Shown here: positions 1 through 64,000 of the stretch, in pieces
Position numbering within the stretch: the first letter of the stretch is position 1
Layout: every line of letters starts with the position of its first letter
Source of the DNA: Pseudomonas allokribbensis
GTDB lineage: Bacteria; Pseudomonadota; Gammaproteobacteria; Pseudomonadales; Pseudomonadaceae
DNA length: 64,000 nucleotides
NCBI RefSeq assembly: GCF_014863605.1
Contig: NZ_CP062252.1
Location: 2,737,001 to 2,801,000, forward strand
Direction: 5' to 3'
The notes under the pieces: model-generated
The model's database searches: none
Told to the model about the DNA's origin: nothing
The model's input: the letters and a program-made list of their open reading frames with translations, nothing else
Position numbers and translations under genes: made by a program

Positions 1-594
1 CAGGGCTTGGGCTGCGAGCGCGAGCAGTGCAAGCCCCGCCGTCAGCGCGAGCGACATGCGCCATGAAAACAGGCTGCTGATGAACGTCCCGAATGGCACG
101 CCGAACACCGTCGCCAGGGTGATTCCGGCGAAGATCAGCGCCGTGGCCTTCGCCGCGTTAGAGGTGTTGACCAGTCGCCCGGCCACCGCAATCGCCACAG
201 CCCAGAAGCCGCCCAGTGCTATGCCGACAAGTCCACGTCCGACCAGCATGATCGCCAGTGACGGTGCCAGCGCCGAGATCAGGTTGGCGGCCACCAGCAA
301 CAGGGTCAGCAGCAACAACAGATGCCGTCGGTTCATGCGTCCCGCGCCCAGCATGATTGCGGGCGCCGATACCGCCGCGACCATCCCCGGCACGGTGACC
401 ATCAATCCCGCGACACCCACAGTGACGTTCAAACTGTCGGCAATCTGCGGCAGGATGCCGACCGGCAGGTATTCCGTGGTGACAAATGCAAAGGCGCCGA
501 GGGCCACGGAGTACACCGAGAGCCAGTCGCGCCAGGAGGAGGGGACCTCTTGTGTGGCCGTCGCCGTGGTGGGTAATGCCTGTAGATCGTGCAT
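1..594 (-). CDS. MFS transporter, DHA1/AraJ-like (3' end outside window)
   Basis: This is the N-terminal 198 residues of a major facilitator transporter; the gene runs off the left edge. The start is ATG at 594 on the minus strand, with a GGAG ribosome site just upstream. After a short cytoplasmic leader (MHDLQALPTTATATQEVPSS) hydrophobic helices follow, with TEYLPVGILPQIADSL in helix 1, a GAGRMNRR loop typical of the helix 2-3 signature of DHA1 drug/sugar efflux proteins, and VGRGLVGIALGGFWA in helix 4. The family exports small molecules by proton antiport; the substrate cannot be deduced. It is transcribed toward the left edge from a region rich in inverted repeats (601-696), so a local repressor or activator is plausible, but no regulator for it is visible here. 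Confidence 0.85.
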   Translation of the reverse strand, partial: MHDLQALPTTATATQEVPSSWRDWLSVYSVALGAFAFVTTEYLPVGILPQIADSLNVTVGVAGLMVTVPGMVAAVSAPAIMLGAGRMNRRHLLLLLTLLLVAANLISALAPSLAIMLVGRGLVGIALGGFWAVAIAVAGRLVNTSNAAKATALIFAGITLATVFGVPFGTFISSLFSWRMSLALTAGLALLALAAQAL

Positions 595-600
595 GGGAGA

Positions 601-696
601 GCTCCACAATAATGAGTGGAGCCATGCTAGGCAGCGCGTGCCTGCGGAAAAACGGGGCACAGTTCCAATCACTGCGGAGCGATTGCTCCACAATCG
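601..696. promoter_or_regulatory. Promoter/operator region of the MFS gene with inverted repeats
   Basis: GCTCCAC (601-607) and GTGGAGC (616-622) form a perfect 7-bp inverted repeat just upstream of the MFS start codon. The decamer GCTCCACAAT at 601-610 recurs at 685-694. The second copy is embedded in GGAGC-GATT-GCTCC (676-689) and CGATTG-CTCCA-CAATCG (680-696). Two copies about 84 bp apart suggest a regulator binding two sites; the regulator is unknown. Confidence 0.4.
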
Positions 697-717
697 AATG
701 GCGCTGGCCCCGGTCGA

Positions 718-2685
718 TCAATTGCGATCCTGAGCGACGATTGCAAAGTTGCCCGGCGCTTTTTCCAGCAACCCCAGGAATCTCACCAGATCGACCGTGC
801 TGCCATCGACCTTCAGGTCTTGCGAAGTGAGCGCGTCCTTGATTCCCGCAGTACCACCCAGCAGTTGCACGAACAGGTCTTTGGTGACGGTCAGCGTTGC
901 GTTGGCATTCGCTGCCGACGGGCCTTTTCGGTAGTGCAGCACGGCGTTCTCGATCCACAGCACGAAGGATTCGCGGGTATCGGTCAGCAGCAGATTGAAG
1001 GTCCAGTTCTTGCCGTCGGCCGCCGGCCCGTCGAGGCTCGCGGCCATGGCTTCGAGGAAGCGCTCGGTGGGTGTCTGCTTCATCAGTTCTATCAAGTCCG
1101 AACGTCTGACGCCTTTGGTGGGCGGGCCGTTGCGCAGTTCCTGAGCGGCGGTCAGGTAGCTGTTGCGCCAGGTCGCGGACTCCGATTGGTAGCCCAGCTG
1201 TTCATAGGTCTGGGCCAGCAGTTCCTTGGCGGTCTTGTCGTCGGGTGCGTCGAGAACGGCCTGATCCAACAGTTCGGCCACCCAGCGGTATTCGCCTTTG
1301 TCATAGGCCACGCGTGCGGCTTCGACCACTTTGGCGTGGCCGCCCATCAATTCGACATAGCGTTTGGCGGATTCCTTGGGCACCAGCGGATTCAAGTGCG
1401 CCGGGTTGCCGTCGTAGGCGCCCAGGTACATCTGGTAGATCGCTTTGACGTTGTGTCGCACATCGCCGTAATAACCACGGGTGCCGAAGTACGACGCCAG
1501 TGAGTCGGGCAATTGGATTTTGTCGGCGATCTCGTTGGGCGTGTAGCCAGCGTTCATCAGCCGCACGGTCTGATCGTGCATGTATTTATAGACGTCGCGG
1601 TGCTTGGTGATGAACTCGCGGATCCGCTCATTGCCCCAGATCGGCCAGTTGTGTTGGCCGAAATAGACTTCTGTGTCGCCGAGTTCGTCGAGGGCGATCT
1701 GCGTGTAGTCGGACCAGCGCAGCGCATCGCGAACCTTGGCCCCGCGAATCGGCAGCAGGTTGTGCATCGTCTGCGCCAGCAATTCCGCACCGCCGTAGGC
1801 CTTGCGTTCGGGGATCGAGAAGGTCAGCTCGGCCGGGGCTTCCGCGCCCGGCATGTTGTGAAAGACGAAGCTGACGCCGTCGAGTACGAGTTCCTGCATC
1901 GGCTGATCGATGATCTGCGTCGGCGCAAGAATGCCGACGCTGCCGTAGGCCACGTTTTTGCCCAACCCGGTGTCGACCATGCCGGTCGCGCCCGGCGCCA
2001 GGTTCTTGCCGAACTGATACATCGAACGGCGCGCCATCGCCGGACCGGCCAGGACGTTTTCGCTGGTCGCTTCCTCCATGAACCCGGCGGGTGCCACTAC
2101 CGGGATGTTGCGCTGGGCGACTTCGGCGACCGAAGTGATGCCCAGCACGCCGCCGAAATGGTCAACGTGGTCGTGGGTGAAAATGATCGCGGTCACGGGC
2201 TTGTCGCCCAGTTGTGCGCGGGCGAATGCCAGGGCTGCGGCGGCGGTTTCCTTCGAGGTCAGCGGGTCGACCACGATCCACCCGGTTTGCCCTTCGATCA
2301 ACGTCATGTTGGCGATGTCGAAACCGCGCAACTGGTAGATGCCGTCGGTGACTTTGAACAATCCGATCTGGGCGTTGAGCATCGCGTGGCGCCACAGGCT
2401 CGGGTTGACCGTGGCGGGGGCCTTGCCTTCGACGAATCTGAACGCATCGAAATCGATCAGCACGGTGCCGTCGGAACCGAGGATCTGCCCGGTCGGCCGG
2501 GCGATGAAGCCGCGTTGGGCATCTTCCATGTCCCGGGTGTCATTGAGGTCCAGGCCCTTGACCGAGGCTTCGATCACCGCTGCGGTCGCTGGTGTTGCTT
2601 CGCCATTGGCAACGCTCGGTGGTTTGTCACAACCGGCGAGGGACACCAGCGCCAGGGCGATGAGGGTGTGGCAGGTCGATCTCAT
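718..2685 (-). CDS. Alkyl sulfatase, SdsA1/YjcS-like, lipoprotein-type signal
   Basis: The protein has 655 residues, close to the usual size of SdsA1-type linear primary alkylsulfatases. These hydrolyse SDS-like esters to a primary alcohol plus sulfate. The N-terminus (MRSTCHTLIALALVSLAGC) carries a lipobox LAGC ending at Cys19, suggesting export and lipid anchoring. The metallo-beta-lactamase zinc motif THDHVDH lies at about 170-176 (His171, His173, Asp175, His176). The alkylsulfatase dimerisation domain and the C-terminal SCP2-like domain (LTVTKDLFVQLLGG region) follow in the expected order. I chose the ATG at 2685 over longer upstream frames because a GGAG site precedes it and it begins the signal peptide. 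It is divergent from a LysR gene, the arrangement known for sdsA/sdsB. Confidence 0.92.
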   Translation of the reverse strand: MRSTCHTLIALALVSLAGCDKPPSVANGEATPATAAVIEASVKGLDLNDTRDMEDAQRGFIARPTGQILGSDGTVLIDFDAFRFVEGKAPATVNPSLWRHAMLNAQIGLFKVTDGIYQLRGFDIANMTLIEGQTGWIVVDPLTSKETAAAALAFARAQLGDKPVTAIIFTHDHVDHFGGVLGITSVAEVAQRNIPVVAPAGFMEEATSENVLAGPAMARRSMYQFGKNLAPGATGMVDTGLGKNVAYGSVGILAPTQIIDQPMQELVLDGVSFVFHNMPGAEAPAELTFSIPERKAYGGAELLAQTMHNLLPIRGAKVRDALRWSDYTQIALDELGDTEVYFGQHNWPIWGNERIREFITKHRDVYKYMHDQTVRLMNAGYTPNEIADKIQLPDSLASYFGTRGYYGDVRHNVKAIYQMYLGAYDGNPAHLNPLVPKESAKRYVELMGGHAKVVEAARVAYDKGEYRWVAELLDQAVLDAPDDKTAKELLAQTYEQLGYQSESATWRNSYLTAAQELRNGPPTKGVRRSDLIELMKQTPTERFLEAMAASLDGPAADGKNWTFNLLLTDTRESFVLWIENAVLHYRKGPSAANANATLTVTKDLFVQLLGGTAGIKDALTSQDLKVDGSTVDLVRFLGLLEKAPGNFAIVAQDRN

Positions 2686-2738
2686 TCTTGTTGTTCTCCG
2701 ATGATCAATCAGCAGAGAGTAGGGAGAGGAGGGTGATG

Positions 2739-2777
2739 TATCCAATGCATTGTTTACATCCAGCCAATGCGTGGATA
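2739..2777. promoter_or_regulatory. Inverted repeat between alkylsulfatase and LysR genes
   Basis: TATCCA-AT-GCATTG (2739-2752) is mirrored by CAATGC-G-TGGATA (2765-2777) in the 103-bp divergent intergenic region. Long interrupted dyads like this are typical LysR-type operators. It lies 12 bp before the LysR start and about 54 bp before the alkylsulfatase start. Confidence 0.5.
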
Positions 2778-2788
2778 GCATCGGCGAC

Positions 2789-3700
2789 ATGGACCTCAAA
2801 CGACTGACACATCTTCTGGCGCTGGCCGATGAACGCCATTTCGGCCGCGCCGCCGAACGCGTGCACCTCAGCCAACCGGCCCTGAGCCGCAGCATTCAAG
2901 CGCTGGAGAGCGAAACCGGCCAGCGCCTGTTCGACCGGGACAGTGGCGACGTGCGCCCGACGCCGGCGGGAGAATTTCTGATCGAGCGGGCGCGACGGCT
3001 GTTGTTCGATGCACGCTCGCTGGAACGTGATCTGGCGCTTTACGGTGATGGCCGGCTCGGCAACCTTGCGTTCGGCGTCGGGCCGTTTCCGGCGGCGATG
3101 TTGATGCATCAGGTGGTGCCTCGGTTGCGTCGGGAGTATCCGGAAGTCACCCTGCGGGTAGAGATCAACAACTGGCAGATTCTTGAGGCCCGTTTGCGGG
3201 ATGAAGCGATCGAGTTTTTCGTCGCGGACATTCGCAATTTCTCGGCCGACACCGATCTGCTGATCCGTTCGCTGGGCCAGGCTTCGGCGGGGTTCTTTGT
3301 CCGGCCGCAACACCCGCTGGCCGGGCGCGCGGTGACGATGAGAGACCTGGAAAAGTACGGCATCGCAACGACGCGCCTGCCGGCCGTGGTGAAGGAAGAG
3401 ACTGCGCATACCCTGGGCATTTCCACTCGCCAGGCCTTGCCGCTTGCGCTTGAGTGCGACGATGTGGCGTTGCTCAGAACGGTGGCCTGTTCGACCGATA
3501 CCATCCTCGGCGTGATCCACGGCGCAGTGGCTGAAGACCTGCGCATCGGTAACCTGATCGAACTGCAGGTTGTGGACAGACCCGGGCTGCATTCCGAAAT
3601 CGGCGTCGTCAGCCTGCCCAACAGAAGCCTGTCACCGACCGCCCGCTGTGTGATCGACGCCATCGTCGACGAGATGGCGCAACGCAATATCTCGACCTGA
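2789..3700 (+). CDS. LysR-type regulator, SdsB-like
   Basis: This is a 303-residue LysR regulator. The winged HTH is at about 3-60 (LTHLLALADERHFGRAAERV followed by HLSQPALSRSIQALE), and the effector-binding domain is at about 90-300. The start at 2789 (MDLKRL) is the natural LysR N-terminus; the open frame extends 13 codons further upstream through the operator dyad, which is unlikely to be translated. It is divergent from the alkylsulfatase, as SdsB is from SdsA in other pseudomonads. I infer that it activates that gene in response to alkyl sulfates or alcohols. Control of genes elsewhere cannot be excluded. Confidence 0.88.
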   Translation: MDLKRLTHLLALADERHFGRAAERVHLSQPALSRSIQALESETGQRLFDRDSGDVRPTPAGEFLIERARRLLFDARSLERDLALYGDGRLGNLAFGVGPFPAAMLMHQVVPRLRREYPEVTLRVEINNWQILEARLRDEAIEFFVADIRNFSADTDLLIRSLGQASAGFFVRPQHPLAGRAVTMRDLEKYGIATTRLPAVVKEETAHTLGISTRQALPLALECDDVALLRTVACSTDTILGVIHGAVAEDLRIGNLIELQVVDRPGLHSEIGVVSLPNRSLSPTARCVIDAIVDEMAQRNIST

Positions 3701-3804
3701 GCGGGGCTCCGGTCGGCGGCCAAAACGCCAAAGCACAAGACTTCCCGCTCAAAAACCGGATAATGGCGGCCATTCTGTTCAGCTCGCTATTCTGGTAGTC
3801 CCCC

Positions 3805-6003
3805 ATGGAAATCAAGGTCAACTTTCTCGACAACCTTCGACTTGAAGCCAAGTTCGACGACTTCACGGTGGTGGCCGACCAACCGATCCGCTACAAGGGT
3901 GACGGCTCGGCACCGGGTCCGTTCGACTACTTCCTGGCCTCGTCGGCGTTGTGTGCGGCGTACTTCGTGAAGCTGTATTGCGAAACCCGCAATATCCCGA
4001 CCGATAACATCCGCCTGTCGCAGAACAACATCGTTGACCCGGAGAACCGCTACAACCAGATCTTCAAGATTCAGGTCGAGTTGCCGGCAGACATCTCCGA
4101 CAAGGACCGCCAGGGCATCCTGCGCTCCATCGACCGCTGCACGGTCAAGAAAGTGGTGCAGGCCGGCCCTGAGTTCGTGATCGAGGAAGTGGAAAACCTC
4201 GACGCCGACGCCCAGGCACTGCTGATGCCGGGCGCGAACTCCAGCGCGAGCACCTACATTCCGGGCAAGGACCTGCCGCTGGAACAGACCATCGCCAACA
4301 TGTCGGGCATCCTCGCCGACCTCGGCATGAAGATCGAAATCGCCTCGTGGCGCAACATCGTGCCCAACGTGTGGTCGCTGCACATCCGCGACGCGCACTC
4401 GCCGATGTGCTTCACCAACGGCAAGGGCTCGACCAAAGAGGGGGCGCTGGCGTCGGCACTGGGCGAGTTCATCGAGCGCCTGAACTGCAACTTCTTCTAC
4501 AACGATCAGTTCTGGGGTCTGGACCTCGCCAATGCGCCGTTCGTGCATTACCCGGACGAGCGCTGGTTCAAGCCGGGCAGCAATGACGAGCTGCCGACCG
4601 AGATCCTCGATCCGTACTGCCTGAAGATCTACAACCGCGACGGCGAGCTGCGTGGCTCGCACCTGATCGACACCAACTCCGGCAATGAAGAGCGCGGCAT
4701 CGTTTCCCTGCCGTTCGTTCGTCAGTCGGACGGCGAGGTGGTGTACTTCCCGTCGAACCTGATCGAAAACCTGTACCTGAGCAACGGCATGAGCGCCGGC
4801 AACACCCTGGCCGAAGCCCAGGTGCAGTGCCTGTCGGAAATCTTCGAACGCGCGGTGAAGCGCGAAATCATCGAAGGTGAATTTGCATTGCCGGACGTGC
4901 CGCAGGAAGTGCTGGCGAAGTACCCGGCGATCATGGCCGGTATTCAAGGCCTGGAAGCACAAGGCTTCCCGGTGCTGGTGAAGGATGCGTCGTTGGGCGG
5001 CGAGTTCCCGGTGATGTGCGTCACCCTGATGAACCCGCGTACCGGCGGCGTGTTCGCCTCGTTCGGCGCGCACCCGAGCTTCGAAGTGGCGCTGGAGCGC
5101 AGCTTGACCGAACTGCTGCAGGGCCGCAGCTTCGAAGGCCTGAACGATCTGCCGCAGCCGACCTTCGAAGGTCAGGCGGTCACCGAACCGAACAACTTCG
5201 TCGAGCACTTCATCGATTCCAGTGGAGTGGTGTCGTGGCGCTTCTTCAGCGCCCAGGCGGAATACGAGTTTGTAGAGTGGGACTTCACCGGCCAAGGTGA
5301 AAACTCCAACGTCGAAGAGGCCGAAACCCTGTTCGGCATTCTCAAGGGCATGGGCAAGGAATCGTACATGGCGGTCTACGAGCACATCGGCGCAACCGCC
5401 TGCCGCATCCTGGTGCCGGACTACTCGGAAATCTACCCGGTGGACGACCTGATCTGGGACAACACCAACAAGGCGCTGTTCTTCCGCGAAGACATCCTCA
5501 ATCTGCATCGCTTGAACGAAGAAGAACTCCAGTCGCTGGTCGAGCGTCTGGTCGAAAGCGAGCTGGATGACTACACCGACATCACCACGCTGATCGGCAT
5601 CGAGTTCGACGACAACACCGTGTGGGGTCAACTGACAATCCTGGAACTGAAACTGCTGATCTGGCTCGCCCTGGGACAAATCGAGGAGGCTAAGGAAGCG
5701 GTAGAGATGTTCCTCCAGTACAACGACAACACCGTCGAGCGGGGTCTGTTCTATCAGGCGGTCAACGGGGTGCTGGAAATGCAGCTGGACGAAGACCTGG
5801 AGCTGGCCGACTACGAAGCCAACTTCCGCCGCATGTTCGGCAACGAACGGATGGACGCCGCGATCGGCTCGGTGGACGGCAGCGTACGCTTCTACGGCTT
5901 GACGCCGACCAGCATGAAGCTGGAAGGCCTCGACCGTCACCTGCGACTGATCGACAGCTACAAGAAACTGCACGCGGCCCGGGCCAGCGTGAAGACTTCG
6001 TAA
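3805..6003 (+). CDS. ycaO: OsmC domain / YcaO-like fusion protein
   Basis: The protein has 732 residues in two parts. Residues 1 to about 140 resemble OsmC (FDYFLASSALCAAYFVKLYC, with the OsmC redox-type cysteines in the core helix). From about 165 to 570 there is a YcaO domain (ATP-dependent cyclodehydratase/amide-activating fold) with the characteristic stretches LGEFIERLNCNFFY and ECLSEIFERAVKREI, which carry the Glu residues used for ATP and Mg. The C-terminal 130 residues are helical and TPR-like. E. coli YcaO (about 586 residues) lacks the N-terminal OsmC unit and is genetically linked to RimO-dependent methylthiolation of ribosomal protein S12. No azole-peptide precursor or dehydrogenase lies nearby, so a housekeeping role is more likely than RiPP synthesis. 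It is monocistronic with a strong terminator after it. Confidence 0.9.
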   Translation: MEIKVNFLDNLRLEAKFDDFTVVADQPIRYKGDGSAPGPFDYFLASSALCAAYFVKLYCETRNIPTDNIRLSQNNIVDPENRYNQIFKIQVELPADISDKDRQGILRSIDRCTVKKVVQAGPEFVIEEVENLDADAQALLMPGANSSASTYIPGKDLPLEQTIANMSGILADLGMKIEIASWRNIVPNVWSLHIRDAHSPMCFTNGKGSTKEGALASALGEFIERLNCNFFYNDQFWGLDLANAPFVHYPDERWFKPGSNDELPTEILDPYCLKIYNRDGELRGSHLIDTNSGNEERGIVSLPFVRQSDGEVVYFPSNLIENLYLSNGMSAGNTLAEAQVQCLSEIFERAVKREIIEGEFALPDVPQEVLAKYPAIMAGIQGLEAQGFPVLVKDASLGGEFPVMCVTLMNPRTGGVFASFGAHPSFEVALERSLTELLQGRSFEGLNDLPQPTFEGQAVTEPNNFVEHFIDSSGVVSWRFFSAQAEYEFVEWDFTGQGENSNVEEAETLFGILKGMGKESYMAVYEHIGATACRILVPDYSEIYPVDDLIWDNTNKALFFREDILNLHRLNEEELQSLVERLVESELDDYTDITTLIGIEFDDNTVWGQLTILELKLLIWLALGQIEEAKEAVEMFLQYNDNTVERGLFYQAVNGVLEMQLDEDLELADYEANFRRMFGNERMDAAIGSVDGSVRFYGLTPTSMKLEGLDRHLRLIDSYKKLHAARASVKTS

Positions 6004-6021
6004 CGCTGACGGCAGCGACAA

Positions 6022-6047
6022 AAAAAAGCACCTTCGGGTGCTTTTTT
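6022..6047 (+). terminator. Rho-independent terminator after ycaO
   Basis: GCACC-TTCG-GGTGC stem with a UUCG-class tetraloop, flanked by A7 on the left and T6 on the right. It starts 18 bp after the ycaO stop and would also work for the convergent AraC gene. Confidence 0.9.
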
Positions 6048-6070
6048 GTTGTCTGGCGATTGGTCGGTTT

Positions 6071-7084
6071 TCAATTCGAGTGACGGGTCTCGCGGTCCAG
6101 CTGTGGTGCCTTGCCTGTCCATTCGCGGTATGCCCGGGTGAAGGCGCTGTGTTCGGAGTACCCGAGCAACAGAGCGATTTCCGAAATCTGCAGCCGTGGA
6201 TCCTGCAGATAGGATCGCGCCAGCTCATGGCGGACGACGTTGAGCTCCCGACGAAAGCTTGTCCCGGCACTTTCGAGTCGCCGCTGAAGGGTGCGCGGTG
6301 AGCAGCAGAGCGTCGCGCTCAGGCGCTTGATGTCAGGTTCACCCTGCTGCAACAGTAGGGCGATTTCCTTTCTCACTCGCTCGATGATTTCCTGTTCCTG
6401 CGGTAGCTTTGCGAGCAGCTCTTCCGCATGGCGCTCCAGCACCGCGACGAGCGCGGGGTCCGGGCTTTTCAGAGGCATCGACAGCATTTCGGTCCCGAAG
6501 CGCAGCAGCGGCTCCGGCTGGTTGAAAAGCACCGGACAACCGAAGTAGTCCTCGTAAGGCTTCACGTCACGGGGTGCTGCGTGTACGAAATGCACGGTAT
6601 TCAAGGGAATCGAGCCCCGAATCAGGCCGCGGCAGAACTGTGTCATCACGGTGAAACCAGTCTCGTCCATCAGGTGCCGGGTCTGATACTCGTGAATGTC
6701 CCAGGTCAGTTCGGTCCAGCAGGGGCCGATGCGGATCGTCATCGGTATGACGTCGAAGATCAGGCGTTGGTAGCGCTCGAATCGTTGCAGCGCGGCACCG
6801 AAGTTGTCACAGGCCAGGAGTACGGAGCCGAGGACGCCAAGGTGTCGGGCCGAGATGGTCTGGCCGACATGCAGCCCGATCAGCGGGTCATCCAGATGCT
6901 GTTCAGCGGTTTCCAGCAGTGCCTCCCAGTGTTCGATGGCAACCCCGCCGAGACCATGACGGGCGGGCGTCGGCCAGGGCTCTCCCAGCACCGTTTCAGG
7001 CGCATGACCGCGCGACTCCAGATACTCGAAGAGCAACTGAACGTATGTTTCCGGGATGACCCGTCGGTGGAGTGGCTTGCCCAA
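6071..7084 (-). CDS. AraC family transcriptional regulator (OruR/ArgR-like architecture)
   Basis: This 337-residue regulator has an N-terminal AraC_arabinose-binding-type domain (about 20-210) and a C-terminal double HTH (about 235-330). The second helix block is LQISEIALLLGYSEHSAFTRAYREWTG, the conserved AraC signature. It is divergent from the alpha/beta hydrolase at 7213 across a 128-bp gap, so it probably activates the hydrolase-SDR-SDR-VOC unit. N-terminal domains of this type usually sense small hydrophobic or amino-acid-like ligands. Start at 7084 (MGKPLHRR). Confidence 0.88.
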   Translation of the reverse strand: MGKPLHRRVIPETYVQLLFEYLESRGHAPETVLGEPWPTPARHGLGGVAIEHWEALLETAEQHLDDPLIGLHVGQTISARHLGVLGSVLLACDNFGAALQRFERYQRLIFDVIPMTIRIGPCWTELTWDIHEYQTRHLMDETGFTVMTQFCRGLIRGSIPLNTVHFVHAAPRDVKPYEDYFGCPVLFNQPEPLLRFGTEMLSMPLKSPDPALVAVLERHAEELLAKLPQEQEIIERVRKEIALLLQQGEPDIKRLSATLCCSPRTLQRRLESAGTSFRRELNVVRHELARSYLQDPRLQISEIALLLGYSEHSAFTRAYREWTGKAPQLDRETRHSN

Positions 7085-7212
7085 TCGATGTCTCTCGCAG
7101 AACCATTGGATTGGCGCAAAGTGTCAAGCGACTCGTCATTACCCGTCAAGCGTCGCGGAGGGCCAAAGGTGATCATTCGATCACTGCTCCAGCGCCAACG
7201 AACGAGGTATTG

Positions 7213-8121
7213 ATGAACGCCCGAATCACCGCCCCTGAATTCACCGTACTTCGTTTCGGATCAGGCGATACCGATTGCAGTGCCAGTTTTTATCACCCTG
7301 GGCGCGCGATCGCTTGTCCCGTCATCGTCATGGCCCATGGTCTGGGCGGAACGCGGTCCATGCGTTTGCCAGCGTTCGCGGAGCGCTTCGTCGCGGCGGG
7401 TTATGCCTGCCTGCTGTTTGATTACCGCTACTTCGGTGAGAGCGGTGGCGAACCCCGACAGTTGCTCGACATTCGCAGCCAGCTCGATGACTGGAAAGCG
7501 GCAATCGCTTATGCACGCACTCGTCCAGGTGTGGACCCAGGCAAAGTGATCCTTTGGGGAACCTCGTTCAGTGGCGGTCATGTGCTCTGGACTGCTGCCG
7601 AAGAGTCACGCATCGCGGCGGTGGTTTCTCAGTGCCCGTTTACGGATGGTTTGTCCTCCAGTCTGGCGATGAGTCCGATCAACGCAGTGAAAGTCACTGC
7701 GCTGGCGCTCAGGGACCGAATCGGTTCATGGTTCGGAGCCACTCCTCTGATGGTGACAACCGCAGGCAGACCTGCCGAGACCGCTTTAATGAACACGCAC
7801 GATGCGTACTCGGGGTTCACCGGTCTCTCTCCCGCAGGAAGCGATATCAAGAACTACGTCACCGCGCGCATTGCCCTCGACATCATTCGGTATTCCCCCG
7901 GACGGCGGACTGCAGAGATTTGCTGCCCGGTGCTGTTCTGCGTCTGCGACCCCGACACGGTCGCGCCTGCCAAAGCGACGCTGCGCCATGCGAACAGGGC
8001 TGTGATCAAGAAGATCAAACGCTACCCCTACGGTCACTTCGACATTTATCTGGGTGATGCCTTCGAGCATGTCGTACGTGATCAACTCGACTTCCTGTGC
8101 CGCACTGTTCCGGCCTGGTGA
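7213..8121 (+). CDS. Alpha/beta hydrolase
   Basis: The protein has 302 residues. MAHGLGGTRS (about residues 37-46) is the oxyanion-hole loop. GTSFSGG (about 117-123) is the nucleophile elbow with Ser, followed by a late Asp (VCDPDTVAP) and His (YPYGHFDIY). This is the DLH/X-Pro peptidase-like hydrolase group that acts on esters or lactones. The start is ATG at 7213; upstream in-frame starts would overlap the divergent AraC promoter. It is the first gene of a probable four-gene unit with two SDRs and a VOC protein. The substrate is unknown. Confidence 0.85.
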   Translation: MNARITAPEFTVLRFGSGDTDCSASFYHPGRAIACPVIVMAHGLGGTRSMRLPAFAERFVAAGYACLLFDYRYFGESGGEPRQLLDIRSQLDDWKAAIAYARTRPGVDPGKVILWGTSFSGGHVLWTAAEESRIAAVVSQCPFTDGLSSSLAMSPINAVKVTALALRDRIGSWFGATPLMVTTAGRPAETALMNTHDAYSGFTGLSPAGSDIKNYVTARIALDIIRYSPGRRTAEICCPVLFCVCDPDTVAPAKATLRHANRAVIKKIKRYPYGHFDIYLGDAFEHVVRDQLDFLCRTVPAW

Positions 8122-8151
8122 TTTCTCTAAAACAACAAGAAAGGCAAGAGC

Positions 8152-9036
8152 ATGAAGTACGACCTCGATCAGAAAGTGGTGCTGATTACCGGAGCAGCCG
8201 GTGGCATCGGCTCTGCGACCGCACGCGAGTTGTATGCACATGGTGCGTGTCTGGTGCTGACCGATATGCAGCAAGAGGCGGTGGATCGTCTGGCGCAAGA
8301 GTTTGATGCCAAACGCGTATTGCCGCTGGCGCTCGACGTCACCGATGCCGAGGCGACGAAAGCCGTGGTGCGCAAGACCGTCGAGCGGTTTGGGCATCTC
8401 GACGTGGCATTTGCCAACGCCGGTATTTCCTGGCGTGGCGCACCGGCAACCCTGAGCACTTGCGATGAGGACGAGTTTGAACGCATCTGCGAAGTGGACT
8501 TGTTTGGTGTGTGGCGCACGATGCGCGCCGCGCTTCCCGAGGTGATCCGAAACAAGGGACAGATTCTGGTCACCTCTTCGATCTACGCCTTCCTCAATGG
8601 AATGGCGAACGGTCCCTATGCCGCTTCCAAGGCTGCGGTGGAGTCCCTGGCGCATACACTGCGCGCCGAATTGGGTGGGACGGGGGCAACCGCCAGCGTG
8701 GTCTATCCCGGTTGGACGGCAACCGCCATCGCACAGATCGCTTTCGGCGGCCATGACCTGGCTACCAGAATGAACGAAGTGGCACTGCCGCGATTCCTGC
8801 GACTTCCCATTCAGCCCGAGCAGGTCGCACAGGCGATAGTAAAGGGCATTCAGTCACGCCGTTCGCGAATCATCGCGCCGGGCCGCTGGGCGCCGATTTT
8901 GCTGTTGCGTGGCGTGTTCAACGCGTTGTCAGAGGGCTATCTGGCACGACATCGGCCACTGCAAGGTCTTCTGTCTCAACTGGAATCGCGGTCGCGAGAA
9001 AAGGTGGGTGCGGATCAATCAGGTACACCGCAATGA
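8152..9036 (+). CDS. SDR family NAD(P)-dependent oxidoreductase
   Basis: This is a 294-residue classical short-chain dehydrogenase. TGAAGGIG (about 12-19) is the cofactor-binding glycine motif, NAG (about 90) the structural motif, a catalytic Ser lies in LVTSSIYAF and the YAASK catalytic pair at about 157-161. An acidic residue ends beta 2 (LVLTDMQ), favouring NAD over NADP. The C-terminus is long and fairly basic. It overlaps the next SDR by ATGA, so the two are translationally coupled. It probably oxidises or reduces an alcohol/ketone in the same pathway as the upstream hydrolase. Confidence 0.88.
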   Translation: MKYDLDQKVVLITGAAGGIGSATARELYAHGACLVLTDMQQEAVDRLAQEFDAKRVLPLALDVTDAEATKAVVRKTVERFGHLDVAFANAGISWRGAPATLSTCDEDEFERICEVDLFGVWRTMRAALPEVIRNKGQILVTSSIYAFLNGMANGPYAASKAAVESLAHTLRAELGGTGATASVVYPGWTATAIAQIAFGGHDLATRMNEVALPRFLRLPIQPEQVAQAIVKGIQSRRSRIIAPGRWAPILLLRGVFNALSEGYLARHRPLQGLLSQLESRSREKVGADQSGTPQ

Positions 9037-9878
9037 AAAACTATGCACTCAAAGACCGCGTCGTGGCGATCACTGGCGGCACGGGCGGGCTGGGGATGGC
9101 GGTGGCCAAGGCACTGCGCGCCAGAGGTGCCCTGATTGCGCTGCTTGATCTTGATGGTGCAGTGGCGGGGGAGAAGGCACGAGTGTTGGGTGGCAACGAT
9201 GTCGCGGCTGGCTGGCAGGCCGATGTCTGCTCGCTGGGTAGCGTCGAAACAGCGATGGCCTCGGTCGCTCGCCACTTCGGGGGGATCGACGTGGTGATTG
9301 CCGGCGCAGGCATCGGCATCGTCGACTCCATGGCGAGCATTGATCCTCGACTGTTCGAGCGTCACATCGACATCAATCTCAACGGCGTTTTCCGCACGTT
9401 CCGGGCGGCACTGCCGTACGTGCAGGCCCGAAAGGGTTACATGATGGCCATCTCGTCAATGGCGGCATTTGTCCACGGCCCGCTCAACGGTCACTATGCC
9501 GCGAGCAAGGCGGGCGTCTGGGCGCTGTGCGACAGCGTTCGCCTGGAGGTCCGCCACCTCGGGGTCGGTGTCGGCAGCGTGCATCCGACATTCTTCAAGA
9601 CGCCGATGATGGATGCGGTACAGGCAGATCCGATCGGGAACAAGGTCTGGGGTGGCAACGAGAAGGGGCTCTGGAAAATGATCGAACTCGACGAGGTCGT
9701 CACCCATATCGTCGAGGGAATCGAGCGTCGTCGCGACATGGTGATTGTCCCGAAGCGTAATAGCCTCGTAGCGTGGATGCCGGGCATACTCCGACGCGTG
9801 GTCGAAGCTGTGGGCTTCAAGCAGACGGATATTGTCGAGAGTATCCGGCTTGCCCGGGAGGGCAAGCGTGATGATTAG
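9033..9878 (+). CDS. SDR family NAD(P)-dependent oxidoreductase
   Basis: This is a 281-residue classical SDR. TGGTGGLG (about 14-21) binds the cofactor, AISSMAAF carries the catalytic Ser and HYAASKAG carries Tyr and Lys. The acidic residue in LLDLDGA again points to NAD. It starts inside the stop codon of the preceding SDR (ATGA overlap). The two SDRs are only moderately similar in sequence, so they more likely act on consecutive intermediates than being a recent duplication. The gene ends 36 bp before the VOC gene. Confidence 0.88.
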   Translation: MKNYALKDRVVAITGGTGGLGMAVAKALRARGALIALLDLDGAVAGEKARVLGGNDVAAGWQADVCSLGSVETAMASVARHFGGIDVVIAGAGIGIVDSMASIDPRLFERHIDINLNGVFRTFRAALPYVQARKGYMMAISSMAAFVHGPLNGHYAASKAGVWALCDSVRLEVRHLGVGVGSVHPTFFKTPMMDAVQADPIGNKVWGGNEKGLWKMIELDEVVTHIVEGIERRRDMVIVPKRNSLVAWMPGILRRVVEAVGFKQTDIVESIRLAREGKRDD

Positions 9879-9914
9879 GTGCGCCTAGTGTCTTTGGCGA
9901 AAAGGAGCGATGCA

Positions 9915-10370
9915 ATGGATCTGAAATTCAGCCACGTCGATGTGCTGGTCAACAACCTTGAAGAAGCCTGCGCCTACTATGCGCAGATCCTGAAAGCCAG
10001 AATCTCCCGGACCCTCGTCTGGGAGCGGGGTGGCCTGCATGTTCGCTACGCAGTAGCGCTGATCGGTCAGGAGCGTTTCATGCTGGTCCAGCCGTTGGCG
10101 GGCAACCTAAAGGAGCTGCTGGATTCATCGGGGGAGGGGATGATCTATCGTCACTGCTATTCGACTCCGGACATCGAGAAGGCCTACGACGAACTGGTGA
10201 TCGCCGGCGTGCAGCCCGAAGACGAAAACGGACAGCCACTGGAACGCACCAACCTGCAATCACCGTCCGGGACACGCATCATCTGGCTGCCCAAGCGCTT
10301 CGGGCATTTCTCTATCGAGATTCTCGAAGAGCAGGCGCTGGAGGCGTTCATCACATCTGTATTTGCCTGA
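9915..10370 (+). CDS. VOC (glyoxalase/bleomycin-resistance fold) family protein
   Basis: This is a 151-residue single VOC-domain protein. It opens with FSHVDVLVNNLEEACAYYAQIL, the usual first beta-alpha-beta unit, and contains ERFMLVQPLAG and FSIEILEE, where metal-ligand positions would lie. The start at 9915 follows AAAGGAG; an upstream GTG frame has no ribosome site. As last gene of the hydrolase-SDR-SDR unit it may be an isomerase, lyase or ring-cleavage enzyme, or an accessory binding protein. The exact reaction cannot be read from sequence. Confidence 0.8.
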   Translation: MDLKFSHVDVLVNNLEEACAYYAQILKARISRTLVWERGGLHVRYAVALIGQERFMLVQPLAGNLKELLDSSGEGMIYRHCYSTPDIEKAYDELVIAGVQPEDENGQPLERTNLQSPSGTRIIWLPKRFGHFSIEILEEQALEAFITSVFA

Positions 10371-10380
10371 GTTTTTAAAT

Positions 10381-10415
10381 GGGGACAGATTTATTTTTAA
10401 AATAGATCTGTCCCC
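10381..10415. repeat. Palindromic repeat, copy 1 (GGGGACAGATTTATT type)
   Basis: 17-bp arms GGGGACAGATTTATTTT and AAAATAGATCTGTCCCC flank a single base, with one mismatch. It starts 10 bp after the VOC stop codon. Near-identical palindromes occur at 11102 and 13618. It could act as a terminator, but the conserved sequence is more than a terminator needs, suggesting a dispersed REP/MITE-like element. Confidence 0.8.
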
Positions 10416-10534
10416 TTTTGCATTTGCGATGTCTTCGTCTGAAAAATACATGCGTTGTGATGCATCCGATTGCGCGTCTGCTCCGTAAATTCAGCACCCT
10501 CATTCGAAGGGTCGAAGAATTCAGGAGACACACC

Positions 10535-11095
10535 ATGCACTCGCTCATCAAACGCATTGCCATCGCCTGCTTCACATTGCTCTGCCTTGGCACGGGATCG
10601 AGTTTTGCTGCCGATACCGTGATGGTCGGCGGTGCAGCCATGTACCCGAACAAGACCATCGTTGAAAACGCCGTCAACTCGAAGGATCACACCACGCTCG
10701 TTGCTGCGGTCAAGGCGGCCGGGCTGGTCGACACCCTCAACAGCAAGGGGCCGTTCACGGTCTTCGCGCCTACCAATGAAGCCTTCGCCAAATTGCCCGC
10801 CGGCACCGTCGATACGCTCGTCAAGCCGGAGCACAAGGCCGACCTGACCACGATCCTCACCTATCACGTCGTTGCCGGCACTCACACGGCAAAACAGCTG
10901 ATGGATGACGCCAAGATGCACGGCGACAAGGTCATGCTCAAAACTGTTCAGGGCGAATCCCTGACCGTCATGCTGCACGACGGCAAGTTGTGGGTGGTGG
11001 ACGCCAAAGGCGGGAAGGCTGCGATCACCATTGCGGACGTGATGCAGTCCAATGGCGTGATTCATGTAGTGGATACGGTGTTGATGCCGAAGTAA
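10535..11095 (+). CDS. Exported fasciclin (FAS1) domain protein
   Basis: The protein has 186 residues. A Sec signal peptide (about 1-26, ending SSFAA) is followed by one FAS1 domain. NTIVENAVNSKDHTT-like sequence opens the domain, GPFTVFAPTNEAFAKLP is the conserved H1 box and LTYHVVAG the H2 box, ending with NGVIHVVDTVLMPK. FAS1 proteins are periplasmic or surface adhesion-type folds of uncertain function in Proteobacteria. The ATG at 10535 follows AGGAGA. The gene is bracketed by two copies of the palindromic repeat. Confidence 0.9.
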   Translation: MHSLIKRIAIACFTLLCLGTGSSFAADTVMVGGAAMYPNKTIVENAVNSKDHTTLVAAVKAAGLVDTLNSKGPFTVFAPTNEAFAKLPAGTVDTLVKPEHKADLTTILTYHVVAGTHTAKQLMDDAKMHGDKVMLKTVQGESLTVMLHDGKLWVVDAKGGKAAITIADVMQSNGVIHVVDTVLMPK

Positions 11096-11101
11096 TCCTT
11101 T

Positions 11102-11142
11102 AAAGGGGACAGATTTATTTTTTAAATAAATCTGTCCCCTTT
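11102..11142. repeat. Palindromic repeat, copy 2
   Basis: Perfect 19-bp arms (AAAGGGGACAGATTTATTT and its complement) surround a TTT loop, 6 bp after the fasciclin stop codon. Same family as 10381 and 13618. Confidence 0.85.
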
Positions 11143-11217
11143 TAGGGGCTTGGAATTGGCCAGCGTGCCCTCATAACAAGGGTTACCTCCAATATCCCCC
11201 GAAGGGAAGGACAGACC

Positions 11218-11724
11218 ATGACCAGCCAAACCGAAACTGCCATCCTCGCCGGCGGCTGCTTCTGGGGCATGCAGGATCTGCTGCGGCGCTATCCCGGCGT
11301 CCTGCAGACGCACGTCGGTTACACCGGTGGCGATGTGCAGAATGCGACCTACCGCAATCATGGCAACCACGCCGAAGCCATCGAAATCGTCTTCGATCCT
11401 GCTGTGATCAGCTATCGGCAGATCCTGGAGTTCTTCTTTCAGATACACGACCCGACCACGCCCAACCGTCAGGGCAATGATCTTGGCCCCAGCTATCGTT
11501 CGGCGATCTATTACCTCAACGACCAGCAACGCGACGTCGCCGAAGACACCGCCGCCGATGTCGACGCCTCACGGCTGTGGCCTGGACGAGTGGTGACCGA
11601 AATCGAACCGGCCGGGTCGTTCTGGGAGGCGGAGCCGGAGCATCAGGATTACCTGGAGCGTATTCCGAATGGCTACACCTGCCACTTCATCCGCCCGAAC
11701 TGGAAACTTCCGAAGCGCGGCTGA
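11218..11724 (+). CDS. msrA: Peptide-methionine (S)-S-oxide reductase MsrA
   Basis: The enzyme has 168 residues and reduces methionine-S-sulfoxide in proteins and free Met. The catalytic motif GGCFWG is at 12-17 (Cys14), followed by VGYTGG and the [14 protein letters not shown] segment (here [12 protein letters not shown]). No clear C-terminal resolving cysteines of the long MsrA type are present, placing it in the short-form group. The start at 11218 follows GAAGGGAAGG. It is a second-type MsrA of the kind common in pseudomonads. It is monocistronic with a terminator at 11752. Confidence 0.93.
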
Positions 11725-11751
11725 GGTTCTTTAGCGTCAGTGTGAAAGAGG

Positions 11752-11795
11752 GGAATCGGTCTGTTTTCTGAAAAATGGACCGGTTCCTTTTTTTT
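11752..11795 (+). terminator. Terminator after msrA, diverged cousin of the palindrome family
   Basis: GGAATCGGTC (11752-11761) pairs with GACCGGTTCC (11778-11787), followed by T8. The plan (GGGGA-GATC-like arms around an A/T core) recalls the palindromes at 10381, 11102 and 13618 but the sequence differs. Confidence 0.75.
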
Positions 11796-11813
11796 GCCCT
11801 TGATTCTGAAAGG

Positions 11814-11832
11814 TAGCTAAGCAAGTTAGCTA
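11814..11832. promoter_or_regulatory. MarR-type operator
   Basis: TAGCTAA-GCAAG-TTAGCTA is a perfect 7-bp inverted repeat with a 5-bp spacer. It ends 1 bp before the first possible start codon of the MarR gene. This is the classic position and form for an autoregulatory MarR site. Confidence 0.65.
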
Positions 11833-11833
11833 T

Positions 11834-12400
11834 ATGTTAGTTTCGCGTCCTCATCACGACCAGTCCGGACCGATCCTGCCCATGACGTCACCTTCATCAC
11901 CGCCAAATCCGACCGAAGATCCCCGCAGCCTGCAGATCGCCAGTGATGTCGTCGGCCAGCAGTTGCAACAGATCGCCATCCTGACGCGCAAGGCTGCCAG
12001 CCATCTGGGCACGGCGCTGGGCATCAATCAGACAGATGTGGCGGCGCTGGAGCACCTGATCACCGACGGACCGCTGCCGCCGACTGAACTGGCGTCGCGC
12101 CTTTCAGTGACCACCGCCGGCATCACGCAGGTCATCGATCGACTGGAACGGGCCGGGCATGTGGTCCGCGAGCGGCAGCTCAATGACAAGCGCCGGGTGT
12201 TGGTGTGTCCGGTTCCGGAGTCGGTGGCGCAGGCCTATCGGCATATCGCGCCAATGCTCAATGGCCTGAGCGCCGTGCTCGGAGCACTCGACGGCAAGGA
12301 TCGCGCAGTGGTTGAAGCATTCCTTGGGAACGTGATCGAGGTCTACCGCACCACGTTGCCGGGCAGCCCTGTGGCCACGTCTGAAAACCAGGACGCGTGA
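11834..12400 (+). CDS. MarR family transcriptional regulator
   Basis: The protein has 188 residues with a winged HTH at about 60-140: LEHLITDGPLPPTELASRLSVTTAGITQVIDRLERAGHV is the recognition unit and DKRRVLV the wing. Two starts are possible: ATG 11834, which abuts the operator dyad and has no ribosome site, and ATG 11882 (MTSPSS), which may be the real one given the operator position. It overlaps the FAD monooxygenase start by one base (TGATG). It probably represses that gene and itself until a phenolic or xenobiotic ligand binds. Confidence 0.87.
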   Translation: MLVSRPHHDQSGPILPMTSPSSPPNPTEDPRSLQIASDVVGQQLQQIAILTRKAASHLGTALGINQTDVAALEHLITDGPLPPTELASRLSVTTAGITQVIDRLERAGHVVRERQLNDKRRVLVCPVPESVAQAYRHIAPMLNGLSAVLGALDGKDRAVVEAFLGNVIEVYRTTLPGSPVATSENQDA

Positions 12401-13602
12401 TGAAACCAAAAAAAATACTGGTGACCGGCGCAAGCATTGCCGGGCCTGCGTTGGCGTATTGGCTGTCCCGGCAGGGCATGGACGTTACGGTGGTCGAGAG
12501 GGCGCCTGCGTTTCGCGATGGGGGGCAAACGATCGACGTGCGGGGCGCCGGGCGTGTGGTGATTCAGCGCATGGGCCTGGAAGATTTGATTCGGGCGAAC
12601 ACCACTCAGGAACAGGGCATCGCCTTCGTTGACCAGGACAACCGGACCCGGGCGTTTCTGGGTGTCGATGCGTTCGACGGGGAGGGGCCGATTGCCGAAC
12701 TGGAGATCCTGCGGGGCGAGCTCGCCAGGCTATTGATCCAGCACAGCCAGGATCAAGTGACCTATCGATTCGGCGACAGCGTTGCAGCGATGGAAGACGA
12801 TGGTGAGCAGGTTCATGTGCGTTTCGAGCAGGGTGCCGAGCAGGTTTACGATCTGGTGATCGTAGCTGAAGGGATCGGTTCGACGACGCGTAATCAGGTG
12901 TTTGGCAACGAAGTCCAGCGCCGTCCGCTCAATCTGTATACGGCCTATTTCACTGTTCCTCGACAGCCGAGCGATGGCCAGGTCATGCGCTGGCACAACA
13001 TTCCAGGTGGTCGCTGTGTCTGTTTGCGGCCTGACAATCTGGGCACCACCCGCGCGTTTCTGTCTTTTCAGCAGGCGCCGTGTGGATACGAAAAACTCGC
13101 GCAGGACGAACAGAAATCCTTGCTCAGGCAAATATTCGCCGACGCCGGTTGGGAGACACCCCGCGTGCTGGCTGCACTGGAAGATGCCACCGACCTTTAT
13201 CTGGACGCGGTGGGGCAGGTCAAAATGCCTCGTTGGTCCAAGGGGCGCATCGCGCTGGTCGGGGACGCGGCTTATTGCGCATCGCCCATCAGTGGCATGG
13301 GCACCAGCTTGGGTCTGTGCGGCGCCTACGTGCTGGCCGGTGAACTGGGGCGCCATGCCGACCACATCCAGGCGTTCTCGGCCTATGAAAAACGGATGCG
13401 GCCCTTTGTCGCCCAGGCGCAAAGCGTGCCCGGATTCGCCCCCAGACTGGCCTCACCGCATTCGCGCCTTGGCATCGCCCTTGGTCACGCGGTGTTGAGG
13501 CTGGCGAGTGCGCCGGGGTTCAAGCGCCTGTTCGGGAATATTCTTTCGCCGAAGGCTGATGCCATTGAATTGCCGGAGTATGACGAGCAGCAGTGGGTGT
13601 AG
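12400..13602 (+). CDS. FAD-dependent monooxygenase (PHBH/TetX-like)
   Basis: This is a 400-residue flavoprotein hydroxylase. The N-terminal Rossmann motif is ILVTGASIAGPALAYWLSRQG (GxGxxG variant GASIAG), ending in the ribose-binding Glu of VVERAP. The second FAD motif GRIALVGDAAYCASPISGMGTS (about 285-305) is strongly conserved. Such enzymes hydroxylate aromatics or inactivate antibiotics. ATG at 12400 is preferred to the GTG three bases earlier. Coupling to a MarR gene suggests induction by its substrate. Substrate unknown. Confidence 0.87.
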   Translation: MKPKKILVTGASIAGPALAYWLSRQGMDVTVVERAPAFRDGGQTIDVRGAGRVVIQRMGLEDLIRANTTQEQGIAFVDQDNRTRAFLGVDAFDGEGPIAELEILRGELARLLIQHSQDQVTYRFGDSVAAMEDDGEQVHVRFEQGAEQVYDLVIVAEGIGSTTRNQVFGNEVQRRPLNLYTAYFTVPRQPSDGQVMRWHNIPGGRCVCLRPDNLGTTRAFLSFQQAPCGYEKLAQDEQKSLLRQIFADAGWETPRVLAALEDATDLYLDAVGQVKMPRWSKGRIALVGDAAYCASPISGMGTSLGLCGAYVLAGELGRHADHIQAFSAYEKRMRPFVAQAQSVPGFAPRLASPHSRLGIALGHAVLRLASAPGFKRLFGNILSPKADAIELPEYDEQQWV

Positions 13603-13617
13603 AGCGAGAGCATTCAA

Positions 13618-13656
13618 TGGGGACAGATTTATTATCAAAAAATAAATCTGTCCCCA
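13618..13656. repeat. Palindromic repeat, copy 3
   Basis: Perfect 16-bp arms (TGGGGACAGATTTATT and AATAAATCTGTCCCCA) flank a 7-bp loop, 15 bp after the monooxygenase stop codon. Third copy of the family at 10381 and 11102. Confidence 0.85.
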
Positions 13657-13766
13657 TTTTGTTTAGAATTGCGCCCCCTGCAGTTCTGCAGGTTTGCCAT
13701 GGAAAGCAGCCGTCCGCACCTGCGCCAGGCAATCGGTTTCTACAAATTGAACAAGGATAAAGGCTC

Positions 13767-14366
13767 ATGGGAATGAGAACGGCAGCATTGGTTTTGTTGC
13801 TTGCAACGTCACTGACCGCCTGTGGAGAAAGCAAGGACAAGGCCAGGGAACTGGTCGATATCAGTGGCGCCTTCAAGGAACATTACGATGAGGTGGTGGA
13901 AACCGTAATGCGAGATTACTCGCCACGTTACATGGCGGTGATGGACGAAGAAATCCGCGAAGTTGTGGAAGACAAAGTTCCCTTCGACGAGATTAGAAAC
14001 CTGCGGATCGATACCTTGGCGGCTCACTTGCAGCCGGATGAACTCAATGCGGCGATTCGTGCCCACGATAACCCCGCGCAGAGCAAAGACATTTTGAACA
14101 ACACGCCTGAGGGACGCAGCTTTCTGGACAAGATTTTCGACGCTGAAGACTCCGTCGAGAATACCTTCCAGGCCCTATTGAAGGAGCGTGAACCCGCCAT
14201 CCTTAAAGCGCTGGATACAATCAATAACAAGAGGCTGGATGGCCAGGCGTCCCTGACGCACGCTCAATCCACCTTCACCGCCGTTGGCGGAGTTCACTGC
14301 GTCGAGCGCCGCCGCCATGAAGCATCCTTACTTCATGGCCGCCACCCGATGGCGGCGAGTCGCTGA
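13767..14366 (+). CDS. Hypothetical lipoprotein
   Basis: The frame has 199 codons. MGMRTAALVLLLATSLTAC is a lipoprotein signal with lipobox LTAC (Cys19). The mature part up to about residue 160 is acidic and helical (EEIREVVEDKVPFDEIRNLRID; LQPDELNAAIRAHDNP), reminiscent of DUF2059-like periplasmic proteins, but I do not assign a family. The last 35 residues are basic and rich in His/Arg and are encoded by DNA forming two hairpins (14314-14356). A recent 3' extension or frame disturbance is possible, so the authentic end may be earlier in relatives. Confidence 0.65.
   Translation: MGMRTAALVLLLATSLTACGESKDKARELVDISGAFKEHYDEVVETVMRDYSPRYMAVMDEEIREVVEDKVPFDEIRNLRIDTLAAHLQPDELNAAIRAHDNPAQSKDILNNTPEGRSFLDKIFDAEDSVENTFQALLKEREPAILKALDTINNKRLDGQASLTHAQSTFTAVGGVHCVERRRHEASLLHGRHPMAASR
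14314..14356. repeat. Two adjacent hairpins at the 3' end of the lipoprotein frame
   Basis: GCCATGAAG-CATCCTTA-CTTCATGGC (14314-14339) is followed directly by GCCGCCA-CCCGA-TGGCGGC (14338-14356). They share GC-rich ends. They may be REP-like or a mRNA-end structure; there is no T-run. Confidence 0.4.
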
Positions 14367-14487
14367 AACCATAGCTCATGTTTGATCGAGTCAAATGGCG
14401 GTAACGGTCATTGCCGCCGGTTCAACCGGTCGATGCGCCACACCGGTTCCTGTACCCTGCAGCCTTTCACTCCCACGAGCATGGAAA

Positions 14488-15129
14488 ATGGACTCTCACT
14501 CGATTCTGGCTTTTACCCTGGTGGCCGCAATTGCCATCGCCAGCCCAGGCCCCGCGACGCTGATGGCGATCAACAACAGCCTGGCCCATGGTCAGCGCAG
14601 CGCGATCTGGTCGTCGCTCGGCAATGCCAGTGGCCTGTTCTGTCTTTCAGCCGCTGCGATGCTCGGGCTCGGGGCGTTGCTCGCCAGTTCCGAAATGCTG
14701 TTCAACGCGGTGAAGATCATCGGCGCCGGTTATCTGTTCTATCTCGGGATCAAGCAACTGTTCAAAAAGGACGCGATGCTTCAGAACAGTCCTCAGGACG
14801 ATTCGAAGAAAGCCCGGCCCACGCGCCTGAAACTCTACAAGTCGGCATTCCTGACGGCCGTGACCAACCCCAAGGCGACGATGTTTTTCACCGCGCTGTT
14901 CCCGCAGTTCATCGACCAGGGCGCGACGCTGCTGCCGCAGTTCCTGATCCTGACGTCGATTTTCATGGCGCTGTCGGTGACGTCCCTGACGCTCTACGCC
15001 GCGCTCGCATCCCGGGCCAAAGGCGTGTTGACCCGTCCGGCGTTTTCTCGCTGGGTCAGCCGGGTGGTGGGGTCGACGTTCATCGGCTTTGGCGCCGCGA
15101 TTCTGACCATGCGCCGGCAGGCTGCCTGA
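14488..15129 (+). CDS. LysE family translocator
   Basis: This is a 213-residue inner-membrane exporter of the LysE/RhtB type with about six hydrophobic segments. The N-terminal signature is ASPGPATLMAINNSLAHGQR (about 18-37), where SPGP is diagnostic; a second conserved segment FLTAVTNPKATMFFTALFPQF is at about 112-132. The ATG at 14488 starts the first helix; the longer upstream frame lacks membrane character. These proteins export amino acids or related metabolites. Substrate unknown. Confidence 0.9.
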   Translation: MDSHSILAFTLVAAIAIASPGPATLMAINNSLAHGQRSAIWSSLGNASGLFCLSAAAMLGLGALLASSEMLFNAVKIIGAGYLFYLGIKQLFKKDAMLQNSPQDDSKKARPTRLKLYKSAFLTAVTNPKATMFFTALFPQFIDQGATLLPQFLILTSIFMALSVTSLTLYAALASRAKGVLTRPAFSRWVSRVVGSTFIGFGAAILTMRRQAA

Positions 15130-15151
15130 GGAGCAGCGTCCATCGCCAGCG

Positions 15152-16060
15152 TCAGCGGGTCATAAAGCTGCGAATCGCCTGCGTGGTTTCCACCGGTGCT
15201 TCTTCCATCAGCCAGTGACCCGCTCCGGCAATCACCACTTCGGTGACGTTGTCGGCGGCGTTGCGCATCACGATCGCTTCGTTGTTGCCGAAGGATTTCT
15301 CACCGCCGACGGCCAGGACCGGCATCGTCAGTTTGTTCTTTGACGAAGCTTCATTGTCCACCGCGTCCTGGCGAATGGCGCGGAACTGAGCGAAGGCCGC
15401 ATGCATCGCGCCGGGGCGGGCGTAGAGTTTGGCGTAGTGCTGGCGGGTGGCTTCGTCGACTTTTTTCGGGTTGCCGGCGAACTCGTTCCAGAACCGATCC
15501 AGGTAAATGCGCTCACGGCCGGCGACCAGTCGCTCCATGTCCGGGCCTCCAAAATCGAAGTGCCAGAGCATCGGCGAACGCACGATGTCGTTCCACGGCG
15601 CAATGCCCGGAGCAGGCGCATCCATCACCACCAGACGATCGGTCTGCTGCGGATACCGCGAGGCATAGGCGAACGCGACCATGGTGCCAATGTCGTGACC
15701 GATGACGACCGAATGCTCGATGCCCAGCGAGGCGAGCACGGCGCGGATGTCTCCCGCCTGGGTCTTCTTGTCGTAGCCACCGTCGGGAATCGACGACAGC
15801 CCCATGCCGCGCAGATCAGGGATCACCACGGTGTGATCCTTCGCCAGATCGGTCGCCAATGGCACCCACATGTCCCCGGTATCACCAAAACCATGCAACA
15901 GCACCACGGCCGGGCCTTTGCCGCCGATGCGCGTGTGGATCTTCGCGCCGTCCACGGCAATGTCTTGTGTGCGGAACGAGGAGGGGAAGGGTTTCACGTC
16001 CGCATGGGCCGGAACACTCAGGGCCACCAGCAAGGAAGCGGTCAGCAAGGCGCGGATCAT
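15152..16060 (-). CDS. Exported alpha/beta hydrolase, epoxide-hydrolase/Cif-like
   Basis: The protein has 302 residues with a Sec signal (1-20, ending AHA). LLHGFGDTGDMW (about 54-65) is the HGxP-like oxyanion loop. GHDIGT (121-126) places an Asp nucleophile at 123, as in epoxide hydrolases and dehalogenases rather than Ser esterases. LWHF (His167) and GAGHW (His282) complete the active site. It resembles the secreted Cif epoxide hydrolase family, but where Cif has a ring-opening Tyr in an F-x-Y-Y-R segment, this protein reads FAQFR (Phe226). It may therefore not open epoxides in the same way. ATG at 16060 begins the signal peptide. Confidence 0.8.
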   Translation of the reverse strand: MIRALLTASLLVALSVPAHADVKPFPSSFRTQDIAVDGAKIHTRIGGKGPAVVLLHGFGDTGDMWVPLATDLAKDHTVVIPDLRGMGLSSIPDGGYDKKTQAGDIRAVLASLGIEHSVVIGHDIGTMVAFAYASRYPQQTDRLVVMDAPAPGIAPWNDIVRSPMLWHFDFGGPDMERLVAGRERIYLDRFWNEFAGNPKKVDEATRQHYAKLYARPGAMHAAFAQFRAIRQDAVDNEASSKNKLTMPVLAVGGEKSFGNNEAIVMRNAADNVTEVVIAGAGHWLMEEAPVETTQAIRSFMTR

Positions 16061-16118
16061 CACGGTGACTCCAGAGGTGTAGGTGGGTGGAGCGTAGACC
16101 GCTTTTAGAACGCTGCCT

Positions 16119-16682
16119 TTACCGTTGAGTGTTTTGCGCGGGAGTCTGCCTCTGGCTGACTTGAGGTGTGGTGCAAAGCCTGTCGAGAAAGGTCGAAACC
16201 TGCCGTTTGCCACGCAAATGCACCACCGGGACGTCTGGCCCGATTGACTGGCGCACGTTGTCGATACCCGGGCGGTAACCCCGGTCAAAGGTCCATACGA
16301 ATTTCAGAAACGTCAGGAATTTCCGGTCGATTTTTTCTCTGCAGCCTGCCGCGAGATCCGGGCGAGGGCGGTTCATGATGCTGCGTCGGATCACGCGGGC
16401 GAAGCAGGTGAGTCGTCGCGTATCGAGCCAGATAATCAGGTCGGCGCGGGGCAGGCGAAGGTCGAAGGTTCGCCGGGCATAGTTGCCTTCACACACCCAT
16501 GAATCCGCGTTGATTGCCTCGCGGACCCGTGTGCGGAATTGTTCTGCGTCGGGCTCGACCCAGTCTGGTTCCCAGAACAAGGTATCCAGATGAACCACGG
16601 GCAGGTTCAGGCGCTGGCCGAGGGCGCGGGCGAGGGTGGATTTGCCACTGCCGGCGTTACCCAGAATCACAATCCGTTGCAT
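16119..16682 (-). CDS. P-loop nucleotide kinase-like protein (adenylate-kinase/FlaR-like)
   Basis: The protein has 187 residues. Walker A GNAGSGKST is at about 8-16, and the LDTLFWEPDW segment is typical of DNA-topology-modulation/FlaR-type adenylate kinase relatives. A lid-like Arg-rich region (RRLTCFARVIRRSIMNRPRPD) follows at about 109-129. The family phosphorylates small molecules or nucleotides with ATP; no specific substrate is established. It lies head-to-tail behind the Cif-like hydrolase with a 58-bp gap, and I see no functional link. Confidence 0.82.
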   Translation of the reverse strand: MQRIVILGNAGSGKSTLARALGQRLNLPVVHLDTLFWEPDWVEPDAEQFRTRVREAINADSWVCEGNYARRTFDLRLPRADLIIWLDTRRLTCFARVIRRSIMNRPRPDLAAGCREKIDRKFLTFLKFVWTFDRGYRPGIDNVRQSIGPDVPVVHLRGKRQVSTFLDRLCTTPQVSQRQTPAQNTQR

Positions 16683-16846
16683 AGGGACGTCCTGTCGAAA
16701 AAAGCCGGCAATTGTGCAGGTTCCGGATGTTCAATCAAAGCGGATTCAGTCGTATTTCTTGCCTGACCCGCCGATATCAGGGAAGCTCCCGCGAATCCTG
16801 TCTCGGGCAAGTTGGCTGTACGATCGAATCGTTAGGGAAGCGTTGA

Positions 16847-17974
16847 ATGGCGTTCAAGGTGTTGGTGGTCGGTGGGTATGGAAACTTCGGCAGCATCGTC
16901 TGCCGGCATCTGGCGTCGATGCCCGATGTTGATCTGGCGATCTCGGGTCGCGATCCGCACAAGTTGTTGCGCAAGGTCGAAGCGTTGCAAGCTGCTTCAG
17001 GAAAAACCTGCGCCAGTTGGTGCGGTGATGCCATGGGGCCCGGGTTTCAATCCGCATTGGGCTCGATGGGAATCGAGTTGGTCGTCCACACCGGCGGCCC
17101 GTTTCAGGGGCAGTCCTATGCGGTTGCCGAAAGCTGCATCGAGGCCGGGGTGAACTATTGCGACCTGTCCGACTGCCGAACCTTCGTCAACGGTATTGCT
17201 GTACTCGATGCGCGCGCGAAAGAGGCGGGCGTGGCGATTCTCAGCGGTTGCAGTTCGGTGCCGACCCTGTCTTCGGCCATCATCGATCAGCAGCGGTATC
17301 GCTTTCAGCGCATCGACTCGATCGAACATGGCATTTCCTCTTCCGCCAAGATGCCGGGGCTGTCTACCGTTGAAGGTGTGCTTGCCTACGCGGGCAAGCC
17401 GATCAAACAGCTCAAGGATGGCCGGGTTCACGAAGTACCGGGCTGGCAGGATCTGACGTTGCGCAGGATGCCGCATCTGGGCACTCGCTTGCTGGCCAAT
17501 GTCGACGTGCCGGACATGGACATTTTCGCCGGTCGTTATGGCGCCCGGACACTGAGCTTCAAGGCCGGTGCCGGGCTCAAGCTCGGCGGTGTCGCCAATG
17601 CTCTGTTCGCCCAGGCCCAGAAGATGGGGCTGATTCGCGACCATGCGCCTTGGGCCGCGCGACTGCATCGCCTGGGCACCTGGTTCGAGCGACTCGGCGA
17701 CGGCAAAAGCGCGATGTACATCGACGTGCAAGGTCTCGGGGTTGAAGGACAACCACTGTCCATGACCGCTCAGCTGACGGCGTGGAATGACAAGGGCCCG
17801 GAAATCCCGAGCTGCGCCGCTGTGGCCCTGGCCACCAAAATGGCCCAAGGCTATGTGCCTGAACCCGGCGCCCGGCCTTGCGTGGGCGAAATCACCGTCG
17901 ACGAATACATGGCCGCGATCAACGACCCTGAAAACCTCAGCCTGTCCGTGCGTTTCTCCGACGGGCAGCGCTGA
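16847..17974 (+). CDS. Saccharopine dehydrogenase NADP-binding domain protein
   Basis: The protein has 375 residues. FKVLVVGGYGNFGSIVCRHLA (GGxGxxG at about 8-13) opens a Rossmann domain with Arg after beta 2 (ISGRDP), favouring NADP. The middle HTGGPFQGQSYAVAESCIEAGVNYCDLSD is the conserved saccharopine-DH-like segment. Single-domain relatives of this kind act as oxidoreductases of uncertain substrate, including lipid-linked trans-enoyl reductase-like enzymes. It is followed after 2 bp by a DUF2269 membrane protein, so they form an operon. Confidence 0.82.
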   Translation: MAFKVLVVGGYGNFGSIVCRHLASMPDVDLAISGRDPHKLLRKVEALQAASGKTCASWCGDAMGPGFQSALGSMGIELVVHTGGPFQGQSYAVAESCIEAGVNYCDLSDCRTFVNGIAVLDARAKEAGVAILSGCSSVPTLSSAIIDQQRYRFQRIDSIEHGISSSAKMPGLSTVEGVLAYAGKPIKQLKDGRVHEVPGWQDLTLRRMPHLGTRLLANVDVPDMDIFAGRYGARTLSFKAGAGLKLGGVANALFAQAQKMGLIRDHAPWAARLHRLGTWFERLGDGKSAMYIDVQGLGVEGQPLSMTAQLTAWNDKGPEIPSCAAVALATKMAQGYVPEPGARPCVGEITVDEYMAAINDPENLSLSVRFSDGQR

Positions 17975-17976
17975 CC

Positions 17977-18468
17977 ATGCTTTACCTGTGCCTCAAATAC
18001 ATTCATGTGATCGCCGCGGTTTTCCTGTTCGGATTCGGCATGGGTTCCTACCTTTACCTGATCGCCGCCAGCCGCACCGCCAACCCTCAGGTGATTGCTC
18101 ATGTGGCGAAAATGGTCGTGCGTTTCGACGCCTGGATCACCACCCCGGCAGGCTTCATTCAGATCGCATCGGGCTATGGGCTGATCAAACTGGCCGGCCT
18201 TCCGCTGACCACGGAATGGGTGCTGACGTCGTTGATCATCTTTCTTTGCGTGGGATCACTCTGGCTGCCGGTGCTGGTACTTCAGAAGCGCCTGTACGTG
18301 ATGGCTTCGAGTGCGAACGAGACCGGGGGAGGGCTCGCGGACGAGTTCCGGTCGGTGTACCAGAAATGGTTCTGGATGGGGGTGGCCGGTTTTCTGGGGA
18401 TGTTCGTGATTGTCTTGATGATGGTGACGAAGATGACGCCCGTGCAGGTGCTAGGGCTGTTGCTGTAG
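17977..18468 (+). CDS. DUF2269 family integral membrane protein
   Basis: This 163-residue protein has four hydrophobic helices (about 4-28, 48-75, 82-104, 133-158). The opening YLCLKYIHVIAAVFLFGFGMGSYLY, with a His in helix 1, and the pattern of the other helices match DUF2269. A haem or quinone role is possible, but the function is not established. It starts 2 bp after the saccharopine-dehydrogenase-like stop and overlaps the convergent DCC gene by 18 bp. Confidence 0.82.
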   Translation: MLYLCLKYIHVIAAVFLFGFGMGSYLYLIAASRTANPQVIAHVAKMVVRFDAWITTPAGFIQIASGYGLIKLAGLPLTTEWVLTSLIIFLCVGSLWLPVLVLQKRLYVMASSANETGGGLADEFRSVYQKWFWMGVAGFLGMFVIVLMMVTKMTPVQVLGLLL

Positions 18469-18921
18469 CGAAGCCTTCAGAAAGCGTTGTTCATGATCGG
18501 GATCAGGCAGAAGACAGGTGTCATATTGTCCAAACAGCCGATAACGATTCAGTGCAATACGATCGTAGGCCCAGTTCCGAAGGCCGCGCGGGAAAATGCG
18601 CAAGCATTGCAAAGGACGCCAGCGGGCAGGCAGTTGAGCAACGACTTCGAAAAAGGCGTCGGAGCGCTCCCAATAGTGTCGGTCGCGGATGACCGCCATG
18701 GTGTCGAACTGATCGAGGGGTAAATCTGCCCAGGCGAGCAGCGCCTGCCCTTCGGGAGACTGCACTGCCGCCAGCCGGACTCGCTGATGGCGGTCATGGC
18801 GAATCAGGAATTTCGCCCAGCCATTGCACAACTTGCAGACGCCATCGAACAACACCACTGTCTCGCCGGGTTTCAGCAGGGGAGCCGGTGACGGGCGAAT
18901 CCGGGAAACGGGCATAAACAT
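18451..18921 (-). CDS. DCC family thiol-disulfide oxidoreductase (DUF393)
   Basis: The protein has 156 residues. The defining motif VVLFDGVCKLCNGWAKFLIRHD (about 22-43) contains D-x-x-C-x-x-C, the thioredoxin-like redox pair after which the family is named. WERSDAFFEVVAQLP and the terminal YRLFGQYDTCLLP segment are also conserved. The family is predicted to catalyse thiol-disulfide exchange; partners are unknown. A second possible start is two codons in (MPVSRI). The last 18 bp overlap the convergent DUF2269 gene. Confidence 0.87.
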   Translation of the reverse strand: MFMPVSRIRPSPAPLLKPGETVVLFDGVCKLCNGWAKFLIRHDRHQRVRLAAVQSPEGQALLAWADLPLDQFDTMAVIRDRHYWERSDAFFEVVAQLPARWRPLQCLRIFPRGLRNWAYDRIALNRYRLFGQYDTCLLPDPDHEQRFLKASLQQQP

Positions 18922-18956
18922 CGGTCCATTGAGGCCTGGTTTCCCGGATCATATCC

Positions 18957-19946
18957 TTAAACGGTCACGACAATCTTGCCGACCTGCTGGTTGGCTTCAA
19001 GAAAGCGATGCGCCTCTTGAATGTCTTCGAGGGCGAACGTCTTCGCGATGATCGGTTGCAACGCGCCCGATGCGAGACCGTCGGAAATGAACGTCTTGGC
19101 TCGGGCCAGAGCCGCAGGATCCGCGACGACCTCCGCGTAAAGGTAGCCCTTGAGCGTCAGGCATTTGCCCAGCACGGTGAACAACGGGAACGGCGTAGGC
19201 TCCGGGCTCAAGGCACCGTACTCAAGCAGAATGCCGCCTCTGGCCATGCTCTGGGTGAGTTGTTCGAAAGCGGGGCCGCCGATCGGATCGAACACCACGC
19301 GTGCGCCCTGTCCATCGGTCAGTGCCATGACGGCGGCGACGATATCCTCTTCATCGCTGACGATGACGTGCGCAGCGCCGGCGTCCAGCAAGGCTTGCTT
19401 CTTGGCGTGGGTGCGGGTCACGGCAATCGAAGTCGCGCCCACCATTCGGGCAATCTGGAAGGCCGCCAGGCCGACGCTGCTGGAGGCGGCAGTGACCAGT
19501 ACAAAATCGTTCTTCGTCAGTTTGGCTTGTTCGACCAGCGCGCCCCACGCGGTGACGTATTGCATCCAGGAAGCGGCGGCCTGTTCAAAGGACAGGTTCG
19601 ACGGGTGTTTTACCGTCAGATCGGCGGGCACGTTGGCCAGCTCGCCGTAGGTGCCCCATTTGGCGATGTCCAGCGGCGGAATCAGGCTGACCGCATCGCC
19701 GACCTTGAACTCGCTGACACCTGCGCCGACGGCAACCACCACACCGGCCGCTTCATAACCGAGGCGGCTGGGAAACTGCGCTTCCTGCAGATAGGCGTGA
19801 TTGCGGAACATGACCTCGGCCCGATTCAACCCGAAGGCCTTGACCTCGATTTGCACCTCGCCGGATGCCGGAGCCGGCACATCGACCGATTCCAGTTTCA
19901 AAACGCTTGCGTCGCCGTATTCATGAATCCTGACAATGCGTGCCAT
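18957..19946 (-). CDS. Zinc-independent MDR alcohol dehydrogenase / quinone oxidoreductase
   Basis: This 329-residue medium-chain dehydrogenase/reductase is of the quinone-oxidoreductase type. The N-terminal GroES-like domain (GLNRAEVMFRNHAY; GYEAAGVVVAVGAGV) lacks the catalytic-zinc Cys/His set. The Rossmann domain begins VLVTAASSSVGLAAFQIARMVGA (AASSSVG in place of AxxGxxG). These enzymes reduce quinones or enones with NADPH. ATG at 19946 follows AGAGG. It is divergent from the LysR gene at 20112, its likely regulator. Confidence 0.88.
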   Translation of the reverse strand: MARIVRIHEYGDASVLKLESVDVPAPASGEVQIEVKAFGLNRAEVMFRNHAYLQEAQFPSRLGYEAAGVVVAVGAGVSEFKVGDAVSLIPPLDIAKWGTYGELANVPADLTVKHPSNLSFEQAAASWMQYVTAWGALVEQAKLTKNDFVLVTAASSSVGLAAFQIARMVGATSIAVTRTHAKKQALLDAGAAHVIVSDEEDIVAAVMALTDGQGARVVFDPIGGPAFEQLTQSMARGGILLEYGALSPEPTPFPLFTVLGKCLTLKGYLYAEVVADPAALARAKTFISDGLASGALQPIIAKTFALEDIQEAHRFLEANQQVGKIVVTV

Positions 19947-20111
19947 GGTTACCTCTTCTGTGATCAATGAGGCCGGTGTGACCGGCCTGAATTCGTGTGA
20001 AATCGCACCTGTTGCAGCCGTGCGCGTCGTTGCCATGGCCGCCAATTTAGGCTTTGGCCTGCGCCAGATAAAGACCTACGATAGCGCAACACTAGAAACA
20101 CAGGGTTTCCA

Positions 20112-21002
20112 ATGGATCGCCTCACCTTGATGGCCGTATTCGTCAAAGCGGTGGAGCTTGGCTCCTTCAGCGCAGTGGCGGATGAGCTCAATCTGTCCCC
20201 GCAACTGGTTGGCAAACAGGTCAAGATGCTCGAGCAGCATCTGGGTGTCTCGCTGCTCAATCGCACGACCCGCAAACAGAGCCTCACCGACTTCGGCCGT
20301 ACGTTCTATCAACGGGCGAAGCTGATCCTGGCCGATATGGACGCCGCGGAAGAAATGGCCGCGATGACCCGAGGCGTACCCAGCGGCCGGCTCAGAATCA
20401 ACGCGCCAGTCACCTTTGGCGTCAGCACGCTGTCGCCTCGGCTGCTGGAGTACATGGTCAGGTATCCGCAGGTGTCGGTGGATCTGACCTTGTCCAACGA
20501 ACTCGTTGACCTGGTGGAGGGCGGATATGACGTGGTGTTTCGAATCGGTGAGCTGTCCGACAGCGGTCTGAAGGCTTTGCCTTTGAAGCCTTATCAAATG
20601 GTGCTGTGCGCGGCGCCTGCCTATCTGGCCAGACGTCCACCCATCACGACACCACTGGATCTTCAGGAACATGAGTGCCTGGCGTTTGCCTATTCGGACG
20701 GTCGCTCACACATTCGCCTCGAAGGGCCGGACGGTTGCATCGACGTGCCGATTAAAAGCAGATTGACGATCAATCAGGCCGACCCCTTGCTGTCGGCGGC
20801 GGTGGCAGGGCTGGGGGTCGTGCTGTTGCCGTTGGAGCTGGTCAAGGATGCGCTGAGAAGTGGAACGCTGGTGAACCTTCTGCCGGATTACAACGTCCCG
20901 GTTTCCCCGATGAATCTTCTGTATGCACCGGACCCTAGGCTGACGCCCAAGCTGCGAAGCTTCGTGGATTTTGCCAGGGCTGCGTTTGGCGCTGATGCGT
21001 GA
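20112..21002 (+). CDS. LysR-type regulator
   Basis: The protein has 296 residues. It opens MDRLTLMAVFVKAVELGSFS, the form typical of the LysR subgroup that controls adjacent oxidoreductases (AaeR/DmlR-like). The HTH is at about 16-60 (AVADELNLSPQLVGKQVKMLEQHLG) and the effector domain at about 90-290. It is divergent from the quinone-oxidoreductase-like gene across 165 bp and probably regulates it, perhaps in response to quinones or electrophiles. Confidence 0.88.
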   Translation: MDRLTLMAVFVKAVELGSFSAVADELNLSPQLVGKQVKMLEQHLGVSLLNRTTRKQSLTDFGRTFYQRAKLILADMDAAEEMAAMTRGVPSGRLRINAPVTFGVSTLSPRLLEYMVRYPQVSVDLTLSNELVDLVEGGYDVVFRIGELSDSGLKALPLKPYQMVLCAAPAYLARRPPITTPLDLQEHECLAFAYSDGRSHIRLEGPDGCIDVPIKSRLTINQADPLLSAAVAGLGVVLLPLELVKDALRSGTLVNLLPDYNVPVSPMNLLYAPDPRLTPKLRSFVDFARAAFGADA

Positions 21003-21040
21003 AAGGGCAGCGAGGCCGTGATCAGGTTTCATCGTTCAAC

Positions 21041-21529
21041 TCATTTCGAGGCTGTCAGAAACCCCGGATCGAATGACGTATTGGCGATCCTCGCGACGTC
21101 CGATTCAGCTTCCCATTCCACGGTGTCACCTGCAATTTCGCGCACGATCCACTGCTGTGGCGCCGTCCACGAGAGTTCGATGTAAGGACCGTTGAGCGCC
21201 TTGTTTGCAATCAGCAGCGCAACCTCATCGGCCGGGCCCGGGCACATGCCACCGACGGCCATGGGCACGCGTTCGCGAATCAGGCTCGCGAGCAGGCGCA
21301 GTCGCTCGGCGTGGGAACTGAAAGGGATTCGATGTTCTGCGCCTGCGTTATCCGTCAGTTGCAGGTAACCCGATTCGCTCGAGATCGAATGGATCAGCGC
21401 CAGATGCAACGGTGCCTTGCCTTGGCCTTTTACATAACGTGATTTGATGATTGCGATTTCCTGAGTTGACGGGATGGAAGGTGTCGGATCGCTGGTCAAT
21501 TCGTTTTTGATTTGTCTGCCGCACTGCAT
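21041..21529 (-). CDS. Hypothetical protein
   Basis: The protein has 162 residues from ATG 21529 (MQCGRQIK); a TTG at 21547 would add six residues. No signal peptide or membrane segment. Composition is mixed soluble, with a central hydrophobic core (PMAVGGMCPGPADEVALLIANKAL) and a Trp-rich stretch (LSWTAPQQWIVREIAGDTVEWEAE). I do not recognise the family. The 5' end overlaps the preceding small frame by about 34 bp, which suggests translational coupling. It belongs to a patch of lineage-specific small genes (21041-24913). Confidence 0.6.
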   Translation of the reverse strand: MQCGRQIKNELTSDPTPSIPSTQEIAIIKSRYVKGQGKAPLHLALIHSISSESGYLQLTDNAGAEHRIPFSSHAERLRLLASLIRERVPMAVGGMCPGPADEVALLIANKALNGPYIELSWTAPQQWIVREIAGDTVEWEAESDVARIANTSFDPGFLTASK

Positions 21530-21705
21530 CTTGTCATCCAGTCCCAACTCAGAAAACCTTCGGTGAAATCCAGCAGTTCCTGATCGATCTGATCGACTGT
21601 TGCATTTATCCCGGCTTGGGCCAGATCGTAGGCATCATCGAAGTAGCCGAACAGGCCAAGTACCTCCGCAAAGCCGCCACTTTCCCTTGCCCAGACTTGA
21701 TACAT
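21496..21705 (-). CDS. Small hypothetical protein, possibly 5'-truncated
   Basis: 69 codons from ATG 21705 (MYQVWARESGGFAEVLGLFGYF); a TTG at 21759 would give 87. The sequence is acidic and Trp/Phe-rich (ELLDFTEGFLSWDWMTRCS). Neither start has a good ribosome site. The frame ends inside the next gene. It may be a small real protein or the remnant of a longer one whose 5' part was lost where the divergent gene at 21780 begins. No family recognised. Confidence 0.4.
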   Translation of the reverse strand: MYQVWARESGGFAEVLGLFGYFDDAYDLAQAGINATVDQIDQELLDFTEGFLSWDWMTRCSAADKSKTN

Positions 21706-21779
21706 GCGTTCAGCCAGCAGAGTGTTTAACAGGCAAATGATGGGTACGATGCAGCTCAAAGTCAGGCCAAGGAAACAAT

Positions 21780-22157
21780 ATGCCGCTGCTCGTATGGGAC
21801 CCGTTTGATCTGATTGGCGTACTCGGTGTCCTTCCGTCCCAGGATGAGTTTGAAACGTCGCATCGATACTCGATTCAACAAGGTTCTCTCAGACTGGAGC
21901 TGACGGTATGGCAGTACGATTCCGATGTCGAGATTCAGCTATGGGAAGCATCGCTGCCCAACCCCATCATCAAATACACTCTGCTGGGCTGCCCGGGGAT
22001 CCGGGTTGTAGAGGACAAGCGCGGAAAATTCCTCGAATTTGCCGCGTCGAACACGTTCACCGGGCGATATGACGGATATTCAGTGATTCCCTACGGGCTC
22101 AGGCTCTGGGTCGATCCTCAGATTTTCCTGGAGCCATTCAGCTACACGACAGCCTGA
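21780..22157 (+). CDS. Hypothetical protein
   Basis: The protein has 125 residues, with ATG at 21780 preceded by AAGGA. It is soluble, beta-rich and aromatic (LRLELTVWQYDSDVEIQLWE; TFTGRYDGYSVIPYGLRLWV), with no signal peptide. The size, acidity and location in a patch of orphan genes recall small immunity or accessory proteins, but no toxin gene is adjacent and I do not assign a function. Confidence 0.6.
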   Translation: MPLLVWDPFDLIGVLGVLPSQDEFETSHRYSIQQGSLRLELTVWQYDSDVEIQLWEASLPNPIIKYTLLGCPGIRVVEDKRGKFLEFAASNTFTGRYDGYSVIPYGLRLWVDPQIFLEPFSYTTA

Positions 22158-22191
22158 TGACTCCACTGTCGCAAACGTCGCATTCCGCACT

Positions 22192-22737
22192 TCAAGCGTG
22201 TTGTTGCGATGCAGTCCATTGTGACCTGGTCAGTCCGTAGCACTTGCACCAGGCCTGCGTAGTGGACAGCGTCAGTTCGGCATCATACAAGTGCACCGCA
22301 CCGATTTTCATGGCGGCTTTTTGCGAGCGGATGTTCGACGGGGCGATGTGGAGATAGACAGTGTCGTACGCCTTGAAGGCGTGTTCCACCATCAGCTGTT
22401 TCAGCTCGCGATTGGTCTCGCCACCCCATTTCGCCCGCACCAGAAAGGTATACCCGATAGCGATACTGTCCGGCAGGTCGGGCGGGGTGTAATAGCTCGA
22501 CATGCCCACGATCAGCCCCGAGTCGATATCAATGACGGCCAGCGTTTTGCCGGTGGCTAGCCGCGCGGCGAAGTACGCTTCGAATACCGGCCGCTCATAG
22601 CGGTCACTGGCGGGATGGCCTGCCCAGATGTGCGGGTCTGAGGCCGCCAGAAACAGGCCTTCAAAATCGCTTTCGGAAAGAGGTTTGAGCCTAAGCGTTT
22701 TCCCGCATAAAACGGGTTGGCAGTCGAAGTCGTGCAC
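22192..22737 (-). CDS. GNAT family N-acetyltransferase (RimJ/RimL-like)
   Basis: 181 residues from GTG 22737, which has AAGGA upstream and gives the usual N-terminus (HDFDCQPVLCGKTLRLKPLSESDFEGLF). A GTG at 22791 is possible. The acetyl-CoA-binding region is atypical but recognisable: FLVRAKWGGETNRELKQLMVEHAF corresponds to beta 4-alpha 3, and HIAPSNIRSQKAAMKIGAV is the conserved segment of RimJ-type enzymes. These acetylate N-termini, antibiotics or small amines. Substrate unknown. Confidence 0.82.
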   Translation of the reverse strand: MHDFDCQPVLCGKTLRLKPLSESDFEGLFLAASDPHIWAGHPASDRYERPVFEAYFAARLATGKTLAVIDIDSGLIVGMSSYYTPPDLPDSIAIGYTFLVRAKWGGETNRELKQLMVEHAFKAYDTVYLHIAPSNIRSQKAAMKIGAVHLYDAELTLSTTQAWCKCYGLTRSQWTASQQHA

Positions 22738-22855
22738 TAGAATGGTTTCCTTTCCAGGTGAGTCGTGGGGAGGGAACCAGTCTAGAGCCACGGATCTTCA
22801 AGAAAAGAGCCAATGCGACTGATATTGATGGAGCCATCGCGCTCAAGCTTGATAT

Positions 22856-23146
22856 CTACGGTTTCGACGCTTGAATCGCCCTGTCAAGCAAAGGCCCCGT
22901 GATCAGCCGTGCCTTGTAATCGCTGACGAAATAATTGATTCGATTGGCCAGGTACTGAATGAACAGCCAGCCCAGGCCGTGGTGATCGCGCAACTCCTCG
23001 TCGTTGAGCTTGATCAGAGCGTCGTAACTCACAAAAGACGCTTCGCAATTGACGAGCAGATACAGCGATCCGTCCTCAGCACCTAGAAGGTCCCAAAAAC
23101 TGTCGTTCAGGTGATAGGTCGCAGGGGCGAGTTGAAGCCGCTTCAT
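22856..23146 (-). CDS. Hypothetical protein
   Basis: The protein has 96 residues, with ATG 23146 preceded by GGGGA. It contains NDSFWDLLGAEDGSLYLLVNCE and a helical C-terminus (LGWLFIQYLANRINYFVSDY). Soluble, no signal. Lies 40 bp downstream of the SUFU-like gene on the same strand, so probably in its operon. Family not recognised. Confidence 0.6.
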   Translation of the reverse strand: MKRLQLAPATYHLNDSFWDLLGAEDGSLYLLVNCEASFVSYDALIKLNDEELRDHHGLGWLFIQYLANRINYFVSDYKARLITGPLLDRAIQASKP

Positions 23147-23186
23147 GTTTGATCCCCGAGAGTTTCCTTCCCCCTGAGTGCCGCCG

Positions 23187-24023
23187 TCATACAACGCTGT
23201 CACGTTGCAGGCTGCTCATATGCCCGATGCCCGCAGCCTTCAAACGGTTCACCAGATCATCGCGCGCTGAGCGCCCACCCGAACGAATGTATTCAAGCTC
23301 CGACGCTGTGATCAATACCACGGAAACCATTCTGACCGGGGATAGAGGCATGTCATCCAGTCGGGTAGGGAAGTCCGGTTCAGGGGCGCCCAGCAGGACG
23401 CCGGTTGAGTCGTCCTCGGTCACGAAATGTGCGGGCAGTTGATCACTCATGTGACTGGACAGGCTGAAGCCGGGAATTTCGATTGATAGCGCACCGTACT
23501 GGTCGAGTCGGTGAGTTATTCCTCCAGCGTCTGCCACCGTTTTGGCAATGTGCTCCACTAGCTCGAATGCCCAGCTGCGCTGGAAAGGGTCGACATCACC
23601 CAAAAGGCCACGGGCGTGCTCGGGTATATCGGCGGTTTCCAGGAACAACTCCATCTCGAAACCGTTGCCTGTCCCTTCAGCATCATCATCGAAAGGGTCC
23701 GACAGGCCTTCAGTGGCGATAATTATGTTGTCGCCACGGCGAATGACTCGGTAGGCCTGGCGCGTCGAGGGCCAGTAAGGGCCGCCGGAAAAGCTCGGGC
23801 TGATCATGTAGGCAAGGACATCCCGCTCCACGGTGCCGATAGATCCCCAGTAGCGATCCAGGCAGGCTTCACCGGCCATTCGGGCTGCCATGTTTGCTGC
23901 TTCAGCCTCATTCAGGTTGCCGGCAGTCACCAGTTCTTGCAGATGAAGGGCTTGTGGTGAGGCTTGGCTGTCCTGGTTAAAAGGACGTTTCAATGAGTCG
24001 AGAAGCTTCTTGAACAAACTCAT
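23187..24023 (-). CDS. Suppressor-of-fused (SUFU)-like domain protein
   Basis: The protein has 278 residues. The middle portion fits the bacterial SUFU domain: NIIIATEGLSDPFDD followed by GNGFEMELFLET (the GLS...ELxL pattern), a Trp-containing helix, IPGFSLSSHM, and a C-terminal segment with LITASELEYIRSGGRSARDDLV resembling the family's IT-x-x-E end. In bacteria SUFU domains often occur as immunity proteins for polymorphic toxins. No toxin is seen in this window, so the role is open. The start overlaps the stop of the upstream lipoprotein gene by ATGA. Confidence 0.6.
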   Translation of the reverse strand: MSLFKKLLDSLKRPFNQDSQASPQALHLQELVTAGNLNEAEAANMAARMAGEACLDRYWGSIGTVERDVLAYMISPSFSGGPYWPSTRQAYRVIRRGDNIIIATEGLSDPFDDDAEGTGNGFEMELFLETADIPEHARGLLGDVDPFQRSWAFELVEHIAKTVADAGGITHRLDQYGALSIEIPGFSLSSHMSDQLPAHFVTEDDSTGVLLGAPEPDFPTRLDDMPLSPVRMVSVVLITASELEYIRSGGRSARDDLVNRLKAAGIGHMSSLQRDSVV

Positions 24024-24913
24024 ATGCGTTCCTTGCGGGTGTTGACCGGGGTGGCCCCTTTCTTATCGGTAGCTGCAGCTTTTTCCTGATGTTTCCCCAC
24101 GTGGTTTTTCCACGGAAAGTACTTAACAAAAACCGAGCGATTGATTACTCCAGACTCACCCACCTGAAATCCTGGCATCTGTTGCAGATCAAGCTGTAAG
24201 CACTGAGCCGCGAGTGCCTTTTGTAACGCGGGATCCGGATGAAACGACGCTGGACGGAAATTGCTTTTTTCAAGCGTCACATCGCAGCGTGTGATTTGGC
24301 CTTTAGCGTTAGCCGTGAAATCAAAATGGGCGCTGCCGAACGCGGTGATTGAGTGCCTGGCCAACACGTTGTCCCAGAAAAACCGGCTTTCCAGCCCGGC
24401 CTTCTGGTGTGTCAGGTCGTAATCGGAAATGGACGAAGTATCGCCCTTGGCTATCAACGGCGCGATGATCTCAAGGGAGCCATCGACTGGACTCTGGAGA
24501 CCTTCCGGGATTTCCGTCCAGATGCTGCTCCAGCAAACATCGGTGACCAGATTGGCGAAGTCGGGTGGAGCGCCCGGGTCAGTTGGCTGCGCTTCGCAGA
24601 ACAATACGTCACCTTGCTGGCTGAGCTTCATGCGCAACTTCACGCTGCCTTGCATGCTTTCGCCATTTGCCAGGAACACACTCTCGGCCAAGGTACTGCG
24701 TAGAACCGCGATATAGCGCCTAGCCTCCATTGCCTTGATTTCTTCTGATGTCATGTACGTTGGAGCGGACTTGCCTCCACTGTCCATATAGGCATTTATT
24801 CGCTGGTCGGTGGTCAGTTGGTGACAGCCAGAAAGCGTCACCAGGCCTGTCAGGAAAAGCAGCGGCGAGATCAGCCGACAATCGATCCATGATTTCAATG
24901 TATTGCTGATCAC
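24020..24913 (-). CDS. Lipoprotein with TonB-C-like repeats, uncharacterised
   Basis: The protein has 297 residues from a GTG at 24913. Signal peptide with lipobox LSGC (about Cys30). Two segments, SVKLRMKLSQQGDVLFCEAQ (about 90-109) and AHFDFTANAKGQITRCDVTL (about 195-214), have the strand-turn-G-x-V-strand pattern of TonB C-terminal domains, each with a Cys. An AAGGA site lies about 9 bp upstream; an out-of-frame ATG sits even better behind it, so the start is uncertain. Lys-rich tail. It is the first gene of the unit with the SUFU-like protein. Confidence 0.6.
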   Translation of the reverse strand: MISNTLKSWIDCRLISPLLFLTGLVTLSGCHQLTTDQRINAYMDSGGKSAPTYMTSEEIKAMEARRYIAVLRSTLAESVFLANGESMQGSVKLRMKLSQQGDVLFCEAQPTDPGAPPDFANLVTDVCWSSIWTEIPEGLQSPVDGSLEIIAPLIAKGDTSSISDYDLTHQKAGLESRFFWDNVLARHSITAFGSAHFDFTANAKGQITRCDVTLEKSNFRPASFHPDPALQKALAAQCLQLDLQQMPGFQVGESGVINRSVFVKYFPWKNHVGKHQEKAAATDKKGATPVNTRKERI

Positions 24914-25003
24914 TCATGTGTTCCTTGAAAAAACGAGGCGCCATTTTGCCTTGAAGCCAGACCGCCGTACATTTGCAACGCACATCTCGATTGATCGCAA
25001 GAA

Positions 25004-25906
25004 TCAAACCGGACTTGGCCGCAACTCGTGCACCAGATCAATCAGCGCACGCAATCGCGCCGGCACGAAGCGATGGCCCGAGTAATAAAGCCTCAACCCG
25101 CCAAACGACGGACACCACGGCATCAGCACCGGCACCAATGCGCCGCTTGCCAGTTCTTCCTGGATGAACCACTCGGAAATGAAACCGATGCCCAGGCCCA
25201 GCACCACGGCCTGTTTGATCGCCAGCAACTCGTTGAACACGAAGCGCGTCGGCAGATCCATCTGCAATTTCTCGCCATCGCGTTCCAGCTCCCAATGGTA
25301 GATACCTCCGTGGGCCATGCGCATGCCGATGCTCTGGTGGGTGAGCAGATCCCGCGGGTGTTCGGGCACGCCGTGGCGTTCGAGGTACTCGGGCGTTGCC
25401 ACCATGAGCATCCGGATGTCGCCTGACAGCGCCACCGCAATCATGTCTTGCGGTACCGACTCGGCCAGGCGAATCCCGGCGTCGAAGCCCCCGGCGACGA
25501 TGTCGACCATGCTTGCCTCGCTGACGACGTCGATGCGCACCTCGGGATAGCGCCGAGCGTACTGATCGAGCAGCGGCTCCAGCAGCAGGTAGGCCGCGCC
25601 GTGCGGTGCATTGATGCGCAGTGTGCCGCTGGGTTCGTCGAGACCGACGCTGGCTTCTTCGCCGGCACTCTTGATCTGCGCCAGGGCCGGGGCGATGCGC
25701 TCGACATAGCGCTGCCCGATGTCGGTGAGGGCAACGCTGCGTGTGGAGCGATTGAACAGGCGCACCTTCAGGCGCGCTTCGAGGCCGGCCACTGCGCTGC
25801 TCACCGCCGTGGTGGACATGCCCAGTTCCTGGGCCGCGCCGCGAAAACTGTTGCGCCGGGCAACGGCCAGCACCACTTCCAGCTCGGTCATTCCTGTTCT
25901 GTGCAT
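25004..25906 (-). CDS. LysR-type regulator
   Basis: The protein has 300 residues; start chosen at ATG 25906 (MHRTGMTELEVVLAVARRNSF). The HTH at about 20-62 reads AAQELGMSTTAVSSAVAGLEARLKVRLFNRSTRSVALTD. The effector domain follows with the SGTLRINAPHGAAYLLLEPLLDQYARRYPEV pattern of the DmlR/AaeR-like subgroup. It is divergent from the aldehyde dehydrogenase at 26031 across 124 bp and is its probable regulator. Confidence 0.88.
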   Translation of the reverse strand: MHRTGMTELEVVLAVARRNSFRGAAQELGMSTTAVSSAVAGLEARLKVRLFNRSTRSVALTDIGQRYVERIAPALAQIKSAGEEASVGLDEPSGTLRINAPHGAAYLLLEPLLDQYARRYPEVRIDVVSEASMVDIVAGGFDAGIRLAESVPQDMIAVALSGDIRMLMVATPEYLERHGVPEHPRDLLTHQSIGMRMAHGGIYHWELERDGEKLQMDLPTRFVFNELLAIKQAVVLGLGIGFISEWFIQEELASGALVPVLMPWCPSFGGLRLYYSGHRFVPARLRALIDLVHELRPSPV

Positions 25907-26030
25907 GGATTGTCCTGAAAATAGGGATGCTTCATAAGCCAAAGGATAGCTTATCGGAACAATCAACTCTTCTTAGACTTCGCGTCATACAGGCTCGATT
26001 CAGGCGAGTCATTTTCAGCGAGGAGTTGCC

Positions 26031-27461
26031 ATGCAGCGCATTGAACACATCTACATCAACGGCGAGTACGTCCTCCCACACGGTCAGGAGTGGTTCGACC
26101 TCCATAACCCGAGCACTGAAGAAGTCATCGGTCAGGTTCGACTGGGTGATGCGCTCGACGCCCGGCGCGCCATCGCCGCCGCCAAGGCTGCGTTCCCGGT
26201 CTGGTCTCGCACCACGCGCGAGGAGCGCATTGCCGCCCTGCAACGCATGCATAAGGCCGTGGCGGCCAGAGAGGAAGAACTGCTGGAAGCCATCCTTGAG
26301 GAGTACGGCTCGCCTGCGGTTCGTGGGCGCTGGATGGCGACGTATCCGGCGGATGTGATTGCACAAGCGATCGAGGCGCTGGAGGCGTTCGACTTCGAAG
26401 AGCAGGCCGGTATGGCCAAAGTCATTCTGACGCCCGTGGGCGTGACCGGTCTGATCACGCCGTGGAACAGCAATGCCGGCTTCATCTGCAACAAACTGGC
26501 TACCGCACTGGCGGCAGGCTGCACCGCCGTCATCAAGCCCAGCGAGATGAGCGCGTTGCAGACGCAGGTCGTGATCCGGGCGTTGCACGAAGCAGAGCTG
26601 CCACCGGGTGTCTTCAATATCGTCAACGGACGGGGCGATGTGGTTGGCGAGGAAATCGCCCGCCATCCCGACGTTGCCAAGATCTCGTTCACGGGGTCGT
26701 CCGCAGTCGGTCAGCATCTGGTCAGAACCGGCGCCGACACCCTGAAGCGCGTGACCCTGGAACTGGGCGGCAAATCGCCCACCGTGGTACTCGATGACGC
26801 GGATTTCCAGGCGGTCATGCCGCTGGCACTGCACGCCGGATTCCTCAACAGCGGCCAGGCCTGCATCGCCGGCACTCGCATTCTTGTCCCACGTTCACGG
26901 CTCGCAGAGTTCGAGCAGGCTGCGAAAGAGGGCGTCGCACAGTTTCAATCGGGCGATCCGCGCAACGCCGACACCGATATCGGCCCGATGGTCAGCCAGA
27001 AACAATGGGAAAGGGTGCAGCGCTACATCCGTATCGGTCAGGAGGAGGGGGCGAGGTTGCTGGCGGGTGGCGAAGGTCGTCCGGAAGGCCTGCACGCCGG
27101 ATGGTTCGTCAAGCCCACGATCTTCACGGACGCCAACAACCAGATGCGTATCGCGCGTGAGGAAATTTTCGGCCCGGTGCTGACGATTATCCCTTACGAG
27201 GACGACGCCGATGCGATAAGAATCGCCAACGATACGGACTATGGACTGAGCGCTCTGGTGCTGGGCCAGAACCCCGAACGTTGTGTGAATATCGCCCGTC
27301 AGATCGATTCGGGACGCGTGCTCATCAACACCCTGGCCCACGAACCGCGCGCCCCTTTTGGTGGCTTCAAACACTCGGGCCTGGGGCGCGAAATGGGCAA
27401 GTGGGGGATGAGCGCGTATCTGGAGCCGAAGACATTGATCACCCATGACGCGGTGAAGTGA
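26031..27461 (+). CDS. Aldehyde dehydrogenase family protein
   Basis: This 476-residue NAD(P)-dependent aldehyde dehydrogenase has ITPWNSNAGFICNKLATALAAGCTAVIKPSE as the cofactor entrance, FTGSSAVGQ as the Rossmann glycine segment, the general-base Glu in TLELGGKSP (about 244) and the nucleophile Cys in NSGQACIAGTR (about 277). EIFGPVLTIIPYEDD is the conserved C-terminal stretch. The ribosome site is AGGAG. The aldehyde is not predictable; regulation is probably by the adjacent LysR protein. Confidence 0.92.
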   Translation: MQRIEHIYINGEYVLPHGQEWFDLHNPSTEEVIGQVRLGDALDARRAIAAAKAAFPVWSRTTREERIAALQRMHKAVAAREEELLEAILEEYGSPAVRGRWMATYPADVIAQAIEALEAFDFEEQAGMAKVILTPVGVTGLITPWNSNAGFICNKLATALAAGCTAVIKPSEMSALQTQVVIRALHEAELPPGVFNIVNGRGDVVGEEIARHPDVAKISFTGSSAVGQHLVRTGADTLKRVTLELGGKSPTVVLDDADFQAVMPLALHAGFLNSGQACIAGTRILVPRSRLAEFEQAAKEGVAQFQSGDPRNADTDIGPMVSQKQWERVQRYIRIGQEEGARLLAGGEGRPEGLHAGWFVKPTIFTDANNQMRIAREEIFGPVLTIIPYEDDADAIRIANDTDYGLSALVLGQNPERCVNIARQIDSGRVLINTLAHEPRAPFGGFKHSGLGREMGKWGMSAYLEPKTLITHDAVK

Positions 27462-27603
27462 ACGCTGTGTGTGGCATCGGAAACCGGGCGGAATTCATTC
27501 CTGGTTTCCAGCAGCGTTACGAATGATTGCCCGGGTTTGAAGTTGACCGTCCATGCTGCTGTATCGCAGCATGGCGCCTCCCGAACACCAAGCCTGGAAA
27601 CTC

Positions 27604-27906
27604 ATGTCTGACCCTTTGGATCTTGATGAACTGTTGGTACATGTCAGCGATGAAGCCTCGTTCATTCGCTTCATCCAGGCGCTGGGTGCTGATTTTGCCC
27701 ACGAGCGATCACTGGAAGAGCTGTCACCTTCAACGCTCGATCGGGCCGGCGCTTCAGAGTGGGAAAACGGATCCGTTGACTCGTTTCTCGATGCCGCGGC
27801 CGCGTGGGCTGATTCAAGCAGCCGGTCCATCTCAAACGAAAGAGCGGTATCGAACGTGTGGCAGCGTTGCGCAGCCATTCTGTTGGCCGGAAAGTTTTAT
27901 GAGTGA
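27604..27906 (+). CDS. DUF7660-like small protein
   Basis: The protein has 100 residues from ATG 27604. DLDELLVHVSDEASFIRFIQALGADF, a WENGSVDSFLDAAAAWADSS segment and a short C-terminal helix fit the DUF7660-type family. Members of this family are often found next to polymorphic-toxin or other orphan genes; function not known. It ends 8 bp inside the next gene, so the two are translationally coupled. No signal peptide. Confidence 0.65.
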   Translation: MSDPLDLDELLVHVSDEASFIRFIQALGADFAHERSLEELSPSTLDRAGASEWENGSVDSFLDAAAAWADSSSRSISNERAVSNVWQRCAAILLAGKFYE

Positions 27907-28330
27907 GCCGCACGCGACCTTCGCGTCTGGCCGGAAGAGCCCCATGCCCAGAATGCTACCGGACAACGAACTCAAGGCGCTTTCGGTGGAAGCCGAGGTC
28001 AATGGATTAACGCTGAGTGATCTTGCCGTCACGTGCGCGAAGTTCGGAATGACACCGCGAGATCTACTGAACGAGCTCTCCGTAGCGATTGCGGAAAGCT
28101 ATCTGGAGAGATCGCTGGACTATGAATTTTGCGATGGTGTGATGAACGGAATCATCAATGCCGTGGTTGAGGTCGGCATGACTGACGATATGCCTGAGCC
28201 CGCCTTCTCGCTCTATCAGGCGTTTGATCTGGGTGAATGGATCCGCAGTGAAGACCCGCCGGGGACTGATCCCAGTGAGAAATACGCGAGGCCGGTGGTT
28301 GAGGACATAATGCGTGCGTTGAGGGGTTGA
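27899..28330 (+). CDS. Hypothetical protein coupled to the DUF7660-like gene
   Basis: The protein has 143 residues from ATG 27899, which overlaps the upstream stop. Acidic and helical, with LSDLAVTCAKFGMTPRDLLNELSVAIAESYLERSLDYEFCDGVMNGI in the middle and a conserved-looking FSLYQAFDLGEW followed by the tail SEKYARPVVEDIMRALRG. The tail with Phe-Asp-x-Gly-Glu resembles a family of small uncharacterised proteins paired with toxin systems, but I cannot assign it. No toxin partner is visible. Confidence 0.6.
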   Translation: MSEPHATFASGRKSPMPRMLPDNELKALSVEAEVNGLTLSDLAVTCAKFGMTPRDLLNELSVAIAESYLERSLDYEFCDGVMNGIINAVVEVGMTDDMPEPAFSLYQAFDLGEWIRSEDPPGTDPSEKYARPVVEDIMRALRG

Positions 28331-28405
28331 GGTTCAGTTTCGATTCTGACGGGCAACTGACGTGGAATCGAGCTTGTACCTCCGGCCTTCACCCGCTGCC
28401 ATCGA

Positions 28406-29968
28406 TCACACTGACTCATCCGCCGAACACCAACGATTGCGCCCCAGCCGCTTCGCCTGATACAGGCAGGTATCCGCCGACTGCAGCAGCATGGCCGGCG
28501 TCACTGTGTCGTCAACCGGATGGCGGGTCGCAATGCCGGCGCTGGCCGTGACGTACCCGAGGGGATGCCCGGAGTGTTCCAGTTCCAGCGAGCGGATGGC
28601 TTGCAGGATGTCCTCGGCGACTTGAATGGCGCCGGCGTTCTCGGTATTGGGCAGCAGCACGGTGAACTCTTCGCCACCGTAGCGGACGGCGAGGTCGCCG
28701 GGGCGTTTGACCGCTTGCTGGATCGCGCGTCCGACGGCGTTCAGGCAGTCGTCGCCGGCGGCGTGGCCGTAGCGGTCGTTGTAGCGTTTGAAGTGGTCGA
28801 CATCGAGCATGATCAACGACAGCGATGAGCCCTGGCGCCGGGCCAGACGAATCTCGTCTGCCAGCGCGTTGTCCAGGCGCCGGCGGTTGCCGAGGCCGGT
28901 AAGGCTGTCGGTCAGTGCCATGTCGCGCATGGCCTGGTGGGCGGAACGGATCTCCCGCTCCATCGCAATCCGCTGGCGCAACTGGCTCAGCACGATCAGT
29001 CCAAAACCGGCGAGGACCAGGATCAGAAAAATCAGCACGAAGCCGTTTTTCAGCAAGTCCCGACGCCATGGCGCGGTGATGGAATCTTTCGACAGACCGG
29101 CCTCAACCACCAGCGGATAGGTGGTCAAGGCGCGATAGCCATAAAGCCGTTCAGTGTCATCGACCACCGCTCGGATCTGGGCGATGCCTTCGTTGGAGGC
29201 GGGCAGGTAAGTCTTGAAGATCTCGCTGTTCGCCAGGCTTTTGCCCACCACGGAGGCGATGAAAGGACGGCGAACCAGAATCGTGCCGTCACGCATGGCC
29301 AGCACCAGTGCGCCTTTGTCATCGATCCGGAAATCGCCGTAATAGTCGACGAAATAACTGACCTTGACCGTCCCCAGCAGCACGCCTGCGAACGAGCCAT
29401 CAGGGTTGTTCAAGCGACGGGAGATGGGAATGATCAGGTCATGGGTGGAGCGGCTCTCGACCACCTGGCCGATGCGCACTTGCCGATCCTCGTGAGTGCG
29501 GTGGTACTGGAAATAATCGCGATCGGCGTTGTTGGCCGTTTCCGGGGTGACTTCTTTGTCGGTCACGATCCAGTGGCCATCCGGGCCGTAGATGAACAGG
29601 CCGTGCAACTGCGGCATGATTTTCGATTGCTGCACCAGCAGCTTGTGAATGCGCGGGACATCGAGGTTTTGCAGTCCGTCACCTTCGACACGCTCGGCCA
29701 GCCCGGCGGTGACCACATCGACCTGGCGAATGGTGTCTTCGGCGTGCTGGGCCGTGGCGCGGGCCAGGTTGGTCACCGAATCGCGCGCAGACGCAAAGAC
29801 CGAACGATAGTCACGCCACGTCCGCCAGCTCTCGACTGCCAGAAACGCCACGACCACAACCAGCATGAAGCTGACCGTCAGCCGGAAGGTTGAGCCGGCC
29901 TTCACGGCTTTGCTGGCGGGGCGCCGCTTGTCGTTTGCAGTTGGCTCTTGCGTGTTGCGTCCGAGCAT
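28406..29968 (-). CDS. Membrane diguanylate cyclase with dCache sensor
   Basis: The protein has 520 residues from ATG 29968 (AAGGA upstream; a second start 15 codons earlier is weaker). Topology: TM1 at about 29-46, periplasmic double-Cache domain about 60-300, TM2 about 309-328, GGDEF domain about 350-515. The active-site motif is GGEEF at 431-435, so it should make c-di-GMP from GTP. RPGD at 422-425, five residues before GGEEF, is a canonical RxxD inhibitory site. No EAL domain. The sensor ligand is unknown; amino or organic acids are common for this fold. Confidence 0.92.
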   Translation of the reverse strand: MLGRNTQEPTANDKRRPASKAVKAGSTFRLTVSFMLVVVVAFLAVESWRTWRDYRSVFASARDSVTNLARATAQHAEDTIRQVDVVTAGLAERVEGDGLQNLDVPRIHKLLVQQSKIMPQLHGLFIYGPDGHWIVTDKEVTPETANNADRDYFQYHRTHEDRQVRIGQVVESRSTHDLIIPISRRLNNPDGSFAGVLLGTVKVSYFVDYYGDFRIDDKGALVLAMRDGTILVRRPFIASVVGKSLANSEIFKTYLPASNEGIAQIRAVVDDTERLYGYRALTTYPLVVEAGLSKDSITAPWRRDLLKNGFVLIFLILVLAGFGLIVLSQLRQRIAMEREIRSAHQAMRDMALTDSLTGLGNRRRLDNALADEIRLARRQGSSLSLIMLDVDHFKRYNDRYGHAAGDDCLNAVGRAIQQAVKRPGDLAVRYGGEEFTVLLPNTENAGAIQVAEDILQAIRSLELEHSGHPLGYVTASAGIATRHPVDDTVTPAMLLQSADTCLYQAKRLGRNRWCSADESV

Positions 29969-30193
29969 CAACTTTTCCTTGAATGTCGTTCTGAACGTAA
30001 TGCTGGCGAACATTATGACAAGGATCGGCAGGAAGTTCGGGACCGCAGCGTGATTGAGCCTCGGTTTGCGTTGATTGTCTCTTCTGGGTTGACGGTTAAA
30101 CGCTTTGCAGGTGATTTATCGCTTTCAGGCGAGTCATTAATCTGTGCCCATCTTGAACGCAAGCGAACTTCCACAACTAAAAAGGGATTCAAC

Positions 30194-30826
30194 ATGAGCA
30201 CTGCAACCTACAACCGCCTGAACAAAGACGACGCCGTGGTTCTGCTGGTCGATCACCAGACCGGTCTGATTTCGCTGGTCCAGGACTTTTCGCCGAACGA
30301 GTTCAAGAACAATGTGCTGGCATTAGCCGACCTGGCCAAATTCTTCGAGTTGCCGACCATCCTCACCACCAGTTTCGAACAAGGCCCGAACGGCCCGCTG
30401 GTGCCGGAACTCAAGGAAATGTTCCCGGATGCGCCGTACATTGCCCGCCCGGGCCAGATCAACGCCTGGGACAACGAAGACTTCGTCAAGGCGATCAAGG
30501 CCACCGGCCGCAAGCAGATCATCATTGCCGGTGTCGTGACCGACGTGTGCGTGGCGTTCCCGACCTTGTCGGCGCTGGCGGAAGGGTTTGACGTGTTCGT
30601 GGTGACCGATGCCTCCGGCACCTTCAATACCACCGTGCAACAAGCCGCCTGGAACCGCATGACCCAGGCCGGCGCACAGATGATGAACTGGTTCTCGGTG
30701 GCCTGCGAGCTGCACCGCGACTGGCGCAACGACATTGAAGGGCTGGGCAACCTGCTGTCGCAGCGGATTCCGAACTATCGCAATTTGATGAATGGCTATG
30801 CGGCGCTGACGGCTCGTCAGGGTTGA
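30194..30826 (+). CDS. ycaC: YcaC-like isochorismatase-family hydrolase
   Basis: The protein has 210 residues and closely matches E. coli YcaC along its whole length, for example AVVLLVDHQTGLISLV, ILTTSFEQGPNGPLVPEL and IARPGQINAWDNEDFVKA. The catalytic triad of the cysteine hydrolase fold is visible as Asp in LLVDHQ (about 20), Lys in the middle (KATGRKQIIIAG) and Cys in VVTDVCVAF (about 118). The natural substrate is unresolved. Monocistronic with its own terminator. The start at 30194 follows AAAGGG. Confidence 0.92.
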   Translation: MSTATYNRLNKDDAVVLLVDHQTGLISLVQDFSPNEFKNNVLALADLAKFFELPTILTTSFEQGPNGPLVPELKEMFPDAPYIARPGQINAWDNEDFVKAIKATGRKQIIIAGVVTDVCVAFPTLSALAEGFDVFVVTDASGTFNTTVQQAAWNRMTQAGAQMMNWFSVACELHRDWRNDIEGLGNLLSQRIPNYRNLMNGYAALTARQG

Positions 30827-30847
30827 TCGAATACTGCGAAAAATGTG

Positions 30848-30875
30848 AAAGGCCTGCCCTCAAAAGCAGGCCTTT
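30848..30875. terminator. Bidirectional terminator between ycaC and the hydroxyproline operon
   Basis: AAAGGCCTGC (30848-30857) pairs with GCAGGCCTTT (30866-30875) around an 8-base loop. A-rich and T-rich ends let it serve both convergent units. Confidence 0.85.
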
Positions 30876-30882
30876 CGCGTTT

Positions 30883-32145
30883 TCAGAAACGATCCAGCCT
30901 GTAAGGCTCGACACTCGGCAGTTCCTCACCCCGAGTCGCTGCCAGCGGCGAAACCATCCGCAACACGAGCTCCGCCGTCACCGCCGCCTGGGTCAACCCC
31001 AGATGCTGATGACCGAAAGCGAGCAGTACCTTGCCGTCGTCTGTCTGATCGATGATCGGCAGCGAGTCCGGCAGCGAAGGCCTGAACCCCATCCACGGTG
31101 TGGCCGCCTCGGCACTCAACGCCTCACGGAACAATCCCTTGCTCAACCGATGCAATTGCCAGGCGCGTGCCATGGTCGGCGGCGCTTCAAGCCCGGCGAA
31201 TTCGACGGTGCCCGCCAGGCGCAAGCCTTCGGACATCGGCGTCATGATGAACTTGCGTTCCAGTGACGTAACGGGGAAGGGCAGCCGGTTGTGTTCCTGA
31301 GGCAACATCAGGTGATAACCGCGCTCGGTGTCCAGCGGCACTTTCTTGCCCGTCAGCGCTGTCGTCAACTTGGCCGAGTGAGCACCGCAGGCAATCAATA
31401 CCCGACGGGCATTCAGGTTGCCGGTTCCGGTATTGAGCGAAACGCCTTGTGCATCCAGTTGCCCGCCCTCGACCCGTTGCTTCACAAACTGCACGCCGCT
31501 GGCCTTCGCGGCGCTGACCAGTTCACACACCACTCGGTACGGGTCGATGAAGTGCCCGGTGCTCGGGAAAAACAGCCCGCCCTGAAGGTGTTCGCTCAGT
31601 TGCGGTGCGCTGTCACGCACCGTAGCCGCCTGCCATAAATCGACCGGCACCTGCTGCTGACGCAAGCGCGCCTGCAACGCTTCAATGGCCGGGCGCGAGT
31701 CGGGACGTTCGAACACCAGCAGCGAACCTTCCACTTTCAGCAGGTCGGGCCGCTGGATGTCACCGAGCAACCGGTGCCAGGCCTCCAGCGAGCTTTCATT
31801 GAGTGCTCGCAGACCCGCCACGGTGCGCTGGAACGGCGCCGACCGCAGGTTCAGCAACAGCCGAGTGAACCAGGGCAGGGCGCAGGGCAGGTATTTCCAG
31901 TCCAGGCGCAGCGGCCCCATCGGGTCCATGAGCATGGCCGGCAAGCGCTTGAGGATCGACAGATCGGCAATCGGAAAAACCTGCTCGGTCGCCAGGTGTC
32001 CGGCGTTACCGAACGATGCGCCGTGACCGGGTTCCTGCGGGTCGATCACGACCACCTGCAAACCCTGTCGCGCCAGACGCAGGGCGCAGGCAACGCCGAT
32101 GATGCCGGCGCCGACCACGGCGATGTCATGGGTGATGTTCGGCAT
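30883..32145 (-). CDS. D-hydroxyproline / D-amino-acid dehydrogenase (DadA-like FAD enzyme)
   Basis: This is a 420-residue FAD oxidoreductase of the DAO family. ITHDIAVVGAGIIGVACALRLA (GAGIIG at about 11-16) binds FAD, with Asp (VIDPQEPGHGASFGNAG) after beta 2. The C-terminus GFRPSLPDSLPIIDQ and LAFGHQHLGLTQA are typical of DadA and D-hydroxyproline dehydrogenases. As last gene of an operon with hydroxyproline 2-epimerase, a DapA-like deaminase and a semialdehyde dehydrogenase, it most likely oxidises cis-4-hydroxy-D-proline to pyrroline-4-hydroxy-2-carboxylate. Start ATG 32145. Confidence 0.87.
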   Translation of the reverse strand: MPNITHDIAVVGAGIIGVACALRLARQGLQVVVIDPQEPGHGASFGNAGHLATEQVFPIADLSILKRLPAMLMDPMGPLRLDWKYLPCALPWFTRLLLNLRSAPFQRTVAGLRALNESSLEAWHRLLGDIQRPDLLKVEGSLLVFERPDSRPAIEALQARLRQQQVPVDLWQAATVRDSAPQLSEHLQGGLFFPSTGHFIDPYRVVCELVSAAKASGVQFVKQRVEGGQLDAQGVSLNTGTGNLNARRVLIACGAHSAKLTTALTGKKVPLDTERGYHLMLPQEHNRLPFPVTSLERKFIMTPMSEGLRLAGTVEFAGLEAPPTMARAWQLHRLSKGLFREALSAEAATPWMGFRPSLPDSLPIIDQTDDGKVLLAFGHQHLGLTQAAVTAELVLRMVSPLAATRGEELPSVEPYRLDRF

Positions 32146-32149
32146 GGTT

Positions 32150-33727
32150 TCAGGCTTCCCTTTGGCCATCGAGCAGGCGTCGCAGTGCCAGTGGATTGGC
32201 CTGTTTGAGTGCGGTGGGCAGCAAGGCATCGGGGAAGTCCTGATAGCAGACCGGGCGCAGGAATCGCAGGATCGCCGCCGTGCCGACCGATGTGGTGCGC
32301 GGGTCGGACGTGGCCGGGAACGGTCCGCCATGCACCATCGCATCGCACACTTCCACACCGGTCGGCCAGCCGTTGACCAGCAAGCGTCCGGCCTTGCGTT
32401 CCAGCGTCGGCAGCAATGAACGGGCCTGATCCAGATCCTCGTCATCCAGATGCAGCGTGGCGGTCAGTTGACCTTCCAGCTGTTCGAGCACCTGACGGAC
32501 CTCATCGTGGCCGGCGCATTGCACGACCAGAGACGCCGCGCCAAACGCTTCGGCTTGCAGCGCGTGATCGGCAAGGAAATCCGCAGCATCGGTGACGAAG
32601 ACATGGGCCTGCCCCTGATTCGCACCTGTTCCTCTCTGGCCGACCACTGCAAGACGTGCGCGCGGATTTTCCGCCAGTGCATTCACGCTGCACTCGTAAG
32701 CATTGAAAATGCCGGGGGTGAGCATGGTCTGGGCCGGGCTGCGCTGGATGAGCTCGGCGGCGGCGCCAATGAAGGTGTCCAGCGCCGGCCCCTTGAGGGC
32801 GATCACCAGCCCGGGATTGGTGCAGAACTGCCCGGCGCCCAACGTGAGCGAGGCGACAAAACCTTCGGCCAGCGCTTGTGGGCGATTGTGTAGCGCGGCG
32901 GGAAACAGCAGCACCGGGTTGATCGAACTCATTTCCGCATACACCGGAATCGGTTCGGGGCGAGCCTGAGCCGCTTTGATCAGCGCGAGCCCGCCACTGC
33001 GCGAACCGGTGAACCCCACCGCTTTGATGCGTGGATCGCTGACCAGCGCAATGCCGACCTCGCGCCCGGAACCGTACAGCAACGAGAACACGCCCTCAGG
33101 CAGACCGCACGCCTTGACGGCCCGAGCCACGGCGCGGCCGACCAGTTCGCTGGTACCGGGGTGGGCGCCGTGAGCCTTGACGATCACCGGGCAACCGGCG
33201 GCCAGTGCCGAAGCGGTATCGCCGCCAGCGACGGAGAACGCCAGTGGAAAATTGCTCGCGCCGAACACTGCCACCGGCCCCAGCGCAATCTGACGCTGAC
33301 GCAGATCCGAACGCGGCATCGGCTGACGCTGTGGTTGGGCGCTGTCGATGCGCACATCCAGCCATTCGCCGGCTCGTACAGTGCGAGCGAACAGCCGCAA
33401 TTGCTGGCAGGTACGCCCGCGCTCGCCCAACAGGCGAGGGCGCGGCAGGCCGGTTTCGGCCATGGCGCGTTCAATCAACTCATCGCCGAGGACTTCGATT
33501 TCGTTGGCGATGGTTTCGATGAATTCGGCGCGTGCGTCCAGCGCTGTCTCGCGATAGCGGTCGAACGCGGCCCAGGCCAGAGCGCAGGCTTGTTCGACGT
33601 GCTCGGCGGAGCCGCCGGCATAAGCCGGTTCCAGCGGTGCATCAGTGGCCGGGTTGATCCCCCGGATGATGTCGCGGTCGCCGGTGATGGTGTGCTGACC
33701 GATCAGCAGTTTGCCCGTAAGAGACAT
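32150..33727 (-). CDS. Alpha-ketoglutaric semialdehyde (2,5-dioxovalerate) dehydrogenase
   Basis: The protein has 525 residues and belongs to the long aldehyde dehydrogenase branch that uses NADP and includes 2,5-dioxovalerate dehydrogenases. [39 protein letters not shown] is the cofactor entrance, FTGSRSGG the Rossmann turn, [11 protein letters not shown] carries the region of the general base, and GQFCTNPG holds the nucleophile Cys. It converts alpha-ketoglutarate semialdehyde to 2-oxoglutarate, the last step of hydroxyproline breakdown. It ends 4 bp before the dehydrogenase gene downstream. Confidence 0.9.
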
Positions 33728-33794
33728 GGCAGGTTCCTGGAAAAAATGAGGGCCCGCCGCGGATGTGGGCGGCGGGCTGAAGCGAAGCAGCCGA

Positions 33795-34742
33795 TCAGAC
33801 GAAGTTCTGTTCCGCCGACCAGTTTTCGTACCAGTGACGGAACAGCGCGTACTGGGCTTCCGCGTAGCGACGCTGCGAGTCGCTCAGGGCATCGGTCTCG
33901 TTGAAATGCAGGGTGTATTCCTTGTCGCCGTTGAGCACCATCAGGTGTTTGTAATACAGCACCAGATCCGTGCCCTCGTCGAAGGACGACAGCACCGCCA
34001 GCGCCGATTCCAGCTCCCGGGCCTGACGTCGTGCCTTGGCGTCACCCTTGGCCGCCTGTTTGCTCAGCGCCACCAGTTGCAGCACTTCGCGGGGCAGGGC
34101 GTTGCCGATGCCGGTGATCGCACCGGTGGCGTTGCAGTTGACGAAGCCGTGCACGACCTGAGTGTCGACACCCACCATCAGGGTCACGTCATCGTCCTTG
34201 GAGGTGATGTGCTCGGCGGCGTAACGCAGGTCGGCGCCACCGCCGAATTCCTTGAAGCCGATCAGGTTCGGGTACTCGCGGCGCAGTTCGAAGAATAGGT
34301 CGGCGCGGGTCGCGAAGCCGTAGTAAGGGCTGTTGTAGATCACCGACGGCAAGTTCGGCGCGGCCTGCAGAATCGCTGCAAAGTGGGCTTTTTGCGCGGC
34401 GAGCGAAGCGCCACGGGACAGTACCCGTGGAATCACCATCAAACCCTGAGCACCGACTTTTGCGGCATGGGCAGCATGGGAGACTGCTTCACGGGTGTTG
34501 ATGGCGCCCGTACCGACAATGGTCGGAATCCCGGCGGCCACCAGGCGCGCCACGCCTTCCTGACGCTCGGCCTCGGTGAGCAGCGGCCAGTCACCCATGG
34601 AACCGCAATAGACCACGGCGCTCATGCCGGTATCGATCAGCTCGCGACCCTTGGCCACCAAGGCGTCGAAATCCGGTTTGCGTGCAGCGGTGCACGGGGT
34701 CATCAGGGCGGGCATGCAGCCGGTGAAGATGTTGTCGCTCAT
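33795..34742 (-). CDS. DapA-family enzyme, probable 1-pyrroline-4-hydroxy-2-carboxylate deaminase
   Basis: The protein has 315 residues in the dihydrodipicolinate-synthase/NAL TIM-barrel family. YNSPYYG (Tyr136 region) and the Schiff-base Lys in IGFKEFGG (Lys164) are in place, as is the [10 protein letters not shown] phosphate/carboxylate loop. In hydroxyproline operons this gene product deaminates and dehydrates pyrroline-4-hydroxy-2-carboxylate to alpha-ketoglutarate semialdehyde. ATG 34742 follows AGGAG; the frame extends eight codons further up without a ribosome site. Confidence 0.88.
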
Positions 34743-34797
34743 TATTGTTCTCCTTGGAACGGTCATTCGGATTGGATTGAAAAAGCAGCGCAGCGGC

Positions 34798-35724
34798 TCA
34801 GATGCCCCACGCGAACGGATCTTCTTCGTCGATCAGCAGCGTGCTGTCGGCGGTCATATAGGCGCGACCGGTGATGAACGGGCGCACGCGTTCGCCTTCC
34901 CATTCGAAGCGGCCTTCGAACTGGCTGCCGGTGATGCTTGCCTGTACCCAGCGCTCGCCGGGCGCCAGTTTTTCGTCGGCGGCCAGGCAAGCGAGTTTGG
35001 CGCTGGTGCCGGTGCCGCACGGTGAACGGTCGTAGGCTTTGCCGGGGCACATGACGAAGTTGCGGCTGTCGGCCTGGTCGTCATCGGCGAACAGTTCGAC
35101 GTGGTCGATCACCGCGCCGTCCTCGCCATGAATGCCTTGGTCCTGGAGGGCCTTGAGCATTTTCCAGGTGAAGTCGGTCAGGGTTTCGACGTTGTCCATC
35201 GTCAGCGTCTGGCCGTGCTCCGACACCAGGAAAAACCAGTTGCCGCCATAGGCGATATCGCCGAGGAAACGGCCGTACCCCGGCACCTCAACCGCCACTT
35301 GTTTGCGCAATCGATAAGCCGGCACGTTGCCCAGGGTCACGGCGCCGTCTTCATGCAACGTCGCGCTGACCGGGCCGACCGGTGTGTCGATCTTGTGCAC
35401 GCCCGACGCGATCAGCCCCAGGTGCTGCAAGGAGGCGACCAGGCCGATGGTGCCGTGGCCGCACATGCCCAGATAACCGGCGTTGTTGAAGAAGATCACG
35501 CCGCAGGTGGCGTCCGGCGACACCGGTTCGCAATACAGCGCACCGACCAGCACATCGTTGCCGCGCGGTTCCAGCAGGCAGGCCCGGCGCCAGCGGTCGT
35601 GCTGGTTGCGCAGGACGTCGCGTTTTTCGGCCATGGTGTTGCCGGGCAGATCGGGGAAACCCTTCATCACCAGGCGCGTGGGTTCGCCGCCGGTGTGCGA
35701 ATCAATGACGTGTACTCGTTTCAT
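34798..35724 (-). CDS. 4-hydroxyproline 2-epimerase (proline racemase family)
   Basis: The protein has 308 residues. Opens [16 protein letters not shown], the family hallmark. Both catalytic cysteines are present, Cys88 in MCGHGTIG and Cys236 in SPCGTGTSA; this pair distinguishes racemases/epimerases from the dehydratases, which have Ser or Thr first. It interconverts trans-4-hydroxy-L-proline and cis-4-hydroxy-D-proline. Second gene of the hydroxyproline operon, 22 bp after the permease. Confidence 0.93.
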
Positions 35725-35746
35725 GGACGTGTCCCTTCAAATGATT

Positions 35747-37378
35747 TCAATAAGCGCCGGCAGCGCGCGGGTTGGAAGCGGAGGCCGGCGACGTCGAAGT
35801 GACTTCGCTTTCATCCTCTTCGGACTCCAGGCGCAGCAGATGCGCCGGTACGCCAGTGGCGGCGCCCCAGTAATAAATGCCGGTGGCGAAAGCCGCGACG
35901 ACCAGCGTGTCGAAAGGGTGGGCGAGGATGCCCAGACCACCAAAGGTGCCGAGTTTCGACAGGACAATGGTCACGGCGTAGAAGGCGATCAGCCACGCGG
36001 ATGAACGCACTTGATGGGCGAGGCTCAGATGCTGGGTCGGCACGAAACGACCACACAGCAGGTACACGACAAACATCAGGATTTGCAGACCGAGCAGCCA
36101 GGACACGGTGTCCCAACCCGACCAGTAGACGATCAGCGCGGCGATGATGAACGACACCGGCCCGAGCAGGCCCATGCACTTGACCCGGAATGGGCGCGGC
36201 ATGTCGGGTGCATTGCGACGCAGCGCGGCGACGGTGACCGGGGCCACGGCGTAACTCAATACCAGTGCGGCGGACACCACGTTGATCAGCGCTTCCCAGG
36301 ACGGGAACGGCAGGGTCCAGAACACTGACAGGGCAAACGTCAGCCACAGCGCCGGACGCGGAATGCCGGACTTCTCATCGATGCGGGTGAAAATTTTGAA
36401 GAAGGTGCCGGTCTGCGCCCAGCCGTAGATCACCCGTGGCGTGGCGTTCATGTAGATGTTGCCGCAGCCGCTGGGCGAGATCACCGCGTCGGCCACCACC
36501 AGATAGGCCAGCCAGCCCACACCGAGCGCCAGGGCGATGTCGCGATACGGCAGGGCGAATTCCTTGGAAACACCGGCCCAGCCATTGGCGAGCAATTCGG
36601 TAGGGATGCCGCCGAGGAAGGCCGTTTGCAGCAACACGTAGATCGCGGTGGAGAGCAGCACCGACAGGATCAGCGCAATCGGGATGGTGCGCTGTGGGTT
36701 TTTCACTTCACTGGCCACCGAGATGATCGGGGTCAGGCCGAGGTAGGCGAAGATGACGCCGCCGGCGGAAACGGCCATCTCGATGCCCGAGAGCCCGAAG
36801 GGGGCGAAGCCTTGAACCTGGAAATTCTCGGGTTTGAAGAAGGTGAACAGCACGCCGATCACCAGCAGCGGCACGATGAACTTGAACACGCTGACCAGAT
36901 TGTTGGCCTTGGCGAAGGTTTTCACGCTGCGGTAATTGAGCAGGAAGAACACGCAGAGCAGGCCGAACTGCACCAGCCAGCCCAGCACTGTCGGATCACC
37001 GCTGCCGGTTTTGGTCAGGCCGGGAAACCACGCCGCCGCATATTGGCGCGAGGCAACCACTTCGATCGCCACCAGACTGGAAAACGCGATCAGCGTGATA
37101 AAGCCCATCAGGTAACCCAGCAGCGGCCCGTGGCTGTAGACCGGATAGCGCACTACACCGCCGGCGCGGGGCAACGCCGCGCCCAGTTCGCAGTAGACGA
37201 TGCCCAGCAGCAACACGGCGAAACCGCCCAGCAGCCAGGAGAAAATCCCGGCCGGCCCGGCAATCGCGGAGACGTGACTGGCCGCGAATAACCAGCCCGA
37301 ACCGAAGATCGCCCCGAGCCCGATAAAGGTGAGGTCGATCAATGAAAGTTGTTTTTTGAACTTGCCTTGGCCTGACAT
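35747..37378 (-). CDS. APC family amino-acid permease (putative hydroxyproline uptake)
   Basis: This 543-residue inner-membrane transporter has about 12 helices. The first, LTFIGLGAIFGSGWLFAASHVS, carries the unwound G-x-G-S-G substrate-binding motif of the APC superfamily; GVIFAYLGLTPIISVASEVKNPQRTIP is the conserved helix 6 region. Long hydrophilic C-terminal tail (SEEDESEVTSTSPASASN). As promoter-proximal gene of the operon it is presumably the hydroxyproline importer; specificity is inferred from context only. Confidence 0.88.
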   Translation of the reverse strand: MSGQGKFKKQLSLIDLTFIGLGAIFGSGWLFAASHVSAIAGPAGIFSWLLGGFAVLLLGIVYCELGAALPRAGGVVRYPVYSHGPLLGYLMGFITLIAFSSLVAIEVVASRQYAAAWFPGLTKTGSGDPTVLGWLVQFGLLCVFFLLNYRSVKTFAKANNLVSVFKFIVPLLVIGVLFTFFKPENFQVQGFAPFGLSGIEMAVSAGGVIFAYLGLTPIISVASEVKNPQRTIPIALILSVLLSTAIYVLLQTAFLGGIPTELLANGWAGVSKEFALPYRDIALALGVGWLAYLVVADAVISPSGCGNIYMNATPRVIYGWAQTGTFFKIFTRIDEKSGIPRPALWLTFALSVFWTLPFPSWEALINVVSAALVLSYAVAPVTVAALRRNAPDMPRPFRVKCMGLLGPVSFIIAALIVYWSGWDTVSWLLGLQILMFVVYLLCGRFVPTQHLSLAHQVRSSAWLIAFYAVTIVLSKLGTFGGLGILAHPFDTLVVAAFATGIYYWGAATGVPAHLLRLESEEDESEVTSTSPASASNPRAAGAY

Positions 37379-37602
37379 GGCATCGCCTTCTTGTGAGTTA
37401 TTGGATAGGCAGGTGTGAAGTCACTGGAACGGCTAAACAGTGAACTCATCAGGCGTCGGGCGATTGATGTTTTGCGCAGGTCTGGATGACGAAATCAGCA
37501 TAATTGCGCTGAGCGACAGCAGGCCTCGACAGTCTGCGGACGTTGCTGCAATCTGCACGCGAACGCCGTACAGCCGATCCATCCGCGAAGGAAAAACTGA
37601 CG

Positions 37603-38373
37603 ATGCAGAACGCATTTGCGATCCTGTGCGAGGGTGATGAGCGCAATCGCCCCCAGACTCTCGAAGCCTTGGTGGCGGGCGTGGCTGCGTTGTTGCCGAT
37701 GCTGGATGTGATTCCGAATGCAGCGATTTTCATCAAGGATGTCGAGGCGCGTTATGTCATGGCCAACCGCACGCTGGTGCAGCGATGCGGGTTGAAAGAC
37801 TTGAAACCGTTGCTCGGTAAAACCAGTGCGCAGGTGTTCCCCGCGCAACTGGGGCCGGGCTACACCGAGCAGGATCGCCGAGTGCTGGAAGAAGGGTGGG
37901 TGCTGGAGGATCAGCTGGAATTGCACCTGTACGGCAGTCGCGAACCGGGCTGGTGCCTGACCCATAAACGACCGCTGTACAACCGCGATGGCGCGATTAT
38001 TGGCCTGGCGGGGATTTCGGTGGACCTGCAATCGGCCAGCGAAACCCACCCGGCCTTCGAGCGTCTGGCCGCTGTCGACGAACACATCCGCGCGCATTTC
38101 AATCGCCGGGTGACGCTGGGTGAACTGACCCGGATCGCCGGTATCTCGGTGGCGCAGCTGGAGCGCTACTGCAAACGCGTGTTCCACCTGACGCCACGGC
38201 AGATGATCCAGAAAGTACGGCTGGAACATGCCCATCGCTTGTTGCACACCGATTTACCGATTACCGAGGTTGCACTGCAATGCGGCTATACCGATCACAG
38301 CGCTTTTACCCGACAATTCAAGGCCTCGACCGGATTCACGCCGCGTCAGTATCGACAGGCGACGGAACAATGA
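37603..38373 (+). CDS. PAS-AraC regulator of the hydroxyproline operon
   Basis: The protein has 256 residues from ATG 37603. An N-terminal PAS domain (about 25-130: VIPNAAIFIKDVEARYVMANRTLVQRCGL; YNRDGAIIGLAGISVDLQ) is joined to an AraC double HTH (about 150-255, ending EVALQCGYTDHSAFTRQFKASTGFTPRQYRQ). This compact PAS-AraC layout is the one found beside hydroxyproline genes. It is divergent from the permease across 224 bp and should activate the operon, with hydroxyproline or an intermediate as ligand. Confidence 0.87.
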   Translation: MQNAFAILCEGDERNRPQTLEALVAGVAALLPMLDVIPNAAIFIKDVEARYVMANRTLVQRCGLKDLKPLLGKTSAQVFPAQLGPGYTEQDRRVLEEGWVLEDQLELHLYGSREPGWCLTHKRPLYNRDGAIIGLAGISVDLQSASETHPAFERLAAVDEHIRAHFNRRVTLGELTRIAGISVAQLERYCKRVFHLTPRQMIQKVRLEHAHRLLHTDLPITEVALQCGYTDHSAFTRQFKASTGFTPRQYRQATEQ

Positions 38374-38437
38374 GCGGCTTGCGAGTCATCGCGGCTAGAC
38401 TGAACACGTCAGCCCCCTTTGCTGCAGGTGAAACGAG

Positions 38438-38710
38438 ATGAGCGAAATCTGGGTACGCCGATGCTCGTATGGCCTGTGCGCGATGCTGTTGACGCTCACA
38501 GCGTCCTGCTCAAGCAAGGCTCACTACGCGACCACCGGTGATCGCTGCTATGCCAAAGCGGTGCCGACGATGGGCGAGGGTGGCCTGGCCTGGGGATCGA
38601 CCCTGGGCCAGGCACAGAAAAAATCCATGGATAACTGCATGCGCTACGCCGGCCGCTCCGGCGGGACGCCCGGTACCTGCCAGGTGGTGGTGTCCAAGTG
38701 CAAGAATTGA
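38438..38710 (+). CDS. Small lipoprotein, DUF4189-like
   Basis: The protein has 90 residues. An N-terminal hydrophobic stretch ends in LTASC (lipobox, Cys about 24). The mature part GGLAWGSTLGQAQKKSMDNCMRYAG, followed by TCQVVVSKC, has the pattern A...AL..C....C.VV...C of DUF4189-type exported proteins, with four Cys able to form two disulfides. Function not known. Monocistronic. Confidence 0.7.
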   Translation: MSEIWVRRCSYGLCAMLLTLTASCSSKAHYATTGDRCYAKAVPTMGEGGLAWGSTLGQAQKKSMDNCMRYAGRSGGTPGTCQVVVSKCKN

Positions 38711-38756
38711 TAAGGCGCGATAGCCGCCCGAGCCATATGGACCGGAAAGGACTTCA

Positions 38757-39383
38757 GTGAATCTTCATCTTGAAATCGAGCGGATTTTTACCGACCAGGC
38801 CTTCGCAAGGCCGCTGTTTTATTCCTGCCCCGGAGGACTGCGTTTCGAACTCTCCGAAACGGGAGGGATGATCGAACAGTTCCTGTTGGCCTTGCGAAAG
38901 TCGACCGAGATCTGCACCGACATTTTCAGTGGCGAGCCCACGCTCGTGACCTGTCTGCGCTTTCACTCCGGCGGCCAGCGATTTACCCATCGAGCGTTGC
39001 TTCAGTCCCTTCGGTCGGCTGGCATCGAGATACCTGCAGAGCGCTCGATCTGGAGTGAACGCACTGATCCGGATGACTGGTTCTGCGAAAGCGAACCCGA
39101 GTACTGGATCAACCTCGCATTCGAAGCGCCCGTAAGGTTGCTTCAAGCATTGCTCTGGTGCGCACTGGCCACGGATTTTGGCGCCATTGCGCCGAATCCA
39201 CGCTGCGCGGTCTACCTGTTCAATTTGAAGGCCGAAGTGATGGTTTTCCCTTACGACGACCGAGGAATGGACGTGGTCGGGCCCAACAAGGATCTGCTTT
39301 CAAGGCTGTATCACCGGCATCAAGCGTATCTCCTCGATTACGACCGGCCCGCGATGGACGCTGACTTTGCAGGCGCTGCTTGA
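38757..39383 (+). CDS. DUF3885 family protein
   Basis: The protein has 208 residues from GTG 38757, which follows GGAAAGGA. GLRFELSE near the N-terminus and the C-terminal signature YLFNLKAEVMVFPYDDRGMDVVG, followed by LLSRLYHRHQAYLLDYDR, match DUF3885. The conserved Asp-Asp-Arg-Gly-Met-Asp looks like a functional site, but the role is unknown. Soluble, no signal. Confidence 0.8.
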   Translation: MNLHLEIERIFTDQAFARPLFYSCPGGLRFELSETGGMIEQFLLALRKSTEICTDIFSGEPTLVTCLRFHSGGQRFTHRALLQSLRSAGIEIPAERSIWSERTDPDDWFCESEPEYWINLAFEAPVRLLQALLWCALATDFGAIAPNPRCAVYLFNLKAEVMVFPYDDRGMDVVGPNKDLLSRLYHRHQAYLLDYDRPAMDADFAGAA

Positions 39384-39456
39384 TATTGGCCCCGAGCCCT
39401 TGATGCCGATCAGAGAGGTCCGAGGGCTCAAGGGCATTTGAATCAAGTCCCGTTCA

Positions 39457-39777
39457 CTAGGTGCGTTGCAAGGCCCGCGACACGTACATTTTGGTAATCA
39501 TTGACACCATCTCTTTTGCCCCGAAACAACGGAAGTAAAAGTAGCCGTAGTCGGTTTCCAGACACACAATCTTGGTCATGAACCCCCATTCCAGGCTGAC
39601 CTTTCGAATCGATGCCATGGGGATTTCAATATCCAGAACCCCGTCCTGAACCATACGGTTCATGGCATTGGCGTTCATGAAAATCGTGGAGTGGGTCACC
39701 GTCACCTTCCCGCCAACCCAGAGTCCGCTGGGGGCCAGAAAATTGACCAGTTTCGTCTTCAATACTGCTTCGGCCAT
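39457..39777 (-). CDS. GRAM/PH-like domain protein
   Basis: The protein has 106 residues from ATG 39777 (CAGGG upstream). It is nearly all beta strand plus a C-terminal helix: LWVGGKVTVTHSTIFMNANAMNRM, IEIPMASIRKVSLEWGFMTKIVCLET and FYFRCFGAKEMVSMITKMY fit a GRAM/bacterial PH fold, in which MASIRKVS is the usual ridge. Cytoplasmic, function unknown. Confidence 0.7.
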   Translation of the reverse strand: MAEAVLKTKLVNFLAPSGLWVGGKVTVTHSTIFMNANAMNRMVQDGVLDIEIPMASIRKVSLEWGFMTKIVCLETDYGYFYFRCFGAKEMVSMITKMYVSRALQRT

Positions 39778-39921
39778 CCCTGCATCTCCCTCGTTCAAAT
39801 CACAATCCAGCATTTCAGCCGCCTGTTTACCTGACAAAAAACAAAATCACCATGTGTTTACTTCGTTCATTCATACGTCGCAGTTCTCACTGCCCGTTTC
39901 TGTCTGTCTGGAGTTCTCTCG

Positions 39922-42048
39922 ATGCCCTCGCTCAAAACACTGCCCGCTGCATTGCTGGGGCTGGCCCTTGCTTGTCCGGTGGAAGCTGAGTCTCAGAGCA
40001 TGGAGTTGGGGCAGGTGCTGATCGGGGCTGAGGATCAGAGCGGCGAAGACCTTTCGCTGGAGGAGGCCAAGGCCCGCTTGGCACAGGTGCCCGGTGGCAC
40101 CAACGTGGTCGATATGCGCCGCCCGATGCAGGGGCGGGTGGCGAGCAATCAGGATGTGCTGGCGTATCAGCCGGGGGTGTATGCCCAGTCGGCGGGCAAC
40201 GAGGGGGTGAAAATCTCGATTCGTGGTTCGGGCATCAATCGGGCTCCTGGTGCTCACGCGTCGGGGCTGTACACGATGCTCGACGGTCTGCCGCTGACCG
40301 GCCCCGGTGGCACACCCTATGAATTGCTGGAACCGCTGTGGCTCGACCATGTGGAAGTGCTGCGCGGTGCCAACGGTTTCGATCGTGGGGCCCTGGCACT
40401 GGGTGGTGCAGTCGATTACGTCAGCCACACCGGCTACGACGCGCCTCGGTTGAATGTGCGCTACGTCATGGGCAGCCACGGTTATGCCCAGCGGCAAGTC
40501 AGCTCGGGCCAGGTGCTGGGCGACTTCGATTACTACCTGTCGATGACCGATGCACACTCCGACGGTTATCAGGATCACACCGCGAGCAAGAGCCAGGGCG
40601 TGATTGCCAACTTCGGTTATCGCTTCAATCCGAATCTGGAAACCCGCTTCTACATTCGTCACCGTGAGACCGACAACGACCTCGCCGGGCGGGTGACCAA
40701 ACACTCCATCGAGCACGATCCACGGGCGGCCAACCCGGCCTACGTGACGCGCAACGACAGCCGCGATCAGCCCGGCAGCACCTTCATCGGCAACAAGACC
40801 ACGTATTACATCGACGACGATTCGAGCATCCAGACCGGCCTCGTTTATCACGACTACCCGATGGACCTGCGCGAAGGCCCGAACCGTCTGAAAGTGGCGT
40901 ACACCGATGTCAGCGGCACGTTCGACTACAAGCGCCGCGACACCCTCTGGGGCCTCGAAAGCCACAGCACGGTCGGCCTGCGGGTGACCAAACATTTGCC
41001 TAACGACGGTGCGAGCGAGCTGGTGCGGATTCCCACCGGCAACACCGCCGGCTATGCGCCGGGTACGCACATGCGCAACTTCACTTATCAGGGTTCGGAT
41101 TCTGTCCTGCATGTGGGCAACGACCTGGAAATCGCCGACGATCTGTGGCTGACCACCGGCCTTGCCGCGATCTACACCCGCCGCGAAAGTGCCGTGACCT
41201 ATCCCGAAGGTGGTGGCAAGACCAGTCTCGGCGACTGGGATTACGCGCCACGCCTGGGTCTGCGCTATCAGGTGACGCCAGACCTGCAACTGTTCGGCAA
41301 CCTCAGCCGCTCGGTCGAAGCGCCGCATCCGTGGTCGCTGATCTACAGCTCCAACGTACGCTTCCCGGCCGGCAGCGGCGCCGCCACCGGCACCCAGCGT
41401 GATCCGGTCAAACTGCAGAACCAGACCGCGACCACCCTGGAACTCGGCGGCCGTGGCGACAGCGCACTCGGCGAATGGAGCCTGGCCTGGTATTACGCCC
41501 AGGTGCGCCACGAATTGCTCTCGGTATTGCCGGACGCCAACGCCACCACGCCTTATGAACTCAATGCCAGTCCTACGGTGCATCAAGGTGTGGAGGCGAG
41601 CCTCAACAGCAATCTGTGGTCGGCGAACGACGGCGGCAAGCTGAGCCTGCGTCAGGCCTACACCTTCAGTGACTTCCATTACCGCGACGACGATCGCTTC
41701 GGTGATAACCGCTTGCCGGGCTTGCCGATGCATTACTACCAGGGCGAACTGCGCTACGACTTCCCGCAGGGCTTCTTCGCCGCCGTCAACACGCAACTGG
41801 TGTCGAAAGTGGCGGTGGATTACGCCAACAGCTACTACGCCGACCCTTACGCCACCTTCGGCGCGACCCTCGGTTACAACGCACCCAAGGGCGACTGGCA
41901 GACCTGGCTGGACATGCGCAACCTGACCGACAAGCACTACGCCGCTACAGTTACGCCGGGCTATGACGATAAAGGACTGGATGCCGCACGCTCAACGCCG
42001 GGCGAGGGCATGGCGATGTATGTCGGGGTGTCGTGGAGCTTGCTCTGA
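39922..42048 (+). CDS. TonB-dependent outer-membrane receptor
   Basis: The protein has 708 residues. Sec signal about 1-22; plug domain about 45-165 (VPGGTNVVDM; DVLAYQPGVYAQSAGNEGVKISIRGSG; MLDGLPLTGPGG; VEVLRGANGFDRGALALGGAVDYVS); beta-barrel to the C-terminus, ending WSLL rather than the usual Phe. It takes up an iron chelate or similar ligand across the outer membrane using TonB energy. It is convergent with the iron-type ABC importer genes that start 11 bp beyond its stop, suggesting a shared ligand. Distinct in sequence from the two paralogous receptors at 45118 and 59266. Confidence 0.9.
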   Translation: MPSLKTLPAALLGLALACPVEAESQSMELGQVLIGAEDQSGEDLSLEEAKARLAQVPGGTNVVDMRRPMQGRVASNQDVLAYQPGVYAQSAGNEGVKISIRGSGINRAPGAHASGLYTMLDGLPLTGPGGTPYELLEPLWLDHVEVLRGANGFDRGALALGGAVDYVSHTGYDAPRLNVRYVMGSHGYAQRQVSSGQVLGDFDYYLSMTDAHSDGYQDHTASKSQGVIANFGYRFNPNLETRFYIRHRETDNDLAGRVTKHSIEHDPRAANPAYVTRNDSRDQPGSTFIGNKTTYYIDDDSSIQTGLVYHDYPMDLREGPNRLKVAYTDVSGTFDYKRRDTLWGLESHSTVGLRVTKHLPNDGASELVRIPTGNTAGYAPGTHMRNFTYQGSDSVLHVGNDLEIADDLWLTTGLAAIYTRRESAVTYPEGGGKTSLGDWDYAPRLGLRYQVTPDLQLFGNLSRSVEAPHPWSLIYSSNVRFPAGSGAATGTQRDPVKLQNQTATTLELGGRGDSALGEWSLAWYYAQVRHELLSVLPDANATTPYELNASPTVHQGVEASLNSNLWSANDGGKLSLRQAYTFSDFHYRDDDRFGDNRLPGLPMHYYQGELRYDFPQGFFAAVNTQLVSKVAVDYANSYYADPYATFGATLGYNAPKGDWQTWLDMRNLTDKHYAATVTPGYDDKGLDAARSTPGEGMAMYVGVSWSLL

Positions 42049-42058
42049 GGGCCAACCC

Positions 42059-42814
42059 TCAAACAATATCGTCGATCAGAATATGGTGCTGCCCGCGGCT
42101 GCATTGCTCGATTCGCGCCTCGACCTTGTAAACCGTGCGCAGCATCGGCTCGGTGATGACTTCATGGCTCGGCCCGCTGCCATGGGCCGTGCCGCCGGCA
42201 ATCACCAGCACCTGATCAGCAAATCGCAGCGCCTGGTTCAAGTCGTGGATGGCGATGAACACGATCACTTCACGGCGGCGCGCCAGGGCTTTCATGAAGT
42301 TCAACACCTGAACCTGCCGGTGCATGTCGAGTGCGCTGGTGGGTTCGTCCATCAACAGGATTTCCGGCTCGCGCACCAGGGTCTGGGCGATTGACACCAA
42401 CTGTTGCTGGCCGCCGCTCAGTTCGCCGAGGTTGCGGAACGACAGTTCGGTGATCCCGAGCGCATCGAGAATCTCGTCCACCAATTGCAATTCATCGTCG
42501 TGAACCGACCAGTTGGGCGTCAGTTGCTTGCGCGCCAGCAGCACCGATTCGTACACCGTCAACCGCGCGCTGGCATTCAGGCCTTGGGGCATGTAGCTGA
42601 TGCCTTGAGTGCCTTTTTTCGAGCCTTCGAGAATCACTTCGCCCGGGCCATCGATCAGCCCGGCCATGCGCTTGAACAACGTCGATTTGCCCGCCGCATT
42701 GGGCCCGACCACCGCCACGACCTGGCCGCCGGTAAACGTCGCGGTGCTGACACCGGAAATGATCTCGCGCTGCCCATAGCGGGCGCCGAGGTTGTCGAGC
42801 CGGATCTTCACCAT
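42059..42814 (-). CDS. ABC transporter ATP-binding protein (iron chelate type)
   Basis: This is a 251-residue FecE/FhuC-like ATPase. Walker A GPNAAGKST is at 37-45, the signature LSGGQQQLVSIAQTL is at about 133-147, and Walker B ILLMDEPTSALD follows. It powers the permease encoded immediately upstream, whose 3' end it overlaps by 7 bp. Last gene of the SBP-permease-ATPase unit. Confidence 0.93.
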   Translation of the reverse strand: MVKIRLDNLGARYGQREIISGVSTATFTGGQVVAVVGPNAAGKSTLFKRMAGLIDGPGEVILEGSKKGTQGISYMPQGLNASARLTVYESVLLARKQLTPNWSVHDDELQLVDEILDALGITELSFRNLGELSGGQQQLVSIAQTLVREPEILLMDEPTSALDMHRQVQVLNFMKALARRREVIVFIAIHDLNQALRFADQVLVIAGGTAHGSGPSHEVITEPMLRTVYKVEARIEQCSRGQHHILIDDIV

Positions 42815-43869
42815 GAGTTTTTCTTTCCGTTGAGAATCAGAGAAATGAAGAACGGCACGCCGATCAGTGACGTGACCACGCCAATGGGGAATATCGCTCC
42901 CGGAATCAGCGTCTTGCTGACCACCGAACTGGCGGACAGGATCAGCGCACCGGTCAGCAACGAGGCCGGCAGGAAAAACCGCTGATCCTCGCCAATCAGC
43001 ATCCGCGCAATGTGCGGCCCGACCAGCCCGATAAAACCGATCGTGCCGACGAACGCCACCGGAAACGACGCGAGCAGGCTGACCATGATCAGCGTCTGAA
43101 AACGCAGACTGCGCACGTTGATGCCGAAGCTGGCGGCCTTGTCATCGCCCAGACGCAGAGCCGTCATCGCCCACGCGCGTTTGGCGAAGATCGGCAGAGT
43201 GATGAGGATCACCACGCAGATCACCCCGAGTTTCGGCCACGTGGCTTTGGTCAGGCTGCCCATGGTCCAGAACACCACGGCCGCCACGGCTTGTTCGGTA
43301 GCGAAGAACTGCACCAGCGCCAGCAGCGCATTGAAGGTAAACACCAGGGCGATGCCGAGCAGCACGATGGTCTCGGCCGTCACCCCGCGACGCATGCTCA
43401 TGAAGTGGATCAACAGCGCCGAGAGCATCGCCATGATGAACGCATTGAGCGGCACCATGTATTGCGCCGCCAGCGGAAACAGCGCCACGCCAAACGCCAG
43501 CCCCAGCGCCGCACCGAAACCGGCCGCCGCAGAAATGCCGAGGGTGAAGGGGCTGGCGAGCGGGTTGTTGAGGATGGTCTGCATCTGCGCACCGGCCAGC
43601 GACAGCGCCGCGCCGACAGCGACCGCCATCAACGCCACCGGCAGACGGATGTCCCACATCACCACGCGCACTTGTGCCGATGCGGTATCCGGTGAAATCA
43701 GCGCGCCAAGCACTTCGCTGAGGCTGTAACGGGCCGGGCCGAGCGCCAGGTCGAGCAGCACGCTGAAGATCAGCAGCACGGACAGCCCAAGCAGAATCAG
43801 CCGTTTACGCAGCACCAATCGACGGTAAGTGACACTCTGCACAATCGGTGCTTCGCCCAGCGAACTCAT
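42808..43869 (-). CDS. FecCD-family ABC permease
   Basis: This 353-residue inner-membrane protein has about ten helices. Typical FecCD features are WDIRLPVALMAVAVGAALSLAGAQMQTILNNPLASPFTLGISAAAGFGAALG and GTIGFIGLVGPHIARML (the ATPase-coupling region). It is a single permease gene, so the transporter is presumably a homodimer. The start overlaps the SBP stop by ATGA. Confidence 0.93.
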   Translation of the reverse strand: MSSLGEAPIVQSVTYRRLVLRKRLILLGLSVLLIFSVLLDLALGPARYSLSEVLGALISPDTASAQVRVVMWDIRLPVALMAVAVGAALSLAGAQMQTILNNPLASPFTLGISAAAGFGAALGLAFGVALFPLAAQYMVPLNAFIMAMLSALLIHFMSMRRGVTAETIVLLGIALVFTFNALLALVQFFATEQAVAAVVFWTMGSLTKATWPKLGVICVVILITLPIFAKRAWAMTALRLGDDKAASFGINVRSLRFQTLIMVSLLASFPVAFVGTIGFIGLVGPHIARMLIGEDQRFFLPASLLTGALILSASSVVSKTLIPGAIFPIGVVTSLIGVPFFISLILNGKKNSW

Positions 43870-45053
43870 GGTTTGGCCTCGGTTTTTTGCAGGCTGACGA
43901 AATAGCCCGGTTCGTAAGGCACTGGCAGAAACCGCTCATGCAACTCGCGAAACGCGGCATCCGGATCAAGATCGGCGAACAGTTCCGGATGGAACCACTT
44001 GGCCAATTGCTGAATGGCCACGAACTGGTAAGGGCTGTTGTAGAACTGGTGCCAGATCGCATGAAAGGCTTGAGTGTTCTGCGCCTTGATGCCGGCATAG
44101 GCCGGGCGCTGGGTGTACCAGGCCAGTTTGCGCCGGGCTTCGGCCAGGTCCGCGCCCGGGCCGACGCCGACCCAATGACCGCCTGGCGCAAAGGCTTCCC
44201 AGTCGGCGCTGGTGACCACGACATGGTCGGGGTTGGCGACGATCACTTGCTCAGGATTCAGTTGCCCGAAGGTGCTCGGAATGATCCGACGAGCGATGTT
44301 GTTGCCGCCGGCCATGTCGACGAAAAGACCGAAGTTCTCGTTGCCGAAACTCAGGCAGCAGTCATCGGTGTAGCCGCCTATGCGCTCGATGAACACGCTG
44401 GGACGGGCAGGGTGGTGCTTTTCGATGACGTCGGTGACGCGATGGATCTGCTGGTTACGAAAATCGATGAAGGCCTCCGCGCGTTGTTCCTTGCCGAACA
44501 ACTTGCCGAACAGGCGCATGGTCGGCTCGGTGTTCTGCATGGGGTTGTTGCGAAAGTCGACGTACACCACCGGGATGCCCAGGGCGTCGAGTTTCTCGAT
44601 GTAGCGTGCATCCTCGGTCGCGTGTTGGGCTTCGATGTTGAGGATGATCACGTCAGGCTTCTGGGAAATCGCCTGTTCGATGTCGAAGGTGCCGCTCTCG
44701 AAACCGCCGAAGGTCGGGATCTTGGCAATGTCGGGGAATTTGCGCAGGTAGGCGTTATAAGTGTCCGGGTCCGACTGGATCAGGTCCTTGCGCCAGCCGA
44801 CGATGCGTTCGATGGGGTTCTGCGTATCCAGCGCGGCCACCAGATACAACTGGCGGCCTTCACCCAGAATGACCCGGCGCACCGGCAAGTGAACCTTGAC
44901 TGTGCGGCCCTGCAAATCAGTCACGGTGCCCAGGGCCGGATCCGGCTCGGCAGCCTGCGCGCTGCTCGGCATCAAGGAAGACAAGGACAGGCCCAGCAAC
45001 CCCGCAAACAGCAGGGCGGCGAAGGTCTGGCGGCGGCGAAAAACGTTAACCAT
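43866..45053 (-). CDS. Periplasmic iron-chelate-binding protein
   Basis: The protein has 395 residues with a Sec signal (about 1-34, ending AQA). TVTDLQGRTVKVHLPVRRVILG is the standard start of the TroA/FepB-like class III binding fold; DIEQAISQKPDVIILNIEAQHATED and PVVYVDFRNNPMQNTEP follow. It is longer than usual for FepB-type proteins (about 300-340). It should deliver the chelate to the permease encoded next. ATG 45053 is 64 bp after the TonB receptor stop, so transcription may continue from the receptor. Confidence 0.88.
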   Translation of the reverse strand: MVNVFRRRQTFAALLFAGLLGLSLSSLMPSSAQAAEPDPALGTVTDLQGRTVKVHLPVRRVILGEGRQLYLVAALDTQNPIERIVGWRKDLIQSDPDTYNAYLRKFPDIAKIPTFGGFESGTFDIEQAISQKPDVIILNIEAQHATEDARYIEKLDALGIPVVYVDFRNNPMQNTEPTMRLFGKLFGKEQRAEAFIDFRNQQIHRVTDVIEKHHPARPSVFIERIGGYTDDCCLSFGNENFGLFVDMAGGNNIARRIIPSTFGQLNPEQVIVANPDHVVVTSADWEAFAPGGHWVGVGPGADLAEARRKLAWYTQRPAYAGIKAQNTQAFHAIWHQFYNSPYQFVAIQQLAKWFHPELFADLDPDAAFRELHERFLPVPYEPGYFVSLQKTEAKP

Positions 45054-45117
45054 GGTGTATGCCTTTGCAAAAGCCGGATCGGACCACGACGCCAGGCGCC
45101 GCTCCGGGCCGGACGTT

Positions 45118-47535
45118 TCAGAAATCGACAGTGGCCGAGAGCAACAGGGTCCGAGGCGCACCTTGAGAGAACGCACCGTAGGAGGCGACGCCCGACCAAT
45201 ATTCGCGGTCGAACACGTTCTGCACGGTGGCCCGGAAAGTGGTCGGTCGTTCGGCAATGCGCGTGGCGTAGCGGGCGCCGACATCGAAGCGGGTCCAGGC
45301 GTCCAGTTGTTGGGTGTTGGCCTGATCGACGTATTGGCTGCCGGTGTAAATGGCGCCGCTGGTCAATGTCAGGCCTTCGACTTTCGGGACGTCCCATTCG
45401 GCCCAGAGGTTGGCTTGCACCTCGGGAACACCGACCGGTTTGTTGCCACGGTTGGCGGCGACGCCGGTGCGGGTCAGTTCGCCGTCGAGCAGCGTCACGC
45501 CACCGAGCAGGCGCGTGCCTGATGCGATCTCGCCGGCCATGTTCAGTTCGACGCCACGGTTGCGTTGTTCGCCATTGACCGCGAACACCCCGGATGCCAA
45601 TTCGCCGCTGGGCTTTTCAAGTTGAAACAGGGCGATGGTGGACATGAAACGGCCGTAGTCGAGCTTGACCCCGACTTCCTGCTGGCGGGACACATAAGGT
45701 GAAAAGATCTCGCCCGCGTTGGAGGCGGCGGACGGCGCGATGTCACCCTTGCTCAGGCCTTCGACGTAGTTGTAGTAGAACGCGACATGGTCCCAGGGCT
45801 TGACGACGACCCCGAACAGCGGCGTGGATTTGCTCTTGTCGTAATGTGTGGTGACGAAGCCCGCCGCGTTGTAGTTATCCGATTTGATGTTTTGCTGGCG
45901 CACGCCGAGCGTGACTTGAAGGCGTTCGTCGAGTACCGACAGGGTGTCGGCGAGGGCCACGCCCGACAGTTCGCTTTCGGAGACCTTCGGCGTATCGGGT
46001 TTGGCTATCGCGGGTTTCGGGCGGTCAATCGGGTGGTAGATGTTCGACAGGATCGCCGGGCCGGAAATAATGCCTCGGGACAAGTTATCGCGGTAACGGG
46101 TGACCTGCAGGGCGGTGCTGTGATTGATCGGCCCCGTGTCGAACCGCAGGCGCGCACCGGCATCGACGGTGTAGCGCTGGACTTCGAATTTGTAATAGCC
46201 GGGGATCGACGAGGTGTCACCGGCTTCGTTGATGATGGTCGGTGTCTGGTCGGACATGCGCGCGACATCCGATCGGCCTCCGCCAGCATGGGCGAACAGC
46301 GTCAGGTTGTCGTTGAGGTCGTATTCGCCACCCAATAACGCCGATTTATCGCGGGTTTCCGACCAGCCCCATTCCTGGCTGACGCTGGTGCGCCCGTTGG
46401 CTGCTGAAGGAATCTCCACGCCGGGGGCGATCAGAAACGGTCGGGACGCGGCGTCGAAGCTCTCTTTCTGGTTGATCAGATCCAGTGTGGTGCGCAGGCG
46501 GTCGCCCTGATAATCGAGGGAAATCGCGCCGATGCCGACTTCCCGCGATTGTTTGTCGATGGCCGTTTCACCTTGCTGGACGCTGCCATTGATTCGCACC
46601 CCGAACCGGCGTTCTTCGCCAAAGCGCCGACTGACATCGACGTGACCGCCGACCTGGGTATTCAAGGCGTAACTGGTGGTAAAGCGGGTCAGGTCTTCGT
46701 CCAGCGAACGCTTGGGCACCACGTTGATCACGCCGCCAACACCGCTGTTGGGTGACATGCCGTAGAGCAGGGCGCCGGGGCCTTTGACCAGTTCGATGCG
46801 TTCGGCGTATTCGGTGAACACCCGATAATTGGAAGCCACGCCGTACACGCCGTCGAACGCCAGTTCACCGAGGTTGCCTTCGCCGACGGGAAAGCCACGG
46901 ATGAAGAACGAGTCGACAATCCCTCCGGCCTGGCCCGTGGAACGTACCGAAGAGTCACGCTCCAGCAAGTCGCCGACGGTGACAGCCTGCTGGTCCTTGA
47001 TCAGCGTCGAGGTGTAGCTGCTGACGCTGAACGGGGTGTCCATCGCGTCGCGGTTGCCCAGCATGCCGAGACGTCCGCCGCGAGCGGCCTGACCACCCGG
47101 CAGTACCGACGGCAAGCTGTCGCTGCGCCTGTCGGTGCCTTCGATCGTGGTGTCCGACAACGTGACCCGGCGTACCACCAGCGTCCAGGTGCCGTCGCTG
47201 CGGGCGACCATTTCCAGGCCGCTGCCCTCCAGCAGGCGGGTTACCGCTTCCTGTACCGAGTAGCTGCCGGACAATCCCGGGCTGACAAGGCCTTCAGTGA
47301 TCGAAGGCTGAAACGACAGGGCAATCCCGGCGTCCACGGCAAAACTCGACAGGGTTACGCCAAGCGGCCCAGGCGCGATGTTGTAGGCTCGAACGGTGAC
47401 CGCGTCCAGTTGCGTCGGTCCGGCGGCCAGAGCGAACGTGCCACCGGCCAGGCCCAGCACGACGCTGAGCAACACACTGCGTAGAACGGGCTTTAGTAGC
47501 AGACGATCCGAAGGCAAGGGTCGTGCAACGAGCAT
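45118..47535 (-). CDS. TonB-dependent siderophore receptor with N-terminal signalling (STN) domain
   Basis: The protein has 805 residues: signal peptide about 1-38, STN (secretin/TonB short N-terminal) domain about 50-122 (YNIAPGPLGVTLSSFAVDAGIALSFQP), plug about 165-290 (SVRSTGQAGGIVDSFFIRGF; ELVKGPGALLYGMSPNSGVGGVINVVPKR), then a barrel ending LLLSATVDF with the C-terminal Phe. The STN domain contacts the FecR anti-sigma factor; fecR and the ECF sigma gene lie directly upstream. The protein is a clear paralogue of the receptor at 59266, which lacks the STN domain. It probably imports the siderophore made by the neighbouring NIS genes. Confidence 0.93.
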   Translation of the reverse strand: MLVARPLPSDRLLLKPVLRSVLLSVVLGLAGGTFALAAGPTQLDAVTVRAYNIAPGPLGVTLSSFAVDAGIALSFQPSITEGLVSPGLSGSYSVQEAVTRLLEGSGLEMVARSDGTWTLVVRRVTLSDTTIEGTDRRSDSLPSVLPGGQAARGGRLGMLGNRDAMDTPFSVSSYTSTLIKDQQAVTVGDLLERDSSVRSTGQAGGIVDSFFIRGFPVGEGNLGELAFDGVYGVASNYRVFTEYAERIELVKGPGALLYGMSPNSGVGGVINVVPKRSLDEDLTRFTTSYALNTQVGGHVDVSRRFGEERRFGVRINGSVQQGETAIDKQSREVGIGAISLDYQGDRLRTTLDLINQKESFDAASRPFLIAPGVEIPSAANGRTSVSQEWGWSETRDKSALLGGEYDLNDNLTLFAHAGGGRSDVARMSDQTPTIINEAGDTSSIPGYYKFEVQRYTVDAGARLRFDTGPINHSTALQVTRYRDNLSRGIISGPAILSNIYHPIDRPKPAIAKPDTPKVSESELSGVALADTLSVLDERLQVTLGVRQQNIKSDNYNAAGFVTTHYDKSKSTPLFGVVVKPWDHVAFYYNYVEGLSKGDIAPSAASNAGEIFSPYVSRQQEVGVKLDYGRFMSTIALFQLEKPSGELASGVFAVNGEQRNRGVELNMAGEIASGTRLLGGVTLLDGELTRTGVAANRGNKPVGVPEVQANLWAEWDVPKVEGLTLTSGAIYTGSQYVDQANTQQLDAWTRFDVGARYATRIAERPTTFRATVQNVFDREYWSGVASYGAFSQGAPRTLLLSATVDF

Positions 47536-47578
47536 GAAGGAGTGACCCTATGGACGAGGTGGAATGGTTGTTCCTTTC

Positions 47579-47628
47579 ATTGCCAGCCGAGATCAAAAAA
47601 AGTATCACCTGCGAGGTGATTTTTTTGC
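47579..47628 (-). promoter_or_regulatory. Promoter block shared with the receptor at 59266
   Basis: Read on the minus strand, TGATAC (47607-47602), a 16-bp spacer, then TGGCAA (47585-47580) lie 44 bp before the receptor ATG. GCAAAAAAAT (47628-47619) precedes them. The same elements, with the same 16-bp spacer, occur at 59170-59220 before the paralogous receptor. Likely an ECF-sigma promoter; which bases are the true -35/-10 is not certain. Confidence 0.55.
47595..47626. terminator. Terminator between fecR-like gene and receptor gene
   Basis: ATCACCT (47604-47610)-GCG-AGGTGAT (47614-47620), with A-rich and T-rich flanks on both sides. It ends fecR transcription and overlaps the putative receptor promoter. 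Confidence 0.75.
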
Positions 47629-48606
47629 TCAGGCGGGTGAGAGCGTCACCCAGTAACCGCTCAAGTGCCCGGAGACGTGCACGGGATAGGTCTGCGCCAG
47701 CATGTTCAGCGAACGTTGGGTATCGCTGATGGGAAAGGCCCCGGAAATGCGCAAGTCGGCAATGGCCGGGTCGCAGCGCACGAAACCCCGGCGATAACGC
47801 GCCAGTTCGACGACGAAATCCGCCAGGCGCATTTTGTCTGCCATCAGCATGCCCTGGGTCCAAGCGCCGACGTTGCGGTCGGTCGGGTTCAGTGAGCCAA
47901 AAGCCTGCGATGAAAAGTCGGTACGCTGCCCGGCGTTGACGATGATCGGCGCGCTCTGGGGGCTGTCGGCCAGCTCGACCTGCACAGCGCCTTCGAGTAC
48001 CGCGAGTTGGGTGCGCGGCTGCCATTCACGAACGGTGAAGCGCGTGCCCAGCGCCTGCATCCGGCCCTGACGGGTGCTGACCAGAAAGGGCCGAGGCTGC
48101 GCGGCGTTGTCCGGCGCGGTCTGCACCAGGATTTCGCCTTCGCGCAGATTGATCAGCCGCTGACGGGTGTCGAACAAGACGTCGATGGCCGTGTCGGTGT
48201 TCAGGGTGATTTGCGAGCCATCGGCCAGGGTCAGTTCGCGGCGCTGGCCCACGGCGGTGTGGTAATCGGCGGACCATTGTTGCGATTGCGCCAGTTTCCA
48301 GCTGCCCCAACCGGCGGGCACCGCCGCCAACAGCAAGGCCAGTTTGCCCAGGGCTGCGCGGCGTTCCGGGTTGCTCGGGCGATCCAGTGCCGACATCGCC
48401 AGCGACGGTGGCAGGCCGCCAAACTTGCTTTGCAGCAACTGCGCGCGGGACCACGCCCGATTGCGTTCGGGGCTGCTGACTTTCCAGTATTCCCATTCCG
48501 CGCGCTCGGTCTCGCTGAGGTCGTTTTCACTCAGGCGCATCAGCCACTCGGCGGCTTCTTCGAGGATCTTCGGATCAAGCGGCGGTTCACTGCGACGCGT
48601 GAGCAT
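47629..48606 (-). CDS. FecR-like anti-sigma factor
   Basis: The protein has 325 residues. The N-terminal cytoplasmic part (about 1-80) has the DUF4880 start EEAAEWLMRLSENDLSETERAEWEYW, where Trp residues bind the sigma factor. A transmembrane segment is at about 85-105 (LGKLALLLAAVPAGWGSW). The periplasmic FecR domain has QRRELTLADGSQITLNTDTAIDV and LREGEILVQT. A C-terminal STN-like interaction domain ends at the stop. It transmits the receptor signal to the sigma factor. Its ATG immediately follows the sigma stop codon (TGAATG). Confidence 0.92.
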   Translation of the reverse strand: MLTRRSEPPLDPKILEEAAEWLMRLSENDLSETERAEWEYWKVSSPERNRAWSRAQLLQSKFGGLPPSLAMSALDRPSNPERRAALGKLALLLAAVPAGWGSWKLAQSQQWSADYHTAVGQRRELTLADGSQITLNTDTAIDVLFDTRQRLINLREGEILVQTAPDNAAQPRPFLVSTRQGRMQALGTRFTVREWQPRTQLAVLEGAVQVELADSPQSAPIIVNAGQRTDFSSQAFGSLNPTDRNVGAWTQGMLMADKMRLADFVVELARYRRGFVRCDPAIADLRISGAFPISDTQRSLNMLAQTYPVHVSGHLSGYWVTLSPA

Positions 48607-49122
48607 TCATTCCACCAGCATCAGGCACTGCACGAAAGCCTGTTTCATGTAGCGCTTGACGGTGATCAGCGAGACGTCCAGCTGCTCGGCGATGTCGGCG
48701 TATTTCAAACCGCCGATCTGCGACAGCAGGAATGCGCGTTTGACCAGCGGCGGCAGGGTGTCGAGCATGGCGTCGATTTCGTGCAGGGTTTCCAGCACCA
48801 CGAAACGCAACTCGGGTGAGGGCGCTTCCGGCGCAGGCAAATGAGCGAGGGCATCAAGGTAGGCGCGCTCCAGTGCCTTGCGCTGATACCAGTTGATGAG
48901 GATGCCCTTCGCCACGCAACTCAGGTATGCCCGGGGCTGCTCGATGGTCGTGACCTGGGAGGCGAGGATCCGGGTGAAGGTATCCTGCGCCAGATCCGCC
49001 GCATCCATGGCGTTCCCCAGTTTTTTCTTCAGCGTGTTGTACAGCCAGCCGTGATGACCGCTGTACAGCGCTTCGATCACGCGCAGGTGGTTGTCGTTGT
49101 TCGCGGGAAGGGTTTCGCTCAT
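48607..49122 (-). CDS. FecI-like ECF sigma factor
   Basis: This 171-residue protein has sigma region 2 at about 20-85 (YSGHHGWLYNTLKKKLGNAMDAADLAQDTFTRIL, where DAADLAQDTF is the core-binding segment) and sigma region 4 at about 115-165 (LPPLVKRAFLLSQIGGLKYADIAEQLDVSLITVKRYMKQA). It is adjacent to fecR and the STN receptor, the standard cell-surface-signalling trio. ATG 49122 was chosen; the open frame extends into the promoter. A Fur-box-like dyad lies 18-36 bp upstream. Confidence 0.93.
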   Translation of the reverse strand: MSETLPANNDNHLRVIEALYSGHHGWLYNTLKKKLGNAMDAADLAQDTFTRILASQVTTIEQPRAYLSCVAKGILINWYQRKALERAYLDALAHLPAPEAPSPELRFVVLETLHEIDAMLDTLPPLVKRAFLLSQIGGLKYADIAEQLDVSLITVKRYMKQAFVQCLMLVE

Positions 49123-49139
49123 GGCTGCAGTGTTTTGCA

Positions 49140-49158
49140 ATTGAGAAGTATTCCCAAT
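49140..49158. promoter_or_regulatory. Putative Fur box upstream of the ECF sigma gene
   Basis: ATTGAGAAGTATTCCCAAT is a 19-bp imperfect palindrome with the A-A-T/T-T-C layout of Pseudomonas Fur sites controlling iron-starvation sigma factors. It lies 17 bp before the sigma start codon. Confidence 0.5.
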
Positions 49159-49206
49159 GCTAGTGTACAAAGAGCCCGCGACGCAAGCGCGAATCAGCAT
49201 CCGTTT

Positions 49207-50391
49207 TCAGGCGCGGGGCATTCTCAACAACGCGTTTACCATGGCGTCGATTTCGGCCTCGGTGTTGTAGGCGTGCAGCGATGCGCGACTGACTTCCAGC
49301 AGGTCCCGTTGCTGCATGTCGAGCATCGTCGAGCGGAAAGTCGAGGTGGTGACGTTGATGCGTTTTTCCTGCTTCGCCAGCCATGCCTGGACTTGCGCTG
49401 CACTGGCGGCCTGACAGGTGAATGTGACGATGCCGGACTTGACCGCGCCCCGATCCTGCGGCGTAACACCCGGCACATCGGTCAGGCGATTGCGCAGATG
49501 TGCCGACAATCGTTGAATGCGCTGCCACATCGGTTCGATGCCTTGCGCCAGCGCATAACGGGCCGCCGCGCCCATGCCCAGCTTCGCGGCGACGTTGCAT
49601 TCCCAGTTTTCGAAGCGCCGGGCATCTCCACGAATCCTGAAGGTGTCCGGGGTCAGCAATGAAGCCGCATGCAGGTCGAGAAACGCCGGTTCAAGGTTTT
49701 CGCACAAAGTCTTTTCGACGTAGAGAAACCCCATGCCCCGAGGGCCGCGAAGGTATTTGCGGCTGGTGGCGGCGAGCATGTGACAGCCGATTTTCTGCAC
49801 ATCGATCGGCATCTGCCCGACGCCCTGACAGGCATCCAGCAGAAACAGAACCCCGGCGGCGCGGGCGAGGGCGCCGATCTGTTCGATGGGCTGCACCGGG
49901 CCGCCGTTGGTGGCGATCACCGGCAGCGACACCAGGGCAACCCGGTCATCGCCGAGCATGTCCCGCAGCGCCGGCAATGACACCTGGCCCTGTTCATCGT
50001 TGGGAATGACCCTGATCTCGATCCCGCGCTGCTGCTTGAGTTGCAAATAGGGAATGTAGTTGCCGGCGTATTCGGTGGTCGACGTCAGCACCACATCGCC
50101 GGGCCGCAGCGGCAATGAATAGAAGGCCATGTCCCAGGCGCGGGTCGCGTTTTCAATGACCGCGATTTCTCCGGGCAGAGCGTTGATCAGTTGGCCGATG
50201 GCGTCGTAGACGTCTTCCACTTCCCGGGCCTGTTGCCCGGCGGCTTCATAGCCGCCGATCCGGGCCTCAAGTTGCAGGTGACGGGTCATCACTTCGATGA
50301 CCGGATCGGGCATCAGCGCCGCACCGGCATTGTTGAAGTGAATGAGTTGCTCGACACCCGGGGTGTCGGCGCGCAGTTGTTCAATGTTCAA
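49207..50391 (-). CDS. Class V aminotransferase (cysteine desulfurase/isopenicillin epimerase fold)
   Basis: 394 residues from a TTG at 50391 preceded by AAGGAG at 6 bp spacing; no ATG or GTG fits as well. A PLP fold-type I enzyme: NNAGAALMPDPV at 20-31, the cofactor Asp in LLDACQGVGQ (Asp186) and the Schiff-base Lys in ATSRKYLRGPRGMGFLYV (Lys212). It is last in the siderophore biosynthetic arm, 14 bp after the MFS gene. Neither the staphyloferrin B nor the Francisella rhizoferrin operon has a counterpart, so the reaction (transamination, beta-elimination or epimerisation of a siderophore amino acid) is open. Confidence 0.85.
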   Translation of the reverse strand: MNIEQLRADTPGVEQLIHFNNAGAALMPDPVIEVMTRHLQLEARIGGYEAAGQQAREVEDVYDAIGQLINALPGEIAVIENATRAWDMAFYSLPLRPGDVVLTSTTEYAGNYIPYLQLKQQRGIEIRVIPNDEQGQVSLPALRDMLGDDRVALVSLPVIATNGGPVQPIEQIGALARAAGVLFLLDACQGVGQMPIDVQKIGCHMLAATSRKYLRGPRGMGFLYVEKTLCENLEPAFLDLHAASLLTPDTFRIRGDARRFENWECNVAAKLGMGAAARYALAQGIEPMWQRIQRLSAHLRNRLTDVPGVTPQDRGAVKSGIVTFTCQAASAAQVQAWLAKQEKRINVTTSTFRSTMLDMQQRDLLEVSRASLHAYNTEAEIDAMVNALLRMPRA

Positions 50392-50405
50392 AGCAAACTC
50401 CTTGA

Positions 50406-51650
50406 TCAGTCGCCCGGCGGGATCTGGCTCGGTTGCATGACCATGGGCCGGTAGCGCAACGCAACGATGGGAATCAGCGCGAGGATGTAGGCGAGGCAGA
50501 CAAACAGGTAGGTGTACTGCAAACCGTAGACCTGGCTGAGCAGCCCACCGGCCGAGATGCCGGCGATGGACGCAAACTGTGCGGTGCTCTGGGCAATGCC
50601 CAGCACATAGCCCTGGCGTGAGCTGTCGGCGGTTTTGGAGATCAGCGCCATCAGTACCGGCGTCGTGGCGCCCAGCAATACGCCCCAGATGAAGTAGGCG
50701 CCGACGAATATGATCGGGTTGCGGGTGACGCCGGCGAGTGCTGTCAGCGCAATGCAGCCGAGGACGACATAAGTGATGCGTTGCAAGGTGTCCTGTTGGG
50801 TACGGTGTTCGAAGTAACGCGACCACGCGGTTGCCGACAGAATGAAACCCAGCGCCAGTAAGCCGTAGCACAGCCCGACCACCGAGTTGCTGACCTCGAA
50901 CACCGAGCTGACATACAGCGAGAACGACGTCTGCGGCAGCATCCGCGCCAGCAGCAAAATGCCCATGACGCCCAGCAGCGACAGCAGGGGCGTGCCTTGC
51001 CAGACGCTGGTGTTGTGGCTGACCGGAGCTTCTTTATCGGCAACCGGTGCTTTCTTCACTGGCGGCACGTCCGGCAATGTTACGGCCGCGACCACGGTGC
51101 AGATGGCGCACAGCACCGCCGCGATCATGTTGATCCAGAAGAACGTCGCGTAATCGAGGATCAGGCCGCCGACCACCGCGCCGAGCAACGAGCCGACGTT
51201 GGTGGAAATCTGCAGGATCGCGAACAGCCGCGCCCGGCGTGAAGGGGCCTCGATACTCACGCCATACGCCTGGGCCGGGGCGATGTAACCGGCGAAGGCG
51301 CCTTGCAGGAAGCGCAGGATCAGGATCACCCAGATGTCACTGCACAGGGCCAGCCCAAGCTGGGTCAATGACAGGCCGGCGAGGGCACGGATCATCATCA
51401 ACTTGTGGCCGTAGCGGTCGCCGATACGGCCCCAGAATGCACTGGTCAGAATAATGCCCAGCATCGGCCCGACGTAGACGGCGATGCTAGCGAAGCTGAA
51501 GAGCGAGTCCGAAGACGTTAGCCCACGCAGGTGGACAGGCCAGAACGGCCCGCTCATTTCCATCGCGCCCATCGAAATGAGCTGGATCGCGAACAGAAGA
51601 TAAATCAGGACTCTTACGCGCGAACCCGCGATGGCACCTGCATGGGTCAT
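50406..51650 (-). CDS. MFS exporter, probable siderophore efflux (SbnD/FslB-like)
   Basis: This 414-residue transporter has 12 predicted helices. MGAMEMSGPFWPVHL is in helix 1, FWGRIGDRYGHKLMMIRALAGL (the MFS loop 2-3 motif G-x-x-x-D-R-x-G-x-K) follows, and a long central loop is rich in Lys and Asp (PPVKKAPVADKEAPVS). It starts 13 bp after the NIS synthetase stop, in the same operon. NIS loci regularly carry such an exporter, so secretion of the product is the likely job. Confidence 0.87.
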   Translation of the reverse strand: MTHAGAIAGSRVRVLIYLLFAIQLISMGAMEMSGPFWPVHLRGLTSSDSLFSFASIAVYVGPMLGIILTSAFWGRIGDRYGHKLMMIRALAGLSLTQLGLALCSDIWVILILRFLQGAFAGYIAPAQAYGVSIEAPSRRARLFAILQISTNVGSLLGAVVGGLILDYATFFWINMIAAVLCAICTVVAAVTLPDVPPVKKAPVADKEAPVSHNTSVWQGTPLLSLLGVMGILLLARMLPQTSFSLYVSSVFEVSNSVVGLCYGLLALGFILSATAWSRYFEHRTQQDTLQRITYVVLGCIALTALAGVTRNPIIFVGAYFIWGVLLGATTPVLMALISKTADSSRQGYVLGIAQSTAQFASIAGISAGGLLSQVYGLQYTYLFVCLAYILALIPIVALRYRPMVMQPSQIPPGD

Positions 51651-51663
51651 GAGTCAGCCTCGG

Positions 51664-53517
51664 TTATTGAACGACATTGAGCGGGTTGGTCAGCGTGTGC
51701 TGAATCCGGTAGTTGGAGTACTGCATCATGTGCATGCGCAACAACGAACGGGTCGGCCACGGATCATTGAGGAAGGCCTTGCGTTCGACTTCCCACAGAT
51801 CCGGCGCGACACGCTCGCGCACCGCGGCAAAAGCCTGCTCGGTTTCTTCACGCAGAATGTCCCACATCCGATTGTTGTCCAGCGCGTACTCCTTGGTCAG
51901 CCACAAGGCCATTTCATGCAGATGCGTGAGGAACGCCGCGTCGAGCACGAACATGCGCACCGGCTCGATATCGCCTTCGAACACCGTTGGCAGAATGCCC
52001 GGCTGCACATGCGGTTGCAGGGTGTAGCCGCGTCCTTCCAGCAACGGAGCGTAGGTCCTGCCATCGCCGAAATCGCGGATCAGCAGACTACGTGCTTTGC
52101 CATCCGGGGAAAACAGCACCATCGTGTTCTGCTGGTGCGCCTCAAGCCCGATGCCGTACATCAAGTAGATTGCAATCACCGGATGGGTGACCACTTTGGC
52201 GTACTGACGGAACCAGTCTTCGACCTGGGCGGCATTGGCCCGAACGCCATCGCGCTCGATCAACTCGGTGAACAATGGCCGGCCGCTGCCCGGCAAGCGA
52301 GTGAACAGAGAAGCCACGGTGATCGGCAGACACTCGTCGGTACGCTCGAACGCTTGCTGACTGGCGCGGAACACCACCGACAGGTGACGGCCGGGGTGGT
52401 CATCCTGCGTGATCGCGTTCTTGTAGCGCACACCGATTTCTTCCGGGAAGATTTCCAGACGCTGCTCGAAACCATCCTCGACCTCGAGGATCTTCGTGAT
52501 GACGGTGCTGATGCGCGGGCCCATGTGGATCGACTTGGCCTGCAGGCTGCGCAGCTCGCTGGTCATCCACACGGCAATCGGCAACTTGATCAGTGGCGCG
52601 CTCTCCTTGAGTACCGGCATCATCGTGCGGTACGACATGGTCGGCAGGGTCTGGATGTCCGGGCCGTCTATGATGAGGATGCCTTCTGCGATTTCCGCCG
52701 CGAAGTTTTTCAGCACGTAAGCCTGCAAATGCCACGCGTGAATCGGCAGTGGCAACCATTGGGATTCGTCGAGGCCCTTGTCGTTCAGCGATGCTTTCCA
52801 TTGCTCCCATTGCGTCGGGAAATTGCTGGCGAACCAGGTGTGGTAATCGGTCACGTGGGGCATGCTTTCGCTTTTCGCCATGTCGGCCCGCAACGCGGCA
52901 ATGCGCAGCGGCACCTGGGCGTTGAACTCCGGCGACAGTTGCTCGACTTCTTCATCGCTCAGGCCCGGTCGGGCTTTCCACGTCGGATAATACGGGTGAC
53001 CTTCCAGCGAGCCCCACTGGTCGAGGAGGATCGCGGCGTCCTTGGTGCTGGCGTGCTGGCGCAGGTAATCGGTCAGGCTGTCGAGGCCCTGTTCCCGGGC
53101 GGCGGCAGCCAGTCGTGCGTTCCATTGCTGGCGATGCTGACGTGCGTGGGCGTCGTTCATCAGGCTGTTTTCCATGTCCGACTTGAGCCCGGCGATGCCT
53201 TCATCGGTCGGTTCGAAATCGAAGCTGTCGCGCAGCACATCCAACAGGTCCTGATGGGTGTAGATCACCTGGCGCACGCCTTCATCGGTCATCAGGATCA
53301 CGTCGCCGTCATTGACCACGGTGTCCGCCGGGCCCTTGGCGATGTTGGAAAAGAACACTTGGGAACGGCCGTCTTTCAGCGCGTACGTGGCCTCGTTGCC
53401 GGCTGCGGAGAAGCGCAGGCCCGAGCGATCCAGAATGTTTTCGGCAAACAGGCAACGGATCATCCGTCGCAGGGCGTTCTTGCGGGAGTAGGCGATGAGT
53501 GTCTTGAAGTCATCCAT
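51664..53517 (-). CDS. IucA/IucC family siderophore synthetase (NIS synthetase)
   Basis: The protein has 617 residues. Family motifs in order: EGHPYYPTWKARPG (172-185, ATP-binding region), KLPIAVWMTSELRSLQ (311-326), GLEAHQQNTMV (457-467) and RDFGDGRTYAPL (481-492). The enzyme adenylates a carboxylate, usually citrate, and condenses it with an amine. It is the only NIS synthetase in the window; staphyloferrin B needs three, rhizoferrin one. Genes for a Dap pathway and a decarboxylase are upstream in the same operon, so the amine is probably L-2,3-diaminopropionate or a derived compound. Substrate type is inferred from context. Confidence 0.93.
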   Translation of the reverse strand: MDDFKTLIAYSRKNALRRMIRCLFAENILDRSGLRFSAAGNEATYALKDGRSQVFFSNIAKGPADTVVNDGDVILMTDEGVRQVIYTHQDLLDVLRDSFDFEPTDEGIAGLKSDMENSLMNDAHARQHRQQWNARLAAAAREQGLDSLTDYLRQHASTKDAAILLDQWGSLEGHPYYPTWKARPGLSDEEVEQLSPEFNAQVPLRIAALRADMAKSESMPHVTDYHTWFASNFPTQWEQWKASLNDKGLDESQWLPLPIHAWHLQAYVLKNFAAEIAEGILIIDGPDIQTLPTMSYRTMMPVLKESAPLIKLPIAVWMTSELRSLQAKSIHMGPRISTVITKILEVEDGFEQRLEIFPEEIGVRYKNAITQDDHPGRHLSVVFRASQQAFERTDECLPITVASLFTRLPGSGRPLFTELIERDGVRANAAQVEDWFRQYAKVVTHPVIAIYLMYGIGLEAHQQNTMVLFSPDGKARSLLIRDFGDGRTYAPLLEGRGYTLQPHVQPGILPTVFEGDIEPVRMFVLDAAFLTHLHEMALWLTKEYALDNNRMWDILREETEQAFAAVRERVAPDLWEVERKAFLNDPWPTRSLLRMHMMQYSNYRIQHTLTNPLNVVQ

Positions 53518-53562
53518 ATCAGCTATCTGCTCGTCGAGAAATTAATGAAGTGTTGAACCCGC

Positions 53563-54711
53563 TCACGCCGTGCGCGGCCATTGGCTGGGGAAGTAGTCGA
53601 GCGCCGAGTCGCGCAGGCCCTGCATGTAGGAAACGCTCCATTGCAGGACTTCTTCGATGTAGGGGACTTTCAGTTCGAAGCGCCGGGCCATTTCCACCAG
53701 CAGCACCAGGCCGTAGGCGACGTCTTCATTGAAGGCGCGGCTTTCACGTTCGATCACGTAGCCGGCGCGGTTGTCATCGGCTGGAATCATCGGGGCGAGG
53801 ATGTCGTTGTAGGCCTGGTTGGTGCGCAGGATCGACAGCATGCTGCTCTGATCGCGGATCTGCTCGCCGTAGGCCTCGACGATTTCCTGCTTGAGGGATT
53901 TGACCGACGACAGGTCGATGCCCATGCGCTGGCTGATCACGCTGCACAGTTCCTGACTTTCCTGATCCATGCGTTCGAGGAAATAGGCGCCCAGCTCGGG
54001 GCACTCGGTCCACCAGCACATGCGCTGCGGGAAGATCTTGCGGTGCCACTGGCCGTAGGGACCGATCAACCCGTAAATCACCGAGCTGTGCATGATCGGA
54101 TTGCCCGGTGTCAGGGTGATTTCCAGGTAGTGGTCGAGCATCGTCACGCAGGGGCCATAGAGCGTCGTGAGGATTTCTTCCAGGTGCTGCCGTGATTGCG
54201 CTGATTCCCGGTCGTGCAGCGCGACATACAACTGGCTCTTGCCGCCGCCCATCTTCACCGACACGCCCGGCTTCAGATCGAACGCGGTGTGCGGCACATC
54301 CTTCATGCCCCAGATCACCACGTTCGAACGTTCGCCCAACGTGGCTTCCGCCAGCCAGTCGAAGCCGCAGAAACCCGGAATGGCGCCGACGTACACCGGT
54401 TTGCCCGAACTCAAATGCGGCGCGATGGCTTGCAGGGTTTGTGGTCGGGCATGGGCCGGAACCGTGATGATCACGATGTCGGCGTCGGCCACCACGACAC
54501 TGGCATCGGTGCTGACCTGATCCGGCCGGGCGCTCAGTGTCGAGCCGTCCGGCATCAGCGCCTGCATCGGCAGGTTGGCGAGGTGCCGGTCGACCACCTC
54601 CTTGTTGTTGGTGAGCATCGAGACCTGAACATTGGGCAGCTGTTTAAACAGGATGGCATTCAGGTGCCCGGTCCGGCCTGCGCCGCAGATGGCGACTTTC
54701 AGCGGTTTCAT
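53563..54711 (-). CDS. Opine (octopine/nopaline) dehydrogenase family protein, putative SbnB replacement
   Basis: The protein has 382 residues. An N-terminal Rossmann domain (VAICGAGRTGHLNAILF, GxGxxG at 10-15) leads to the octopine-dehydrogenase C-terminal domain with LEITLTPGNPIMHSSVIYG, where the Asn-Pro-x-x-His core corresponds to the catalytic His region. Opine dehydrogenases join or cleave an amino acid and a 2-oxoacid using NAD(P)H. SbnB cleaves ACEGA, itself an opine-like secondary amine, into Dap and 2-oxoglutarate. Placed next to an SbnA homologue, this protein could do the same from a different family. It sits between SbnA-like and NIS genes. Confidence 0.85.
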   Translation of the reverse strand: MKPLKVAICGAGRTGHLNAILFKQLPNVQVSMLTNNKEVVDRHLANLPMQALMPDGSTLSARPDQVSTDASVVVADADIVIITVPAHARPQTLQAIAPHLSSGKPVYVGAIPGFCGFDWLAEATLGERSNVVIWGMKDVPHTAFDLKPGVSVKMGGGKSQLYVALHDRESAQSRQHLEEILTTLYGPCVTMLDHYLEITLTPGNPIMHSSVIYGLIGPYGQWHRKIFPQRMCWWTECPELGAYFLERMDQESQELCSVISQRMGIDLSSVKSLKQEIVEAYGEQIRDQSSMLSILRTNQAYNDILAPMIPADDNRAGYVIERESRAFNEDVAYGLVLLVEMARRFELKVPYIEEVLQWSVSYMQGLRDSALDYFPSQWPRTA

Positions 54712-54739
54712 ACAGAGACTTTCCTGTGTGGGAGACGCG

Positions 54740-55783
54740 TCAGGCGACGCTCAATTGCAGGGGAGTGGCGTCGGATTCCAGCCAGCGGGTCTTGCCCAGC
54801 CAGCGATCCAGTTGCGGTGCGACGCCCGGGTCCAGCAGGTCCCGTTCTTCCAGCCAGTTGTCGTCGAATACGGTGTGCAGGTATTTCTCGCCGCCGTCGG
54901 CAATCGGCACCACGACGTTGCCGGTCAACGTGCCTTTGTGAATCAGCTCCAGCGCCTTGAAAATCGCGCCACCAGTCGAGCCGCCGACCAACAGAGCCAG
55001 ATTGCGCGCGATGTAGCGGGCGGTTTCGAAGGCCTGTGAATCGGTGACTTGCAAGCCCAGGTCGATGCAGCTGTAGTCGAGCACCAGGCCGACGGTGTCA
55101 CCGGCCGGGGTGCCGGTGCCGGACTGGTAATACGGATAGCCGGGATGACCGAAGACGATGGAACCGGCCGGCTCGACGGCCACTGTCACGATATCCGGGT
55201 TGTGCAGTTTCAGACCGCGGGCGATGCCGGTCATCGAGCCGCCAGTGCCGACGCAACCGACGTACGCGCCGATGTGGCCACCGGCCTGGGCAATGGTTTC
55301 ACGGACGAAATCGCTGTAGCCGCCGGCGTTGGCAGCGTTGTCCGACTGGTTCATGAACACCGCGCCGGGGATCTGCGAGGCGAGTTCGGCGGCCAGCCGT
55401 TGACGCTCGACCACGGCCACTTCGTCTTCCCGGTAAGTGCCGGCGACAAAACGGATTTCGGCCCCCAGTGCCTTCATCACTGCGATCTTGTCCTGCGCCG
55501 CATGGTGATCGACCACGGCAATGAAATGCAGGTCGAACTCAACGGCTGCCATGGCCAGGCCGATGCCGGTATTGCCGGAAGACGATTCAACGACCACGCC
55601 ACCGGGTTTCAACTTTCCGGACTTGAGCGCCGCCAATACCATGTTTCGCGCCATACGGTCTTTAATACTGCCGCCGGGGTTGTTCTTCTCTATCTTGAGC
55701 AAAAGTCGGGCGTTGGTATCCGGAACATCAATGCCCAACATTGGTGTATTGCCAATAAGATCCGAAACTTTATTCAGTATCAT
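54740..55783 (-). CDS. SbnA-like PLP enzyme (putative N-(2-amino-2-carboxyethyl)-L-glutamate synthase)
   Basis: This 347-residue cysteine-synthase-fold enzyme has the PLP Lys in NPGGSIKDR (Lys41), the SSGNTG substrate loop at 68-73 and a CVGTGGSMTG phosphate cradle near 188. It differs from CysK/CysM in the usual way of SbnA, including the opening LNKVSDLIGNTPMLGID. SbnA joins O-phospho-L-serine to glutamate, giving ACEGA, the precursor of L-Dap. The gene is 14 bp after the decarboxylase and 28 bp before the opine-dehydrogenase-like gene. Assignment as SbnA rather than CysK rests mainly on context. Confidence 0.85.
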   Translation of the reverse strand: MILNKVSDLIGNTPMLGIDVPDTNARLLLKIEKNNPGGSIKDRMARNMVLAALKSGKLKPGGVVVESSSGNTGIGLAMAAVEFDLHFIAVVDHHAAQDKIAVMKALGAEIRFVAGTYREDEVAVVERQRLAAELASQIPGAVFMNQSDNAANAGGYSDFVRETIAQAGGHIGAYVGCVGTGGSMTGIARGLKLHNPDIVTVAVEPAGSIVFGHPGYPYYQSGTGTPAGDTVGLVLDYSCIDLGLQVTDSQAFETARYIARNLALLVGGSTGGAIFKALELIHKGTLTGNVVVPIADGGEKYLHTVFDDNWLEERDLLDPGVAPQLDRWLGKTRWLESDATPLQLSVA

Positions 55784-55797
55784 CTGGACGTCTTCCT

Positions 55798-57192
55798 TTA
55801 ATAGTCAGGTGTGAATGCGTAGTTACCTTCCGTACAACATGTCGCCATCAGTCGCCGTGGCAGCGGGTGGCGATGGAATTCGTTTTCCAGCAAGTCCATC
55901 TGATAACCGGCGGTGTTGGCGTAGATCAATAAGTCGCCGGCTTGTGGTGGTGTATCGAAGTTGATCAGGCGATGAGTGATCACGTCATCATCGAGACAAC
56001 TATGCCCGGCGATGTGGGCTTGCATTGGAGCAAGTTTCGACTCTTTCGAAGTGATCAATATTGGATCGACAAGGTATTCAGATGAGAACCATGTTTCGCA
56101 CGCGCTGAAACTGCTACCTTCGGCGAAGATCACAACTTTGTTGTCGGTCAGTTGTTTTGTGCGGGTTACGCGAAAGACGGTGATGGCGGCCTGGTCAACC
56201 AGACTTCGGCCAGGCTCCAGTGCCAGTTTTATATTCTGAGTTTTCAAGTAGCTCGCAATGGTTTTTCCCGGGGAGTGATCTGACTCCAGAAATAACTCCA
56301 GCCACTGGCAAGCCGTCAGACTGCTGCCATAAGGGTAATAAGAGTCGGGCACTCGACGATTCTGATAATGACCAGGATTGTTGTCGTTCTGCAAAAAGCT
56401 GTTGTAGTCCTGCGGGTCTACATACCGCATCGGCAGGCCACCACCGATATCGATCATGACCGGGTCGAGGCCCATTTCCCTTGCCGCATCGATGAAGCCG
56501 GTGACTTCACGGAAAGCCTGTACCCGGGTTTCGTAACCGTAACCGCCGAGGTGGAAATGGAAACCTTCGAAGTGGAACGACTCACGTTGTTCGATCAGGT
56601 ATTGCAGGCACTGAAACAAATCATCCGCACCCATTCCGAATCGGCTCGCCGGGCAACTTGTCGGCCTGTAACGCAGCAGGATCCGGGCTTTGGCCGGTGG
56701 TTGCGAAGTGTCGAGCAATGCTTTGAGATGGCTGAACTCTTCCAGTGAGTCCACACAAATCAGCGATCCGCCTTGCACCAGTGCGTTATGAAACGCTGCC
56801 GTTTTGGCCGGCCCGGTCGCACACAGATGTTCCGCCGGGGTTCCGGCGCGCAGTGCCGCTTGCAGCTCAAAGAGGCTCGACACGTCGGTGCCGATGCCCG
56901 ACGCCGATGCCGCAGCCAGCAGGCATTGTGACTTGTTGGCTTTGGCACCGTAGAAAATCGCGTAGTCGACGTCGTGTCGTTTCAACACCGATTGCAGCGC
57001 TTGAGCATTGGCTTCAAACGCATGCGGCCACACCAGGTTCAGTGGGGATCCGTGTTGTTTAACAAGTTCGGCAAGTGCTTTCGGAGAATGTTTAAGAAAG
57101 TTATCGATAACAGGATCAAGTAACGGTTTCAGCACTTTTGGGTATTGGGTTTCGATTGTTTTTTTAACTGTCGGCGCAATTAATTCAGGCAT
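55798..57192 (-). CDS. PLP-dependent Orn/DAP/Arg decarboxylase family (SbnH/FslC-like)
   Basis: This 464-residue alanine-racemase-fold (type III) decarboxylase has the PLP Lys in YGAKANKSQ (Lys84), the FHFHLGGYGYETRVQA His segment and DIGGGLPMRY, and a C-terminal beta domain with SCLDDDVITHRLINFD, where Cys-x-x-Asp binds the substrate. SbnH decarboxylates citryl-Dap in staphyloferrin B synthesis; FslC acts in Francisella rhizoferrin synthesis. It is the first gene of the leftward biosynthetic operon. It either makes the amine or decarboxylates the citryl-amino-acid intermediate. Confidence 0.9.
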   Translation of the reverse strand: MPELIAPTVKKTIETQYPKVLKPLLDPVIDNFLKHSPKALAELVKQHGSPLNLVWPHAFEANAQALQSVLKRHDVDYAIFYGAKANKSQCLLAAASASGIGTDVSSLFELQAALRAGTPAEHLCATGPAKTAAFHNALVQGGSLICVDSLEEFSHLKALLDTSQPPAKARILLRYRPTSCPASRFGMGADDLFQCLQYLIEQRESFHFEGFHFHLGGYGYETRVQAFREVTGFIDAAREMGLDPVMIDIGGGLPMRYVDPQDYNSFLQNDNNPGHYQNRRVPDSYYPYGSSLTACQWLELFLESDHSPGKTIASYLKTQNIKLALEPGRSLVDQAAITVFRVTRTKQLTDNKVVIFAEGSSFSACETWFSSEYLVDPILITSKESKLAPMQAHIAGHSCLDDDVITHRLINFDTPPQAGDLLIYANTAGYQMDLLENEFHRHPLPRRLMATCCTEGNYAFTPDY

Positions 57193-57408
57193 AGAAAACC
57201 TCTGGCGTCGATAATCGCCATGTGCAGGTCGACAACTAATGTTTGTCGAGTCGTGTGTTCTTGCTGCTCGTCAGATACGAGTGTTTAAAGAGGTGGAGGC
57301 GGATGACAGATCCGCTCCGCAAATGAACTCGGGGTATTTTCTTTCATAAAATTTTCACAAAACTGTTTCATGAGAACCCCACTCCTTAAGGCTCAGGCAG
57401 GCAAGGAT

Positions 57409-57440
57409 AAGGCCAATAACTGATGGCCTTGTCTCTTTTG
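57409..57440 (+). terminator. Possible terminator in the divergent control region
   Basis: AAGGCCA (57409-57415)-8 nt-TGGCCTT (57424-57430), then GTCTCTTTT. No plus-strand gene precedes it, so it might end a small RNA or a leader transcript. Weak evidence. Confidence 0.35.
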
Positions 57441-57554
57441 AAGTGCCATTACCTGGCATGTAAATGACATCATTGCGCCGAACTTTTCGTGAACAAAATT
57501 TCAGGTCTTGATTTGAGTCTTGACCCTGTCAGCGGCTCGAACAATATTGCGAAC

Positions 57555-57573
57555 AGGAATGATTATCAAGTAA
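57555..57573. promoter_or_regulatory. Putative Fur box in the siderophore divergent region
   Basis: AGGAATGATTATCAAGTAA contains AATGATTATCA, matching 10 of 11 positions of the Fur core AATGATAATCA; the flanks fit poorly. The position between the two biosynthetic arms is suitable for iron control of both. Confidence 0.4.
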
Positions 57574-57801
57574 GGTTTTCAAATATTTTTGAATGAACAC
57601 ACACAACAGGGGAGTGCGAAGCCGCTTATTCGCATGCTCAAGTAAGCGCTCGCGTGTTGATTTTAAAAACCGTCAACGCCTTGTTATTCAAGGTGTTGGC
57701 GGTTGATTCAAGACACCCGGATGCAACCTGGTTTTCCCCCTGTAACAGGTGTTCGAATTTTTTTGAAAACCCACGACTGAAGCACGCTCAGGAGAGTCCC
57801 G

Positions 57802-58689
57802 ATGACCGTTCGTCACAGCACCAACGCCACGCTTCCCATCAGCTACCTGTTCGTTCCCGGCAACCGGCCGGAGCGCTTTTCCAAAGCGGTCGAAGCCGGG
57901 CCGGATGCGATCATTCTCGACCTCGAAGATGCTGTTCATCCGAACAGCAAAGCCGTGGCCCGGGCGTCGATCTGGGCCTGGCAGCAGAGCACGCCCGAAA
58001 CGGCCTGCCAGCGTTACATCCGACTGAATAGCGTCGGCAGTTCGCTGTTTCGCCAGGACATGACCTGGCTGGGTGACATGCGCTATCCCGAGCGCTGCGC
58101 AGGGATTTTCCTGCCCAAGGCCGAATGTCCAGAGAGCCTCTCTCGTGTGGTCGAACGCCTGCTGGCGTGGAACCCCGACCTGCAAATCGTCGCCATCATC
58201 GAGACCGCCAAAGGCTTGCATCAGGTCGAGGCAATTGCGGCGATTCCCGGTTTGGCACGGCTGGCATTCGGTTCGCTGGATTTCTCCCTGGACATCGATT
58301 GCAGCCAGATTCCCGAGGCGTTTCTGTTCGCTCGCAATCGCATCGTGCTGGCGTCGCGCGTCGCCAGTTTGCCTGCACCGATCGATGGCGTGACCCCGGC
58401 CATCAGCGACATGGCGGTGGTCGAGCGCGACTCGCGTTACGCCCGGTCGCTGGGGTTCGGCGCCAAGTTGTGTATCCATCCTTCGCAAATCGCCACGGTG
58501 CAGAAAGCCTACCTGCCCAACGCCCGCCAACTGGCGTGGGCGGATCGGGTCCTTAACGCCGTGGCCGGGGGCAGCCACGCGGTGCAAGTCGACGGTGAAA
58601 TGGTCGATCTGCCGCTGATCGAGCAGGCGCAACGCCTGCGGGACATGGCCAGCCAGTACGCGCTGGTCGCCAACGCGGATGCTTGCTGA
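57802..58689 (+). CDS. CitE-like HpcH/HpaI aldolase/citrate lyase family protein
   Basis: The protein has 295 residues. YLFVPGNRPERFSKAVEAGPDAIILDLEDAVHPNSKAVAR is the CitE N-terminus, with Glu/Asp of DLEDAV binding Mg. AIIETAKGLHQVEAIAAIPGLARLAFGSLDFSLDI carries the second acidic ligands, and GAKLCIHPSQI is conserved. CitE-like proteins make or cleave citryl-, malyl- or citramalyl-CoA-type esters. In the staphyloferrin B operon SbnG, of the same superfamily, makes citrate from oxaloacetate and acetyl-CoA. I infer a parallel role here. ATG 57802 follows GGAGAG; the SbnI-like gene starts 15 bp after. Confidence 0.87.
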   Translation: MTVRHSTNATLPISYLFVPGNRPERFSKAVEAGPDAIILDLEDAVHPNSKAVARASIWAWQQSTPETACQRYIRLNSVGSSLFRQDMTWLGDMRYPERCAGIFLPKAECPESLSRVVERLLAWNPDLQIVAIIETAKGLHQVEAIAAIPGLARLAFGSLDFSLDIDCSQIPEAFLFARNRIVLASRVASLPAPIDGVTPAISDMAVVERDSRYARSLGFGAKLCIHPSQIATVQKAYLPNARQLAWADRVLNAVAGGSHAVQVDGEMVDLPLIEQAQRLRDMASQYALVANADAC

Positions 58690-58704
58690 AACGGGGGACG
58701 CATC

Positions 58705-59106
58705 ATGGGACATGGTTACCAGATTGCCCTGCGGCCACTGTGCGACGTGCGGCAATCCGAGCAGGTCGATCCGCTCAACGTGCAGCGGCTGCGCGAGGCG
58801 ATCATCCAGGCCGGGCACTGGCTGGAACCGATCATCGTCGAGCGCTCCCGGGGCATCGTGATGGACGGCAATCACCGGTTCAACGCGGCGCGGGCGCTGG
58901 GGTTGAAACGGGTGCCGTGCATCCAGCTCGACTACGCCGATCCGCGAGTCTGTGTACGGCACTGGCAAACCGGGCAGGCGTTCGAAGTGGCGCGGATATT
59001 CACCACCATCGAGCGCGGCGAACTGTTCCCGTACAAGACCACCCGGCACGCGTTCGACCCCGCGCTGCCGATGATCTCCATTCCGCTGCAATGCCTGTAC
59101 GACTGA
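58705..59106 (+). CDS. ParB/Srx-fold protein, short SbnI/SerK-like putative L-serine kinase
   Basis: The protein has 133 residues. EPIIVERSRGIVMDGNHRFNAARALGLKRVPC (41-72) contains the D-G-N/H-H-R motif of the ParB/sulfiredoxin fold, and GELFPYKTTRHAF (105-117) resembles the (F)PxKTTRH segment of SerK/SbnI. SbnI makes O-phosphoserine from serine for SbnA and also regulates the sbn operon. This protein is about half the size of SbnI (254) and has no C-terminal extension. I infer that it supplies O-phosphoserine to the SbnA-like enzyme; kinase activity is not shown. Confidence 0.75.
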   Translation: MGHGYQIALRPLCDVRQSEQVDPLNVQRLREAIIQAGHWLEPIIVERSRGIVMDGNHRFNAARALGLKRVPCIQLDYADPRVCVRHWQTGQAFEVARIFTTIERGELFPYKTTRHAFDPALPMISIPLQCLYD

Positions 59107-59113
59107 CCGGCGT

Positions 59114-59143
59114 CGGAGGGTGGGCTTCGCAGCCCATCCTCCG
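59114..59143 (+). terminator. Strong hairpin between the SbnI-like and receptor genes
   Basis: A 12-bp stem, CGGAGGGTGGGC/GCCCATCCTCCG, with loop TTCGCA, 7 bp after the SbnI-like stop. Only a weak T-tract follows, so it may be a leaky terminator or mRNA stabiliser. Confidence 0.6.
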
Positions 59144-59169
59144 GACGTTCTCTTCCGAGCCATCCGCTC

Positions 59170-59220
59170 GCAAAAAAATATTCAACGACGCTGATACTTT
59201 TTCGATTGTCGACTGGCAAA
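59170..59220 (+). promoter_or_regulatory. Promoter block shared with the receptor at 45118
   Basis: GCAAAAAAAT, then TGATAC (59192-59197), a 16-bp spacer and TGGCAA (59214-59219), 46 bp before the receptor ATG. The same elements and spacing occur upstream of the STN receptor gene. A Fur-like sequence, GCAAATAGGAGTCATTACC (59216-59234), overlaps its end. Confidence 0.55.
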
Positions 59221-59265
59221 TAGGAGTCATTACCATTTCAGTCATTCGAGAAGGACCCCATCGTC

Positions 59266-61470
59266 ATGTCTGTTGCACGTCGACCTTGCAGTGAACGCGC
59301 GTTAACGCTGGCTATTCGCACCGCCATGCTGAGTTCTATTCTGGCCGCAGGAAGCGCCACTGTCTGGGCAGCAGACCCCAAGCAATCCGAGCAACAGGAC
59401 GTCGCCGCCACGGAAGGGCTGACGCTGGATACCACCAACGTTACGGGCAGCTACAACGGCGCGACTGCCTTGCCGGAAGTGCTCGCCGGAGGCCAGGTCG
59501 CCCGAGGCGCAAGGCTGGGGATGATGGGCAACAAGGATGTGATGGACACGCCGTTCAGCGTGACCAGCTACACCGTCAAGACCCTCGCCGATCTGCAAAC
59601 GGTGACCGTGGCCGATGCGCTGGAACGCGACCCTTCGGTACGCTCCACCGGGCAGACCGGCGGCATCGTCGATTCGTTTTTCATCCGCGGATTTGCAATA
59701 GGCGAGGGCAACCTCGGCGAGCTGGCCTACGACGGTGTGTACGGCGTAGCGCCCAACTATCGGGTGTTTACCGAATACGCCGAACGCGTTGAAGTGCTCA
59801 AAGGGCCGGGCGCGCTGATGTACGGCATTTCCCCCAACAGCGGCGTCGGCGGCGTGATCAACATCGTGCCCAAGCGGCCACTGGACGAAGACCTGACCCG
59901 CTTCACCGGCACTTATGCTTCCGACTCGCAAGTGGGCGGGCATCTGGACGTCAGTCGGCGTTTCGGCAGCGAGAACCAGTTTGGCATCCGCTTCAACGGC
60001 AGTACCCAGGGCGGCGACACCGCGATCAACGATCAGGAACGCGCGCTGAACATCGGCGCCATCGCACTCGATTACAAGGGCGAGCGCTTGCGCCTGAACC
60101 TGGATTACATCAGCCAGAAAGAGAGCTTCGACGCGGCCTCGCGACCGTTCACCATTGCACCGGGTGTGAAGGTTCCATCGGCGCCGAACGGCCGCACCAA
60201 CCTGCCGCAGGACTGGGGCTGGTCGGACACCAAGGAGCAGTCGGCATTGCTCGGCGGCGAGTATGACCTCAACGATAACCTGACCGTGTTCGCCCACGCC
60301 GGCGGCGGTCGCTCCGACGTCAAGCGCATGTCCGACCAGGTACCGCGAATCCTCAACGACGCCGGCGACACCAGCAACATTCCCGGTTACTACAAATTCA
60401 ACGTCGACCGTTCGACGGCTGACGTGGGGATGCGTGCACTGTTCGCCACCGGCCCGGTCACCCACACGACCACGGTCATGGCGACCCGTTATCAGGACGA
60501 ATTGTCCCGTGGCATCAACAACGGCACGGAAATCCGCTCGAACATCTATCACCCGGTAGACGTGCCCAAGCAGTACATCAGCTCGCCGAAAGTGCTGCGC
60601 ATTTCCGAATCGGAACTGTCTGGCGTCGCACTGACCGATACCCTCGGCTTTCTCGATGACCGGATTCAGTTGACCCTCGGCGTACGCCGACAGGACATCG
60701 AATCGCGTAACTACAACGCCTCGGGCTCGGTCAGTTCTCGTTATGACGACAGCGCGACCACACCGCTGGCGGGCGTGGTGGTCAAACCATGGGAAGACGT
60801 TTCGCTGTACTACAACTACGTCGAAGGCCTGAGCAAAGGTGATATCGCTCCAGGCACCGCAGCCAACTCCGGCGAAACGTTCGCCCCTTACAAGTCCAAG
60901 CAACATGAAATCGGTGTGAAGTACGAACACGGTACGTTCATGACGACTCTGGCCCTGTTCCAGATCGAGAAACCGAGTGGCGAAATCGGCGCCGGCAATG
61001 TGTTCTCGGTGCAGGCCGAACAACGTAACCGTGGCGTCGAGTTGAGCATGTTCGGTGAAGTCGCGCCGGGCACTCGCCTGATGGGCGGCGTGACCTTGCT
61101 GGACGGCGAACTGACGGACTCGGCCACCGCCGCCAACCGTGGCAACAAACCGGTGGGCGTGCCGGATGTCCAGGCCAACCTTTGGGCCGAGTGGGACACA
61201 CCGTGGGTCGAAGGTTTCACCCTGACCGGCGGCGCGATCTACACCGACAGCCAATACGTCAATCAGGCCAACACCCAGGAGCTGCCATCCTGGACCCGCA
61301 TCGACGCCGGCGCTCGCTACGCCACCAAGATCGAAGGTCGGCCGACGACGTTCCGCGCCACGGTGCAGAACGTGTTTGATCGTGAGTACTGGTCAGGTGT
61401 GGCGTCCTACGGCGCGTTCTCCCCGGGCTATCCACGCACGTTGCAGTTGTCGGCGACCGTCGACTTCTGA
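59266..61470 (+). CDS. TonB-dependent siderophore receptor without STN domain
   Basis: The protein has 734 residues: signal about 1-34 (ending VWA), plug about 95-215 (SVRSTGQTGGIVDSFFIRGF; EVLKGPGALMYGISPNSGVGGVINIVPKR), then a barrel ending LQLSATVDF. It is closely similar from plug to C-terminus to the receptor at 45118, but the N-terminal signalling domain is absent. It should import the ferric siderophore without sending a FecR signal. Together with the CitE-like and SbnI-like genes it forms the rightward arm, though the hairpin at 59114 and its own promoter block suggest separate expression. Confidence 0.93.
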   Translation: MSVARRPCSERALTLAIRTAMLSSILAAGSATVWAADPKQSEQQDVAATEGLTLDTTNVTGSYNGATALPEVLAGGQVARGARLGMMGNKDVMDTPFSVTSYTVKTLADLQTVTVADALERDPSVRSTGQTGGIVDSFFIRGFAIGEGNLGELAYDGVYGVAPNYRVFTEYAERVEVLKGPGALMYGISPNSGVGGVINIVPKRPLDEDLTRFTGTYASDSQVGGHLDVSRRFGSENQFGIRFNGSTQGGDTAINDQERALNIGAIALDYKGERLRLNLDYISQKESFDAASRPFTIAPGVKVPSAPNGRTNLPQDWGWSDTKEQSALLGGEYDLNDNLTVFAHAGGGRSDVKRMSDQVPRILNDAGDTSNIPGYYKFNVDRSTADVGMRALFATGPVTHTTTVMATRYQDELSRGINNGTEIRSNIYHPVDVPKQYISSPKVLRISESELSGVALTDTLGFLDDRIQLTLGVRRQDIESRNYNASGSVSSRYDDSATTPLAGVVVKPWEDVSLYYNYVEGLSKGDIAPGTAANSGETFAPYKSKQHEIGVKYEHGTFMTTLALFQIEKPSGEIGAGNVFSVQAEQRNRGVELSMFGEVAPGTRLMGGVTLLDGELTDSATAANRGNKPVGVPDVQANLWAEWDTPWVEGFTLTGGAIYTDSQYVNQANTQELPSWTRIDAGARYATKIEGRPTTFRATVQNVFDREYWSGVASYGAFSPGYPRTLQLSATVDF

Positions 61471-61475
61471 TCGGG

Positions 61476-61503
61476 GGCGCACTGCTGAGTGCGCCTTCTT
61501 CTA
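61476..61503 (+). terminator. Terminator after the receptor gene
   Basis: GGCGCACT-GCTG-AGTGCGCC perfect 8-bp stem followed by TTCTTCT, 6 bp after the stop codon. Confidence 0.85.
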
Positions 61504-61547
61504 TATAGAGCTACGCACAGCGGCTGATCATAAAAAGGAGTATTCGC

Positions 61548-61925
61548 ATGTTAACCAGCCCGGCATCGACGTCCTCTGGCAAGCAATTGCAGTTTTCGTT
61601 GGCGAAGGGGCAGCGGGCCTTCGATTTCGAGCGCAGCACCAATGAGCATATCCGTGAGCTGCTGCATTATTACGGGCTGCGCACCAGTCTGATCCGGATC
61701 AAAGTGATCGATGCCTTGCTGGTTGCAGCACGCGAAGGACGCGCCGTTGGCGGGCGCGGGGTGCATGGGTATCTGCAGGCGTTTGTCAGCGGCATTCAGT
61801 TCATCAGCGTCAGGGAAGTGCTCAAGCGTTTGTGCGAGGAGGGCGTCATCGTGTTTCAGCCTGACAAGAGCTACCGGTTTACCGGCGAAGCCTACACCTT
61901 GCTGGAGCAGCATGCCGACCGCTGA
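61548..61925 (+). CDS. Fur-like winged-helix regulator, apparently DNA-binding domain only
   Basis: The protein has 125 residues, with ATG 61548 after AAAAGGAG. HIRELLHYYGLRTSLIRIKVIDALLVAA, then FISVREVLKRLCEEGVIVFQPDKSYRF (about 85-111), has the helix and wing pattern of Fur-family DNA-binding domains. The His/Cys-rich metal-binding and dimerisation half is missing, and the insertion GRAVGGRGVHGYLQAF is unusual. It may be a local iron or siderophore regulator with a different sensing mode. A generic winged-helix protein is the alternative. Confidence 0.6.
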   Translation: MLTSPASTSSGKQLQFSLAKGQRAFDFERSTNEHIRELLHYYGLRTSLIRIKVIDALLVAAREGRAVGGRGVHGYLQAFVSGIQFISVREVLKRLCEEGVIVFQPDKSYRFTGEAYTLLEQHADR

Positions 61926-61950
61926 ATGACTGCGTTTGCTGTCCTGATCA

Positions 61951-61978
61951 AAACCACCTGCTCGCGGGTGGTTTTTTC
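61951..61978. terminator. Terminator after the Fur-like gene
   Basis: AACCACC(TG)-CTCG-(CG)GGTGGTT stem with T6 after it, about 27 bp past the stop codon. The only other content of 61926-62127 is AT-rich benR upstream sequence. Confidence 0.85.
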
Positions 61979-62127
61979 GTTTGGGGCCGTCAATCCCGAT
62001 TCGATGAAAGCGTTCGATCACCGGACAGCCAAACCTTCGTCCAATTGCCCACCCCGACACTCCGGCGTACTGTGACCGGTGAACCACCCGTGATCACACA
62101 ATAAATAGAAGATCGAGTGCCTTGCCC

Positions 62128-63084
62128 ATGGACAACCGCCTGCTGAGCGACCGCAGCAGCGTGTTTCGCCACGCTGACCCGTATGCCGTCTCCGACTATG
62201 TGAACCAGCACGTCGGTCAGCATTTCATCGGCCTGTCCCGGACTACCCATCCGCAAGCCAGCCTCAACCACCGCAAACTCGCCGACCTCGATCTGTGTCG
62301 TATCAGCTATGGCGGCAGCGTTCGCGTCACTTCGGTGGCGCTGGAAACGGTCTATCACCTGCAAGTCCTGCTGCAAGGCAACTGTCTGTGGCGCGGGCCC
62401 AAGCGCGAGCATCATCTGGTGCCGGGCGAATTGTTGTTGATCAACCCGGACGATCCGGTCGACCTGACCTATTCCGACGATTGCGAGAAATTCATCCTCA
62501 AGGTGCCGGTCAGCGTGCTGGAGTCGGTGTGCGACGAGCAGCGCTGGTTGCATCCTGCCGGTGGCATCCGGTTTCTGCGCAATCATTACCGGCTCGACGA
62601 ACTGGAAGGTTTTACCAACCTGCTCGGCATGATCTGCCAGGAAGCCGAAGCCAGCGATCCGTTGCTGCGGGTGCAGGAGCATTACGCGCAGATCGTCGGC
62701 AGCAAACTGATCTCGCTGATGAACACCAACGTCAGCCGTGAATGCCTGAGTTCACCGAGCGTCAGTTTCGAGCGAATCCTCGACTATATAGAGCGCAACC
62801 TGAAACAGGATCTGCCTGCCGAGCACCTGGCCACACAGGCGAACATGAGCCTGCGCTCACTCTACGTCTTGTTCGAACGCCAGCTTGGCGTGACCCCGAT
62901 GCAATACATCCGCCAGCGCAAGCTGGAACGTATTCATGCCTGCCTCAGCGATCCGAATTGCCCGGTGCGCAACCTCACCGAACTGGCGCTGGACTACGGC
63001 TTCCTGCACCTCGGGCGTTTCTCCGAAAGCTATCGCCAGCAGTTCGGCGAACTGCCGTCCGTGACCTTCAAACGCCGCCACTGA
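62128..63084 (+). CDS. benR: AraC/XylS-family regulator of benzoate degradation
   Basis: The protein has 318 residues; ATG 62128 is preferred over a TTG two codons earlier. The N-terminal ligand/dimer domain (about 1-200) is of the XylS/BenR type (ETVYHLQVLLQGNCLWRG; VPGELLLINPDDPVDLTYSDDCEKFILKVP). The C-terminal double HTH (about 215-318) contains LPAEHLATQANMSLRSLYVLFERQLGVTPMQYIRQRKLERI. It binds benzoate and activates benABCD. benA follows on the same strand after 141 bp that carry two matching binding repeats. Confidence 0.92.
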   Translation: MDNRLLSDRSSVFRHADPYAVSDYVNQHVGQHFIGLSRTTHPQASLNHRKLADLDLCRISYGGSVRVTSVALETVYHLQVLLQGNCLWRGPKREHHLVPGELLLINPDDPVDLTYSDDCEKFILKVPVSVLESVCDEQRWLHPAGGIRFLRNHYRLDELEGFTNLLGMICQEAEASDPLLRVQEHYAQIVGSKLISLMNTNVSRECLSSPSVSFERILDYIERNLKQDLPAEHLATQANMSLRSLYVLFERQLGVTPMQYIRQRKLERIHACLSDPNCPVRNLTELALDYGFLHLGRFSESYRQQFGELPSVTFKRRH

Positions 63085-63126
63085 ATTCCCGCCCCGAAAC
63101 AACCTGAAGCACCTGCCGCGCCGTCC

Positions 63127-63189
63127 TGCACAAAACGGATAACGCTCTGCAGGATTCGGATATTGCCTCCCGCGTTGCCTCCCTAATCT
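63127..63189 (+). promoter_or_regulatory. benA promoter with two BenR/XylS direct repeats
   Basis: TGCA-CAAAAC-GGATA (63127-63141) and TGCA-GGATTC-GGATA (63148-63162) both match the XylS/BenR consensus TGCA-N6-GGNTA, with a 21-bp period. The second box would overlap a -35 at about 63161; TAATCT (63184-63189) is a reasonable -10 at 17-bp spacing. benA starts at 63226. Confidence 0.82.
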
Positions 63190-63225
63190 GACCTGGCCTG
63201 AACAATAACAATGGAGGCCCCGGCC

Positions 63226-64000
63226 ATGTCCCTGGGAATCGACTACCTCAATGCCATGCTTGAAGAGGACCCCGAGAAGGGTGCCTACCGCTGCAAGCGG
63301 GAGATGTTCACCGATCCGCGGCTGTTCGAACTGGAGATGGCGCACATCTTCGAAGGCAACTGGATCTACCTCGCCCATGAAAGCCAGATCCCCAACGTCA
63401 ATGACTTTCTGACCACCACCATGGGCCGCCAACCCGTCTTCATCGCCCGCAACAAGGCCGGTGAACTCAATGCCTTTCTCAATGCGTGCAGCCATCGCGG
63501 CGCCATGCTCTGCCGGCACAAGTCCGGCAATCGTTCCAGCTACACCTGTCCGTTCCACGGCTGGACGTTCAACAACAGCGGCAAACTGCTCAAGGTCAAG
63601 GACCCGAGCGAGGCCGGCTACCCCGAAGGCTTCAACTGCGAAGGCTCCCACGACCTGACCAACGTCGCGCGTTTCGAATCCTATCGCGGCTTTCTGTTCG
63701 GCAGCCTGAATGCCGACGTGAAGTCTCTCGTCGAGCACCTGGGCGAGTCGGCCAGGATCATCGACATGATCGTCGATCAGTCCCCCGAAGGCCTTGAAGT
63801 GCTGCGTGGTTCCAGCTCTTACATCTATGAAGGCAACTGGAAACTCACCGCCGAAAATGGCGCCGACGGCTATCACGTCAGCTCCGTGCACTGGAACTAC
63901 GCCGCCACTCAGAACCAGCGTCAGCAGCGCGACGCCGGTGAAGAAATCAAGACCATGAGCGCCGGCAGCTGGGCGAAGAAGGGCGGTGGTTTCTACTCGT
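63226..64000 (+). CDS. benA: Benzoate 1,2-dioxygenase large subunit (3' end outside window)
   Basis: First 258 residues of the alpha subunit of the Rieske non-haem iron dioxygenase that turns benzoate into its cis-1,2-dihydrodiol carboxylate. [38 protein letters not shown] is the BenA N-terminus. The Rieske cluster ligands are in CSHRGAMLC and CPFHGW (C-x-H ... C-x-x-H, about 87-110). [15 protein letters not shown] (about 213-227) carries the start of the mononuclear iron site (Asp, His, His). The reading frame is intact to the window edge; benBCD presumably follow. Confidence 0.95.

Follow-up and report, generated by a model that had tools for sequence, protein, structure and literature searches.

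Which siderophore is made by a locus that combines a single NIS synthetase with sbn-like chemistry, and in which an opine dehydrogenase and a CitE-like enzyme replace SbnB and SbnG? We addressed this question for a 64,000 nt stretch of the Pseudomonas allokribbensis genome (NZ_CP062252.1, assembly GCF_014863605.1, positions 2,737,001-2,801,000, forward strand; hereafter, the window). The preliminary description of this DNA had recognised such a locus, and ORF calls with Pfam and NCBIfam searches bear it out: its genes are intact open reading frames, and their products belong to the families expected. Our reading is that the locus quite probably serves the synthesis, export and re-uptake of an aminopolycarboxylate siderophore of the rhizobactin type; in Pseudomonas, this would most likely be rhizobactin B together with some rhizobactin.

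The leftward operon (minus strand) starts with a PLP-dependent decarboxylase of the alanine-racemase fold (55798-57192, PF02784/PF00278), which is termed Y4yA-type after annotated plasmid relatives and has diaminopimelate decarboxylases as its best-scoring solved chains. The following gene encodes an SbnA-like beta-replacement enzyme of the PALP/cysteine-synthase fold (54740-55783, PALP), scoring 221 bits with the SbnA model TIGR03945 (cut-off 350). Its identity is 92% to the protein of Pseudomonas sp. FEN and 70-71% to those of Proteus, NGR234 and Sinorhizobium meliloti, the highest among eight proteins compared. Next comes an enzyme of the octopine dehydrogenase family (53563-54711, PF02317, 97.7 bits), which aligns to octopine dehydrogenase 3c7a over residues 4-360. 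Its H208 and D330 fall on H212 and D329 of 3c7a and are each at least 98% conserved in the window and 107 relatives. The NIS synthetase (51664-53517) carries IucA_IucC and FhuF domains (PF04183 and PF06276), and is followed by an MFS exporter (50406-51650, PF07690) whose nearest type is FslB, for rhizoferrin export, and by an accessory PLP enzyme of the class V aminotransferase fold (49207-50391, PF00266). The likely start of the latter gene is the TTG at 50391, a few bases 3' of AAGGAG. These families of the leftward arm are as originally described, and the arm extends further than was noticed: a FecI-type ECF sigma factor gene (48607-49200, Sigma70_r2/r4_2) begins 6 bases past the aminotransferase gene, and the operon continues with the gene of a FecR-type anti-sigma regulator (47629-48606, PF04773) and that of a signalling TonB receptor (45118-47535), in which an STN domain accompanies the Plug and barrel domains. 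The route proposed below assigns no step to the class V aminotransferase.

Across a divergent intergenic region (57193-57801), the rightward arm (plus strand) has the CitE-like, SerK/SbnI-like and TonB receptor genes that had been assigned to it. The CitE-like gene (57802-58689) encodes an acyl-CoA lyase-fold enzyme of the HpcH/HpaI family resembling RipC and CLYBL. The compact serine kinase-type protein (58705-59106, 133 aa) has a weak ParB_N match below cut-off and scores 25 bits with the SbnI equivalog model (cut-off 350). It matches free serine kinase and SbnI chains, its structure model is confident (pLDDT 95.7), and the conserved residues include E19, D54-G55-x-H57-R58 and K111-T-T-R-H115. 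The siderophore receptor (59266-61470, TIGR01783, 379.8 bits, cut-off 223.5) lacks an STN domain, and over its residues 52-734 the STN receptor is 71% identical to it. In the stretches compared from FEN (L069), P. batumici (L063) and locus L070, only the STN receptor was found, with no separate copy of the right-arm receptor. An AraC-family regulator (62122-63084, PF12833 and PF14525) adjoins the cluster and was found in few relatives within the stretches compared. No ABC transporter or substrate-binding protein was found among the proteins scanned between 45118 and 63084.

As for iron control, a Fur-like site is weak in the window and better in FEN. The gene at 61548-61925 had been called Fur-like, an identity that found no support: its product has no Pfam match over cut-off and no Fur match in Pfam even at E<=1. 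The gene is patchy in relatives (the alignment has 14 rows, of Pseudomonas relatives), and a distant regulator fold is possible. In the divergent region, a Fur-like site at 57549-57567 has 12/19 matches, which a fraction of 0.515 of 200 shuffles equalled, so that taken alone it does not stand out from shuffled sequence. By match counts alone, a site ending in GATTATC, or its counterpart, ranks in the top two in 21 of the 23 Pseudomonas loci, in 20 of these at an offset of 234-273, and reaches 15/19 matches in FEN, P. batumici and P. moorei. Two further sites, at 59216 and 61526, have 12/19 matches each; the fractions of 200 shuffles that scored as well were 0.035 and 0.030, uncorrected for the seven regions tried.

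The claim of one synthetase stands, as the gene at 51664-53517 is the single IucA_IucC match in the whole 6.57 Mb genome. The protein is 84% identical to that of FEN and, over nearly the full length, 49-50% identical to those of Proteus and NGR234. Among the 60 matches listed from 1819 plasmid records, two are orthologous relatives and the other 58 have 23-29% identity over 26-79%. We then profiled gene content in 80 named loci (23 Pseudomonas, 9 Enterobacterales, 30 alphaproteobacterial and 18 betaproteobacterial), judging presence within about 10 kb on each side (shorter for L094, L097, L113 and L124). Each of these loci has exactly one synthetase, and one NIS place was found in each of 107 loci. 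Genes for the decarboxylase, the SbnA-like enzyme and the MFS protein each occur in 79/80, with the gaps at contig ends (for the decarboxylase, L097). Barring contig ends and group-variable genes, the core genes are clustered in 80/80 loci, indicating that the gene set is not a chance grouping. Other genes vary by group. The SerK-like gene is present in 74/80 loci, all six without it being betaproteobacterial, and FecI in 22/23 Pseudomonas loci, the exception (L055) being a contig end. The class V aminotransferase occurs in 20/23 Pseudomonas loci (missing from L055, which is cut, L070 and L074) and in 23/80 overall, and was also found in a Serratia plasmid locus.

The product is best approached through Pseudomonas sp. 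FEN, whose locus on NZ_CAJFDC010000013.1 carries the orthologous gene set, with the only NIS gene found in that genome (one match; draft, 99% complete). According to the available text of its study, FEN secretes rhizobactin (C15H27N3O8, m/z 378.1866) and rhizobactin B (C16H29N3O8, m/z 392.2020), built from ethylenediamine, alanine, lysine and malic or citramalic acid, and took up iron with rhizobactin B (PMC7676072). The same text reports that iron-isotope profiling gave two related iron ligands, both rhizobactins, and no pyoverdine; its genetic pointer is to rhbAB homologues. Summing the parts predicted from the pathway gives masses of 378.1871 and 392.2027, fitting these values. Each bond type in the two compounds is covered by an enzyme type of the cluster, i.e., the amide by the NIS synthetase, the N-carboxyethyl amine by the opine dehydrogenase, and the ethylene bridge by the SbnA-like enzyme plus the decarboxylase. 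The rhizobactin reading builds on this co-occurrence in FEN, the matching masses and the coverage of the bonds. It supplies a named compound where the preliminary description could name none, and fits better than the citrate-plus-Dap product proposed there, which is probably wrong. Rhizobactin was first found in S. meliloti DM4 (PMC7676072); the core cluster lies on an accessory plasmid of a different strain, S. meliloti USDA1021, and the query also matched other S. meliloti plasmid records. The compound called rhizobactin in the available text of PMC12815270 is rhizobactin 1021 of strain 2011, a hydroxamate.

From the genes, their families, their conservation and their occurrence in FEN, we infer the following reactions. 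Serine would be phosphorylated to O-phosphoserine by the SerK-like kinase, and the SbnA-like enzyme would place the three-carbon skeleton of O-phosphoserine on the alpha-amine of lysine. The Y4yA decarboxylase would then remove the carboxyl of the Dap moiety, leaving an N2-(2-aminoethyl) group, the ethylenediamine bridge; this is placed before the opine step because a PLP decarboxylase requires a free primary amine. The opine dehydrogenase would couple the N2-(2-aminoethyl) amine reductively to pyruvate, giving the alanine (1-carboxyethyl) unit, though it could equally act as an oxidative hydrolase. The CitE-like enzyme would use acetyl-CoA and pyruvate to make citramalate, or glyoxylate to make malate, and the single synthetase would amidate lysine N6 with either acid. 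The MFS protein would serve export, the TonB receptors uptake and FecI/FecR surface signalling. As for the Dap supply claimed earlier, enzymes of similar type are indeed present, but the opine dehydrogenase probably does not release free Dap.

The candidate source of the hydroxy acid is the CitE-like gene, which was found in 23/23 Pseudomonas and 9/9 Enterobacterales loci, 1/30 alphaproteobacterial and 0/18 betaproteobacterial loci; the four loci with shorter flanks are all among those lacking it. The protein scores higher with the NCBIfam model for RipC (169.9 bits) than with that for CitE (116.1 bits), both below cut-off; the best-matching solved chains carry the name acyl-CoA lyase beta chain, and human CLYBL (5vxc/5vxo) was also matched. 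A relative uses citramalyl- and malyl-CoA, not citryl-CoA, as substrates, as stated in the available text of PMC6689899, in line with the citramalate of rhizobactin B. We propose that the enzyme supplies citramalate (or malate). Along a quick tree of the synthetase, the presence of the CitE-like gene changes twice, against three times on each of the trees for the opine dehydrogenase, the SbnA-like enzyme, the decarboxylase and the MFS protein (the last also a quick tree). The Bosea row (L096) shifts position between trees, and one row runs contrary, Cupriavidus L085, which lacks the gene and is placed among the rows with it. In AU tests, a single clade of the rows with the CitE-like gene was not rejected for the synthetase (p 0.45), the decarboxylase (p 0.23) or the SbnA-like enzyme (p 0.09). 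The grouping of the alphaproteobacteria with Bosea gave p 0.07 for the synthetase and was not rejected for the decarboxylase (p 0.20) or the SbnA-like enzyme (p 0.29). The case for joint inheritance of the CitE-like gene and the synthetase is thus suggestive only, and not statistically secure.

Several other products were weighed against the rhizobactins. The SbnA-like, SerK/SbnI-like and decarboxylase families would also suit a route in which the SbnA-like enzyme and the opine dehydrogenase, acting for SbnB, release free Dap, which the synthetase joins, as such or decarboxylated, to citrate, for example as dicitryl-ethylenediamine. Among NCBIfam models, the synthetase matches rhizoferrin FslA best (281 bits, far below the cut-off of 1000), and an octopine-type dehydrogenase could chemically perform the SbnB reaction. 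However, every matching sbn and fsl model scored under cut-off, no chain named SbnB or SbnG is among the solved chains listed, and the predicted masses, 409.109 and 453.099, are absent from the iron-binding pairs of FEN, assigned to rhizobactins in the available text (PMC7676072). We regard this product as unlikely.

The link between cluster and compound is a correlation in one genome, and NRPS condensation-domain matches are numerous (31 in FEN, 36 in the window genome), so rhizobactin could originate elsewhere in FEN while the cluster makes another compound, such as a citryl analogue of m/z 436.193. The cluster nevertheless holds the one NIS gene found in FEN, its enzyme types fit the rhizobactin structure bond by bond, and profiling gave two related ligands, both rhizobactins, and no pyoverdine, which makes such a separation quite improbable. 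Least likely, and very much so, is a product serving mainly as a carrier of zinc or another divalent metal, like the opine metallophores staphylopine and pseudopaline. An opine dehydrogenase does sit inside the metallophore cluster, and chelation of further metals, Zn among them, comes up in the available text on FEN (PMC7676072). Against this, no nicotianamine-synthase-type family was found in the 15 proteins scanned, the TonB siderophore receptors, FecIR signalling and NIS enzyme suit iron, and iron is what FEN took up with rhizobactin B. The available part of a zincophore survey describes no NIS-linked opine dehydrogenase (PMC7438024).

The rhizobactin reading would join rhizobactin (1985) and rhizobactin B (2020), whose genes appear not yet pinned down in the literature passages found, to single-synthetase clusters of Pseudomonas, Pectobacterium, Proteus and legume symbionts for which those passages give no product. 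The chances seem evenly balanced that these share a widespread opine plus NIS route, in which lysine receives its ethylenediamine bridge from the SbnA-like enzyme and the decarboxylase, is then capped by the opine dehydrogenase, and gains from a single synthetase a hydroxy-diacid whose identity depends on the CitE-like gene (citramalate if present, malate if absent). On this view proteobactin would be rhizobactin B-like, with rhizobactin itself as the product of the rhizobial y4x clusters.

Comparison with known systems sets the locus apart from the classical NIS types. The staphyloferrin B cluster (sbnA-I) shares SbnA-like and SbnI-like functions, an alanine-racemase-fold decarboxylase and an MFS gene, but has three NIS genes versus one in the window genome, and SbnB and SbnG versus the opine dehydrogenase and the CitE/RipC-like enzyme; membership was rejected on the single NIS gene and the sub-threshold sbn models. 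The rhizoferrin loci of Francisella (fslABC/figABC) share one NIS gene, an FslB-like MFS gene and a decarboxylase, whereas the window also has SbnA-like, opine dehydrogenase and SerK-like genes. Membership was rejected on this gene content and on scores below cut-off for FslA (see above), FslB (176 bits versus 600) and FslC (27 versus 500). FigA and FigC formed no siderophore with Dap in the available text of PMC7857480. A Methylobacterium sbn-like cluster has two NIS genes and is of another type (PMC9301485, as available), and among P. viridiflava gene cluster families with a reference match, the accessible part of PMC13387001 gives achromobactin as the only NI-siderophore.

The closest relatives speak against a one-off hybrid. 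As given in the available text of a review (PMC11026637), the proteobactin cluster pbtABCDEFGHI of Proteus mirabilis shares the CitE-like, NIS, TonB receptor, decarboxylase, SbnA-like, opine dehydrogenase and MFS genes, and we also found a SerK-like gene in the Proteus locus (L130), whose synthetase is 50% identical to that of the window. A published cluster of matching content and known product was what the preliminary description had said would refute it, and proteobactin largely does so, though no product structure was found for proteobactin in the literature passages available. The Proteus cluster differs in gene order and in its extra ABC and substrate-binding proteins, and in the stretch compared neither a class V aminotransferase nor FecIR was matched. 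In Sinorhizobium fredii NGR234 (L027) and rhizobial plasmid relatives, the y4x/y4y cluster, likewise with no product in the literature passages found, adjoins type III secretion genes in NGR234 and yielded neither a CitE-like nor an aminotransferase match within the stretch compared. The ABC and substrate-binding genes are absent from the NGR234 gene listing too, and hence are not universal to clusters of this type. Its genes run in the order SerK-like, Y4yA, SbnA-like, opine dehydrogenase, NIS and MFS, the last five in the same order as in the window, which carries these adjoining genes as the core of the proteobactin/y4x type.

The frames named in the preliminary description are present and open in the window, and profile matches (Pfam/NCBIfam) placed them in the families it gave, with one exception. 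The gene it called Fur-like (61548-61925) gave no Fur match in Pfam even at E<=1; this small protein has an unassigned family, a conserved VREVL-RL core and a patchy occurrence among Pseudomonas relatives of the cluster, and is a possible winged-helix regulator. The same description, otherwise mostly right about the anatomy, overlooked the extension of the left arm. The operon runs on directly downstream into a signalling unit (45118-49200). Its first gene, separated from that of the class V aminotransferase by 6 bases, encodes a FecI-type sigma factor (48607-49200); genes for a FecR protein (47629-48606) and for a TonB receptor (45118-47535) that bears an STN signalling domain follow. As this receptor is 71% identical to that of the right arm, the pair appears to be a duplication, with the signalling domain carried by one copy only. 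For the aminotransferase, the TTG at 50391, preceded by AAGGAG, is the most likely start. The single synthetase was confirmed, as just one match to the IucA/IucC family occurs in the genome (6.57 Mb, one contig), and thus no partner was found elsewhere in it. Overall, the cluster is real, intact and conserved.

To what product these genes lead is best addressed via Pseudomonas sp. FEN. According to its description (PMC7676072), FEN secretes rhizobactin (ethylenediamine, alanine, lysine and malic acid) and rhizobactin B, with citramalic acid in place of malic acid, and no pyoverdine was detected. In the FEN genome (CAJFDC010000000, PMC7849696), the cluster is located on NZ_CAJFDC010000013.1, and the decarboxylase, SbnA-like, opine dehydrogenase, NIS, MFS, SerK-like and CitE-like proteins share 73-92% identity with those of the window, and the aminotransferase 79%. 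The only NIS match of FEN is on this contig (also in the whole-genome set, G169). The stretch examined there contained only the signalling receptor and no separate right-arm copy. Between the arms, a Fur-like site is good in FEN (15/19 matches) and weak in the window, with its position conserved among relatives. Joining lysine, alanine, a two-carbon bridge and malate or citramalate predicts C15H27N3O8 and C16H29N3O8, with computed [M+H]+ of 378.1871 and 392.2027; the published FEN masses are 378.1866 and 392.2020 (PMC7676072).

The cluster is therefore quite probably that of rhizobactin and rhizobactin B, of the proteobactin/y4x type, and the citrate-plus-Dap siderophore predicted earlier is probably wrong. 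The link between compound and cluster is a correlation, because FEN has many NRPS domains (31 condensation-domain matches, and 36 in the window genome). The FEN authors pointed to rhbAB homologues and deferred the biosynthesis to further study; one homologue was annotated as a diaminopimelate decarboxylase (PMC7676072), and could be the decarboxylase of this cluster. The rhbAB genes are those of the hydroxamate rhizobactin 1021, structurally different from rhizobactin. Among the listed open-access titles and abstract openings, a coverage mostly outside the subscription literature, none assigned the cluster to rhizobactin. If true, the assignment would provide genes for an orphan compound and a compound for orphan genes.

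We infer every step of the following route. The SerK-like protein, about half the length of SbnI/SerK, aligns with the free serine kinase over both of the latter's parts and has a confident predicted structure (pLDDT 95.7). E19, DGxHR and KTTRH are kept by almost all of its relatives; the conserved glutamate is presumably the catalytic glutamate of SbnI. The SbnA-like protein scored 221 bits, below the SbnA cut-off of 350, which would suit a different amine partner. Decarboxylation would have to precede the opine step, because a PLP decarboxylase requires a free primary amine. The opine dehydrogenase retains H208 and D330, the aligned counterparts of octopine dehydrogenase H212 and D329, which we take to be that enzyme's catalytic pair. 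The carboxyethyl groups that octopine-type enzymes form have the D configuration, and D-alanine is said to be a component of rhizobactin. The CitE-like protein would supply citramalate or malate rather than act as an SbnG-type citrate synthase; this is plausible by analogy, since one characterised relative was active on citramalyl-CoA and malyl-CoA, inactive on citryl-CoA, and had thioesterase and weak malate synthase activities (PMC6689899). The rhizobactin B amide sits at the carbonyl adjoining CH2 (NMR table, PMC7676072), and this pair would be the carbons that acetyl-CoA provides.

Relatives were sought with the opine dehydrogenase (53563-54711) as bait, which was matched in 19/298 same-genus genomes and 3/398 genomes drawn from the phylum (own genome counted in both), and in 46 records of plasmids, most of them rhizobial. 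Of these, the three weakest (23-30% identity) and H63 (37%, in a phosphonate neighbourhood) resemble other opine dehydrogenases. On a Rhizobium sp. 007 plasmid (L031, 12001-13212), an opine dehydrogenase of 37% identity has a phosphonate-type neighbourhood (aepX, a cytidylyltransferase and aminotransferases), so that the family may here serve another kind of natural product. The named-genome scan gave 96 places; gene presence was scored in the best 80 of these, within ~10 kb of the bait and less near contig ends. The synthetase was found in 80/80, the MFS gene in 79/80 (L055 ends early), the decarboxylase and SbnA-like genes in 79/80 each (L097 begins within the bait), the SerK-like gene in 74/80, the CitE-like gene in 33/80 and the aminotransferase in 23/80. 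Neither the Proteus and Pectobacterium loci nor 45/48 alpha- and betaproteobacterial loci had a match to the aminotransferase, so the core does not need it. Further synthetases clustering with the NIS gene in genome neighbours were looked for and none was found, with one synthetase place in each of 107 loci (including duplicate genomes).

The CitE-like gene was detected in 23/23 Pseudomonas, 9/9 Enterobacterales, 1/30 alphaproteobacterial (Bosea) and 0/18 betaproteobacterial loci. This distribution and the two producers gave the idea that the gene determines the acyl group, for which tree tests of its tracking were suggestive only. The Bosea sp. Tri-44 locus (L096) is a rearranged alphaproteobacterial cluster carrying the CitE-like gene; in the trees its synthetase groups near gammaproteobacterial ones and its decarboxylase with Thalassospira, a placement not secure by AU test. 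A Serratia plasmid locus has both CitE-like and aminotransferase genes. On a Serratia marcescens plasmid (L028), an IS903B-like element (6094-7062) extends over the start of the listed decarboxylase frame; this frame is short compared with those of its relatives and possibly disrupted.

The cluster may spread, because the plasmids that carry it in Sinorhizobium meliloti and Bradyrhizobium (L023 and L024) were classed as conjugative. Rhizobactin was originally obtained from S. meliloti DM4, and another strain of that species, USDA1021, has the cluster on an accessory plasmid. On the symbiotic plasmid pNGR234a (L027, 9192-16237), the core is flanked by type III secretion and nodulation genes (nopX, nopL), and the other megaplasmid of NGR234 holds a further match to the opine dehydrogenase (H41).

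The window synthetase is 50% identical to that of Proteus and 49% to that of NGR234 over nearly full length. Among the 60 plasmid synthetase matches listed, 58 were only 23-29% identical over 26-79%, the remaining two being relatives at 49-50%; on this comparison the window cluster belongs to the proteobactin/y4x group. What had been taken for a hybrid is, from gene content and synthetase identity, one form of a widespread family. In a 2024 review (PMC11026637), PbtA and Sinorhizobium Y4xN are grouped together among the type B synthetases, and the proteobactin cluster of Proteus mirabilis includes genes for a citrate-lyase-beta-like protein, one NIS synthetase, a TonB receptor, a decarboxylase, a PLP enzyme, an octopine/opine dehydrogenase, an MFS transporter, a binding protein, ABC transporter components and a hypothetical protein. 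The CitE-like protein, single NIS synthetase, TonB receptor, decarboxylase, opine dehydrogenase and MFS transporter are common to the proteobactin and window clusters.
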